Below are positions 1 through 64,000 of a DNA stretch of 64,000 nt, piece after piece (within the stretch, counting starts at the first letter, position 1; the number at the start of each line of letters is the position of its first letter). The translations under genes and the position numbers were made by a program. The notes below the pieces were generated by a model. It worked only from the letters and a program-made list of their open reading frames with translations. It ran no database searches and was not told where the DNA came from. Origin of the DNA: Ascidia mentula (lineage: Eukaryota; Chordata; Ascidiacea; Phlebobranchia; Ascidiidae); contig OX387201.1 in NCBI GenBank assembly GCA_947561715.1, forward strand, positions 20,722,001-20,786,000. The letters run 5' to 3'.

Positions 1-1110
1 CCCAACAGTTTTCAAGTTTCCCAGCGAAATGAACTTAACTACAGGTCACCCGTTGTGACGTCATTGAGCCCTTTACGCGCGTACAGACTGGCGACAAGGC
101 CTCTCATACAGGCGAACATTTGAAACCTTTCCGGGCCGTAGGATTTTTTTTATATTTTGCACAGAGCTTGCCTGGAGCATGCAGATGAACGCGGTATAAG
201 TTAAAATCCCAACAGTTTTCAAGTTTCCCAGCGAAATGAACTTAACTACAGGTCACCCGTTGTGACGTCATTGAGCCCTTTACGCGCGTCCAGGTTGGCC
301 ACAAGGCCTCTCATACAGGCGAACATTTGAAACCTTTCCGGGCCGTAGGATTTTTTTTAATTTTGCACAGAGCTTGCCTAAAGCATGCAGATGAATGTGG
401 TATAAGTTAAAATCCCAACAGTTTTCAAGTTTCCCAGCGAAATGAACTTAACTACATGTCACCCACTGTGACGACATAGAGCCCTTCACGCGCGTATAGG
501 CTGTGCACAAGGCCTCTCGTACAGGCGAACATTTGAAACCTTTCCGGGCCGTAGGATTTTTTTATATTTTGCACAGAGCTTGCCTAAAGCATGCAGATGA
601 ATGTGGTATAAGTTAAAATCCCAACAGTTTTCAAGTTTCCCAGCGAAATGAACTTAACTACATGTCACCCACTGTGACGACATAGAGCCCTTCACGCGCG
701 TATAGGCTGGCCACAAGGCCTCTCGTACAGGCGAACATTTGAAACCTTTCCGGGCCGTAGGATTTTTTTATATTTTGCACAGTGCTTGCCTGGAGCATGT
801 AGATGAACGCGGTATAAGTTAAAATCCCAACAGTTTTCAAGTTTCCCAGCGAAATGAACGTAACTGCAGGTCACCGGCTATGACGTCATTGAGCCCTTTA
901 CGCGCGTACAGACTGGCGACAAGACCTCTCATACAGGCGAATATTTGAAACCTTTCCGGGCCGTAGGATTTTTTTATATTTTGCACAGAGCTTGTCTGGG
1001 GCATGCAGACGAACGCGGTATAAGTTAAAATCCCAACAGTTTTCAAGTTTCCCAGCGAAATGAACTTAACTGCAGGTCACCGGCTGTGACGACATAGAGC
1101 CCAACAGTTA
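1..1110 (-). repeat. Left arm, outer part: 206-bp tandem repeat
   Basis: About 5.4 units of a 206-bp repeat, in reverse orientation relative to the right arm. Recognisable landmarks in every unit are CCCAACAGTTTTCAAG, a ggccgtagga followed by a T-rich run, and TTGCACAGAGCTTGCCT. Units differ by scattered substitutions. The array is cut by the window start and interrupted at about 1110 by a Penelope-like relic. Confidence 0.95.
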
Positions 1111-1156
1111 TTAAGTTGAAAACTAAAAATAGGTTTTGACCACCAGGTATCATAAT

Positions 1157-2021
1157 GAAATAGGAAAGTGACGTTCTTCTGGTAAAAAACAACAAATATA
1201 CACCTTTTGTTTAAATAAGATTAACTAAACAAATTTCCCGCTAACCTACATCTTACACCCCACACAAACATATACAGCATTCACTTCCATACCATATGTA
1301 CAGGGAGTTTCTGAGCGGATATCTAGAATACTCAACGCCACTGGAGTAAAAGTTGTTATGAAACCGGTGTGCACTTTAGAAAACATGTTTCCCAAAACCA
1401 AAGACCATATTTCCATGCTTCAAATGACCGGTGAAGTTTACTAAATGCCTTGTCTTGATTGTAACACTGTGTATATTGGCCAGATTAAGCGCAATTAAAC
1501 GTCCCGTATTAAAGAACACAAGGCAGCCATACGCAATATGGAACCCAATAAATCTGCTCTATGTGCTCACATGCTTGACACCGACCACCGTATCCATTGG
1601 AAGGAAGCTAAAGTATTTAAACAAGAAACAATTTTGGCAAAACGGTTGGTTGTGGAAAATTATTTTTTAATTCGCTGCCTAATGTGGTAAATCGCAGTGA
1701 TGGAAAAATACTCTCGCCCGTGTTCCGCAATTTCGCCCGTAACCATTCATGACATTTTGTTTCCTATGTTTGGCCTTTTGACCCGTGATCGATATTGTCC
1801 ATTCATTTATGTCCCGCTGTGTTTTAGCTGTTGCGGCCTTTTGTACTTTTTCGTCGCTGAATTTCTTTGCCCTTTGGTTCGCAATCGCTACTGTGATTGT
1901 TTTATTCTCTGAAGAATCCTAGTCGTACGTGCAGGCGAAACGTCAGAAAATACAATTTTTTTTTCAACAAAAGGTGTATATTTGTTGATATTGAGCCAGA
2001 AGAACGCCACTTCCATATTTC
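1157..2021 (+). mobile_element. Penelope-like retroelement relic inserted in the left arm
   Basis: This segment replaces the 206-bp repeat between about 1110 and 2022. It is bordered by imperfect inverted copies of about 50 bp (1157-1210 and 1965-2021, sharing TTCTTCTGG and CAACAAATATACACCTTTTG). Inside is a decayed GIY-YIG endonuclease reading frame. Near the 3' end, 1909-1943 resembles a decayed hammerhead ribozyme (CTGAAGA, a stem, then GCGAAACGTC), a motif known from Penelope-like elements. Only the 3' part survives; no reverse transcriptase is visible. The inverted flanks fit the rearranged terminal repeats common in this class. Confidence 0.7.
1299..1770 (+). pseudogene. Penelope-like GIY-YIG endonuclease fragment (broken)
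   Basis: Reading frame 1299 onward gives the usual approach to the Penelope endonuclease (a VSERISRIL segment, then CTLENMFPKTKDH), followed by PCLDCNTVYIGQ, TSRIKEHKAAIR and SALCAHMLDTDHRI. These match the GIY-YIG core: the CxxC-VYIG strand, the R-x-x-EHK helix and the conserved H-x-I segment. The frame has in-frame stops just before the MPCLDC segment and after QIKRN, and another at about 1689 where the continuation NRSDGKILSP lies in a different frame. In an intact element this domain nicks target DNA for insertion; this copy cannot encode a working enzyme. Confidence 0.75.
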
Positions 2022-2022
2022 A

Positions 2023-5000
2023 GTATTCAAGTTTCCAAACGAAATGAACTTAAATGCAGGTCAACGGCGGTGACGGCGTAGAGCCCTTTAAGCGTGTATA
2101 GGCTGGCCACAAGGCCTATCGTACAGGCGAACATTTGAAACCTTTCCGGGCCATGAGATTTTTTTAAATTTTGCACAGAGCTTGCCTGAAGCACGCAGAT
2201 GAACGCGGTATAAGTTAAAATCCCAACAGTTTTCAAGTTTGCCAGGGAAATGAACTTAACTGCAGGTCACCGGCTATGACGTCATAGAGCTCTTATCGCG
2301 CGTATAGGCTGGCCACAAGGCCTATCGTACAGGCGAACATTTGAAACCTTTCCGGGCCGTAGGATTTTTTTAAATTTTGCACAGAGCTTGCCTGAAGCAT
2401 GCAGATGAACGCGGTATAAGTTAAAATCCCAACAGTTTTCAAGTTTCCCAGGGAAATGAACTTAACTGCAGGTCACCGGCTATGACGTCATAGAGCTCTT
2501 ATCGCGCGTATAGGCTGGCCACAAGGCCTATCGTACAGGCGAACATTTGAAACCTTTCCGGGCCGTAGGATTTTTTTAAATTTTGCACAGAGCTTGCCTG
2601 AAGCATGCAGATGAATGCGGTATAAGTTAAAATCCCAACAGTTTTCAAGTATCCCATCGAAATGAACTTAACTGCAGGTCACCGGCTATGACGTCTTAGA
2701 GCCCTTAACGCGCGTATAGGCTGGCCACAAGGCCTATCGTACAGGCGAACATTTGAAACCTTTCCGGGCCATGAGATTTTTTTAAATTTTGCACAGAGCT
2801 TGCCTGGAGCATGCAGATGAATGCGGTATAAGTTAAAATCCCAACAGTTTTCAAGTTTCCCAGCGAAATGAACTTAACTGCAGGTCACCGGCTATGACGT
2901 CTTAGAGCCCTTAACGCGCGTATAGGCTGGCCACAAGGCCTATCGTACAGGCGAACATTTGAAACCTTTCCGGGCCATGAGATTTTTTTAAATTTTGCAC
3001 AGAGCTTGCCTGAAGCATGCAGATGAACGCGGTATAATTTAAAATCCCAACAGTTTTCAAGTTTCCCGGCGAGATGAACTTAACTGCAGGTCACCGGCTA
3101 TGACGTCATAGAGCTCTTAACGCGCGTATAGGCTGGCCACAAGGCCTATCGTACAGGCGAACATTTGAAATCTTTCCGGGCCGTAGGATTTTTTTAAATT
3201 TTGCACAGAGCTTGCCTGGAGCATGCAGATGAACGCAGTATAAGTTAAAATCCCAACAGTTTTCAAGTTTCCCAGCGAAATGAACTTAACTGCAGGTCAC
3301 CGACTGTGACGGCATTGAGCCCTTTACGCGCGTACAGGTTGGCGACAATGCCTATCGTACAGGCGAACATTTGAAACCTTTCCGGGCCATGAGATTTTTT
3401 TAAATTTTGCACAGAGCTTGCCTGGAGCATGTTGATGAACGCGGTATAAGTTAAAATCCCAACAGTTTTCAAGTTTCCCGGCGAGATGAACTTAACTGCA
3501 GGTCACCGGCTATGACGTCTTAGAGCCCTTAACACGCGCATAGGCTGGTCACAAGGCCTCTTGTACAGGCGAACATTTGAAACCTTTCCGGGCCGTAGGA
3601 TTTTTTTTAATTTTGCACAGAGCTTGCCTGAAGCATGCAGATGAACGCGGTATAAGTTAAAATCCCAACAGTTTTCAAGTTTCCCAGCGAAATGAAACAA
3701 CTGCAGGTCACCCGCTGTGACGACATAGAGCGCTTCACGCGCATATAGGCTGGCCACGAGGCCTATCGTACAGGCTAACAATTGAAACCTTTCCGGGCCG
3801 TAGGATTTTTCTTAATTTTGCACAGAGCTTGCCTGAAGCATGCAGATGAATGCGGTATAAGTTAAAATCCCAACAGTTTTCAAGTTTCCCAGCGAAATGA
3901 ACTTAACTGCAGGTCACCGGCTATGACGTCATAGAGCCCTTTACGCGCGTACAGGTTGGCCACAAGGCCTCTCGTACAGGCGAACATTTCAAACCTTTCC
4001 GGGCCGTAGGATTTTTTTTAATTTTGCACAGAGCTTGCCTGAAGCATGCAGATGAACGCGGTATAAGTTAAAATCCCAACAGTTTTCAAGTTTCCCAACG
4101 AAATGAACTTAACTGCAAGTCACCCTCTGTGACGACATAGAGCGCTTCACGCGCATATAGGCTGGCCACAAAGCCTCTCGTACAGGCGGACATTTGAAAC
4201 CTTTCCGGGCCGTAGGATTTTTTTTAATTTTGCACAGAGCTTGCCTGAAGCATGCAGATGAACGCGGTATAAGTTAAAATCCCAACAGTTTTCAAGTTTC
4301 CCAGCGAAATGAAACAACTGCAGGTCACCCGCTGTGACGACATAGAGCGCTTCACGCGCATATAGGCTGGCCACGAGGCCTATCGTACAGGCTAACAATT
4401 GAAACCTTTCCGGGCCGTAGGATTTTTTTAAATTTTGCACAGAGCTTGCCTGGAGCATGCAGATGAATGCAGTATAAGTTAAAATCCCAACAGTTTTCAA
4501 GTTTCCCAGCGAAATGAAACAACTGCAGGTCACCCGCTGTGACGACATAGAGCGCTTCACGCGCATATAGGCTGGCCACGAGGCCTATCGTACAGGCTAA
4601 CAATTGAAACCTTTCCGGGCCGTAGGATTTTTTTTAATTTTGCACAGAGCTTGCCTGGAGCATGCAGATGAATGCAGTATAAGTTAAAATCCCAACAGTT
4701 TTCAAGTTTCCCAGCGAAATGAACTTAGCTGCAGGTCACCGGCTATGACGTCTTAGATCCCTTAACGCGCGTATAGGCTGGCCACAAGGCCTATCGTACA
4801 GGCGAACATTTGAAACCTTTCCGGGCCGTAGGATTTTTCTTAATTTTGCACAGAGCTTGCCTGAAGCATGCAGATGAACGCGGTATAAGTTAAAATCCCA
4901 ACAGTTTTCAAGTTTCCCAGCGAGATGAACTTAACTGCAGGTCACCGGCTATGACGTCATAGAGCTCTTAACGCGCGTATAGGCTGGCCACAAGGCCTAT

Positions 5001-5250
5001 CGTACAGGCGAACATTTGAAACCTTTCCGGGCCGTAGGATTTTTTTAAATTTTGCACAGAGCTTGCCTGGAGCATGCAGATGAACGCGGTATAAGTTAAA
5101 ATCCCAACAGTTTTCAAGTTTCCCGGCGAGATGAACTTAACTTGACGGCAGGTCACCGGCTGTGACGACATAGAGCCCTTTACACGCATAGGCTGGCCAC
5201 AAGGCCCTTGCACAGGCAAACATTTTACACCTTTACGGGCCTGTAGGAGA
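2023..5250 (-). repeat. Left arm, inner part: 206-bp tandem repeat
   Basis: About 15.7 units of the 206-bp repeat in reverse orientation. Units here are more diverse than in the right arm: some carry a short deletion (gaaatgaaacaactgcagg) and some carry TACAGGCTAACAATTG instead of TACAGGCGAACATTTG. The inner edge decays near 5220-5250, where the ggcc(g)taggattt motif gives way to unique DNA. Confidence 0.95.
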
Positions 5251-5688
5251 AGATTGGCTGACGATAAATTGGTTAAGATGGCAGTTTATCACTTAATTGC
5301 ATTTGAGGTGGGCGAATGGTATCATCGGCCAAGGTGTCCTAAGTGTATGACAAGCTAAAAACCTCAAAATTCTTGCCAATGAAGCGTTAAAAAATAGTTA
5401 CAATTCAATAATCTGTCAGAAAATACAACAATAAGAAGCCGTCAGGTTTGATTTGTACTGTTAATGAAAAAAATATGATTCAGCAACCAATTAAGATCCA
5501 TCGCATTTCACATCAACCTATCATTTTTATTTACAGAAAACTGCTATTTATCAACTTGCTGAATAACGAAAAGATCGAAGCCGCAACTGTGTGAAACCAT
5601 CCGTACCCGACGAGCTCATTACGTAAATTTCTTAACCACCAACGACACTGCTGTGTATAACGACGAAAGACCGTAGTCGCAATCGACG
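5251..5688 (+). promoter_or_regulatory. 5' flank of the transposon gene
   Basis: Single-copy DNA between the left arm and the first ATG of the transposon gene. It presumably holds the promoter and 5' untranslated region, but no clear TATA box or other element can be pinned down by eye. No coding sequence is recognised in it. Confidence 0.35.
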
Positions 5689-6453
5689 ATGGGAAGAAGA
5701 ACGCCGCCCAAGAAATATAAAGTTGGAGTTTCCGGAAAGCAGACATGTTACCTCCGTGCTGAGGGGTCGCCGCTTCCTTCCGTGTTGTTGGTGACCGACA
5801 GCAACGGGAGGAACATTGTCTGCCCCCAGGTGGTATCGTCGGATAGTGAACTTTTTACGTTAAGTGCTATTTCTATTCCAGGGGGAACACTGAACCATGG
5901 AGCGGAGGAACTCATGTACGGGAAAAGGTTCGGGTCAGTTGATTGTATCATTCTGGCTCTTGGTACGAACGACTTGGTCTCTCGGCATGCGGATCACCAC
6001 CATAGCAGTATCGGGACCGATTTTCGACATCTGATCGAGGTGTGCCAACAAACGTACCCACAGTCTCAGGTTGGTTGCCTGTATTATACAAAAGTGCAGT
6101 TTGTTCCTGTTACTGCCAGGAGTTAAACTACATTTTTTCCCTGCTGCGACTGTAACGTTAAAATTAACTTCATTTATAACACATATACATTTTTTTTTGT
6201 ATAATTTGTATGCAGATTGTGATGGCTGGGATCTTGCAACAGTCTGGTTTTCATGAACACTGCGTCCAACAAGCCAATTGGGTACTGCACAACCTTGCCG
6301 AGGAATATGGGCTCACCTTCTTGGATTTTAATATCTCCAACGACAAAGATAATTGGAGCGACCAACTCCATCCCTCGGACGTAGGGCTGCGCCATTACAT
6401 GGACAGCCTGGAAGGGCATATCCATACTTTACTGGCTGTGGAACATCTTATTG
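5689..6453 (+). other. SGNH/GDSL hydrolase domain of the transposon gene
   Basis: Exons 1 and 2 give the blocks of an SGNH hydrolase: block I VTDSNGRN with nucleophile Ser38, block III LALGTNDL with Asn94, and block V SDQLHPSDVG with Asp176 and His179. The spacing (about 56 residues from Ser to Asn, 85 to the Asp-x-x-His) fits small esterases of this fold. The intron at 6070-6215 lies between blocks III and V, so the domain only works when spliced. SGNH domains are known in ORF1 proteins of CR1-type retrotransposons, where their role is unclear; here one sits in a DNA transposon. The substrate cannot be told from sequence. Confidence 0.75.
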
Positions 6454-9400
6454 GTACAGAAAATAAAACAATTGCTTTAAAAAGTCCAGTTCAATTAGGA
6501 AATTACCGAAATACCTTTCGTATTACAAGATTGTGGCGTAACTTCTTGGTTTACATAATGTTGATACGAAACTAAAAATACGATTTGACGAAGTGTACTA
6601 TTTTTTATGTCAGTTAAACAAAACTTTGATCAACAATGAAGTTTTTTGTTGCACAGTACCAACAACATTCATTGTACCTTCCTCACAACCAACTCCAAAC
6701 GACATTTCCCACATCAGTCAGTCATGTAACGGACGGAAAAAGTACAAACGCCTCAGCCTTTTCGGATCCGTCGCTGACTATATACGACCTAACAATTTGA
6801 AGAAAGTGCTGCATTCTTCAGTGAGCTCACTCACACCTTGTCCGTTACGACTTCACGTCAAACCTGCAGTTCGTGGTTCGTCTGCAAAGGCTGTGACAAC
6901 TCAAAGCCGAGTCGACAATGAAGCTGCGACGAGTTCGTCAGCTAAAGCAGTTCGACGTTCGTCTGCAAAGGCTGCGACAACTCAAAGCCGAGTCGACAAT
7001 GAAGGTGCAACGAGTTCGTCAGCTAAAGCAGTTCGACATTCGTCTGCAAAGGCTGCGACAACTCAAAGCCGAGTCGACAATGAAGGTGCGACGAGTTCGT
7101 CAGCTAAAGCAGTTCGTGGTTCGTCTGCAAAGGCTGCGACAACTCAAAGCCGAGTCGACAATGAAGCTGCGACGAGTTTGTCAGCTAAAGCAGTTCGACG
7201 TTCGGCTGCAAAGGCTGCGACAACTCAAAGCCGAGTCGACAATGAAGCTGCGACGAGTTCGTCAGCTAAAGCAGTTCGACGTTCGTCTGCAAAGGCTGCG
7301 ACAACTCAAAGCCGAGTCGACAATGAAGGTGCGACGAGTTCGTCAGCTAAAGCAGTTCGTGGTTCGTCTGCAAAGGCTGCGACAACTCAAAGCCGAGTCG
7401 ACAATGAAGCTGCGACGAGTTTGTCAGCTAAAGCAGTTCGACGTTCGTCTGCAAAGGCTGCGACAACTCAAAGCCGAGTCGACAATGAAGGTGCGACGAG
7501 TTCGTCAGCTAAAGCAGTTCGTGGTTCGTCTGCAAAGGCTGCGACAACTCAAAGCCGAGTCGACAATGAAGCTGCGACGAGTTTGTCAGCTAAAGCAGTT
7601 CGACGTTCGTCTGCAAAGGCTGCGACAACTCAGAGCCGAGTCGACAATGAAGCTGCGACGAGTTCGTCAGCTAAAGCAGTTCGACATTCGTCTGCAAAGG
7701 CTGCGACAACTCAAAGCCGAGTCGACAATGAAGCTGCAACGAGTTCGTCAGCTAAAGCAGTTCGACATTCGTCTGCAAAGGCTGCGACAACTCAAAGCCG
7801 AGTCGACAATGAAGCTGCGACGAGTTCGTCAGCTAAAGCAGTTCGTGGTTCGTCTGCAAAGGCTGCGACAACTCAAAGCCGAGTGGACAATGAAGCTTCT
7901 CGCGCAGCAGGAAAGTTATTTGGATTTGTGTTTGATGGCTTTAAACGAGGTATTTACACTATTTTCAGTTTTTGTATATTCTATCTGTTTTTTATGCAAT
8001 ACTGCCTGTGTTCAATTGGGTTTGGATATATTTTTGATTTCGCGTTGAGCAGTTCTACGTTTGTCCCCGGTTTTCGTCTGACAATTTTCAGCGGCTTAAC
8101 AACTCGAAAACGCCGTATTCGTGGTTCGGTTTTACTATTACCATTGTCGCTGGCTGCACGTTTAGTACAAACTGGGGGAGCTAAGTTTCAAAGTTGTGAT
8201 GAAAAAGTTGACATGATTTGTAAACATTTGGTTTTTCGTGGATTGAAAAAGTTTTGCAGAAAGACTGGTTTAGGTTTTCTGCATTCCCATGATTTTTGGC
8301 AGGGAATGCCAAATAACAGGCGACTCAAAAAGCTTCTGAAATTTTGTGAGGTTTATGACAAGGAAATACAAAAGAAGTTGGTTGGACGCTTGGTTCGTTC
8401 CCCTCATATTCCGACCCACCATAAGGAAAATATGTTTTACGCCGCAGTACCATCTTTAGTTAAGTGCCTACGTGAATACCCTAACACATCAAAGCTACCA
8501 AACAAGGCCGTGAAAGAAGTTTTGAAATATTGCAAACTTCCATTAAATGAAAAAAACCGGTTAAAAGTAAAAATGACTTGGGTTGAAGATATTTTGTTTC
8601 GTAAAATGGCACAATCGTTTTACAAACAACGTAATGGTTTGGAAACATCGCTCATGTCATCACCAGAACCTCTTACGCCACGCGGTGAGCCCTTGTTCTG
8701 TGTTTGCAACGCGCCCTACGATGGCACATTAATGGTGGAATGTGAAACTTGTCAGCAGTGGTTTCATCCGAGTTGCGTGTTTGAAAAATCGTCCGTGGCT
8801 GTATCTTTAACAGAAAAACAATGGAGACGGTCGCATTTGGTTTGCCCTGGCTTTGATTTGTACTCTGAATCTTGTTTTGTACATAGGTCTCTAAAGCCCG
8901 ATTATTTGGCTCCAGGTGATGATAAGACTGTGAAAGGTAAAACAAACCAAGATATGGTTGATAAAAGCACGTTTCAATCGTCGTCTTCTGGTCTTGACTT
9001 TCAATCGCCTGCTGTAGGTCCATCGGTCGCATTTTCACCGGCTTTCCCAGCACCTTCGTCGGCTGCATACACTTCAGAAATTGCACGCAATAGTTTAGGA
9101 GATAAGATACCGGCAATTATTACCAGGGATTTGGGTGATCAAAACAACGACATAAATTTGTTTTCCAAATCGCAGGAAAACTTTGATGTGGTAAGCGAAC
9201 TAGGTGGAATAAGTTTCGAAACACAAAATAAGTTTCAACATACAGCTGATGTCGCAATAGATGATGTTTTCGTTTTTTCACTTCAGGAATGGACAACAAT
9301 TATTCAAAATAGATCCGCAAATCACTTTGGCAATGATACGTACGTTGATGTAACTGTAAGGCGCCTTCGCAAAATTTACTCTGGTTGTGTCCCGAACGTA

Positions 9401-12400
9401 TCCAACAATTACTTGGTTAACTTCAACGCTGTGAAGAATATTAAGAAATCTGACGAATGTTACAAAGAAGGTTGGGTTAACTTCTATTGTGCACATAAAA
9501 GATGTGAGAGTTGTATGTGTGAGGTAAAATTTGTAGTGACGTTTTGGTCGTTTGTGGACAAAGTTGAAGGTCGTGTGAAGATATGTGGGAAAAGAAACCA
9601 TCACCGCGCTTGTAAAAAATGTAGACGTGTAAGTGGACTAATGAGGGAAGGACTTCGCAAAAAAATGCAGCATCAAACTGCAGTGAAACAATATCGCGAA
9701 ATGTTTGACAAATTATCGCCAGAAGAACGTTGGTTAGGGGCATGTACGTACTTACCCTCGCAATCAGTTTTAAACAACATTAAAAGTGAACACAGTGGCA
9801 GCAAACGAATAAGCGATTCATGGTTTTTAAATTTAAATCTACAGCGACTGCAAATGGATGAAAAGTTTATTCGTTGTATTTCGGCGCATTTTCCTATGGT
9901 GGCAATGTATTCCGACGCACAGATAAAAATTTTTAATCGCGTGTGCGCGTTTGATATTGCGTATTTTGATTCTACCGGCAGTGTGCTGCGCCGAATTGAA
10001 AACTATTCTAATTTTCAAGTGTACACCTTACTAATTCGAAATCCAACTAAAGGTGGTGCACCACTTCCGGTTGCAACTTGCGTGACATCAAAGCATGATG
10101 CGATCACTATTAGTCATTTTTTGGAAACCTTTCTCTCCGATTGTCTTAAAGTGTGTAGTGTGTCTCGAAAACCCAAACTGCTTATCATTGATGGCTCGAT
10201 GGCAATGTGGAACGCTGTTTTAAAGGCATTTTGTCGGGAAACTCGTATAGAATTTTACAACAGGTGTTATCGAATTTTAACAGGCGTTCCAGAGCATGGC
10301 GATTTGCAGAAAACTGTGGTCCATAATTGCTACAGCCATGCAATGAAAGCAGCCAAAATTTTATGCAACAAACACTGTCAAAGTTCAAAATTGTTGAAGA
10401 CTTATTTGTTCTGGTTAAACATATTTTTTAATTGCGAGAATTTTACGGATCTAGATATGGCTGTGGAAAGTTTTATTGTTTTGACTAACAGTGAAATTCC
10501 TTCCTCATTAGTCGAATTTCATTACAACCGCTTGAAATCCAAAGGTGCGTCCGGTAAATTCAATTTTGATGACACTGACGACGACAAGGGTGTGGCAGGG
10601 CACACAGATTATGTTTTTTCGAGTAAAGAAACAGATAAATTACAGGAAAAACAGTCCCCATTTTTTATTCGATACAAACGGAAATTAGAAAACTTTTTGA
10701 AAACATGTTCCAAGACACCAACCTCTTCACATATTGGCGCCAATGTTTATTACAATCCGAAATTGTGTGAACGTTTGATAGATGTGGTTTTAAGCAGAAT
10801 ATGTTCAACCTCTAAGTTAATGCTTGGGGATTTGTCACGGCATTTCCACGACAGCAAATCCACCAACGAACAGGCCAACATGTTTAATACGTACTCGAAA
10901 GATTGCAATGTGATAAAGAGTTGCCTCCACCAAACAATCCTTCACAATAACAAAACACAAGGAATTATTGAGGAACATTTTCGAGATTTGAAACGAAACA
11001 TAATTGATGGAAAGCGAATAGCTCGAATAGACGATTTTGCTTTAAAATACTATGATGCCATTAAAGTTTTGCAAAAACTGTTTGCCGATTCGTTAATGAG
11101 CTTTCGTGGAAAAGCGAACAAATCCCCTTCAAACCCAAGCAAAACTGAAACCGCCAAGCGTACATTGGTTGTGGAGTCAAAGTTTAAAAAGAGGAAAAGA
11201 AACAAAACTAGTTTTTATTCATCAGAAGTCATAAGTAAACGCTTAAAATACGAAAACGAAAAATCACTTTCTCCGCAACCAGTGTTAACACTTAAGTGCA
11301 CCCCGACAATGTCATTTTTTACAAACTGTCCAAAACAAAATGAAAATTTTCACGACTGTAAGAAAATTGCAGAGTTCATTTGGCATCATATACCTTTTAC
11401 CCCAACTTCAATTTTTGACACCGCCCTCGTCATGCTCTGTCATCAGTCAGTTTCTTGGTTAGATTTGTGTTCCCTTTGCAGTAGACCTCGTGGAAAAACT
11501 TATTGTGCTTTAACTCAAAACCCGGCGAAAACACACAGTGACTTGACAATTGGTTGGCTAACGGAAAACGTTGTAGATTGTTATATTTCAAGAACTCTCC
11601 GTCGTTGTAATTTGCGCATGCCTGGGACGTTTGGTTTTGTGTCAAGTAGGACAGCGGGAGAAGTGTTGCGTGGCAAAGAGTTCAAAAGTAATCGCAGAGC
11701 ATTTCATACCTTGTTTTGTAATGAACGGTTGGTTAAACACGCATTTATTCCATTACTTTATGAAGGCCATTTTGTTGTTTTGTGGTTAAAACATTTTGAG
11801 AATGAATTGGTTTTCTATGATTCTGCCGGAACTCCGCGAAAGGAACTTACGTCTCTGATAAAAAGATTTTTAATTCCAATTTTAATTTTAATTACCGGTC
11901 ATGATATTTATCTTAAATCTGATTCATTGGTGACTCAATGCGATTTGTCCAGTTGTGGTGTGTGTGTGTGTTTCACTGTGGACAAAATAGCAAACAATAT
12001 AGTTGGGATTGATGAGATTGAGTTCGACGTTGCACGGTATCGTATTTGGATTGTGTTTGCGCTTGTTCAGGAATCGATGAGTTGCAGTGATAAAATAGTT
12101 TCTTGGATTGTTAAAAGCAAGCTAGTTTTGCCTGGTCTTCCCAATTTATACAACAACTGTTGGTTAAATTCCGTGCTGCAAGCTGTTCAATGTTTGTTAG
12201 ATGACACTTGTATTTTTCCAAAAGAAACTGACATAAAAGGTAAAATTGGCCAATTTGTTTATCACCTAGCTCATAAACTTGTCGATTCCACGTCATACTT
12301 GCAGTTGGTAAAAGACGTTTGTTGTCTGCTTAGTTTTAAGTTAGGTCAGCAGCAGGACCCTATTGAATTTTTAATGCTAATTGATTTTGTTTCCGTTTTG

Positions 12401-13585
12401 AAAAGTTGTGGTCTGTATTCGTCGTTTAATTATAATACAGCAACAACTTGCAAGACATGTGGCAACCAGGAGAAATTTGAGAACGAGCAATCTGTACTGA
12501 CATTGCCGTTGTTCGATCACATCCCGGACAACGGCCATCTCAGCACATATTGTGAAACTGAGTTTCACAACGTTGCCACCAGCCGCTGTTCACATTGCAA
12601 TTTGAATACGGAGAAGACGATTAGTAGTGAGATCAAAAGTCCAAAAGATGTTTTGTGCATTGCAGTTTTTAGAAATGTAGGCGGCAAAAAAAGTAGTAAG
12701 CGCATTGTCCCAGATGAATTTTTGCCTGTTTCAAATGGAGTAATGTTTAGGCTTGTGTCTGTTATTGTTCACATAGGATCTGCTGTTACCTCGGGTCATT
12801 ATTTGGCATATAAATTTTCTCAAGAAAATTTGACAGAATACAATGACGATATAGTGAAATATGTGACATGGAACAGCGTAAAAGAAAGGGTATTTACTAG
12901 TAGTTGCATTTTTTATTATAAGAAAGTCAAGTCCGATAATCAGTCTCCCAGTTCACCTCAGCCAAAGATTGTTGTCCATCGCAAACCGCGCCGTTTCAAC
13001 GAGGCAGCAGCGAAATCTACGGATCGCATTATACACAGAAATTTTCTTCTTGAACAATACAATGATGGAAGAAGTATTGTAATTTCGGATGATACGAAAT
13101 TGACCCCCGCAATAAAACAATCATATGACTTCGTTTATAAACAAATTAATGGGATTTTGTCAAAATCTTTTGAGCAAGGAAAAGATCTACCGGAATGTTA
13201 CCGCCTATGTTTATATTACCATGGAAAAAAAAATGTGTTGATAAATTACAATAAACACTTTTCACACCTTAAAATCTCCCAAGATGAAATGAGCAATATA
13301 ATGCGATTCGTTGAATACTCGTTTTGTCGTCGTCTCGTGCGACAACGACTTGTTGGTAGTCAGGTTTTCCGGGAATCGTTTTGCGACCGTGATTTGAAAC
13401 CAGATTTGATTGTGCAAGGAAGCATGATCAGTGAGATGTTGAAAGATGAGACACTGAATTTTAATTTTTTTTTTAATAACATTTTGTACTTTGAGGCATT
13501 AATTGGTTATTTTATGAGTGTGGGTAACAGTGCCTACGAGGAAACATGTAGAAGGGTCGGTTCTAAACCATCGCTTTATATTTAA
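5689..13585 (+). CDS. Multidomain transposase: SGNH - PHD - DDE - ULP1 - USP fusion
   Basis: Predicted as three exons, 5689-6069, 6216-6453 and 6657-13585, about 2,515 residues. Both introns (146 and 203 bp) have GT..AG ends and join the frames exactly: phase 0 after CAG at 6069, and phase 1 from 6453 into the acceptor after TTGCACAG at 6656. The first ATG has a good context (cgacATGG). Order: SGNH hydrolase (1-200), 27-residue repeats (about 278-620), PHD finger (888-945), CxxC/His cluster (1150-1196), DDE transposase (1311, 1385, 1645), basic patch KFKKRKRNK (about 1716), ULP1-like protease (1911-1973), USP-like protease (2041-2254) and an unrecognised C-terminal 240 residues. No internal stop in 6.9 kb implies recent function. 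The superfamily is uncertain; MULE-like or KDZ-like are the nearest guesses. The second intron is inferred and could be absent, giving two proteins. Confidence 0.7.
6870..7895 (+). repeat. 81-bp coding tandem repeat (27 residues, about 13 copies)
   Basis: About 13 copies of an 81-bp unit encode a low-complexity Ser/Ala/Lys/Arg-rich 27-residue repeat with the core SSAKAV and TTQSRVDNE. Variants alternate between RRSS, RHSS and RGSS. As 81 is a multiple of three, copy gain or loss keeps the frame. The repeat is basic and probably disordered, so a linker or nucleic-acid binding role is plausible. The +1 frame is also open through the repeats (6918-8048), which is a consequence of the unit length and not evidence of a second gene. 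Confidence 0.95.
7940..8680 (+). other. Hydrophobic stretch and helical region of the transposon protein
   Basis: The frame first crosses an AT-rich, strongly hydrophobic segment (IFSFCIFYLFFMQYCLCSIG) and then an unrecognised, Lys-rich, probably helical region up to the PHD finger. The hydrophobic part looks like a retained intron (GTATTT at 7950, TTTTCAG at 8091), but removing those 142 bp would break the main frame. Either the segment is translated, or the true splice sites differ. No domain is recognised in the helical part. Confidence 0.5.
8684..8875 (+). other. PHD-type zinc finger
   Basis: Residues 888-945 of the predicted protein read FCVCNAPYDGTLMVECETC, then QQWFHPSCV and a later CPGF. 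The order C-x-C, C-x2-C, W-F-H-x2-C and a last Cys is the PHD pattern. The final Cys pair is not clear by eye. PHD fingers read histone tails, so this may direct integration or link the protease domains to chromatin, which is an inference. Confidence 0.75.
9445..11090 (+). other. CxxC/His cluster and DDE transposase core
   Basis: A Cys/His cluster (FYCAHKRCESCMC to HHRACKKC, residues about 1150-1196) precedes an RNase-H-like core. The probable catalytic residues are Asp1311 in YFDSTGS, Asp1385 in LIIDGSMAMW and Glu1645 in GIIEEHFRDLK. A CYSH motif lies between the second Asp and the Glu, as in MULE, P and hAT-type transposases with an inserted helical domain. The ending RIARIDDFALKYYD fits the common R-x-D-x-F tail of such animal transposases. 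The superfamily cannot be fixed by eye. Confidence 0.7.
11370..12050 (+). other. ULP1-like (C48) cysteine protease domain
   Basis: The full catalytic set of SUMO-type proteases is present with the right spacing: His1911 in EGHFVVLWL, Asp1928 in VFYDSAG, Gln1967 in VTQCDLSS and Cys1973 in SSCGVCVC (Gln to Cys six positions, as in ULP1). ULP1 domains occur in Zisupton, some MULE and some CACTA transposons. The intact residues suggest it is active. Its target, SUMO or the element's own polyprotein, is unknown. Confidence 0.82.
12120..12930 (+). other. USP-like (C19) ubiquitin protease domain
   Basis: The Cys box GLPNLYNNCWLNSVLQ contains catalytic Cys2041 and the usual Asn before it. It is followed by QQQDPIEFL (the family's QQDAxEFL), a CxxC pair (TTCKTC) and a second (RCSHC) that would bind zinc in the fingers, and the His box VIVHIGSAVTSGHYLAYKF with His2254. 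A late W-N-S-V-K segment and FYYKK ending match the last strand of USP folds. The domain is somewhat shorter than typical USPs. It follows the ULP1 domain in the same frame with about 65 residues between the two active-site cysteines. Confidence 0.85.
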
Positions 13586-14145
13586 AAATGCAAAGTAGAA
13601 ACGGGCACGGTTGTTATTTTGATTTATTGGTTAATCTCAGTATACTGGGCAATAAGCAGTGTTACCCGGGTCGACACTGTATAGACAAGGTTTAAATTTT
13701 CCCGCTACAGAGACCCCGCCCACCATACGTTAATTAAGGAATCCATTCACATATTTTTTATATAATTATATATAATTATTATATTAATTAATTATATTTG
13801 TGTTTGCCGTAACGATATTTTAGAGTAATTATATTTTTTTGATTCAAGTCAGTTCTTTTCTTCATTTGGATACACTTGCGTCCAAATGTTGTTTTATCTG
13901 CAAAATAAAACCACTACGATTGCCGGAACCTTGACGTGGTGTAGTGGCTTTGTACCAATACCGGCACTTACTAAAACAAATCGTATCAATCACCACTAAA
14001 GCAAAGAGAGGCAATGTCCATTAAGTCATGCTTTTTTTTTGATACTTGGAACATACCGATAACCTTTGTTAACGCCTTCGTTAACGCCTGAAAGTTATGT
14101 TTAAGCCATGTCGCTAGCGTATACGAGGGCAATAGACTCTATCTT
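13586..14145 (+). other. 3' flank of transposase gene with polyadenylation signal
   Basis: Non-coding, very AT-rich DNA between the stop codon and the right arm. An AATAAA at 13904-13909 on the forward strand is a plausible polyadenylation signal for the transposase mRNA. The stretch 13755-13800 is a TA/AAT-rich run able to fold on itself. No gene is seen. Confidence 0.5.
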
Positions 14146-17100
14146 ATACCGCGTTCATCTGCATGCTCCAGGCAAGCTCTGTGCAAAATAAAAAACAATT
14201 CTACGGCCCGGAAAGGTTTCAAATGTTCGCCTGTACGGGAGGCTTTGTGGCCAGTCTATATGCGCGTGAAGCGCTCTATATCGTCACAGAGGGTGACTTG
14301 CAGTTAAGTTCATTTCATTGGGAAACTTGAAAACTGTTGGGATTTTAACTTATACCGCGTTCATCTGCATGCTTCAGGCAAGCTCTGTGCAAAATTAAAA
14401 AAAATCCTACGGCCCGGAAAGGTTTGAAATGTTCGCCTGTACGAGAGGCTTTGTGGCCAACCTGTACGCGCGTAAAGGGCTCTATGACGTCATAGCCGGT
14501 GACCTGCAGTTAAGTTCATTTCGCTGGGAAACTTGAAAACTGTTGGGATTTTAACTTATACCGCGTTCATCTGCATGCTTCAGGCAAGCTCTGTGCAAAA
14601 TTAAGAAAAATCCTACGGCCCGGAAAGGTTTCAATTGTTAGCCTGTACGATAGGCCTCGTGGCCAGCCTATATGCGCGTGAAGCGCTCTATGTCGTCACA
14701 GCGGGTGACCTGCAGTTGTTTCATTTCGCTGGGAAACTTGAAAACTGTTGGGATTTTAACTTATACCGCGTTCATCTGCATGCTTCAGGCAAGCTCTGTG
14801 CAAAATTAAAAAAAATCCTACGGCCCGGAAAGGTTTCAAATGTTCGCCTGTTCGAGAGGCTTTGTGCACAGCCTATACGCGCTTAAAGGGCTTTGTGTCG
14901 TTATAGCCGGTGACCTGCAGTTAAGTTCATTTCACTGGGAAACTTGAAAACTGTTGGGATTTTAACTTATACCACGTTCATCTGCATGCTTCAGGCAAGC
15001 TCTGTGCAAAATTTAAAAAAATCCTACGGCCCGGAAAGGTTTCAAATGTTCGCCTGTTCGAGAGGCTTTGTGCACAGCCTATACGCGCGTAAAGGGCTCT
15101 ATGTCGTTATAGCCGGTGACCTGCAGTTAAGTTCATTTCGCTGGGAAACTTGAAAACGGTTGGGATTTTAACTTATACCGCGTTCATCTGCATGCTTCAG
15201 GCAAGCTCTGTGCAAAATTAAAAAAAATCCTACGGCCCGGAAAGGTTTCAAGTGTTCGCCTGTACGAGAGGCCTTGTGGCCAACCTGTACGCGCGTAAAG
15301 GGCTCTATGTCGTTATAGCCGATGACCTGCAGTTAAGTTCATTTCGCTGGGAAACTTGAAAACTGTTGGGATTTTAACTTATACCGCGTTCATCTGCATG
15401 CTTCAGGCAAGCTCTGTGCAAAATTAAAAAAAATCCTACGGCCCGGAAAGGTTTCAAATGTTCGCCTGTTCGAGAGGCTTTGTGCACAGCCTATACGCGC
15501 TTAAAGGGCTTTGTGTCGTTATAGCCGGTGACCTGCAGTTAAGTTCATTTCACTGGGAAACTTGAAAACTGTTGGGATTTTAACTTATACCACGTTCATC
15601 TGCATGCTTCAGGCAAGCTCTGTGCAAAATTAAAAAAAATCCTTCGGCCCGGAAAGGTTTCAAATGTTAGCCTGTTCGAGAGGCTTTGTGCACAGCCTAT
15701 ACGCGCGTAAAGGGCTCTATGTCGTTATAGCCGGTGACCTGCAGTTAAGTTCATTTCGCTGGGAAACTTGAAAACTGTTGGGATTTTAACTTATACCGCG
15801 TTCATCTGCATGCTTCAGGCAATCTCTGTGCAAAATTAAAAAAAATCCTTCGGCCCGGAAAGGTTTCAAATGTTCGCCTGTTCGAGAGGCTTTGTGCACA
15901 GCCTATACGCGCGTAAAGGGCTCTATGTCGTTATAGCCGGTGACCTGCAGTTAAGTTCATTTCGCTGGGAAACTTGAAAACTGTTGGGATTTTAACTTAT
16001 ACCACGTTCATCTGCATGCTTCAGGCAAGCTCTGTGCAAAATTAAAAAAAATCCTACGGCCCGGAAAGGTTTCAAATGTTCGCCTGTACGAGAGGCCTTG
16101 TGGCCAACCTGTACGCGCGTAAAGGGCTCTATGTCGTTATAGCCGATGACCTGCAGTTAAGTTCATTTCGCTGGGAAACTTGAAAACTGTTGGGATTTTA
16201 ACTTATACCGCGTTCATCTGCATGCTTCAGGCAAGCTCTGTGCAAAATTAAAAAAAATCCTACGGCCCGGAAAGGTTTCAAATGTTCGCCTGTACGAGAG
16301 GCCTTGTGGCCAACCTGTACGCGCGTAAAGGGCTCTATGTCGTTATAGCCGATGACCTGCAGTTAAGTTCATTTCGCTGGGAAACTTGAAAACTGTTGGG
16401 ATTTTAACTTATACCACGTTCATCTGCATGCTTCAGGCAAGCTCTGTGCAAAATTTGAAAAAATCCTACGGCCCGGAAAGGTTTCAAATGTTCGCCTGTT
16501 CGAGAGGCTTTGTGCACAGCCTATACGCGCGTAAAGGGCTCTATGTCGTTATAGCCGGTGACCTGCAGTTAAGTTCATTTCACTGGGAAACTTGAAAACT
16601 GTTGGGATTTTAACTTATACCACGTTCATCTGCATGCTTCAGGCAAGCTCTGTGCAAAATTAAAAAAAATCCTACGGCCCGGAAAGGTTTCAAATGTTCG
16701 CCTGTTCGAGAGGCTTTGTGCACAGCCTATACGCGCGTAAAGGGCTCTATGTCGTTATAGCCGGTGACCTGCAGTTAAGTTCATTTCGCTGGGAAACTTG
16801 AAAACTGTTGGGATTTTAACTTATACCGCGTTCATCTGCATGCTTCAGGCAAGCTCTGTGCAAAATTAAAAAAAATCCTACGGCCCGGAAAGGTTTCAAA
16901 TGTTCGCCTGTACGAGAGGCCTTGTGGCCAACCTGTACGCGCGTAAAGGGCTCTATGTCGTTATAGCCGATGACCTGCAGTTAAGTTCATTTCGCTGGGA
17001 AACTTGAAAACTGTTGGGATTTTAACTTATACCACGTTCATCTGCATGCTTCAGGCAAGCTCTGTGCAAAATTAAAAAAAATCCTACGGCCCGGAAAGGT

Positions 17101-20100
17101 TTCAAATGTTCGCCTGTTCGAGAGGCTTTGTGCACAGCCTATACGCGCGTAAAGGGCTCTATGTCGTTATAGCCGGTGACCTGCAGTTAAGTTCATTTCG
17201 CTGGGAAACTTGAAAACTGTTGGGATTTTAACTTATACCGCGTTCATCTGCATGCTTCAGGCAAGCTCTGTGCAAAATTAAAAAAAATCCTACGGCCCGG
17301 AAAGGTTTCAAATGTTCGCCTGTACGAGAGGCCTTGTGGCCAACCTGTACGCGCGTAAAGGGCTCTATGTCGTTATAGCCGATGACCTGCAGTTAAGTTC
17401 ATTTCGCTGGGAAACTTGAAAACTGTTGGGATTTTAACTTATACCGCGTTCATCTGCATGCTTCAGGCAAGCTCTGTGCAAAATTAAAAAAAATCCCAAG
17501 GCCCGGAAAGGTTTCAAATGTTCGCCTGTTCGAGAGGCTTTGTGCACAGCCTATACGCGCTTAAAGGGCTTTGTGTCGTTATAGCCGGTGACCTGCAGTT
17601 AAGTTCATTTCACTGGGAAACTTGAAAACTGTTGGGATTTTAACTTATACCACGTTCATCTGCATGCTTCAGGCAAGCTCTGTGCAAAATTTAAAAAAAT
17701 CCTACGGCCCGGAAAGGTTTTAAATGTTCGCCTGTTCGAGAGGCTTTGTGCACAGCCTATACGCGCGTAAAGGGCTCTATGTCGTTATAGCCGGTGACCT
17801 GCAGTTAAGTTCATTTCGCTGGGAAACTTGAAAACTGTTGGGATTTTAACTTATACCGCGTTCATCTGCATGCTTCAGGCAAGCTCTGTGCAAAATTAAA
17901 AAAAATCCTACGGCCCGGAAAGGTTTCAAATGTTCGCCTGTTCGAGAGGCTTTGTGCACAGCCTATACGCGCTTAAAGGGCTTTGTGTCGTTATAGCCGG
18001 TGACCTGCAGTTAAGTTCATTTCACTGGGAAACTTGAAAACTGTTGGGATTTTAACTTATACCACGTTCATCTGCATGCTTCAGGCAAGCTCTGTGCAAA
18101 ATTAAAAAAAATCCTACGGCCCGGAAAGGTTTCAAATGTTCGCCTGTTCGAGAGGCTTTGTGCACAGCCTATACGCGCGTAAAGGGCTCTATGTCGTTAT
18201 AGCCGGTGACCTGCAGTTAAGTTCATTTCGCTGGGAAACTTGAAAACTGTTGGGATTTTAACTTATACCGCGTTCATCTGCATGCTTCAGGCAAGCTCTG
18301 TGCAAAATTAAAAAAAATCCTACGGCCCGGAAAGGTTTCAAATGTTCGCCTGTACGAGAGGCCTTGTGGCCAACCTGTACGCGCGTAAAGGGCTCTATGT
18401 CGTTATAGCCGATGACCTGCAGTTAAGTTCATTTCGCTGGGAAACTTGAAAACTGTTGGGATTTTAACTTATACCGCGTTCATCTGCATGCTTCAGGCAA
18501 GCTCTGTGCAAAATTAAAAAAAATCCTACGGCCCGGAAAGGTTTCAAATGTTCGCCTGTTCGAGAGGCTTTGTGCACAGCCTATACGCGCTTAAAGGGCT
18601 TTGTGTCGTTATAGCCGGTGACCTGCAGTTAAGTTCATTTCACTGGGAAACTTGAAAACTGTTGGGATTTTAACTTATACCACGTTCATCTGCATGCTTC
18701 AGGCAAGCTCTGTGCAAAATTTGAAAAAATCCTACGGCCCGGAAAGGTTTCAAATGTTCGCCTGTTCGAGAGGCTTTGTGCACAGCCTATACGCGCGTAA
18801 AGGGCTCTATGTCGTTATAGCCGGTGACCTGCAGTTAAGTTCATTTCACTGGGAAACTTGAAAACTGTTGGGATTTTAACTTATACCACGTTCATCTGCA
18901 TGCTTCAGGCAAGCTCTGTGCAAAATTAAAAAAAATCCTACGGCCCGGAAAGGTTTCAAATGTTCGCCTGTTCGAGAGGCTTTGTGCACAGCCTATACGC
19001 GCTTAAAGGGCTTTGTGTCGTTATAGCCGGTGACCTGCAGTTAAGTTCATTTCACTGGGAAACTTGAAAACTGTTGGGATTTTAACTTATACCACGTTCA
19101 TCTGCATGCTTCAGGCAAGCTCTGTGCAAAATTAAAAAAAATCCTACGGCCCGGAAAGGTTTCAAATGTTCGCCTGTTCGAGAGGCTTTGTGCACAGCCT
19201 ATACGCGCGTAAAGGGCTCTATGTCGTTATAGCCGGTGACCTGCAGTTAAGTTCATTTCGCTGGGAAACTTGAAAACTGTTGGGATTTTAACTTATACCG
19301 CGTTCATCTGCATGCTTCAGGCAAGCTCTGTGCAAAATTTAAAAAAATCCTACGGCCCGGAAAGGTTTCAAATGTTCGCCTGTACGAGAGGCCTTGTGGC
19401 CAACCTGTACGCGCGTAAAGGGCTCTATGTCGTTATAGCCGATGACCTGCAGTTAAGTTCATTTCGCTGGGAAACTTGAAAACTGTTGGGATTTTAACTT
19501 ATACCGCGTTCATCTGCATGCTTCAGGCAAGCTCTGTGCAAAATTAAAAAAAATCCTACGGCCCGGAAAGGTTTCAAATGTTCGCCTGTTCGAGAGGCTT
19601 TGTGCACAGCCTATACGCGCTTAAAGGGCTTTGTGTCGTTATAGCCGGTGACCTGCAGTTAAGTTCATTTCACTGGGAAACTTGAAAACTGTTGGGATTT
19701 TAACTTATACCACGTTCATCTGCATGCTTCAGGCAAGCTCTGTGCAAAATTTAAAAAAATCCTACGGCCCGGAAAGGTTTCAAATGTTCGCCTGTTCGAG
19801 AGGCTTTGTGCACAGCCTATACGCGCGTAAAGGGCTCTATGTCGTTATAGCCGGTGACCTGCAGTTAAGTTCATTTCGCTGGGAAACTTGAAAACTGTTG
19901 GGATTTTAACTTATACCGCGTTCATCTGCATGCTTCAGGCAAGCTCTGTGCAAAATTAAAAAAAATCCTACGGCCCGGAAAGGTTTCAAATGTTCGCCTG
20001 TACGAGAGGCCTTGTGGCCAACCTGTACGCGCGTAAAGGGCTCTATGTCGTTATAGCCGATGACCTGCAGTTAAGTTCATTTCGCTGGGAAACTTGAAAA

Positions 20101-20203
20101 CTGTTGGGATTTTAACTTATACCGCGTTCATCTGCATGCTTCAGGCAAGCTCTGTGCAAAATTAAAAAAAATCCTACGGCCCGGAAAGGTTTCAAATGTT
20201 CGC
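14146..20203 (+). repeat. Right arm: 206-bp tandem repeat with higher-order structure
   Basis: About 29.4 units of the 206-bp repeat in forward orientation. From about 15000 on, three unit types recur: A (GTACGAGAGGCCTTGTGGCC, GCCGATGACC), B (ACGCGCTTAAAGGGCTTTG, TTTCACTGGG) and C (GTTCGAGAGGCTTTGTGC with GCGCGTAAAGG). They often run A-B-C, a 618-bp higher-order repeat, with some A-C, B-C and C-C steps. Units of one type are nearly identical even when kilobases apart, which shows recent array turnover. The first three units next to the gene are more like left-arm units. The 69- to 83-residue open frames in it have no coding meaning. Confidence 0.95.
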
Positions 20204-20484
20204 CTATATCAAGCGACTTCTCCACTTTATGCTTTGTTTAAGTTCGCATCCAAATTCACAAGTATTGCTGCCTCAGTATATACATTTTGCGAAAACAAAA
20301 TAGTGTGACTTGATCATGGAGGTGTACCAAAGTTACATTGATGTTTTTGAATGGTAATTATGCTCTAATTTGTGTATATACTTGTGTTTTGTTTTTGTTA
20401 AATCCATTGAAGTTGTGTTCAGTCATGCGTGAAAAATATTTCGTTGATATAAAAAAAAATTTCGCCGAAATGACAGAAGTCTGA
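20204..20484. other. Spacer outside the right arm
   Basis: Unique AT-rich DNA between the outer edge of the satellite arm and the start of the duplicated cysteine-protease block. No coding sequence or repeat is recognised. If the transposon's true tip and target duplication lie beyond the last 206-bp unit, they should be here. Confidence 0.5.
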
Positions 20485-21063
20485 AAAGTCATCATTCATT
20501 TGTTTTTCTGAGTTTCCATTTTTTCCTAAAAACGTGACTTGGCACTGGACAGATAGGGGATTTCCCAATTTGTTAAAATAATGACGTCAGTGTTTTTTTG
20601 ATGATCAGAAAAGGTTGTGCTTCAGGGGCCGTTTTCTGACGCCATAAAAATTTAGGGATTTTTGTAAGGCCATAATTTCATCTGTTTTTTTTTTCAATAT
20701 CAATACATTTTCCAAACAGAAATAAAAAAGAATTTTGTGTCCGAAGATTGCGGAACCTTCCCTTAACGCGAAACATAGACTGTACGATTCAAGTTACGCC
20801 TCAACTACTATGCAAAATGTAACGGTTACGATCCAATGAAACTAAACACGCCCAGTCTCCTCGCAACCAGCATTCAGTTGTTTTAGTGTGTAGTATTTTG
20901 CTGATTCACTGAAGGTTTGTAAGGGTTAGTATTTGTTACTAGGATTGTTTTTGCTGACTTCGCGAGCAATCGGTAAAGAAAACCCGAAACTCTGGCTTAT
21001 TGTGAGTTGGGCAGGGGTCTACTTTCATATTGAACTGAGAAAACGTTATGCGGAAACGTTTTG

Positions 21064-21728
21064 TAGAAAATGTTGATTTTTCGTATTTGTGTTACGCTTC
21101 TTACACCAAACGCTTTCCAAGGTCCTCAGGAGCTGCATTACCGGCTCACCACAAGCCTGTTCCAGCACAACGGTTTTCCCAACAGATTAAATATTGTTCA
21201 TAAAACTTTAAAATACAAGCAGGCGAATATCGATCTACAAAGCAGCCTGGCAGTCCTCTTTCAGAGTCTCGCGTTAGTCCCGTTTCTATCTTTTATATCA
21301 CTCGTCATTGGCCCAACGGTGTCACGTGAGAGAGAGGGAGTTAGCGCTGCGATATAAAATCAACGTACGGTGACTGGTGCGTTCGAGACAATTAAGTGAA
21401 TTAAAATATAAATTAACATAAAAACATTTAATTAAGTAGGTGGAAGGTTTAAGAAAAAGAAAAAGAGGTGAAAAAACGTGGCGTAAATGAATACGTGATA
21501 TAATAAAGCGTGAAAACTTGGAAAGAAAACGTCAAACGAGTGATCGCAGGTTCTTTTGCGCTACATTTGTGGAGTTAACTTTTAAGATAACCAGTTATCT
21601 GCAGACAGTTGTGCACACGGTTTCGACCTATTGGGTCTCATCAGTGTATTTGATGACTGACGACGGTCTGGTCGACCAACCAGCCACACAGAGTCTATTT
21701 GAGTTGTATGTGGAGGTTAAATATAAAC
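21064..21728 (-). mobile_element. Inserted retroelement-like piece present only in copy 1
   Basis: Copy 2 runs directly from ATGCGGAAACG to ACATTTTATGATTAT, whereas copy 1 has about 665 extra bases between the same flanks. The inserted DNA has no recognised coding frame. On the reverse strand it contains a hammerhead-ribozyme-like core, which points to a Penelope-like element or a non-autonomous retrozyme-like element. Exact ends and target duplication cannot be fixed. Confidence 0.55.
21595..21655 (-). ncRNA. Hammerhead-ribozyme-like motif
   Basis: On the reverse strand 21644-21620 reads CTGATGA, a stem-loop GACC/CAATA/GGTC, then GAAAC, which is the conserved core of a hammerhead ribozyme. 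Downstream an ACTGTC could supply stem III and the cleavage site, closing with the AC of GAAAC. Stem I pairing is weak (two pairs beside the core), so activity is doubtful. It lies in a segment inserted into copy 1 of the duplicated block. Confidence 0.5.
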
Positions 21729-22428
21729 ATCACATTTTATGATTATATTTGCGATCAATCAACTCACCAACGTTGGAATTCAAGGATGTAATTCAATGGT
21801 TCTCAAACTGTTCGTCGGGACGCCCTGGTGCATTCATTTCAATTTCCAAAAGCGTCGGGTAAATTTAATCCCAGCCTTTCACAATAATCAGTGCGTCACA
21901 AGTACTGCGAATATCTCATTTCTCATGACGTAACAGCAGTCGGTTTCGCTTTGCAATCAATTGTTTTAATCGCGCAGCGTTAAAATGAGTTGAAAGCGAG
22001 AAGTTGGTAAATCATGTGTGACGTCAAGCAAGTAGTCATGGTGAAGACTCATAGTTTTATGTACGGTTGTGTATGCGTACAAATCTGTATTTGAACAAGA
22101 ATTTGTATGTTAAATCTTATATGTTACTCACAGCAGTAGTTGATTAAATTATTCCAACAAGTACTTAGTTATTTATTACAACAATTAAAGTTAATTAGCT
22201 AATCAAAAACATTGATTTCTTTATCAAGTGTAGTCACCACGTATTGTATACTGTTGGAATGTGACTGCAGCGTATATACAGAAACTTATACGCAGCAAAA
22301 TGATGTAACCCATAGTATATCCTGGCGTTGAAATGGTGATAACTTATCATATACCGTTATCATGTTAATACATACTGGCATTTTTATGTAGGCATAACTT
22401 TTTTATTTCAACGTGCTGAGCCTGAACA

Positions 22429-24335
22429 ATGTTTGGCGATCTTGATGATGACGTAGATCAAGTATGGAATGAGTGGATCGCAAAATACAGTAAGTTTATT
22501 CCTGGTTTCCACCAAATTGCTTCAATAAGTTTCATTCTTAATTTACACCCAATTAATATTTATAGTTATATGTTGCAGTTATTTCGATGGTTTGCAGATA
22601 AACAATATTTAAACGAGGACGAACTTCGTGAAAGAAAAAGTATTTGGGAAAGAAGTTTAGCTGAAGTGAAAGAACACAATGAAGATTTCAAGACTGGAAA
22701 GTTCACATACAGGATTTCACTAACACAGTTCAGTGATCTGGTAAAAAAAACAACACATGTCCAAATCAACGCAGTAATGTTTCATACAATGGTGGCTGAC
22801 ACAGCTAGACTGCGATGCCTGGGCTGCGAAACCTGTTAACCTAATGATTTCCAACTAAGTTTTGAATAAACGTTTGTTTAAATACATTTCAACACAGAAA
22901 AACGATGAACTCCCATGGATGGACGATCGGAATGTGGCAGAATGTTACAGACCGCCCTTGTTATTCGGAGCATCGAATCTGGGTGAAGAATGTCAAGAAA
23001 CTGACCCAGATGTTGACATTGAGGAACTTAACCCTAAAAGTATTGACTGGAGGGTCAAGGGTTGTGTAACACCCGTGCAAGACCAAGGAACTGAGTTACC
23101 CGCTTGCTGGATATTCAGTGCAGTAAGCGTTTGTAACAAATGCCTAACTGGTATAACTACCGTGATTTAAATATGCAGGTAGCAGCCGTTGAATCTCATC
23201 ACAAGATAAACAACGGAGAATTGGTTAAACTTTCTGAACAACAATTAGTTGATTGTGACGAAAAGGGTGGAGGAACAGGAGATCTGGAATGGGCTTTTGA
23301 TTACATTCGAAGGAATGGACTCGTTTTTTAACATGAATATCCGTTCATTGGCAAGGTTGATTTAACGAAAATCCATTTTTAATGTTAAACAACAATTGGA
23401 TCTTCAGTGTGCTTTTTACCTACTAACATACTTCCCATAGACGTCCATTACTAAAGTACCTTGTAGATTGCCAGAGTTATAACGTAACCACCACTAAACT
23501 ACTGGTTTCTGCAAATAAGAGTTTAATTGGATCCTCCGGGTACTAGCTAGTAGTGATGTTCCCAGTTCCAAATTATCCGGCCCGGCCGGATCCGGATAGT
23601 TATCAATCAAATCCGGCCGGATAATTTGGATCCGGCAGTTTGTTAACACCGATTCGTGTATTTTATCAGCATGGCAATAATGTTTGATTGCCAAACAGAA
23701 TGCTATGTTAAGTTAGCTTATCATGAGTGGAACAAATAATATGGTATAACAAGTCACGAAAAACCTTAATAACAAACAACAAAAAATTCGGAAGTCGGCG
23801 AGAATCACATTCTGGGTCCCAAAAACGAGTAATTTGCAAAATGTTTGTCCGTTTTTAGGACAAAAATGCTTTCCCAACTATCCGGTAAAATTAAGTGTAT
23901 TATCCGGCCGGGTCCGGGTATTGAAAATTGGTCCATATCCGGCCGGGTCCGGGTACCCGGATCCGGCGCAAGACATCACTACTAGCTAGTTTCGAGAAAC
24001 CAAACATAAAAATCAGCAAACATTTCCGCTCGCGCAACGCTTTTTAGATAGAACAATAATAATCTAAATTTACGACAAGGTCTTCAGCATTTATATTCGA
24101 CAACTTAACATAATACATCATGATTTGGCGAAAATATGTGTACGACAATTAGTGCTGTTACATTGGACATTTTTCCTTGTTGCTATAGTCTTTAAACTTC
24201 TTACAAATAATTTAAAATTACTCAAATTTCCAATATTTGCTCAGTTGGGGAGTTGGTGAAAATGATTCAGGTTTCAAGACCGAGACAACAATTGTTTTGT
24301 TTCTCGACAAGCAATTTATCCTGTTGGCGTGGGTT
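22429..24335 (+). pseudogene. Cathepsin-like (papain family C1) pseudogene, copy 1
   Basis: Exons can be traced at 22429-22489, 22598-22740, 22898-23122 and 23179 onward, all in phase. They give an I29 inhibitor propeptide (NKQYLNEDELRERKSIWE, FTYRISLTQFSDL), then the mature start SIDWRVKGCVTPVQDQG with active-site Cys in ACWIFSAV, then GELVKLSEQQLVDC. The copy is dead: GAA to TAA at about 23329 stops the frame after NGLVF, the exon with the catalytic His (present in copy 2) is missing and its region holds a MITE, and the last exon (24252 onward) has a deletion that shifts its frame. In life such enzymes are secreted or lysosomal proteases. Confidence 0.8.
23543..23989. mobile_element. hAT-type MITE with 8-bp target-site duplication
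   Basis: A 431-bp element (23551-23981) starts TAGTGATGT and ends ACATCACTA, a 9-bp perfect terminal inverted repeat. It is flanked by the 8-bp direct repeat CTAGCTAG (23543-23550 and 23982-23989). Copy 2 of the block has the empty site CTAGTTAG at about 61312. Eight-bp duplications and this TIR style are typical of hAT elements. The interior is rich in CCGGCCGGATCCGG palindromes and has no transposase frame, so it is non-autonomous. Confidence 0.88.
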
Positions 24336-24399
24336 GCTACTCACCAGAGGAAAGCCAGACCACAGTTAAATAATGTCAATGTGCCAAGAAGAATAAAAA

Positions 24400-25267
24400 C
24401 GTAGCGGACTCTTATATAAAATAGTTATTTTGACTAAAATAGTAAAATAGTTGTGTCCGATTAGCCCGACCACACTTTGTGAAATGCTTGTTACGTAACT
24501 ACGTAAGCTAGCAACCAAAATAACAAAAACCTTGGTTACACACAAAAAAAGAAATAATAGATATAGTTTCCCTTGGCATATTGTTTACACGTAATATTGT
24601 TGTCATGTAATTTTCTGGTCATTGTTTGTTGGTCGTTTCCATGGCGCCAGTTTTCCTGTGTAAAGTTTAACCCGGTTTTCCAGTATCTGAATGTCTTCTG
24701 TTAAATGCTTGCTGTGAACAATACTTTTTTCAGAACCCCTACACCGTCACGCCTCTCTCTAGTATATAAAGTGTGCTTTTATCAGTCTCAGCCTTTACTA
24801 CTTAACCTAATAGTCTCCGCTTTATGTGTTAACTCTGTATGCTTACATACCGATAGTGTATTTGTTAATGCGTGTGTCTAATTCTTTGACTAACTTTGTA
24901 TCAATGTAGTTTTAATGAAGTAATAAAGATGTATTTAGTGTAATTCTCTGTGTTACATCTTGTTTGCCAGTAATTGCCGATTTCTATGAATGCGCATTTT
25001 TCTTTGCACTAATGTGTGTTGCAATATCATGCGGTCTGTGACGCAATAATAAGAGACCAAGTTTTAAGTGACAACGCAACGTGGTTTTGTCCTTTTTGTG
25101 TCCGACAACTGTGCAGCACAGTGCTACGTCATTTTCATTCTTGCAAAAGGTTTTTGTGTTGCGAGCGGACATTTTCTGGTGAGTCTATTTGTACATATGT
25201 GTGAAACTACTCAAGAATCAAATAACCGAGATGTGTAAATTGTAATTTTGGCAAATTTAACTGCGAT
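24400..25267. other. Non-coding spacer, end of duplicated block
   Basis: Shared with copy 2 up to about 24960. It holds a TATA-like TATATAAAGTGTG near 24765 and AATAAAGATG near 24920, which could be the promoter-like and poly(A)-like ends of a short transcript of unknown nature. From 24960 to 25267 the sequence is unique to this copy. No protein is recognised. Confidence 0.4.
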
Positions 25268-26569
25268 GACTCAGAAGTCAGTTCGCTGAACAGTATAGCT
25301 GCCCTTGTTGATGTGATTAAGTTTACGCACGGTGTTGACGCTGTCTTTGTACTCGCAGTGTCTCTCTTGCATTTGTACACACGTGAAGCGTGTGGTATTC
25401 AATCTTCTGTCGCCCAAAGTTATCGGTAAGCATTGTGTGTGTTACGTCATAGAGGCGCATTGTAGTTTATGTTGCGTGTTTCGTTTAGGTGTGCGACAGT
25501 AACTGCTTGGACCGTCTTTGTGGTCCAGAGTTTCCCGGTTCCCAAATAGTTGGTGAGCCTTATGCTGTAATTATCTACGTGAAGTGTATTTGTTTGACAC
25601 ATTGCCTTCTGTGTAGAAACCGTGTTCTAAGGGTCCACGTGTCCTATACGTGTCTTTCGTCTCCTCCCGACGTCTGTACCGTCTATACTTCGAATACATT
25701 CCATCTTGCGTACGAGTGCGTACTGCACATTCGATAACAAACATAACATCAACTGAGTGAGCGAGTTTGAGGCCCATTAAAGATACGCGTTTTAACTGCG
25801 GGAATTCCGCCTCGTGTGACGTTCCGCGCCAAGAACCGGGGCGCGTTCAACGGACGTTACACTCTGCATCAGGTTTTCAATTAAAGTCATGCTAGGGAAG
25901 AACATAAGAACTCACGAGCGACTTTATGTCAAATGTACTGAACAAATAGGATTTCACAATTAAATGTTACTCAAGTTATATTAGATTTATGTATCGCAAA
26001 AATGGGAAACAAATTATAAAAAATAGTAACGATTGAAGAGTGCAATTCATCATAACGTAATTACATAATTGGGTAAACTCAGTTTGATCAAATGTACATA
26101 AAACAAATATCAACACAACAAAAGGTCATGTTTAATATTTACATCGCAGTAATAAATGCTTAACTGATCGGAACCGGGGGCACCCTGGGGTTGTGGATTA
26201 TTGATTTAAGCGTGTGAGAAGTCACAAGGTTTGTGTTAAAAAACTTCAAATTTCAACATTCTGCCCCAGGCTTGCACCATCCCAGGGTGCACATTTTCGA
26301 GGCGCGAGTCAGACAAAATGACGTAAGAATCTGCATTTTGTCTCGCGCCTCGAATTTTTTTTGCTGCATTCGGGCAACTTTGAAACGTAAATTCCAATGC
26401 GAACCGTTTGTGGCCTTGTAATTATCATGCTTTTTGTCTTTGGTTAAAATTGAAGAAAGATAATTGTTCATGCCTCAGCGGTTTGGTCTTTCGACAATAT
26501 CTGCGAAGGAATGTCAACCGTGAAGTTGTCATAAAATACCTTGGTTATTCAGCCACAATTTACACTTCC

Positions 26570-26719
26570 GTCAGGATTTTTATATTATTTGTGGTACAAT
26601 CTATCCGCGGTGGAGTTAGCATGGACGTGAGCCACAAGCAAAACGTTGCGCGTCATCTTCTCCACTGTGGTGAATGCAGATATCAAAGAAAATTTAATAC
26701 AAGAGTTACAACTCTGTGA
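26570..26719 (+). CDS. Candidate small CxxC peptide, V type, copy 1
   Basis: The frame ends in a hydrophobic stretch (IFILFVVQSI), then MDVSHKQNVARHLLHCGECR and a basic tail. Here the tail is longer than in the other copies because the stop is lost (NTRVTTL instead of NT). The start is unclear: an exon may enter after TTATTCAG at about 26551, or the frame may begin further upstream at 26408. An AATAAA follows within 20 bases of the stop. The related U peptide has the same layout. No database family is recognised; the gene may not be real. Confidence 0.28.
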   Translation, partial: VRIFILFVVQSIRGGVSMDVSHKQNVARHLLHCGECRYQRKFNTRVTTL

Positions 26720-26844
26720 TGTTTGATCCCGAAATAAAAGTGAGAACATGCATACGATGAACAAATTCTCCTTAGTTTGTGATCAACGTTGTAATTATCT
26801 ATATATAGCGTCCTAAAACCCGGTAGAAATAAACATTGCTGGGC

Positions 26845-27006
26845 TTGCACGCACGTTCAATCTCCTTGCCGTGTTTACTGCAAACTGCTAGTAATTAACA
26901 TTACTTGCACGCACGTTCAATCTCCTTACCGTGTTTACTGCAAACTGCTAGTAATTAACATTACTTGCACGCACGTTCAATCTCCTTACCGTGTTTACTG
27001 CAAACT
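26845..27006 (+). repeat. 60-bp minisatellite, 2.7 copies
   Basis: Unit TTGCACGCACGTTCAATCTC followed by cttgccgtgtttactgc and a spacer with CTAGTAATTAACATTAC. There are three partial or full units here and at 35874-36025, two at 39288-39391, and one near 63385. The copy number explains the 60-bp length difference between 3.4-kb units. Confidence 0.92.
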
Positions 27007-27407
27007 TGTGATTGCAGTATTATAATGACGTTATGCAGTACCTGGTACCCAGTCGGAAATTTATATCCGTACTATGTTTGTTATATCACCATGCCCACAC
27101 CTGGCCAAACGGACATTGCCTTGGTATATATGCCTGGATTATATCACGAAAGGTAATGTCCGGCCGCACATGGCTATGGCATAATACATCTGGTGAAAAC
27201 CTATGATTTGCCGTGGCAAGTACTGGTATAAACTATTGTAAACATCTGGTTTAATACTGCATTATCCACGGTTAATATCTGAATTATCCAGTGCACATCC
27301 CAATTTTACGCACGTGTCCCTGGTCTAAAGGAGGGATAACCTCAACACACAAAACATACAATTTTGTAGTTTAATTTTAAAACGAACTAAAGAACAGTGT
27401 CACTGTC

Positions 27408-29227
27408 CAGAATTTATGAATTGCTTAAAACCGGCTCTGTGCTGAATCCACTCGAACCCGCATCTGTGCTGAAGCCACTCGAACCCGTATCTGTGTTGGA
27501 TCCACTCGAACCTGCCTCTGTCCTTGCGATGGTGTCCTTTCGTCGCCGGTCCCTCCCATGGTTCCAGTCACAAGCCTGGCTTAGTACCAACTTTACTTCA
27601 TTTCCAACAGCTTCATAAGAACTATTTTCAAATGTGGTGTACTGTAGTATTTCTGAAACAAATACAATGACTTAACAATCTATTTTTAAATTATGTCTAT
27701 TCATTGATAACTGATACAGTACAAATCACAAAAAGCACACAGATAACAATGTTAACCTCCATTCCAAAGATAAAATATATACTACTTACTTACTTGACAA
27801 CATTAAATGAACTGTATGATTCTTGAATTTTATTTTTTGGTTTGGCCTTCTCTTCTCCCCCATACCACTCCACGAAAATTGTTGGGCCAATGTTGGATCC
27901 ATCAGTAACTTTATAAAATTTCTTACTGTGGCTCGCAAGCATTTCCGATTTTCTACTTGTATGGCAATCACTTTTGGATCCTTAAAAAGAAGTCCAACTC
28001 AATCACTGGCAAAACACATTGAAACTGCACAAATAAGGAAGTATAAAACCAACCTACTTCGCATTTTTTTAGTAGTTCACCCAATTCCTCTTCTGTTTTT
28101 GCAGGATAAAATGAATGAAAACGTGGCAATGACCCAGTTGTGCTCTCATTTGTTAGTTGCATTTTCAACTTTTCTTCAAAACTCACAACAGTTTTTTGTA
28201 GTGTTCCTATTTCATCTAAAATTTTGTCCTGCTTTCTTTGCACTGATAGTGTTGATGATTGCAGTTGTAATATATGGTGAATCATGTTCTGCATATCATC
28301 ACTGTTTTTGACAACCTTTGCTGCAATGGGTGATTTGAGGGGTTGTGCAAAGAGTCGTTTTCTTGGTGATGATTGAAGACTATACCTAAAGATATTTAGT
28401 CGGAGCATTTTACCAAATTTATTCAGTAAAGATACTAAAATTCTCTGCAACTCTTTGCAGGCACATTGTGTTAACAAATACAATGGATTACCTTTGTAAG
28501 GGCACAGTGGCTTGTGTGTGTGAAACATTCCCATCAGTCTCACTGTCAGTTTCACATGGTGAACTGATATATCCATCTTTCTGGAAATTCTTTTTATATG
28601 CCTTTGCTTGACATGTTTGAAAAGTGTCTGAAACAAGGAATGCATGTTCAGTGTGTCTTAAATCAAATCATTTTTATTTTGCACAGTGGGACGCACATGA
28701 ACAATAAATATTCAATATTTATGTGCATCGAACAGTAAATGGGCGCCTGACCCGATAACCTTTATGGTTTTATCGGTGCCCATGCCATTTTTTTCCTTGT
28801 ATATTGTTCTTACACGTAGTCGCTTTTTTTTCGCCACATAAACATGATTTGATAAATATGCAAAAATAAAAACGCCATGGGCACCAATAAACCACAAGGG
28901 TAATCTTACACAGTTTTAAAAGGGTTAAATTTGCACTTTTTGTTTAATTCTGAAGAATTACATCATACTTGATTGCTTTAAAATTTCACATTCATATGTA
29001 GGCCAGTTGGATTCTGGTGGAACTTTTTCCTCTGCCATCTTTTGTATATTTCCATTTAGAGGCCATTTGCAGTGGCTCTCTCCAACCATCCACAGTCTTG
29101 GCACAACATCTGTGGTGCCACCAACAGTAAATTGTACACAAAGAAATTTTTTCATTTTATTCAAATATAGTTTTTCTTTTTTCACACTCCTCTGCAAAAT
29201 AAACACAAAATCGTTAATTTTATCCAA
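27408..29227 (-). CDS. Accessory protein of the Tnp2-like transposon (DUF4806-like)
   Basis: Reverse-strand exons are visible around 29190-28965 (start probably at MKKFLCVQF, with TTDVVPRLWMVG and NWPTYECEILKQ), 28631-28495, 28386-28060, 27977-27790 and 27650-27408. The introns have GT..AG ends, for example CTTTTTAAG before GATCCAAAAG. The second half includes a coiled-coil-like stretch (KQDKILDEIGTLQKTVVSFE), then TEEELGELLKKC and FIKLLMDPTLAQQFSWSGMG, which resemble DUF4806 proteins of animals. The C-terminus is a short repeat (GSSG-x-STD). Its role in transposition is unknown. Exon ends are inferred by eye. Confidence 0.5.
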
Positions 29228-29283
29228 ACATCACATATATACTATAGCAGAATTTCCAGTATTTGTTATCATACTATAATTTA

Positions 29284-31544
29284 TCAGATATTGTGCAGCA
29301 ATTCAACAGCAACAAACTTACTCTTGTAAGGAAACAAAATACATTTACTCACACTAGTGTCAAAAATAACTACTTCAGAAATATCATTCAAAGAAGATAC
29401 TTTAAAAATTCCTGCATTTGTAGAAAGGAAGGGCACTTTAAAAAAACACTTCACATACTTATACCTTTTCACTATAAAGAATTTGTTATTATTACAATCC
29501 ACAACAATGTCAACCACTTTTGCTATAGTATCATTATATCTTATAGTTGCATTGGCACGTGAGGCTGTGTTTAAAATACAACCTGAATGTAGTTTAGCCA
29601 TTTCATAATGCTTTACTACTTTCTCATGAAAATGAGCCATTGCAAAACTTCGATCTGTTACTTTTCTGACACTTCCTCTTTCAAAGCCAATACTTTCCAT
29701 TTTCATTGTCATAACAATATTTTCATTTTCATGAAAAGCGTGTGAGGCCACTTGAGACAAAGGCTTATATCCAGATCGCACACAGTTTTTTAAAATTCCA
29801 AGATAGCTTTCAAATGGAAAACTACTTATCATGTCCAATGAACCATACATACAAAAATCATCCACTAGGTGCACAACACTATGTACATTGTAAGTTACAA
29901 ATCCTTTACCATACAGAGAAGAGCACTCACAAAAAAATTTGTTGAGGAGATTTCCACACTCCAGCACATACTTATTGCCATGTTTTGATATTAAAAGACG
30001 CATAGCCACACATAGCTTTAAAAAATGGCAATATTTCTTTTTTCCTATAATATTTTTGTCTTTCATGACAACCAAGCCAACATACAATAAAAAAAGACGG
30101 AATTCAGATGCCTTCCAGTACGCAAGCTCAGACATGGGTCGCAACTTGCGATTGAACTCAATAGGGATATAATCCTTTATTTGATTGAGCTTTTCATCCA
30201 AAGTCTTAAGTGCATGTGTTGATAGCTTGGCTTGGTTTTGTCTGTATAAATTTGGATACAAATACATTAACACAGCTCATTAAATGTATATACACACATT
30301 AACACACAAAATTACCTTCTCATGCCACGCCACCAGGACAAAAGCCGTTTCATTACTCCTAAGCAGCAAAGATGCATATAATCCAATATGAATCCACTAA
30401 CCATACTAACACCAAAGTCAGCTAAAATAGACTTTCCAACATGATGCTGTTTATGAATTTGTAACTTGAAGTCACTGTCAGACCTCAGAGTACAGCTATT
30501 CTCAAGCAAACAAACATGACCTGAATTAGAATCGTAGACACCAGTGGCAGTGCACCTCTCACAGCTGTTATATCCAGAGTGTGATTTAATTCTCTTTAGG
30601 CTGCTTCTAGCTGGGGCATCACATACATAAACTCCTTTATTTTCCATGACAAAGACTTTGTTATTTGCAGTCATGGGATTTGAGAAAAGATGCTCGATAT
30701 CATTTAAAAATTGTTGTAGAAAAACATTCACATCAGGCATTTCTCTATTGCGCGATTTTTGCGTACAAAAGATTCCAGCACACAATGGTCTCATCTTCAC
30801 TTGGTGAACACTCACCAAAATCGGGTAGAGCTTGAAATCAGGTGAATGTTTGAAAAGTGGCAAACCATCAATGTTAATCAACAATGTATACCTTACAGTT
30901 CCTCCTGTGTTTTTATAAGAATACAACAGCGCTTCGTACAGAGCTCCTCTCCAATTTGCGAAGTGGACATATTGGCCTTCGAACATAGCTGTTGGCGACA
31001 AGTTAGGAGTTGGTAACAGAGTTTTCACAGATGTTGGCAATTCACCATGGATGGTGTTTAAAGCTTTTAGCAACCTAGAAACAGCTGCTTTTGGTACATT
31101 CAACTCTGTTAATGCCCATGTGGTTAATATATTAGTGATGTTGGGGTTTGGTTCTGTGGTAGTACTGCAGTAACTTGGTTCCACACTATTATTAACCACA
31201 TGGGCATTTAAGTGATTACTTGGATCCATCTCAGTATCATTGGCACCAAAACGGCAATCATCAGATTCATCATCAGTTACACTAGAAGTTTCATTAAATC
31301 CACATTCATCATCAGTTACACTAGAAGTTTCATTAAATTCACATTCATCATCAGTTACACTAGAAGTTTCATTAAATCCACATTCATCATGAATAACCAA
31401 ATGGTCAGCTTCCTCATTTAGTCTTTCTGGTTCTAAACCATTGCTCAAAGCCAGTTTTTCAGCTTTTCTTCTTACCCACTTTTGTTTAGCTGACAAAGCA
31501 TCATACTTTTTATAGTATGTGCGTCGACTTTTACGTCTTGGCAT
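29284..31544 (-). CDS. Tnp2/CACTA-like transposase
   Basis: Two exons, 31544-30316 and 30241-29284, with a 74-bp GT..AG intron (30242-30315) that keeps the frame (GMRR then QNQAKL); about 728 residues. The N-terminus is basic (MPRRKSRRTYYKKY) and is followed by three copies of a 13-residue acidic repeat (DECGFNETSSVTD). The core has LLINIDGLPLF with a probable catalytic Asp, VCDAPARSSLKR with another, a CERC zinc pair, HHVGKSILADFG and ILDYMHLCCLGVMKRLL. After the intron come the family's IPIEFNRKLRPMSELAYWKA, NVHSVVHLVDD and SFPFESYLG motifs. No stop or frameshift is seen, so it may be active. Confidence 0.78.
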
Positions 31545-33024
31545 AAATTACGATGGGCCTTAATTTGTTATTCTGTAGCCAGCCACACAAACTGAAATGT
31601 AATATTTATTCATGTTATGGTGATGTGACAAAACCAAATACAAGAATTAAATAAATATTTAGCTAACAGCACATTAATAAAGTTCCTATTTGAACTAAAA
31701 TATTTCCTCAGTTTGAGGAATACAAATATTACTTCAACATTCAACCCACTTACCTGTTTATTCCAACACAAAAGTAATACAATGTATATGCTATCACTTT
31801 TACCCCTATTTCAAACATTAAACTTACATTATTGACCAACGGCAACGATTACAAAAGATTTTAAACTATGCTGACGACATTGCATCATCGCAATCGAAAA
31901 CCACGAGGCAATTTTCACGCATCGTTAAACACAAAAATCAGTGATAGAAATCAAATCATACTGACAGTCCGTAACATCCTGTAATTTAAATACCGTTTTA
32001 CAAATATTTGCATTGTTGAATAATTAAACACCATCTTTAAAGTAACACAGGCCCCCTTAGGATTACATAATGCAATTCAACCGAAGCTGACGATTTTCGC
32101 TTTGTTTGGGGGTTGTTTGCCGGTAACAGGCGGTCTACACGTCATTACTATGGTGACGTAACACCATTACACTTGTTAGTTAGCCTAATATGTCGAGACT
32201 ATTAATTTTTGTAGGTATTGTACCAACCTTTAGCAAGCATCAGTATTTAGAATTAACAGCTTTCTTGGACAATTAGACAAACACAGAAATGTTAACGCAA
32301 TATGTCGGTAATTTTGTTTCCGACGAACCTTACTTGAACTTAGTGAAATATAACATCTATTTTGGCGCATCTTAACAAAGTCTTTAAATGTATCTCATCT
32401 CATGCACGAAATATGGTGGTAATATAGCTGACAATACATTATTTACCCAAGACGTTTTCTTAGTTAGGCCACCACAGTGATAACACGGGTATGAAAACAC
32501 ATTAACGCACGAAATAGCCACGAAATTCCGTTGATAAATCTAGTAAAACACCCCATACCCGCACTGTGTTGGTATTTCGGGGTTAATACAAGTGAAGGCA
32601 GACATGGCACGGTGGTATTGCAGGGATAGTTTCCGACTGGGTACAAGGCTAATCTCAGGTTGTTTGGTGGGAGACGAGATTAGAAGATGAAGTAAACGCT
32701 TGGCGCTGCGTGTCGCGTAGTAGCGTTTGCCGCAAAAACTTGAAATTCACAATTGCAAACGCGTTCTTGAAAACACCCATTTATAAAATTCGGGATGGTT
32801 GAACCCAGAATAATAGTTGAATGTGTCTGATATTCTGAATGTAAACGAAGAATAGGAAACATTGCAAACGAATGTCGTTTTGCGAACACTTTTCAACCAC
32901 ATGTCTGTAAAAAATGTGTAACTTTAATAATGACAAATTTATTGCAAAAATAACCTTGATATAAAGAGTCCAGTTTAATCTTACCCTCCTGGTATTAAAT
33001 GCTTAACTCAAGGTATTGACCTGA

Positions 33025-33210
33025 ATGTGGAGTTGTTCTGTCATTAAAAATTACCTGTTTGTGTTACTTTTGTTGGTTGTGCTGCAAGCGACGATTTGGA
33101 ATAAAATTGCTCTTGCAAGTAAAACGTTTGCGCATCACCTCTGTTGCGATGTCTGCTCATATCATAGAAAACATGAAACATTAAATATTCTGTGCATGGA
33201 TGCGCGTTGA
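33025..33210 (+). CDS. Candidate small secreted CxxC peptide, U type, copy 1
   Basis: A 61-residue frame starts MWSCSVIKNY, has a strong signal-peptide-like core (LFVLLLLVVLQ) and ends with FAHHLCCDVCSYHRKHE and a short tail. The mature part would be small, His- and Cys-rich. The pattern HL-x(1,2)-C-x2-C-x-Y-H-R-K is shared with the V peptide of the same array, which supports selection on it or shared descent. No known family is recognised. Confidence 0.35.
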   Translation: MWSCSVIKNYLFVLLLLVVLQATIWNKIALASKTFAHHLCCDVCSYHRKHETLNILCMDAR

Positions 33211-33839
33211 AATCACCTCATGTTTATTCACATATTCATGATGTCATGCAGTACCTGGTACAAGATTAGTGCTTGGCGGTGCGTGTCCCGACTGCTGAAA
33301 GTAGCAACAACTTCGCCTCATGTGGTTGGGAAGTTACCTGCTGCGTGTTTAGTGGTAATGCAGTTTTTCTATAAAGCCGGGAGTCTTGCAGCTGTTTGTC
33401 CGCATTCAGTTGCCTGGGACAGGAAGGTGTCGAGGGACAGGTAAAGAAATGTGTTAAGAAATAATACGAGATCTAACTAACTTGGATGCAAATTACTTGG
33501 GTCGTATTACAAGAAATTGTCGATTAACATTGGTAGCTCACCTTGGCATCAGTTTCCTAACATTTAACATTTATCTATGAAGTTAGTCGTAACTGCTTGA
33601 GGTAACAACGTTGCTTATCCTCGACAACACGAAGTGTGTACGTCTAAAGTACAACAGGTTATCTTACATTAGAGATAATACAAGCCAGAGAATATGTGAA
33701 AAATGAATGCAGGAACCGACCTGTTCAGGTCGCGGTGACCGGTGGATCTGTCTTTACAAATCAATATATTATATTCCTGTGACAATGAGTGAAGCACGAT
33801 CACCGCTTGTGTGTAATTTTTATTTTTTCTCATAAATAA

Positions 33840-33870
33840 TAATTTCGCCTGTTGGCATCCTCAGTTTCTG
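33840..33870 (-). ncRNA. Decayed hammerhead-like core, repeated in each U half
   Basis: On the reverse strand CTGAGGA is followed by TGCC AACA GGC and GAAA, which is one base off the hammerhead CTGATGA core with stem II intact. The same motif lies near 37263-37293 and 40626-40656. Similar motifs mark 3' parts of Penelope-like elements. The base change in the core and an unclear stem I argue against activity. Confidence 0.35.
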
Positions 33871-35468
33871 TCTTATTCAAATTGAAATGTTTCCACTCCT
33901 TTTGGAGTCTCAGGAATGAAACAGAGATAATGCAAGTTCACAATTGTTAATGCGAATACAAAACAAAGACGTGAGCAGAAGAATGTGATAAAAATAATGT
34001 AGTGTTGATATTAGTCACAAGAGTAAGTTTTGTAGCTGTTTCAAAACAGGTTTTTGTGTAGTTCGATGGAACGGTTAATGAAACACTTCTTTTCTAAAAT
34101 AGGTCATGCTTTACCATTGCATCGACATTTTCACATGATTGTTTATATCGTTGTCATAGCACCGAAAGCGTGGGTGTGGCGCACCTAGTGGCCATAATTG
34201 AAAGTTAATTATTACGAAGTTTTACAATTGGTTTACATTCTTTGTAACTTCATATGTGGAATTTATTGCAACAAGTTGATTTTTAAGATTCTCCCATCAG
34301 TCTTAGAAGTCAGTTCGCTGAACAGTATAGCTGCCCTTGTAAATGTGATTAAGTTTACACACGGTGTTGACGCTGTCTTTGTACTCACAGTGTCTCTCTT
34401 GCATTTGTACACACGTGAAGCGTGTGGTATTCATTCTTCTGTACCCAAAGTTATCGGTAAGCATTGTGTGTGTTACGTCATAGTGGCGCATTGTAGTTTA
34501 TGTTGCCTGTTTCGTTTAGGTGTGCGACAGTAACTGCTTGGACCGTCTTTGTGGTCCAGAGTTTCCCGGTTCCCAAATAGTTGGTGAGCGTTATGCTGTA
34601 ATTATCTACGTGAAATGTATTTGTTTGACACATTGCCTTCTGTATAGAAACCGTGTTCTAAGGGTCCACGTGTCCTATACGTGTCTTTCGTCTCCTCCGG
34701 ACGTCTGTACCGTCTATACTTCGAATACATTCCATCTTGCGTACGAGTGCGTACTGCACATTCGATAACAAACATAACATCAACTGAGTGGGCGAGTTTG
34801 AGGCCCATTAAAACTGCGGGAATTCCGCCTCGTGTGACGTTCCGCGCCAAGAACCGGGGCGCATTCAACGGACGTTACACTCTGCATCAGGTTTTCAATT
34901 AAAGTCATGCTAGGGAAGAACATAAGAACTCACGTGCGACTTTATGTCAAATGTACTGAACAAATAGGATTTCACAATTAAATGTTACTCAAGTTATATT
35001 AGATTTATGTATCGCAAAAATGGGAAACAAATTATAAAAAATAGTAACGATTGAAGAATGCAATTCATCATAACGTAATTAAATAATTGGGTAAACTCAG
35101 TTTGATCAAATGTACACAAAACAAATATCAACACAACAAAAGGTCATGTTTAATATTTACATCGCAGTAATAAATGCTTAACTGATCGGAACCGGGGGCA
35201 CCCTGGGGTTGTGGATTATTGATTTAAGCGTGTGACAAGTCACAAGGTTTGTGTTTAAAAAACTTCAAATTTCAACATTCTGCCCCAGGCTTGCACAACC
35301 CCAGGGTGCACATTTTCGTGGCGCGAGTCAGACAAAATGACGTAAGAATCTGCATTTTGTCTCGCGCCTCGAAATTTTTTTGCTGCATTCGGGCAACTTT
35401 GAAACGTAAATTCCAATGCGAACCGTTTGTGGCCTTGTAATTATCATGCTTTTTGTCTTTAGTTAAAA

Positions 35469-35723
35469 TTGAAGAAAGATAATTGTTCATGCCTCAGCGG
35501 TTTGGTCTTTCGACAATTTCTACGAAGGAATGTCAACCGTGAAGTTGTCATAAAATACCTTGGTTATTCAGCCACAATTTACACTTCCGTCAGGATTTTT
35601 ATATTATTTGTGGTACAATCTATCCGCGGTGGAGTTAGCATGGACGTGAGCCACAAGCAAAACGTTGCGCGTCATCTTCTCCACTGTGGTGTATGCAGAT
35701 ATCATAGACAATTTAAAACGTGA
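35469..35723 (+). CDS. Candidate small CxxC peptide, V type, copy 2
   Basis: The frame can start at ATG 35469 (84 residues) or enter by splicing after TTGGTTATTCAG at about 35569. It contains the hydrophobic IFILFVVQSI followed by MDVSHKQNVARHLLHCGVCR and the ending YHRQFKT. An AATAAA follows at about 35752. The 3' copy at 39147 is identical in this part. The product is unknown. Confidence 0.3.
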   Translation: MKKDNCSCLSGLVFRQFLRRNVNREVVIKYLGYSATIYTSVRIFILFVVQSIRGGVSMDVSHKQNVARHLLHCGVCRYHRQFKT

Positions 35724-36447
35724 GTTACATCTCTGTGATGTTTGATCCCGAAATAAAAGTGAGAACATGCATACGATGAACAAATTCTCCTTAGTTTGTG
35801 ATCAACGTTGTAATTATCTATATATAGCGTCCTGAAACCCGGTAGAAATAAACATTGCTGGGCTTGCACGCACGTTCAATCTCCTCACCGTGTTTACTGC
35901 AAACTGCTAGTAATTAACATTACTTGCACGCACGTTCAATCTCCTCACCGTGTTTACTGCAAACTGCTAGTAATTAACATTACTTGCACGCACGTTCAAT
36001 CTCCTTACCGTGTTTACTGCAAACTTGTGATCGCAGTATTATAATGACGTTATGCAGTACCTGGTACAAGGCTAATCTCAGGTTGTTTGGTGGGAGACGA
36101 GATTAGAAGATGAAGTAAGCGCTTGGCGCTGCGTGTCGCGTAGTAGCGTTTGCCGCAAAAACTTGAAATTCACAATTGCAAACGCGTTCTTGAAAACACC
36201 TATGTATAAAATTCGGGATGGTTGGACCCAGAATAATAGTTGAATGTGTCTGATATTCTGAATGTAAACGAAGAACAGGAAACATTGCAAACGAATGTCG
36301 TTTTGCGAACACTTTTCAACCACATGTCTGTAAAAAATGTGTAACTTTAATAATGACAAATTTATTGCAAAAATAACCTTGATACAAAGAATTCTGTTTA
36401 ATCTTACCCTCCTGGTATTAAATGCTTAACTCAAGGTATTGACCTGA

Positions 36448-36633
36448 ATGTGGAGTTGTTCTGTCATTAAAAATTACCTGTTTGTGTTACTTTTGTTGGT
36501 TGTGCTGCAAGCGACGATTCAAAATAAAATTTCTCTTGCAAGTAAAACGTTTGCGCATCACCTCTGTTGCGATGTCTGCTCATATCATAGAAAACATGAA
36601 ACATTAAATATTCTGTGCATGGATGCGCGTTGA
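36448..36633 (+). CDS. Candidate small secreted CxxC peptide, U type, copy 2
   Basis: Same 61-residue frame as 33025-33210. Differences lie after the signal core (TIQNKISLAS instead of TIWNKIALAS), and the Cys/His part is unchanged. It is placed once per 3.4-kb unit. The mature region conserves both CxxC cysteines and the YHRK end. Confidence 0.35.
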   Translation: MWSCSVIKNYLFVLLLLVVLQATIQNKISLASKTFAHHLCCDVCSYHRKHETLNILCMDAR

Positions 36634-38892
36634 AATCACCTCATGTTTATTCACATATTTATGATGTCATGCAGTACCTGGTACAAGATTAGTGCTTGGC
36701 GGTGCGTGTCCCGACTGCTGAAAGTAGCAACAACTTCGCCTCATGTGGTTGGGAAGTTACCTGCTGCGTGTTTAGTGGTAATGCAGTTTTTCTATAAAGC
36801 CGGGGGTCTTGCAGCTGTTTGTCCGCATTCAGTTGCCTGGGACAGGAAGGTGTCGAGGGACAGGTAAAGAAAAGTGTTAAGAAATAATACGAGATCTAAC
36901 TAACTTGGATGCAAATTACTTGGGTCGTATTACAAGAAATTGTCGATTAACATTGGTAGCTCACCTTGGCATCAGTTTCCTAACATTTAACATTTATCTA
37001 TGAAGTTAGTCGTAACTGCTTGAGGTAACAACGTTGCTTATCCTCGACAACACGAAGTGTGTACGTCAAAAGTACAACAGGTTATCTTACATTAGAGATA
37101 ATACAAGCCAGAGAATATGTGAAAAATGAATGCAGGAACCGACCTGTGCAGGTCGCGGTGACCGGTGGATCTGTCTTTACAAATCAATATATTATATTCC
37201 TGTGACAATGAGTGAAGCACGATCACCGCTTGTGTGTAATTTTTATTTTTTCTCATAAATAATAATTTCGCCTGTTGGCATCCTCAGTTTCTGTCTTATT
37301 CAAATTGAAATGTTTCCACTCCTTTTGGAGTCTCAGGAATATAACAGAGATAATGCAAGTTCACAATTGTTAATGCGAATACAAAACAAAGACGTGAGCA
37401 GAAGAATGTGATAAAAATAATGTAGTGTTGATATTAGTCACAAGAGTAAGTTTTGTAGCTGTTTCAAAACAGGTTTGTGTGTAGTTCGATGGAACGGTTA
37501 ATGAAACACTTCTTTTCTAAAATAGGTCATGCTTTACCATTGCATCGACATTTTCACATGATTGTTTATATCGTTGTCATAGCACCGAAAGCGTGGGTGT
37601 GGCGCACCTAGTGGCCATAATTGAAAGTTAATTATTACGAAGTTTTACAATTGGTTTACATTCTTTGTAACTTCATATGTGGAATTTATTGCAACAAGTT
37701 GATTTTTAAGATTCTCCCATCAGTCTTAGAAGTCAGTTCGCTGAACAGTATAGCTGCCCTTGTAAATGTGATTAAGTTTACACACGGTGTTGACGCTGTC
37801 TTTGTACTCACAGTGTCTCTCTTGCATTTGTACACACGTGAAGCGTGTGGTATTTAATCTTCTTTCGCCTAAAGTTATCGGTAAGCATTGTGTGTGTTAC
37901 GTCATAGTGGCGCATTGTAGTTTATGTTGCCTGTTTCGTTTAGGTGTGATACAGTAACTGCTTGGACCGTCTTTGTGGTCCAGAGTTTCCCGGTTCCCAA
38001 ATAGTTGGTGAGCCTTATGCTGTAATTATCTACGTGAAGTGTATTTTTTTGACACATTGCCTTCTGTGTAGAAACCGTGTTCTAAGGGTCCACGTGTCCT
38101 ATACGTGTCTTTCGTCTCCTCCCGACGTCTGTACCGTCTATACTTCGAATACATTCCATCTTGCGTACGAGTGCGTACTGCACATTCGATAACAAACATA
38201 ACATCAACTGAGTGAGCGAGTTTGAGGCCCATTAAAACTGCGGGAATTCCGCCTCGTGTGACGTTCCGCGCCAAGAACCGGGGCGCGTTCAACGGACGTT
38301 ACACTCTGCATCAGGTTTTCAATTAAAGTCATGCTAGGGAAGAACATAAGAACTCACGTGCGACTTTATGTCAAATGTACTGAACAAATAGGATTTCACA
38401 ATTAAATGTTACTCAAGTTATATTAGATTAATGTATCGCAGAAATGGGAAACAAATTATAAAAAATAGTAACGATTGAAGAGTGCAATTCATCATAACGT
38501 AATTAAATAATTGGGTAAACTCAGTTTGATCAAATGTACACAAAACAAATATCAACACAACAAAAGGTCATGTTTAATATTTACATCGCAGTAATAAATG
38601 CTTAACTGATCGGAACCGGGGGCACCCTGGGGTTGTGGATTATTGATTTAAGCGTGTGACAAGTCACAAGGTTTGTGTTAAAAAAACTTCAAATTTCAAC
38701 ATTCTGCCCCAGGCTTGCACAACCCCAGGGTGCACATTTTCGTGGCGCGAGTCAGACAAAATGACGTAAGAATCTGCATTTTGTCTCGCGCCTCGAAATT
38801 TTTTTGCTGCATTCGGGCAACTTTGAAACGTAAATTCCAATGCGAACCGTTTGTGGCCTTGTAATTATCATGCTTTTTGTCTTTAGTTAAAA

Positions 38893-39147
38893 TTGAAGAA
38901 AGATAATTGTTCATGCCTCAGCGGTTTGGTCTTTCGACAATTTCTACGAAGGAATGTCAACCGTGAAGTTGTCATAAAATACCTTGGTTATTCAGCCACA
39001 ATTTACACTTCCGTCAGGATTTTTATATTATTTGTGGTACAATCTATCCGCGGTGGAGTTAGCATGGACGTGAGCCACAAGCAAAACGTTGCGCGTCATC
39101 TTCTCCACTGTGGTGTATGCAGATATCATAGACAATTTAAAACGTGA
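38893..39147 (+). CDS. Candidate small CxxC peptide, V type, copy 3
   Basis: An 84-residue frame identical in layout to 35469-35723, with the hydrophobic core and HLLHCGVCRYHRQFKT end. The start is ambiguous, as in the other V copies. Identity between copies 2 and 3 reflects the young age of the tandem array, so it gives little evidence of selection. Confidence 0.28.
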   Translation: MKKDNCSCLSGLVFRQFLRRNVNREVVIKYLGYSATIYTSVRIFILFVVQSIRGGVSMDVSHKQNVARHLLHCGVCRYHRQFKT

Positions 39148-39811
39148 GTTACATCTCTGTGATGTTTGATCCCGAAATAAAAGTGAGAACATGCATACGA
39201 TGAACAAATTCTCCTTAGTTTGTGATCAACGTTGTAATTATCTATATATAGCGTCCTGAAACCCGGTAGAAATAAACATTGCTGGGCTTGCACGCACGTT
39301 CAATCTCCTTACCGTGTTTACTGCAAACTGCTAGTAATTAACATTACTTGCACGCACGTTCAATCTCCTTACCGTGTTTACTGCAAACTTGTGTTCGCAG
39401 TATTATAATGACGTTATGCAGTACCTGGTACAAGGCTAATCTCAGGTTGTTTGGTGGGAGACGAGATTAGAAGATGAAGTAAGCGCTTGGCGCTGCGTGT
39501 CGCGTAGTAGCGTTTGCCGCAAAAACTTGAAATTCACAATTGCAAACGCGTTCTTGAAAAAAACTATTTATAAAACTCGGGATTGTTGAACCCAGAATAA
39601 TAGTTGAATGTTTCTGATATTCTGAATGTAAACGAAGAATAGGAAACATTGCAAACGAATGTCGTTTTGCGAACACTTTTCAACCACATGTCTGTAAAAA
39701 ATGTGTAACTTTAATAATGACAAATTTATTGCAAAAATAACCTTGATACAAAGAATTCTGTTTAATCTTACCCTCCTGGTATTAAATGCTTAACTCAAGG
39801 TATTGACCTGA

Positions 39812-39998
39812 ATGTGGAGTTGTTCTGTCATTAAAAATTACCTGTTTGTGTTACTTTTGTTGGTTGTGCTGCAAGCGACGATTTAGAATAAAATTTCTCT
39901 TGCAAGTAAAACGTTTGCGCATCACCTCTGTTGCGATGTCTGCTCATATCATAGAAAACATGAAACATTAAATATTCTGTGCATGGATGCGCGTTGAA
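39812..39998 (+). pseudogene. U-type small peptide, copy 3, with premature stop
   Basis: Starts with the same MWSCSVIKNY and signal-like core, but TGG has become TAG at about 39884, right after the hydrophobic segment (QATI then stop). The downstream CxxC part is intact in DNA. This copy cannot make the peptide. Confidence 0.5.
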
Positions 39999-41186
39999 AT
40001 CACCTCATGTTTGTTCACATATTCATGACGTCATGCAGTACCTGGTACAAGATTAGTGCTTGGCGGTGCGTGTCCCGACTGCTGAAAGTAGCAACAACTT
40101 CGCCTCATGTGGTTGGGAAGTTACCTGCTGCGTGTTTAGTGGTAATGCAGTTTTTCTATAAAGCCGGGAGTCTTGCAGCTGTTTGTCCGCATTCAGTTGC
40201 CTGGGACAGGAAGGTGTCGAGGGACAGGTAAAGAAATGTGTTAAGAAATAATACGAGATCTAACTAACTTGGATGCAAATTACTTGGGTCGTATTACAAG
40301 AAATTGTCGATTAACATTGGTAGCTCACCTTGGCATCAGTTTCCTAACATTTAACATTTATCTATGAAGTTAGTCGTAACTGCTTGAGGTAACAACGTTG
40401 CTTATCCTCGACAACACGAAGTGTGTACGTCTAAAGTACAACAGGTTATCTTACATTAGACATAATACAAGCCAGAGAATATGTGAAAAATGAATGCAGG
40501 AACCGACCTGTGCAGGTCGCGGTGACCGGTGGATCTGTCTTTACAAATCAATATATTATATTCCTGTGACAATGAGTGAAGCACGATCACCGCTTGTGTG
40601 TAATTTTTATTTTTTCTCATAAATAATAATTTCGCCTGTTGGCATCCTCAGTTTCTGTCTTATTCAAATTGAAATGTTTCCACTCCTTTTGGAGTCTCAG
40701 GAATATAACAGAGATAATGCAAGTTCACAATTGTTAATGCGAATACAAAACAAAGACGTGAGCAGAAGAATGTGATAAAAATAATGTGGTGTTGATATTA
40801 GTCACAAGAGTAAGTTTTGTAGCTGTTTCAAAACATGTTTGTGTGTAGTTCGGTAGAACGGTTAATGAAACACTTCTTTTCTAAAATAGGTCATGCTTTA
40901 CCATTGCATCGACATTTTCACATGATTGTTTATATCGTTGTCATAGCACCGAAAGCGTGGGTGTGGCGCACCTAGTGGCCATAATTGAAAGTTAATTATT
41001 ACGAAGTTTTACAATTGGTTTACATTCTTTGTAACTACATATGTGGAATTTATTGCAACAAGTTGATTTTTATGATTCTCCCATCAATCATTTTGTCGAA
41101 GTTGAGTTGTTTTATGTTTAGAATAAGTTTCTGAGTAAAGTTGAAAATATCAATCAAGCCCAACAGCTCAAAGATGTTTAATATCA

Positions 41187-41220
41187 GATAAATATATTTC
41201 GCCTAAAGAGGCATCATCAG
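41187..41220 (-). ncRNA. Hammerhead-ribozyme-like motif with full core
   Basis: Reverse strand 41220-41187 reads CTGATGA, stem II TGCC/TCTTTA/GGC, GAAA, then a short stem III ATA/TATT/TAT and a C at the expected cleavage site. This is the compact stem III arrangement reported for Penelope-like element and retrozyme hammerheads. Stem I pairing is poor as read by eye, so activity is uncertain. It lies just outside the tandem array, in a 250-bp spacer before the ZP gene. Confidence 0.52.
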
Positions 41221-41345
41221 TTTCTGTGACTGCAGAGTGTATAAATCAGAAGCAACGTAAACATTTAAGTTAACACAAGGTTTATAACTTCTATTACAAT
41301 AACTTCTATTCTCTTCAGTTGTCGATGTCAGGAAAAACATTTGAA

Positions 41346-44300
41346 ATGGAAATTATTTTCCTCTTATGTTTGTTTCGGCATGTTGCAGGTTTTGTGCCAG
41401 CTGCAGGTATTTATATAAAGACATTGTGTTAAAATCGTTATATGTTATTCACGAATATATTAAACGCCATACTTGTGTAGATTTGATGGCGTCCAAATGC
41501 CGACCATCAGCTTATAGTGGACAGAGAACTATTTTCAGCATCTTTTCGTTTTGTCCAACGTTTGAGAAAGGTTTATCCACTGGAAATGATGGGGGAATTG
41601 CTGCAATACATTTGTCCTCCAGATCACTCGGCAACAAGATTTGTTCGGTAAATATGTCCGCTCTGTAGTTCTGCTCAACCAACCTTAACTTTGAGTTGTG
41701 GGAGATCTTGTGCTTACGTGAACCAAACTTATTACAACAAGTTTATGAATATTCCTGTTCGCAACTGCAAGATATAAAAATAATTAGCGTGACGATAAAT
41801 TCTAACGTTATTTTTGCGGATCGAATATTGTACTTTAACATTTGTGGCATTTTTTAATTATCTGTATAATTTATTCAGGCGTCAGTGGTTGAATTCTTTT
41901 CTGATAATGATAATAAAACAACCTGAAAGCGAACCATAGAAATAACTGACTAATGCGTTTAGAGGGCAAATACCGGTATGTGGAACAGGGAAATCCCTAT
42001 TTTTCATACTAGTTATTTGTATGTTTTGTTATATTGTAGGTTTTCGAAGGAAAATTCGGACCCGGTGACATGACAGGAGCCTTGTTAGGAGAGTTTACTG
42101 GTGATGGAAGTGCAACAGGAATTGTGAAATCGGATACAGGTTTCATGTATTTATATTGTTGGACGATGAAAGGCATTCCTTCTGTGACTTTTCCCTTCGT
42201 TGCATTCATGGAAGGTAAGAAACGTAAAACCAAACAATGTAAGAAACAAGCAGGAAATGTATTTGAATATCATAAATCGATTAAAGTTAAGATGCAACGG
42301 CATTCGGCCAACTTTCAGTTTAATTTAATTTCTACAAACTCATGCAAGTACGTAAAATACGAAATGTTGTTTAGTTAACAAACAATCTTGTGATTCGGAG
42401 TTGAACGTGGACGATCTTCCAACAACTCTTGTTCTTCCAACTTCGAGCGATGGGAACTTGTTACAATACCTAGCTTGTAATTATACTGTGACAAGCCCAG
42501 TGAGATGTAATTTCACAATATCTGCTTCCTCTGTTAGCCCTAGGTTTGAAGGCCCTGACGGACTCTATGTAAGCTGCATTCTGAAAGTTTTCGTGACTGC
42601 CATTATAGAGACGTTGTTGTTATCTTTGATATAAAACAAACTAAGTTCATTTGATCTCCTGTACCTTGTTGTTGGATAGATTTTATCCGATGATCCTTCA
42701 CATACTGGGGTAATTGATGGCGGGGATCAAATAATAAAACTTCAAGCCCGAAGAATTAATATTCAAATATTCGTATATGACTCTGACACTCCTCCTCCTT
42801 CAATCAGCATAAGCTCAGGTTTGTATTATATCAAGTTCGAGAATAATGTGAGGCAGAAGTAATGAAGTGGGTTGAACAAGTTGAGCAACCGATCATATAA
42901 AGAGACTTAAACACAAACCGATTACATAATTTAAAAATGCGGACACTGTGTAGTGCACAATGCTTGGTGTGTGTGGATGACGTAGTTATTATGTGTCTGA
43001 CTTATGGAATTTTCAAACAAATATTTTTCATACAAGTTTGTGTTTAATTACACCCTGTTCTCACGGGGAAAGTTATGTGTCACCATAAGCACTTTCACTA
43101 CATGGCTTTGCCTATGATATTACGCACTTCTTGTGTTTGCAAGATTTTGCTTGACATTTCGATGCAAAGCTAACTCTGTGATGGTCAGCTGCTTTCATTT
43201 TTAAAACTTCCAGTAATTAATGTAAACATAATAGTCAGAAAGATTAACTGAGAATATAAATTGAGACGAAATAAGGTTTATTGACCCAGGAATATTTTTG
43301 CACTAAAATCAAAGTAGTTTAAAACAGGAAAAGTGAAACTAGAATATTATTTTATATTCAGATTGCAAGATGTATAACGAAAAGGAATGCAACTCAAATT
43401 CTATCAAGTTAAAGTAAGACTTAAAACTTATAAAAATTGCTAGAGGAATAAATATTTTTTTCATGAATTTGTTACTTTGAATTCATCCAAACTAAACCAA
43501 AACAATGATATAAAATTTCTTTGTTTTAGTTATAAGTTTTGTTGCTTGCATGAAATTTGTTTTGATAAAACTTCAGTTAATCTAAAATAATAAACAAGTT
43601 ATGATGAGTAATCACAATCTCATTCAGATGTCGGTCATCCGAACTTTTCTAACTGATTATAAATATAAACGACATCTTACACATCTATTATTTTCTTCTA
43701 TTGCTTTTTTATAGGTTATAAATTAGCGACGTATTTTACAACATCAAGTTCACCAATCTTATGGTTATTTAAACAACTTTTATTCCAGTGTCAGTTCCTA
43801 TGGGTTAAGAGCATTGGATGCAAGTGGAAAAGATATTTTGTATATTTCAAATCGTCCCATGACAAGTCTTGATTGTCTCCCTGGAAGTTGTAAAGCTGCA
43901 GCGAAAGATCCTGTTTTCCAATTTGAACTGGGCGCGTGTTCTTCAACTCTGGAGGTATTTGTATTTAGTGAAGAAATATTATCCGATGTACATCTGAATT
44001 TATTAAATCTGGCAGTAACTGAACTGGTCCACAATACAGTTAATAATAACATGGTTATTACATAGAAATGTGGGGTTGTTCAGTAGCAGAAAACAAACTA
44101 CTGTCGCCCCCCTTAGAGCGACCGAGGGATACGACTGCGTCTCGGGCGTCGCACCCAAAGGGCCCGACTGAGTCTCGATGGCAATTCGGCCTCGTAGGCA
44201 ACTTGCCTACTCTATCTCAAGGTTACTGTTGGAGTTAAATAACTCCTTTACACAAGTCTGTGCGTCTTCTAAGTAGTCTAACTCCCGGCTAAACACATAC

Positions 44301-47300
44301 GTCCACCAAGCTTCAAACCAGTCCAAAGGTGTTCATAAATCCGTTTATTGTCGATAATCCAGTAAAGTAATACAGCACACAGCACAGAAGTTTATTTGAC
44401 TTTGTTTATGATTTCAGTTATATATATGGCTTTATGGCCTAAATGTCGTGGTTTATGACACAAGTTTAATGTCGCTGCCTCTGCAGGCTAGCATTTTTTC
44501 ACATGCTACTGACGCCGCTTTGTTGGACATCACAACATGGGCATTCGTTGAACGCGTGATTACAATGACTTTGGTTTTAACTCCCGGCTTGGTTTTAACA
44601 TAAATTAGCTGTAAGTTTTAGGGCCTTTTTTCTTTGTAAACATGTGTTGTGCAGCGACACTACTGATGCAACCTGAGTCAATAGATAAGTTTCGTGTAAG
44701 AGGTGATTTCCATTAACTTAACTTACTTTGCACGTTAATGATGTCATCGTCGTTAGAGTTGTTGACCTATTTTCAAAGCGATAATATTTGACTTCACTCA
44801 CAACTTAAGGCGTCACTCATGTTATGAAAAGTTAAAATGATAAGCAGCGTAATATGTGAGTGCACGTATGATAAGTTGCGATTTTCTTGATATTTGCTCT
44901 GAATTACTTTCGAAGAAAAGTAAAATCAACCTAAGTTTTGTAAACGAACTTAGCAATTAGGCATATTAATCTTGAATAAGACAAAGCATGTCATAAACCT
45001 TTAAAAAACATATAAAAATTTTCATTATCGACCAACTGATCAGAGCATAATCTTCATTATTAATTATTCCAACAAAAATATACTTTACATGTTTTTTCGA
45101 AGAAATCCCAAAGCAACGTAAGCATCATGTACCAAGTTCGCAATTACAAATTTACCACTCAAGTTGTGAGACGGAGATCTTACAATCCACACTTGGAAAT
45201 ATCGTGCTTTATTTCGGAAATATTAAACAGAGATATCAAAACTGCTTCTAGAGCAATGTCAACTAAACTGTACGCATTGTAATTTAATTACTTTTTTAAT
45301 TTGGTGACATTTATGCTTTTGTTGAAACTTAACAGGAAAGAAAGTTATCTGACTTCACATCGTAGTGTCGGGAATATTACGATCAGATTTGAGTTGTTTA
45401 GTGACGAGCAAATGAAAAATCCACTCAGATCAAATTCAATCGTCCAAGTTCCAAACTTCGTTTACGCTAAGGTTGATTCGGCCAGTGGAAGTGGAAAGTT
45501 TCACACATCTCTAAGGGTATGTTTGTTCAATAATAATTTGAAATAAATATGTATCAGTGCATTATTAAGGCTCTGCTGGTCATAAGTTAAGTCTTAGAAG
45601 TGTGGCCTGAAATACACATATATGCGTTCACACACGGTAAAAATTTTATGCTAAATAAATAAATTCATTGATGAATTCCTCGAAGTCAAGTTTGTGAATA
45701 AATTAACTTTTAATACAAAAACTTTGTTGACCATTCTACTCCTTTATTACTAAACTTACGTCATAAGTTATGTAGGTGGACTGGATTATTGGCTGGACCT
45801 AAATGCGCTCGTTGTTGTTGGCTGACAAAGCGTTGTTTATTTATGTATGGTTTCTATTAGATATATTAGGAATTTTTTTCATATGATTTGTGCAAGGATT
45901 CCATGTTTAGCCACTGTTTTAATGAAACTCTGTTTGTCAGTTAAAATCGTGCTGGGTCAGCAACATGGATTCTGATGAAGGAGGTTTGATACATGAACTC
46001 ATCACAGAAAGGTAAAATGTCGACGAAAAAAACCTTCCAAATACATTCCTGTCAATTATGTTCAAGTGAAAGTGAATTAAGAATGCCAGAAAACATAAGC
46101 ACGAAACTTCACATATTTCCAACCTTACCCACTATTTCTCATTTAAATTCAGTGTTTTTTCTACTTCTATTTCATGCCACAATATTAACACAGGTCTATA
46201 GAAATTTGTTTTATTCTTGCTCAAAATGTTTGATGGCATCTTATTAGAGATTTGTTCGTGTTAAAATATAAAAAGTTTACAGATAAAATCATATTATCGC
46301 AGTTGCAAAGTCGTCCACGAGATGGAGTCTGAAGATTCAATCGTAATTTTGAGAAACTACCAAAGCACTTTCGGATCCTTTAAGTTTCGCTCATTCGTGT
46401 GGAACAACGTGCCTGTGAACGAACAATCACTGTACGCTCACTGTTACGTGCAATTATGCGACAACACTTCTGATGGTTGTCAACAACCGGTGAGGTTTTG
46501 TATAGACAGTAAAATTGACTCTTTCTTCCTTGGCAGAATTACGTACATAGTAACATATTAGCTGTCCTACACAAGAACAAAACTGATTTTACGAAAAAAT
46601 ACTCACACAATTTTCAATCGAATAATCTTGATAAGCTTCTGGATTTATTTACAAATTTTCAGAGTTTTATTATGAAAACGCAAAACATTTATTCATGTGT
46701 GTTTCACAGGATTGCTCACAAAGACGTGAACGGCGATCAGTGGATGCGGATATAGAAGAGATTTTAACGGTTGGACCATTCTACGTTTCAGCTCAGGATT
46801 TGTGTGGAAAGGTGAGTAGATGCATTTAAGCTCTCGGTATATAGCATAGAGCCGTACTTAGTTGTACATCACGTTATATACTAAACGAAAAACAGATTAA
46901 CTAATCTTCAAAAACACGTAAGCAGCTAAGTTAGTGAAAGGTCCAGTGTGTATTGGTGCGTTCGTATATTTAGTTTTACACATAAACTACTAACAGGGTT
47001 ATCGATCCACAGTCTACCGGGGCAGTCATCAGTAATTCAGTTTGTTAATTTTTTTGTGCTATTTTTTTGGTTGTACAAATACTCCAGTCTGTTGTCTAGT
47101 CTGTATCATAAATATCTTTTATTGTAGGAAAATGGTGGATGCACAGATTTCTGCAACGAAGAACTTGGAGTTGTCCAATGTTCTTGTTTTAAAGGCCGCT
47201 ATCTCGGGAATGACGAAAAAACTTGCATTGGTGAGAACTTATATCTTTCGCTATTTGAATATCGTCTGATCCGATTTAAGGCTGCAACTTTTGAGGAACA

Positions 47301-47667
47301 AAATTACCTTTCCAAGTCAAAGAACAACAAAAGAGAGTTCCACATCTTATCTTCAAAAATAATTGAAGTTGTCTGACTTAAAAATTCTAAAACGTTTGCT
47401 GATGAAAATTCTATAAATCATGACAACCAATCACCAAATAAACAATACTGGTATTTCTTTTTCCATACCATGTAACTATATGTCCCAATAACTCTATCTT
47501 ACCTTAATATATGTGTGTGTGCAGAGGTGGAAAAAGCATTGGAATCAGAAGGTGTCCAGGATATGAAAGGTGTTTACATAGCAGTTGGATTCATCGTCGT
47601 TCTGCTTATTATTGTGCTTGGGTTGGTTGCTTGGTTTATGAGACGTCGTTTCAACAAGGATGTTTAA
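41346..47667 (+). CDS. Zona pellucida domain transmembrane protein with EGF domain
   Basis: Start ATG 41346 opens a signal peptide (MEIIFLLCLFRHVAGFVPAA). Clear exons follow: 42040-42214, 42375-42568, 42680-42818, 43789-43954, 45336-45516, 46283-46489, 46710-46811, 47128-47230 and 47525-47667. Exons 42040-43954 give an extracellular region with NYTVTS and NFTIS glycosylation sites and possible CUB-like character. Exons 45336-46489 carry the ZP part (ITIRFELFSDEQ, QVPNFVYAKVD, FGSFKFRSFVW, LYAHCYVQLCD). Then come a furin site RRERRS, an EGF-like domain (NGGCTDFCNEE, VQCSCFKG), a membrane helix (YIAVGFIVVLLIIVLGLVAW) and tail RRRFNKDV. ZP proteins build extracellular filaments such as egg coats. 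Exon phases do not fit between 42818-43789 and 43954-45336, so at least one exon is missed there. Confidence 0.75.
42819..43788. other. Intron of the ZP gene, nothing recognised
   Basis: AT-rich intronic DNA. A missing small exon must lie here or near 43715 (an acceptor-like TTTTTTATAG), because the flanking exons end in phase 1 and begin needing phase 2. No repeat or second gene is seen. Confidence 0.4.
44090..44680 (+). repeat. Inserted repeat in a ZP-gene intron; part has an inverted relative at 48180
   Basis: 44090-44400 is GC-richer than its surroundings (CTGTCGCCCCCC, GTCTCGGGCGTCGCACCC) and looks like a foreign mobile-element fragment of unknown type. 44465-44670 contains GGCTAGCATTTTTTCAC, GACATCACAAC, GGGCATTCGTTGAACGCGTG and GTTGTGCAGCGACACTA. 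The same string order occurs reverse-complemented at 48180-48355, so both are copies of one dispersed repeat. No coding frame is seen. Confidence 0.6.
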
Positions 47668-48929
47668 TGTGATAACTGAAGACATAAGTGTACCCTGCGT
47701 GTAACTAACTGACTGATTTAATTAACAGCTTAACGTATATTTGTATAATCCCGTGTATAACGCACACTTTTGTATCTTGCTGCAAAAATACAACCTGACA
47801 TATATCTGTGTGTGTAGAATTGTTGCTTTATAAGAGATTAGTTTCAAAGTGCTGCGTTGTCTCCAAGCACAATCCAACCACTCAACTTAAAAAAAAATAA
47901 CGCTAACACCGCTTGTGAAATCACGTGATGTTATCGAAATACAATATGCCTGACAGCAACAGAAACATAAAATAGTATTTGAACATACGCATAGCAATGT
48001 CTATTCATTGCACCAAGAAGTATCAAGATTCACTTTTAACATGAGATTATCGCTATTATGGAAAACGCCGTTTGGCAGAAGGTTATTTAACGAAAGGGAG
48101 TTTACTTATCTAAGTAAGAGTCACTTGTTTGCGGAAGAATTTGCTTCATACCATATGGCGCTGATGTACAGCGACATGGTCTATGTCTAGTGTCGCCGCA
48201 CAACATATGTGCATACAAAAATCCCAAACTTACAACTTTGTTGTGCCTGAGAGTTAAAACCAAATCATTATAATCACGCGTTCAATGAATGCCCAAGTTG
48301 TGATGTCAAACGAAACGACATGGGTGAAAAAGTGCTAGCCAGTAGATGCAACGACATTATAGCTGTGTTATAAACCATGTTATGTAGGCAATCAAGCGAT
48401 ATAGTTAACTTAGGCAACCAAACTAACTACGTAAATAGTTATATTAAACATAGGTACTTCTTGCAAATAATAAATAACGTTAATTTAAACACAAATACTT
48501 GTTTCGCAAATGATAAATAAAGCTAAAATAAACATAACTACTTTTAGTTAATCGGAAAACAAAGACTTGGATTTCAACATAAACAACATATTTGGGGCAC
48601 TTACGTAATCTAGCAATATAAACAACTGACGTAATCGACCAAATCGGTAAGCAAGTTCAAGTTGCGCAATAAGGTATATTTGGTAATCATCGACCCCTTT
48701 AAAAATCACGAGGGTCAGCGTTCACGTCGTCAATATTTAACTGTAGTTCATGCGGATCTAAATATAATAAAAGTAGAAATGATTGTGAAATAACTTCAGG
48801 AAAGACAAAGAAACAAACAACCAAAATATGTTACGGAGAATTCTTACCATCAACGAGCATTACCAGTTCATCTGTGGTGCAGTTGTCTGACGTTGGTTTA
48901 TTTCTTATCTGGTAAACCAAACCAAACAC
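47668..48929. other. Intergenic spacer between the convergent ZP and ankyrin/armadillo genes
   Basis: AT-rich DNA with no recognised gene. A reverse-oriented copy of the repeat from the ZP intron lies at 48180-48355 (GTCGCCGCACAAC, TCACGCGTTCAATGAATGCCC, GTGCTAGCCAG). 48400-48620 is a run of loosely repeated AAATAA/AACATA motifs. The 60-residue frame at 48008-48190 has no recognisable features. Confidence 0.5.
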
Positions 48930-51900
48930 ACCTTAATGTTGGTTTGTATTCTGTTGGCTTGTTTCGAGAGATGCTTGATAACCGTCGCCAGACATTGATC
49001 CAGCAAAGCACGTTCTCTGAGCAGTGATGCGTGACTGAAAAAATATTTGTAACGGTTTTAAGGTACAACATACTATTTGAATCAACAAATCAAGCACTCA
49101 GCCTAAGGTGAGGTTCTTGAGCAAACATGTACGTTATCATGTCCTAAATAACAAACAACCTTGGTTGGAATTTGTATGTGTTGATGTCTTTGAAAAGGTC
49201 GGACTACGAACAACGCTGTGTAAATATCTCAATCCGCTACTGCGTCAAACAGCAAAGTTATCTGCGTATTCGATAATTTACCCAACAATATATTGTCAAT
49301 CTCTCCGCCGTCGACTCACTCGCTTTGTCCGCAGTAAGATTGTGACGCAACAAATATCAGCTGTCCAGCCAAGCGGAACCAGTAATTCCTCTCTCAGCAG
49401 CGAAACAAAATGCGGAACTAAATTCACAATCGTTGCCTGTGGCAGCATTTGTGAGGAAACTGTTACTTTGTGAAAGCGGATTCCTTTATTCGTTTTTAAG
49501 TGTAGCAGCAAGTTCTTAAACAAACTAATTCCCAAGAAAATTGTAAACAAAATTCGTCTCTTGCACGCTTCAGTGATTTTCCAACACGAACAGCGATTTT
49601 ATCCTCGCAACCAGAACATTAACTTTTCCAATGCTGATTGCTGACTTGCAACATAGAATACTGTTTTAGTATTCTATGCTTGCAATAATTACCTAATTTT
49701 TTTGTATACACAAAATAGGCAGATTGAATAAAGTTGATGTACATTTTGCATGAACGAGCAATATTCTATATTACAAATATTCGGTTGGAAGCCAACAATT
49801 TATTGTAGTAAAGCTACTCGATTTCTACAAAAATTTAAGGTAAATATGCATATGTCTAACTTTGTCAAACAATCTTTACTAAGTGCACACGATGCAATTA
49901 TGAGTAAAAAAATGTTACATCAGTGGAAGAATCTGGGATGTTCACAGTTTTATAAATCTCACAAAACGTGTCACTTCAAAAGAAAATGCAAGAACATAAA
50001 AAAACAGCATCGTATCTTTCACATAATACAGGAAGCATACAAATTTTCACAGTGAAATATTTACAAACTACACGAACTTGTCGCGCAACTGCATACAATG
50101 TTTTGAACCTGACAAGAAAAGAAAAACAGGAAACTGTTGTTCTAAAATAAGTAAAACTTGGGAACAGAAAAGTTTTATTTGTTTGTGGAAACTTTTCTGT
50201 TGGCCGGGGAAATCGAACGTGCTCTCATCGTCCGGTGAGCAGCTCTGAAAAATCCATATTTCAGTGTTCCTGTATTTTAACGCACACTACGAGGCATTTC
50301 CTACCCGTTAACATGTAAGGTGTTTCCCCTCGTTTGCGATGTGTGAGGTCTTGGCGGCCCTGAATAAACAAAGGTTGATATTTTTATGATTGAAACAAAC
50401 CCCAGAACTTTTGCTGCATGAAAGCTTGTGTCTAAGCTCAGTAGAAATGTGCGTTAACACAAATTGTAACGAACTTACTCCTCTTTTCTTTAACAATCGG
50501 CAAACCGATGGTCGCCTGTCGTTTAAACTCGGCCACAAACTCATCAGACACTTTTCCATCTTCACCCAAATTATCCGTAAGAGTGACGTAAAGGCCTTCA
50601 GTCGCTCTACATGACGTCATCAACTCTCTGCTCGCCGTTCGGTTGAAAGATAAATATCCTAAAAATGTCATCATAAAGTTTAAACCACGTGGAAATAGAT
50701 AAATGTCAATGTAATACATAAGGTAATAGGGAAACCAAGTGCATGTTTTCCTAAACAATCTCACGTTATTTTGTCACCCGACAACTCCATAGAAATCATA
50801 TATAGACAACCAACCTAATGCCTGGGCAGCAGTTTGTCGAATCAACTGATTCTCCGACTTCACTTTACCAAGAAGTTTCTCCACAGCGCCGCAAGTGACG
50901 ATGGCTTCAGGAACGCCCGCCCTCGTGTGGGCGAGTGACGCAAGATAATCCGCTGTAATACGTCATCATTACGTCATCTTTCTTTCATGTGAAACTACAA
51001 ATCACCCAAAAAGTCGAATATATATTTCAACACGTACCTGCCATTGCCACTACGTCATCGTTGACGTCATCGAGGAAGTTGACGAGCGTAATGACGCCTC
51101 TAGCGGAAGATTCGACAAGGGAAGTGTTTGTTATGATGCGAGCGAGAACAACCAGCTGTTAAATACACAACTGCTATAACTTAAAACCACTTCCTCCACG
51201 CTTTCGTCCCACATAAACCACAAGGTTTATATTATTGCATGAGGTTTTAATTCATCTCACAAAGCTTTCTCAGATACAAGATATTTCTTTCCAACTTTAC
51301 CTGAAAAGCTGCGGTAGTTTTAAAAATCGGATCCTTGCACCGAAATAAATCCTCAAACGTTATGAGGCTCAAACCACCCAAGCGTGAAATCCGTTGTTGT
51401 TGTTGGATTCGGTTGAATGCGAACATGGTTAGTGCGGATACTGCTTGTAATTTCACCGCCTTAAAAAGAACAAAACATATTTAGTAAAAATTACTTCCAA
51501 TTCGTTCACACATAAACTATGCACACGCAATTAACTTTATCGCCAATTATTTGCACGTAAATTTCAATAGAAAGTAAATACCCTGGCTTAAAGCAAGCTT
51601 CGCAGATTCAACAGGAGTTGTAGGAAACAAGTAGTAGAGGTGGGGATTACCCACCCGGTGCTATATATTGAGCATTCTTTATTACATCACAAAGGTTTTA
51701 CAACAAACCCATCATACTGGGCGAGTTGCAAACTTGCAGAATAATTTCGAATCCGAATCCGTCCAATTCGTTCAGTTTGTCTTCGTTCTCCTGACAACCG
51801 CTAACAAGACACGATAAACAATGGAGAAGATCGACCTTTAGAACAAACATATTTTGTTTAATCGCGACCCTATGACGTAATTTCTGGCATCGCGTCACCT

Positions 51901-54900
51901 GCATCTTCTCGTCACGTGACGTTTTCCACACTCTGTTGACCAGCAGCTCAATGGCGCCCTCTTCGGCAATTGTGAGTTGAGAGTTCTTGTTGTTTATGTG
52001 GGCTACACCTGGACCGATGTGAAAATAAAGTGAAATAATAATAAACAAATTTATCAAAAACAAACTTTAGGAAATTCACTGATTTTACAAACACAAAATA
52101 TTGCATTCTGAACGAAACCAATATTTTCTAATAGTTAAAAAAAACCAACACCAGACGTTCAAACTCCCTCTAACGCTTTAGGAAACAAAAAAGCGTTCAC
52201 GCGCAGCCATTGTCGTTATTATAATACCTGAAATGCACGCTACAGAGGTAGGAAAAATTGTCACGCACCAAAGCACATCTTGTTGATAGCATCCAGTGTT
52301 CCCATGACGACTTTCCGACTGGTTTTCTCCAACCTGAGCAACCGGATGAGCGGAGGGATAGTGTTGTCACGTGACAAACGCGCCTGACTCGATGAACTTT
52401 TCCAGCTCCATGCTGCCACCGCCTGGCAACCTACAAACGAGTCAATACATTCCAGCCATTGACATCATAAAATCGTTTTGCTAAAATACTCCGCGAAGAA
52501 CCTATTTAGCGACAACTTCCACTGATTGGGATCTTGTGTTTCCTGAACTCATTTTGTTTTACCGACATACACTGTTTTATTTTTAATATTATTCGTTTGT
52601 TTTATTTCAAATATCAGAAATAAAGCAACTTTTTACCGATCAACTGAAGCGTGTCGGATTTGCTGAGTAACATGTCAATGATTTGACTCGTCCCGATTCT
52701 GCGAGCAATTGCTCTCTGCTGCTCAGGGTGGTGACCGGCCAACGACCACAGTGCGCATGCGCCGCGTTCCTTCACCTCATCCGACCAAATCTGTTACGAA
52801 AATGAAAGTTGATGGAAATCTTTGCATTGGCTTGATTAATGTTTTTTTGCAAAATGGAAAGGAAAAATCAAAAAATGCCGGAAAAGAGTTCCACTAAAAG
52901 TCACTAGGTTTTAATAAGAAATTTCTTTAAACTCGACAAACTTGATTTTTGTAACTTCATTCTCTACTTACTTGAAACAGACGACACAGAGCGGTCGGAG
53001 CTTCTTCTAACGACGCCTCGTGTTGGGCTCCCTGGTTCCCTCTAGTGATGCATCCAACAGCAAGCGCAGCTTTCATCTGAGCGGGAATGCAATGACCTCG
53101 AAATATCGCCACCAGCGGCGCCAACACTCCGATTTGAACAAATTCGTTCTGTGTAAAATCTTTGGTTAAATTTTTAACTTTCTGACATTCAGGAAACAAC
53201 AAAAAAAAACAATTTTAATATTTCAGTAAATCTTTTGCAAAAATAACACTGGCCAAACAAAATGATTACTGCAAGCAATATAACAACGACTTCACTTCTT
53301 GACTGAAATTATTCAATTCTTCAACGGGTTCAAAATCCGACAAGTGTGGATCAATATTTAGGTCACAATTCACAACAAGCTTCATCCCCACACCCGTTAT
53401 ACCTGGTTGTCATCGCAAACAGCAGCAATCGCGTCAGCAGTCGCCGTCTGAAGCGAATTGTCCTTCACCGTGAGAAAATCAACCAGGAACCCGGAAGCTC
53501 CACACTCCATAATTCTCCGCTGGATGTCGCCCGCACCACTCGTGTCTCCCCGACAGAGTGAAGCCAGGGTGTTGATGACGTTGACAAGCACATCCACAAC
53601 CTGGAACAATACAAGCTGGAAAAATACAAGCGGTTTTAAACCAACTGCAATAAATTTAATCCAGAATTCCCCTCCTGTTATTTCTGACTCACGTCAACTT
53701 GGAGGAGTTCAACTAACGGCCGGATACCACAATGTGCGGCGATGCGTGACGCGTTGTCATCCACGTGGGCGAGATCCGAGAGAACGACGGAGGAACGCGA
53801 TTGAATCTCGCATCTCTCATCCGTATATTCCAGATCCTGGTTCTCCGGATCAAGATCGTGGGAGGCCATGGGTTTTAACAGAGAAATAAGAGCTGCTAAA
53901 AATAGTTCCCGATTGAAAAGAAACAAGTCTGACCAATCGACGGCATATTCAATATATTTTACACTTAACTTAATCAAATGCTGTACGATAAGCAGACATT
54001 GCACAAATTACATAATTTTTACACAAAGTTACAGCAGACATGAACAGAAAACGTGATACATAAAATAGCACCGATAAAACCATGAGGGTTTCCGAGTCAG
54101 AAACACAATTTCTCTTCCGTTTTTACGTGGTTTTCAAAAAAATATTGAACAGATATTTAAATACGATTTCTATCCTGACAAAAGTGAAATATTAACCACG
54201 TGACTTAACACCTACTTGGAATCGCTCCAGCGTTCGCAATCTCAACTCTGACGTCATCCTGTTCCGACATGAGGCAAATAACAGAACAAGCGAGTGATCT
54301 TATGGGTGAAGTCGTCTCGTCTTCCAAATCCTTCCCCAAACCTTCAACACAAATGTTCACTGAGTCCTCGACCACAAAGTTTTGGGATTTCTGGAGTTAC
54401 AACTTGGACGCCAACCCCAAACACACACTCGGTGCATCCGCGTAAAGATTTACCGAAGCTTATAGCGGGAATAAAAACGTTGCAGCGACATCTAGCGGCA
54501 AACAACACACGTCTTTTAGTGAGTGCCAGTCAGGTTTAGTGGGTGTTTCGACCAATAGGTCTCATCAGTGCAACTTTTGGGGCCAGTGACGAAACATCCG
54601 GGCGAACACCACGCACAGTCGCCGGCATAACTTTAAATTTAATTTATCCGACGAATAACATGTGCCCACATGGACCACAGTTAAAAACCAAACAGAATCA
54701 AGTGACATAATTCCTGACTTGGGTGTTCTTCTTGCGCTCCGGAGCAAATTAACAAGAGGAGGAACTGCATCAGCCGCCAACAGAGGGCGCCAGTAAGTCG
54801 GTGTGCGATGAAGCAGAACCTCGAGGCAACGAAGCGAAGCGTCTTGGCGGGAAACGAATCGGCATACCAGCATTCCTTAAATAGAAAATTTGTTTTTTGT

Positions 54901-55381
54901 GAGGTTGCAATAATGTTAGGGAATAATAAATAAATAAATAAATTGTCACATTTTCCACACACAGAGTTTCTGACTTATTCCGAAAATAAACAAAATTTAC
55001 ACAAATTTACAACATACAACCGATGAAACCAAAGTTCCTAAAAGAGTCATCCACCCTGTTATTAAATTGGTGAATACATACGCATATACACAAAGCATCG
55101 TCAGCGTAATTTTAGTATGTCATGGTGCTATTACGCAACCAGTGACGTCACTCACCAACTAATGCTGGCCACACGTTTAAACTTTCCTCGTCATCACCAT
55201 CCTTCCTCCCCTCCAAACTAATCAAATATTTGATGACGTCAGTGTTGTAACTGAGGGCTGCTCTTTGCACGGGACCGTCACTGTTGACGTCACGCGATCG
55301 CACGGTGGCGCCAGACTTGATGAGAAATTTGAGGCAATCGTGCGCCCCACTTGGGGCAGCAACGAGCAGTGGTGTAGCGTT
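48930..55381 (-). CDS. ANKAR: Ankyrin and armadillo repeat protein (ANKAR-like), 5' end not found
   Basis: Reverse-strand exons: 55381-55160 (ankyrin: DNATPLLVAAPSGAHDCLKF, ALSYNTDVIKYLISL), 54880-54720 (APLLAADAV-type arm: RPLLAADAVPPLVNLLRSA), 54390-54216 (RSLACSVICLMSEQDDVR), 53899-53695, 53603-53402, 53151-52975 (KAALAVGCITRGN), 52794-52642 (GACALWSLAGHHPEQQ), 52434-52271, 52013-51903, 51832-51725, 51459-51301, 51154-51041, 50950-50814, 50657-50484 and probably 49021-48930. Most exons are about one armadillo repeat long and end in GTAAGT-like donors. The order ankyrin then armadillo matches ANKAR, a poorly studied protein of ciliated animals. Only the last ankyrin part is in the window: upstream DNA holds a SINE and the aldehyde-oxidase relic. 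Exon borders were read by eye and the 3' end is uncertain. Confidence 0.62.
49022..50483. other. Long 3' intron of the ankyrin/armadillo gene
   Basis: Mostly non-coding. A 121-residue forward frame (49108-49473) and a reverse frame (49550-49296) overlap here; neither shows a known domain. The reverse frame could be an extra exon of the armadillo gene but lacks the repeat pattern. 49640-49690 is a short inverted repeat around TAGAATACTGTTTTAGTATTCTA. Confidence 0.4.
54540..54572 (-). ncRNA. Hammerhead-like core in an intron
   Basis: The reverse strand reads CTGATGA, GACC TATT GGTC, GAAAC: a perfect hammerhead core with a four-pair stem II. No good stem III with a GTC-type cleavage site follows closely, so it is probably a retroelement remnant. 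It lies between the 54720 and 54390 exons of the ankyrin/armadillo gene. Confidence 0.42.
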
Positions 55382-55424
55382 GTCCCTGTTTCAACAACAT
55401 TGGTGAAGGCGCTCGACGTTATAT

Positions 55425-55490
55425 TAAGCAAAACACTCCTGATCGGAATTCATGGCAAGGAGAGTCAGGGTTCGAACCCCGGTGTGGTAA
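55425..55490 (+). repeat. tRNA-derived SINE-like fragment
   Basis: The forward strand has the tRNA B box and T arm GGTTCGAACCCCGGTGTGGT followed by an A-rich tail. No matching 5' acceptor strand or A box is found, so this is not a tRNA gene. The 3' end closely resembles the SINE-like insertion at 59392-59605, which is on the opposite strand. Confidence 0.5.
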
Positions 55491-55499
55491 AAAATCAGC

Positions 55500-56519
55500 A
55501 GCTGTTTTTCATTAAATTCCCATTTTCGTGACGTATTTGTTTCATTGATGACGAAATTAGCAGTGGTTGGATACCGGGTTAGTTTAAATAAGTGCATATA
55601 CACAGGGATGAGTCAGACCTAACCCGAATATCGTACGTGGAATGCGCTCCACTCAGATTGTAACAACGTCGCTAGGAATCACACACCTGTTTATATAATA
55701 ATGTCGCTGTTTCTTTTGAGACCAATTAGAATTGATGACGCAACTCTAGCAATATATGATAAATGTGCGGCAAGTTTAAAGTAAAAATAAACTAGGTTGA
55801 TATATACTGGTTAGTACAGTAATTATGGATGTGTGTTAGATATGCGAAGACATGCACGCACTGTTTCAATCTATAAAGGTCTCATCAGTGCAGCTGGTGA
55901 CTGTGACACTGGCTGGGACAACTTGGATACTGACAGGGACACAGATTTCAACTTCATGGTGTCTGTGGTGTAAGTGTGCATGGTAGTCTACAAGCTAACC
56001 CAGTGCCACAGTCACATCAAACTGCACTAATGAGACCTTTTGGGATAAAATATTGTGTGCAATATTGGATCATTGGATTATTATGGCTCTTTACTGCTTG
56101 TAAGGAAGAAACACATTTTGTGCTTGTTTTGTAGTTTGACTGATTCTGTTTGAAGTCAGAACACTGCACTTCATTATAGATTTAAAGTATAAGCTGGTTT
56201 AGTGCATTTTTACAACATGTTACAATATAAACTTATTGATGTTTGTTGTTTAAACAAACATTTGCCTGAATACTCAGGGCTATAGGGTGAGAAATTCTTA
56301 CCACAAACAAACCAAAGTTTGGGTCAACTTCTGACAAATGCAAGTTGAATTATAACCACAATTACTTTAATCATTATCACAGCATTGTTTTGACCCCAAA
56401 CTTATTGTACCTCATTTTTATGCCTTCATTTTAACACAAACCATAGGTTCAAGTATTTTCCCATGGATCATCATGAGATCACAAACAAAAAAACAGAAAT
56501 TTGTCGTGTCAGACTTACC
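55500..56519. other. Spacer with a repeat relic and a hammerhead-like motif
   Basis: No gene is recognised. On the reverse strand 55888-55863 reads CTGATGAGACC, a loop, then GATTGAAAC, a weakened hammerhead core. About 130 bases further on, 55990-56040 repeats part of the same sequence in inverted order (CAGTGCCACAGTCAC, CACTAATGAGACC), so a pair of inverted relics is present. Further aldehyde-oxidase exons would be expected in 56000-56500 but none is visible. Confidence 0.4.
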
Positions 56520-57780
56520 AGAAGCAGTGTTTCCACAAACTATTTGAGCAGTCGGTTGGGATTTGAGAACTGCAACTAAATCATTAAACGAAGTTGGTCA
56601 GATCCATGAAGTTCCACCAATAAATAATTCAAGCCGGGTTGCTTTTTGTTGCACCAACTTTTGTTACTTGCATTTTAAATGACATAAATCCTGTTGTTTA
56701 ATTAAAGTATTTGTTGGTCACAGAAAAGGAATCAGAAAGTTTGTACATTTTATTGCATGTTGTACCTCAATGTCTGAACATTTTCCAGCAGTTTTGGGTC
56801 AGCATCTGTTGCAAAAGATTTCATTGCATCAAGTATGGGACGATATCATGTACAACGACAAATGTTTCCATCAAAACTATCTTCAACTTTCTGCTCGGTT
56901 GGAGTTGGATCTTCTGATAAAAGGCTAAAAAGACAAGAGGGTTACTTTATGGTTTTATTGGCAACTACATATAAACATGCATATACTGCAATGATTTAAT
57001 ATAATAAGCACAGTTGTGTTTGAAAGGCCAGAAAAACATACTCTGAATAACCCACCACAAATTTTCTGTGTATTCTAATTTATAAGCGAACCTGTACATA
57101 TTCATGACAACGCCAGGAGTGCAATAACCACACTGTGAACCATCAAACTCAGCTACACGAGTTTGTATTGTATTGTAGCCATCTCTTCGTGACCCAAGTT
57201 CTTCCACAGTTGTTACTCTGCACCCGTCCACTGAAGCAAGCAGGCTGAGGCACTAAATACATTTGTCAATACATAAGATTTTTTATAAATATGCATTTTT
57301 ATGTCAAACACAGTAAAATTAGTTAATGAACAGGAAGCATCTGCATATCAGTTATGATTAAACAACAAACCAAGACATAGAGTTTAACTTTCAACATTCA
57401 CCGAGTTTACAGCTTCTATCTTTCCAGGAGTTTTCTCCATGGCAACCACGCAACATCCACATCCACTCCCTCATAACACATCACTTTTGTTCCAGTGAGT
57501 CCTGGTTGTGATCGGAGCCATGAGTTCAAGCTCATCATGGGATCCACATCATCAACTGAACAAAGCAAACAGGTTTACAACAACTAATAATTTCTACTTC
57601 TATCTTTAACAAACATGTCCACATTTTTTGTGTTATCTGTTGCCAACAACTAAAATTAACTAAATAAAAATGCATTAAAAGCCTTAAAAAAAGAAACGCA
57701 GAAGTTTTTTTGCAAATAAGCTTCAACAAACCTGTATACAGTTGTCCATTTACATGGAATGATATTGAGGTACTTGTCAT
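56520..57780 (-). pseudogene. Aldehyde oxidase/xanthine dehydrogenase-family pseudogene (5' part)
   Basis: Reverse-strand exons 57780-57732 (TSTSISFHVNGQLYTG), 57555-57402 (DPMMSLNSWLRSQPGLTGTK), 57252-57092 (VTTVEELGSRRDG, EFDGSQCGYCTPGVVMNMYR), about 56925-56790 and about 56640-56523 give both [2Fe-2S] domains and the start of the FAD domain (PTSFNDLVAVLKSQPT, CGNTAS) of a molybdo-flavoenzyme. Three lesions disable it: a frameshift at about 57455-57475 inside the first iron-sulfur Cys loop (after VMCYEG), TGA at 56848-56846 in GNICRCT-stop-YRPILDAM where Gly is expected, and TGA at 56600-56598 before PTSF. The molybdenum domain is missing. A frameshift alone could be an assembly error; three together argue for a real pseudogene. 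Confidence 0.82.
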
Positions 57781-58646
57781 TGTACCAAGTATAACCGCCT
57801 AAAGTGGAAGCATAGATAGTTTTTTCGTATTTAAGAATTAGCTACAAAATTTTGTTGACAAAAAATGTACCATCGGTTTTGTTTTAAAATTAATAACCTT
57901 TTACAACGGGGTTGAGAGATAAAATATATAAAAAAATTCACAAATGGCTGACAAACCACAGCAAATCAATACATGGATCCCAGAGTGGAAAGTTTGTTTT
58001 TTGCTCAGAGGATTTTGTATTGGCGATCGTTAACTGCGCAGACGATCGCAACGTTTTTTTCATATGTTAATGCATTAGTTCATTCATATAGTGCAGATTA
58101 TTGGTAAATTTAGCAAAATTGTTTGACATTTTTTCCAGTCTTGAATGGATCATCCAAGATTTTCACAAAGGCAGTACATTTGAAGGACAACCATTGAACA
58201 CCAGCAGAAGTTACAGAGTTGTACGTAATAATTACAGTGTCAAATAAAAATATAAGTGATCGAAAAAGTGGTCAAATATGAAATATTGCCAAATGCAATT
58301 TAAACTGCCTGCAAGAATTCCGTCAAATTTGAAGAATTTGTCAGAAACAACCAATCTGGGGGCTTACCTATATAACAACTAATTGTAACGAAAAAATCAA
58401 GCAATTCAAAACAGACCACATAAAACCATGCTGATGATAAATCATAAGGTTCACAGGCTTCGCAGCCAAGGCCTTGCTATGCGTAAGCATGGCATTACTT
58501 CTGCGTTGTCTGATGATAAATCTTGATAATATAAATTTAAAATTAACGTGAAAACAAAAACATTTGCAAATCAGAAGAAATACACAAGAGCTCTTACAGC
58601 ATTGGAATTAAATCTCGCTGGCAAACTCTCTGCGACGCTTAGCTTA
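57781..58646. other. Spacer, nothing recognised
   Basis: AT-rich DNA upstream of the aldehyde-oxidase relic and before the second duplicated block. It would have held the promoter of that gene. No coding sequence, RNA gene or mobile element is seen. Confidence 0.5.
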
Positions 58647-59391
58647 AAAGTCATCATTCATTTGTTTTTCTGAGTTTCCATTTTTTCCTTAAAACGTGAC
58701 TTGGCACTGGACCGATAGGGGATTTCCCAATTCGCAAAAATAGTGACGTCAGCTATTTTTAATGATCAGAAATGGTTGGTCTTCAGGGTCCTTTTAACTG
58801 ACGCCACAATTTTATCTGTTTCTTTCCATAACAATACATTTTCCAAACAGATATAGAAACAAAATTTGTGTCCGAAGAGAACCTCCCCTTACGCGAAACC
58901 CTGTGTAGGTTTTAAATTACGCCTCAACTTCTATGTAACGGTTACGACCCACTGAAACTAAACACACCCTGTCTCCTCGCAACCAGCATTCAGTTGCTAA
59001 GTGTGTAGCAGTTTGCTGATTCACCGAAGGTTTGCAAGGGTTAATATTTGTCACTAAGCTTGTTCTAGCTGACTTTGCGAGCAATCAGTTGAGAAACCGT
59101 GAAACTCTGGCTTATTTTAAAGTGGACAGGGGTCTACTTTAATATTGAACAGAGAAAACGATATGCGGAAACGGTTTGAGTTATAGTAAAAGTTAAAAAG
59201 AAACATTTTATGATTATGATGATACATGCGATCAATCAACTCACCAAAGTTGGAATTTAAGGATGTAATTTAATGGTTCTCAAACTGGTCGTCGTGTTAC
59301 CTCGGTGCGTTGTTTCGAATATCCAAGGGCGTCGGGTAACTTAAAACCCGGCCTTTCACAATAATCAGTGGTCACAAGTACTGTGAATATC

Positions 59392-59605
59392 TCCAAATGC
59401 GTCGCAATGGAATATGTTCTTTTACTTAATTGTTGCCACACCGGGATTCGAACCCGCGAGATCCTGTGGACGAATCCCGATCGCTCTTTTGTTTATATTT
59501 TGTTTGACTCGGGTGCTTTAACCGATGTAGAAGTTTTATGTCATTCGATGTGCTCTCCAGCGACACCCATCGAATCAGCCACATATATATAAAGTCATTT
59601 CCTTC
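59392..59605 (-). repeat. tRNA-derived SINE inserted in copy 2 only
   Basis: Copy 1 reads GAATATCTC then ATGACGTAA directly; copy 2 has about 210 extra bases between. On the reverse strand the insert carries CATCGGTTAAAGCACCCGAG (A-box-like D arm) and, 75 bases on, GGGTTCGAATCCCGGTGTGG (B box and T arm). The predicted acceptor ends do not pair, so it is a tRNA-derived SINE, not a tRNA gene. The insert's exact ends are unclear. Confidence 0.6.
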
Positions 59606-60194
59606 AATGACGTAGCAGCGGTCGGTTTTGCTTTGCAATTAATTGATTTGATTGCGCAGCGTTAAAATGAGTTGAAAGCGAGAAGTTGGTAAATCGTGTG
59701 TGACGTCAAGTAGCAAATGTGGAGACTCATAGTTTTATGTACGGTTGTGAATGCGTACAAAGCTATTGTATTTGAACAAGAATTCTCTGTCAAATTTTAT
59801 TTGTTACTCACGGAAAAAAAGATAAGATTTATGATTAAATCGATAGCAAACAAAACAAGATCTTGGTTTATTTACTTGCGATAAAGTGCACAGCAGTAGT
59901 TTAGCGTTGATTAAATTATTCCGGCAATTACTAAGTTATTTATTCCAACATTTAATTTAGTTGATTAGCTAATTAAAAAGCACTGATTAGTTTATCAAAT
60001 GCAGTATCACCCCATATTGTGCATTGTTGGAATGTGGCTGCAGCGTATATGCAGAGAAACTTATACGCAGCAAAATGATGTAATACATAATATGCCCTGA
60101 CGTGGCGTGATAACTTATCATATACCGTTATCATGTCAATACATACTGGCATTTTTATGTAGGCATAACTTTTTTGCTTCAACGTACTGAACAA

Positions 60195-61939
60195 TGTTTG
60201 GCGATCTTGATGATGACGTAGATCAAGTATGGAATGAGTGGATCGCAAAATAAGTTTATTCCTGGTTTCCACCAAATTGCTTTAATAAGTTTCATTCTTA
60301 ATTTACATCGATTTAACATTTAGAGTTATGTTGCAGTTATTTCGATGGTTTGCAGATAAACAATATTTAAACGAGGACGAACTTCGCGAAAGAAAAAGTA
60401 TTTGGGAAAGAAGTTAAGCTGAAGTGAAAGAACACAATGAAGATTTCAAGACTGGAAATTTCACATACAGGATTTCTCTAACACAGTTCAGTGATCGGGT
60501 AAAAAACAACACATGTCCAAACAACGCAGTAATGTTTCATACAATGGTGGCTGATACAGCTAGACTGCAATACCTGGCAGCGAAGCCTGATAACCTAATG
60601 ATTTCCAACTAAGTTTTGAATAAACGTTTTTTTAAATACATTTCAACACAGAAAGACGATGAACTCCCATGGATGGACGATCGGAATGTGGCAGAATGTT
60701 ACAGACCGCCCTTGTTATTCGGAGCATCGAAAATGTGCGAAGAACCTCACGAAACTGACCCAGATGTTGGCATTGAGGAACCCAACCCTGAAAGTTTTGA
60801 CTGGAGGGACAAGGGTTGTGTAACACCGGGGCAAGACCAAGGAACTGAGTTACCCGCTTGCTGGATATTCAGTGCAGTAAGCGTTCGTAACAAATGCCTA
60901 ACTGGTATAACTACTGTGATTTAAATATGCAGGTAGCAGCCGTTGAATCTCATCACAAGATAAACAATGGAGAATTAATCAAACTTTCTGAACAACAATT
61001 AGTTGATTGTGACAAAAAGGGTGGAGGTACAGGAGATCTGGAATGGGCGTTTGATTACATTGGGAGGAATGGCCTCGTTTTTGAACATGAATATCCGTTC
61101 ATTGGCAAGGTTGATTTAAAGAAAATCCATTTTTAATATTAAACAACAATTGGATCTTCAGTGTGCTTTTTACCTCATATCATACTTCCCATAGACGTCC
61201 ATTACTAAAGTACCTTGTAGATTGCCAGAGTTATAACGTAACCACCACTAAAGTACTGGTTTCTACAAATAAGAGTCTCAAAAGGAGATACGTTTGATTG
61301 TATCTTCCAGTACTAGTTAGTTTTGAAAAAAATTCCACGCTCACACAAACTATGAAGGTAATTTTTTGAAAACAACTTCTTATAACTTAACTGTAAATAA
61401 ATTTGCCTCTTTGCGAGCAAATATTAAATATCATAGCAGTGTAATGAACTTTCAGATATATTTTATGATCCTGATTGGGAAAAAGGTTTAAATCCATCGA
61501 ACGAAAACGCGTTACGTCACACAGTGTTGGTTGTTGGTTATGGAAAAGATCAGAGCAAACCACGTGGCGAAGACAAGTACTGGATTATCAAGAACAGGTA
61601 TACCATCATATTTTTGTGTAAACGCCATAAGACAACATGTTATAAACCATTTTTTACCAATGTGGAACAAAACCAAACTACAACAAATCAGCAAAGTGTT
61701 TATCGTTTATATCGTGTACAATTATACCTTAAATAAGATATATCCTTGTTGGTAAAGTCTTTAAAAACTTCTTAAAAATACTTTAAAATTTCTCAAATTG
61801 AGAATATTTGCTCAGTTGGGGAGTTGACGATGATTCGGGTTTCAAAAAAATTTCCAAAGATCGAGACAACAATTGTTTTGTTTCCGGACAATCAATTTAT
61901 CCTGTTGGCGTGGGTTGCTACTCACCGGAGGAAAGTTAG
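60195..61939 (+). pseudogene. Cathepsin-like (papain family C1) pseudogene, copy 2
   Basis: Exons 60195-60250, 60356 onward, 60652-60876, 60933-61108, 61456-61597 and 61816-61939 cover the whole enzyme. It keeps active-site Cys (ACWIFSAV), LSEQQLVDC, the catalytic His exon (ALRHTVLVVGYGKD) and the Asn exon: KYWIIKN joins across the intron to give NSWG, with C-terminal KKISKDRDNNCFVSG. Two lesions disable it: a 5-base deletion at about 60251 removes the exon 1 splice donor (AAATACAGTAAGT in copy 1 became AAATAAGT), and TTA became TAA at 60415-60417 in the propeptide (WERS-stop-AEVKEHN). The catalytic part itself is still open. Confidence 0.8.
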
Positions 61940-62436
61940 ACCACAGTTAAAAATTGTCAATGTGCCAAGAAGAATAAAAACGTAACAAGGACTCGCATAT
62001 TTTGACTAAAATAGTAAGATAGTTTTCAGTCCGACCACACTTGAAAGGCCCGTGACGTAACTACGTAGCAACACAATGATAACGTTGCCATGTAATTTGC
62101 TGGTCATTTGTTTGTTGGTCGTCTCCATGGAGCGAGTTTTCCTGTGTGAAGTTTAACCCGGATTTCCAGTAACTGATTGTCTTCTGTTAAATGCTTGCTG
62201 TGAACAATCTTTTTTCAGAACCCTACATCGTCACACCTCTCACTAGTATATAAAGTGTGCTTTTATATCAGGCTCAGCCTCTACTACCTGACATAATACT
62301 CTTTGCTTTATGTGTTAACTATGTGTACTTGCATACTGAAAGTGTATTTGTTAATGCGTGTGACTAAATCTTTGACTAACTTTGTATCAATGTAGTTTTA
62401 ATGAAGTAATAAAGATGTATTTAGTGTAATTCTCTG

Positions 62437-64000
62437 TATCGGGTTTTCAATTAAAGTCATGCTAGGGAAGAACATAAGAACTAACGTGCGACTTTATGTC
62501 AAATGTACTGAACAAATAGGATTTCCCAATTAAATTCTACTCTTTAAATTAAGTTATATTAGATTTATGTATCGCAAAATTGGAGAACAAGTTAGAAAAA
62601 AAATGCAGCGGTTGAAGAATGCAATTCATCATAACGTAATTAAAAATGTGGGTAAATTCAATATTATCAAGTGTCCATAAAACTAATATCAAAGGAGCAA
62701 AAATCCATGTTTAATATTTACATCCCAGTAATAAATGCTTAACTGATCGGAACCGGGGGCACCCTGGGGTTGTGGATTATTGATTTAGGCGTGTGAGAAG
62801 TCACAAGGTTTGTGTCAAAAAATTTCAAATTTCAACATTCTGCCCCAGGCTTTAATGCAGATTCTTACGTCATTTTGTCTGACTCGCGCCTTGAAATTTC
62901 TTTGCTGCATTCGGGCCACTTTGAAACGTAAATTCCAATGCGAAAAACATGTGGCCTTGTAATTATCATGCTTTTTGTCTTTGGTTTAAATTAATGCCGG
63001 ATAATTGTCCATGCTTTAACAGTTTGATATTTCGACAATTTCTACGAAGGAATGTGAACCGTTAAGTTATCATTATATACCTTAGTTGTTCAGCCACAAT
63101 TTACACTTCCGTCAGGATGTTTATATTACTTGTGGTACAATCTATCCGCGGTGGAGTTAACATGGACGTGAGCCACAAGCAAAACGTTGCGCGTCATCTT
63201 CTCCACTGTGGTGAATGCAGATATCATAGAAAATTTAATACATGAGTTACAACTCTGTGATGTTTGATCCCGAAATAAAAGTGAGAACATGCATACGATG
63301 AACAAACTCTCCTTTGTTTGTGATCAACGTTGTAATTATTTATATATAGCGTCCTGAAACCCGGTAGCAATAAACATTGCTGGGCTTGCACGCACGTTCA
63401 ATTTCCGTACCGTGTTTACTGCGTGCCTTTGATTGCAGTATTATGATGTCATGCAGTACCTGGTACAAGATTAATCTCAGGTTGTTTGGTGGGAGACGAG
63501 ATTAGAAGATGAAGTAAGCGCTTGACGGTGCATGTTGCGATTGCTAAAGTAGTGTTTGCCACAAAAACTGGAAATTGACAATTGCACACGCGTCCTTGAA
63601 AACACCTATTTATAAAAGTCGGGATGGTTGAACCCAGAATAATAGTTGAATGGGTCTGATATTCTAAATGCAAACGAAGAACAGGAAACAATGCAAACGA
63701 ATGTCGTTTTGCAAACACTTTTCAACCACCTGTCTGCAAAAAATAAGTAACTTTAATAATGACAAATTGATTGCAAAAATAACCTTAACATAAGAGTCCA
63801 GTTTAATCTTACCCTCCTGGTATTAAATTCTTAACTGATCGAAACCTGACCGCACCCAGGGGTTTAAATAACATTGAGTTAAGTGTGTGAGAAGTCGAGA
63901 ATTGTGTTTTAATAAAGTCGCCTGAAACGTTCGATCGGAGCAAAATATTGTAAACAAAATAAAATCAGAACCGAAATGTGAAACTTTCTGCCCCCAGGCT
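62437..64000 (+). repeat. Diverged V and U half units of the 3.4-kb repeat
   Basis: Aligns with V from 25866 onward and then U from about 63470, but is clearly more diverged than the main array and has only one 60-bp minisatellite unit. Near 63825 the U sequence (CTTACCCTCCTGGTATTAAAT) switches to V-like TTAACTGATCG..AACC and GCACCCAGGGG, showing that U and V share ancestry. It runs off the window end. Confidence 0.85.
63117..63245 (+). CDS. Candidate small secreted CxxC peptide, V type, diverged copy
   Basis: Here the V frame has its own ATG directly before the hydrophobic core: MFILLVVQSIRGGVNMDV, then HKQNVARHLLHCGECR and YHRKFNT, 42 residues in all. In the array copies the same position reads ATT, so this copy is the cleanest short ORF with a signal-peptide start. 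AATAAA follows at about 63274. Substitutions relative to the array leave the Cys/His pattern unchanged. Confidence 0.35.
   Translation: MFILLVVQSIRGGVNMDVSHKQNVARHLLHCGECRYHRKFNT

What the first reader, a model, noticed from the sequence alone, without database searches (positions are those of the whole stretch)
5689..13585. One predicted protein joins SGNH hydrolase, PHD finger, DDE transposase, ULP1 and USP
Two GT..AG introns with matching phases (0 and 1) fuse the upstream SGNH frame to the 6.9-kb frame, giving about 2,515 residues. Each domain keeps its key residues. I know of no described transposase with this set, so this is the best candidate for a new system in the window.
Basis: partly seen in the sequence, partly recalled or inferred. 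Interest (0 to 1): 0.92.

Follow-up and report, generated by a model that had tools for sequence, protein, structure and literature searches.

The report
Large transposon encoding five-domain giant protein
A 22-kb jumping gene, apparently from the sea squirt Ascidia mentula, seems to encode one giant protein that joins a DNA-cutting transposase to an esterase-like domain, a chromatin-reading finger and two enzymes that strip SUMO and ubiquitin tags, a combination I did not find described.

Summary
Exons 5689-6069, 6216-6453 and 6657-13585 join in frame to 2,515 aa. The same two introns, with the same phases, are present in 8 of 8 SGNH-bearing copies read. Nearly all domain comparisons show purifying selection. 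SGNH, PHD and USP pass Pfam cut-offs. The ULP1-like part shows only by profiles over copies. The DDE core is only an invariant D-D-CxxH-E pattern; no transposase profile matches it.
It is the core of a 22.3-kb DNA transposon with inverted arrays of a 206-bp unit, a 272-bp outer terminus and 8-bp target duplications in 11 of 12 pairs with both ends intact. At least 25 long copies exist. Additional finds: a conserved membrane-helix-like stretch, cassette exchange between subfamilies, and a subfamily without SGNH.
Closest known: Rehavkus/Mutator, foldback elements, and Ulp1/PHD-bearing Mutator and Ginger1. Membership is not shown (TSD 8 against 9 for Rehavkus; no MULE profile match). I file it as a new variant of a known kind, possibly a new superfamily. 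Transcription, fold and activity are untested.

The parts
1..20480 (+). DNA transposon, 22,293 bp in all (G000 C69:20720189-20742480); its left 1.8 kb lies outside the window
   Evidence: TIR and TSD boundaries
1..5248 (+). left TIR array of 206-bp units (begins 1,541 bp outside the window); interrupted at 1103-2020
1103..2020 (.). insertion in the left array; looks by eye like a Penelope-like/GIY-YIG retroelement fragment
   Evidence: sequence; not searched
5689..6069 (+). exon 1 (SGNH residues 1-127)
6070..6215 (+). intron 1, phase 0, 146 nt
   Evidence: homologous position in 8 of 8 copies
6216..6453 (+). exon 2 (rest of SGNH)
6454..6656 (+). intron 2, phase 1, 203 nt
6657..13585 (+). exon 3 (repeats, membrane-like stretch, PHD, DDE, ULP1, USP, C-terminal part)
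5689..6452 (+). SGNH/GDSL hydrolase domain (two exons); window residues S38, G65/G66, N94, D176, H179, motifs kept in 8 of 8 copies
6866..7897 (+). 27-aa tandem repeats (81-bp period) inside the coding sequence
   Evidence: coding-repeat periods in the copies are multiples of 3
7949..8161 (+). membrane-helix-like hydrophobic stretch, recognisable in 6 of 9 copies
8693..8854 (+). PHD finger
   Evidence: 3.4e-6
9488..9613 (+). conserved Cys/His cluster before the DDE core (likely zinc-binding; inferred)
   Evidence: invariant C77, C82, C85, C87, H114, C118 of A1
9860..11120 (+). putative DDE/RNase H-like core: D at 9968, D at 10190, CxxH at 10328-10339, E at 10970
   Evidence: invariant in 9 of 9 copies; no family profile match
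11180..11200 (+). basic KFKKRKR stretch, likely nuclear localisation signal
   Evidence: ESKFK[KR]RK in 9 of 9; function inferred
11360..12109 (+). ULP1/C48 SUMO-protease-like domain (H 11768, D/N 11819, Q 11936, C 11954)
12110..12930 (+). USP/UCH deubiquitinase domain (C 12158, H 12797, D 12845, two CxxC)
12931..13582 (+). conserved C-terminal region, no domain recognised
14144..20208 (-). right TIR array of 206-bp units (inverted)
20209..20480 (-). outer right TIR, 272 bp, about 95% identical to the left end
20481..20488 (+). right copy of the 8-bp target-site duplication CTGAAAAG

Best explanation
This is an autonomous-type cut-and-paste DNA transposon with very long foldback-like TIRs. One spliced gene encodes a giant transposase. 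SHOWN by sequence: element ends with 8-bp TSDs, a multicopy family with short derivatives, a conserved three-exon gene structure, selection on the domains, and recombination between subfamilies. INFERRED: the DDE core (Mutator-like in motif layout) cuts at the outer TIRs and inserts with an 8-bp stagger; the 206-bp arrays offer accessory binding sites or a nucleosome-sized platform; the PHD finger tethers the complex to marked chromatin; the ULP1 and USP domains remove SUMO and ubiquitin from the transposase or from silencing and repair proteins at the site. The SGNH part, distantly similar to the esterase of a retrotransposon ORF1 protein, together with the membrane-like stretch, is an accessory module for membrane association or hydrolysis of an ester-linked group; one subfamily lacks SGNH, so it looks dispensable there.
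For: Long TIRs with arrays at both ends; perfect 8-bp TSDs at different targets in 11 of 12 pairs with both ends intact; copies and shorter derivatives of 1.1 and 5.5 kb with TSD; gene structure in 8 of 8 copies read; dN/dS for SGNH, PHD, DDE, ULP1 and C-terminal part between 0.08 and 0.39 wherever computable; SGNH motifs kept in 8 of 8, D-D-CxxH-E, ULP1 H, Q, C and USP C, H, D invariant in 9 of 9; ULP1 and USP profiles; SGNH nearest PDB sequence is an ORF1-encoded protein, E 0.0012; subfamily without SGNH.
Against: No transcript seen. The DDE core has no significant match to any transposase family (hhalign to local MULEs probability 1.4%). A membrane-like stretch in a nuclear enzyme is odd; by eye a phase-1 GT (7950) and AG (8165) flank it, so it could be spliced out in some transcripts. 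Three of 8 copies have an early ATG in exon 3. USP dN/dS is 0.40 and 0.66 in two pairs with few changes, and the N-terminal CFG part is 0.44-1.06. One of 12 intact pairs shows no TSD.
Confidence: 0.78

Rival explanations
1. Two genes in one transposon: a separate SGNH gene upstream, and a transposase gene that starts in exon 3.
For: A subfamily has exon-3-type frames and no SGNH match. SGNH is known as a passenger of fish Helitrons. In 3 of 8 copies exon 3 has an early ATG (codon 1, 22 or 43).
Against: No ATG in the first 400 codons of exon 3 in 5 of 8 copies, the window among them; intron 2 donor and acceptor phases stay compatible in 8 of 8; past the donor the copies diverge and show no shared stop in the about 20 codons printed (by eye).
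Confidence: 0.17
2. It is simply a Rehavkus-type Mutator transposon with extra domains.
For: Rehavkus is described with a PHD finger and minisatellite; motif order D-D-CxxH-E resembles MULE (recalled); hhalign puts the second D in register with local MULEs.
Against: Rehavkus TSD is 9 bp, here 8; no PF10551 match in 9 of 9 copies although ordinary MULEs of the same genome match; hhalign not significant. No Rehavkus sequence was available for comparison.
Confidence: 0.45
3. A remote member of the KDZ (Zisupton) group.
For: 8-bp TSD as in Zisupton.
Against: No PF18758 match in 9 of 9 copies while other loci of the same genome match it.
Confidence: 0.07
4. Host gene family with tandem repeats, not a transposon.
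For: Long open frames under purifying selection.
Against: TIRs, TSDs, 42 terminus matches and short derivatives.
Confidence: 0.02

Closest known systems
Rehavkus (Mutator-related; PMC6446971, passages and a table row seen)
   Same: PHD finger in the transposase; minisatellite near the end; one ORF
   Different: TSD 9 bp there, 8 bp here; TIRs 26-400 bp there, about 6-7 kb here; Ulp1 does not occur in that paper's main text (0 occurrences); SGNH and USP were not searched in it
Mutator (MuDR) elements with Ulp1 of hydra, lancelet and plants (PMC2836005, passages seen)
   Same: Ulp1 encoded by the element; Mutator transposases figure in its Ulp1/PHD alignment (legend only seen)
   Different: SGNH, USP, membrane-like stretch and long arrays are not mentioned in those passages
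Ginger1-9_HM (PMC2836005, table row seen)
   Same: Ulp1 and PHD in a transposase
   Different: Gypsy-type integrase core with YPYY and GPY/F; 3.8 kb, 120-bp TIRs
Foldback elements Tetris (PMC4079207) and Tm1 (PMC3169594), passages seen
   Same: TIRs of an outer part plus tandem repeats (about 220 bp in Tetris); TSD 8-10 bp
   Different: no transposase found for Tetris; Tm1 repeats are 13-15 bp
CR1 esterase and PHD domains (Kapitonov and Jurka 2003, seen only as a title in a reference list) and texim SGNH in fish Helitrons (PMC4021074, passages seen)
   Same: SGNH in mobile elements; nearest PDB sequence of our SGNH is an ORF1-encoded protein
   Different: retrotransposons or Helitrons, not DDE transposons

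Membership tests
TIR (DDE-type) DNA transposon | terminal inverted repeats and fixed-length TSD | tested here: met
   8 bp in 11 of 12 intact pairs; 16 pairs examined, 4 with a damaged end set aside
TIR (DDE-type) DNA transposon | DDE triad in an RNase H fold | tested here: inconclusive
   invariant D, D, CxxH, E in 9 of 9 copies; fold not tested (structure prediction off)
Mutator/MULE | MULE transposase profile PF10551 | tested here: not met
   0 of 9 members at E<=5; local MULEs do match
Mutator/MULE | TSD of about 8-11 bp (range recalled; 9-11 bp in the rows seen) | tested here: met
   8 bp
Rehavkus | TSD 9 bp | tested here: not met
   8 bp
Rehavkus | PHD finger in transposase | tested here: met
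Rehavkus | sequence kinship with Rehavkus transposases | not testable with these tools
   no Rehavkus sequence held
KDZ/Zisupton | KDZ profile PF18758 | tested here: not met
   0 of 9; other loci of the genome match
Foldback-type element | long TIRs with internal tandem repeats | tested here: met
Peptidase C48 (ULP1) | profile match and H-D/N-Q-C residues | tested here: met
   7 of 9 members, best 1.4e-4; SENP1 3e-6; residues; the window copy alone gave no Pfam hit
USP (C19) | UCH profile, Cys/His/Asp boxes | tested here: met
   9 of 9
SGNH hydrolase | GDSL profile and S, G, N, H residues | tested here: met
   (8 of 8 copies)

The most novel reading that the evidence does not exclude
A new superfamily of eukaryotic DDE transposons, perhaps of tunicates, whose single polypeptide is a membrane-tethered precursor: an SGNH esterase and membrane helix on one side, a nuclear transposase with its own chromatin reader, SUMO protease and deubiquitinase on the other, released by cleavage, by alternative splicing of the helix, or anchored at the nuclear envelope. 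Subfamilies trade these cassettes by recombination.
Probability: 0.25. Interest if true: 0.8.

Novelty: new variant of a known kind. Interest (0 to 1): 0.62.

Why it matters
One transposon that keeps, under selection, a chromatin reader plus both a SUMO protease and a deubiquitinase would make the published suggestion that SUMO/ubiquitin removal helps transposition (PMC2836005) directly testable, domain by domain. The SGNH-less subfamily and the natural cassette swaps are ready-made comparisons. A membrane-like stretch in a transposase is unexpected. The arrays also offer a chordate case of satellite-like DNA inside a transposon.

Tried and rejected
Host gene: rejected by TIR/TSD data. Prokaryote, phage, plasmid or viral relatives of the DDE part: none found (only E=7 noise). 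Retained intron instead of membrane-like stretch: thought unlikely because the frame is open in all six copies that have it and dN/dS is 0.17-0.38 in the five sharing pairs for which dS could be computed (one, window-K2, near saturation; window-K70 gave no dS). It is 71 codons long, so this is moderate evidence, and phase-1 GT/AG sites do flank it in the window (by eye). Assignment of the DDE part by Pfam, NCBIfam, PHROGs and PDB profile: nothing. hhalign of A1 to four local MULEs: second D in register, E 0.036, probability 1.4%; reversed-MULE control E 0.29; unrelated A2 against MULE E 0.13; not significant. Shared motif between outer TIR and array unit: best E 0.56. The SGNH tally of 25 long copies (17 with a match within about 4 kb upstream, 7 without, 1 unclear) was made by hand; three of the 7 (C67:7.69, C70:3.36, C72:10.82) carry stops or are broken, so loss by damage is possible there.
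Full report
WHAT IS THERE. Splicing 5689-6069, 6216-6453 and 6657-13585 gives a single frame of 2,515 aa. The window lies in a 195.8-Mb genome of 79 contigs. Nine large contigs (27.92, 19.88, 23.17, 22.72, 22.34, 21.17, 19.87, 19.66, 15.45 Mb) match the nine chromosomes of the sea squirt Ascidia mentula, kaAscMent1.1, to within 0.01 Mb. The totals differ slightly: the paper gives 197.0 Mb in 95 scaffolds. The window would be chromosome 5. The name is my inference from those lengths.

THE ELEMENT. The gene sits between two inverted arrays of a 206-bp unit: left to 5248, beginning 1,541 bp outside the window, and right 14144-20208. Outside the arrays lies a non-repetitive inverted terminus, 259 of 274 bases identical between ends, starting 5'-ACTKCTGTCATTTCGGCGAAA and followed by the 8-bp duplication CTGAAAAG. 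I examined 16 pairs of ends. In 12 both ends were intact, judged by eye; 11 of these show a perfect 8-bp duplication: window, C1:18.81, C72:12.09, C1:26.96, C73:1.16, C73:8.79, C67:0.43 (by eye), K72_4.75, K52_2.78, K71_17.1, K69_17.99 (K71 also allows a 10-bp reading). C2:17.60 shows none. Set aside for a damaged end: C1:19.97, C72:9.66, C73:14.7, K18.9. Copies whose DDE region is 66-91% identical to the window's keep the terminal core GTCATTTCGGCGAA and arrays of 187-206-bp units. Units of window, K72 and K52 are related (73-84% over the aligned parts), those of K71 and K69 to each other (74%), with no match between the groups. The element is 22.3 kb. Shorter elements with the same ends exist, for example 1.1 and 5.5 kb.

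THE GENE MODEL. Intron 1 is at the homologous residue, phase 0, in 8 of 8 SGNH-bearing copies read, of 17 such copies tallied; lengths 55-171 nt. Intron 2 has a phase-1 donor and compatible phase-1 acceptors before a conserved [CL]FG[CS][VI] motif (chosen by eye). Exon 3 has no ATG in its first 400 codons in 5 of 8 copies, the window among them; K2_8.7, K69_17.99 and K52_2.78 have one at codon 1, 22 and 43. The repeats coded in exon 3 have periods of 81, 57, 54, 162 and 156 nt, all multiples of three.

DOMAINS. SGNH: Pfam 4.8e-10, motifs in 8 of 8, nearest PDB sequence an ORF1-encoded protein, E 0.0012 (to my recollection a zebrafish LINE ORF1 esterase). PHD: 3.4e-6, match ending at model position 37 of 47. 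A Cys/His cluster precedes the DDE core. DDE core: in the 9-copy alignment D237, D311, C357, H360 and E571 are invariant, but no transposase family in Pfam (one E=1.2 hit to an IS91 zinc-binding model in one member), NCBIfam or PHROGs matches and no PDB profile match is credible. ULP1: none for the window protein, 7 of 9 over the members, SENP1 at 3e-6 with H, D, Q and C aligned. USP: 9 of 9, best 3e-23, USP36 at 9e-19. A basic ESKFK[KR]RK stretch is invariant between DDE and ULP1.

NEW OBSERVATIONS. (a) A membrane-helix-like stretch (7949-8161) is recognisable in 6 of 9 copies, with dN/dS 0.17-0.38 in five pairs; it is absent in K71 and K69_17.99 and not recognisable in K69_11.2. (b) Copies are mosaics. 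K72_4.75 and K52_2.78 differ at 12% of same-residue codons in SGNH, 18-69% per window of exon 3 up to about residue 1620, then 2-11% (ULP1, USP, C-terminus). Window and K72 agree instead in residues 993-1652 of exon 3, which hold the DDE core (0-15%), and differ elsewhere in exon 3 (16-53%) (windows in the tandem repeats are poorly aligned). Trees conflict: DDE groups window with K72 (100), USP groups K72 with K52 (100), ULP1 and SGNH likewise (88 and 79) (7 sequences). (c) Of 25 long copies, a lower bound, 17 have an SGNH match within about 4 kb upstream, 7 have none, 1 is unclear (hand tally). The 7 include four copies (C70:19.4, C70:20.9, C69:8.2, C1:2.1) with the same 1,953-codon frame and nearly equal scores, not aligned to each other; so SGNH looks unnecessary for their spread, unless supplied by other copies.

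SELECTION. dN/dS where dS could be computed: SGNH 0.10-0.25 (8 of 8 pairs), PHD 0.09-0.24, DDE region 0.10-0.19, ULP1 0.13-0.31, USP 0.15-0.66, C-terminus 0.08-0.39, N-terminal CFG part 0.44-1.06; several distant pairs were saturated and gave no ratio. The two high USP values (0.40, 0.66) come from pairs with very few changes.

MECHANISM. The best reading is cut-and-paste transposition with an 8-bp stagger by the DDE core. The arrays may serve as binding platforms, as discussed in print for Galileo and Tetris. Removal of SUMO and ubiquitin may protect the transposase or clear silencing and repair factors; a role of these pathways was proposed in PMC2836005. The SGNH role is the least certain: membrane passage was proposed for retroelement esterases. 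All these steps are inference.

COMPARISON AND NOVELTY. Rehavkus shares PHD and minisatellite but has 9-bp TSDs. MULE and KDZ profiles fail although both find other loci in the same genome. Ulp1 in Mutator and Ulp1+PHD in Ginger1-9_HM are known, and a Trichomonas transposase with a C19 peptidase is mentioned in the same paper. Searches: all four of transposase, Ulp1, PHD finger, SGNH, 0 papers; looser searches gave 37, 204 and 7 papers, of which 20, 20 and 7 were listed, and none of those listed looked like it by title, abstract start or the passages I opened. All papers were seen as listings or passages, none in full. The library lacks most subscription papers and Repbase was not searched, so 'undescribed' means not found there.

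Noticed in passing
window 1103-2020: Insertion in the left array whose frame fragments resemble a GIY-YIG/Penelope-like retroelement tail (read by eye).
   Followed up: no
window 29287-30273 and 30315-31544, minus strand: ORFs of 329 and 410 aa; the first has a DUF4218 match below the curated cut-off (3.9e-5), as in CACTA-type elements (recalled).
   Followed up: partly
own genome, 31 places (for example C70:3536478, C71:12131451): A remote SGNH family (25-44% identity, mostly residues 8-133 in one piece) in many places, perhaps retrotransposon ORF1 esterases.
   Followed up: no
left end of copy K18.9 (G000 C69 about 18926190, loci L013/L011): The copy abuts what looks like an inverted end of a K71-type element, as if one element inserted at the tip of another (by eye).
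   Followed up: no
own genome, C69:12465382-12487404: Four MULE matches 6-8 kb apart on one strand, suggesting a tandem array of a MULE.
   Followed up: no
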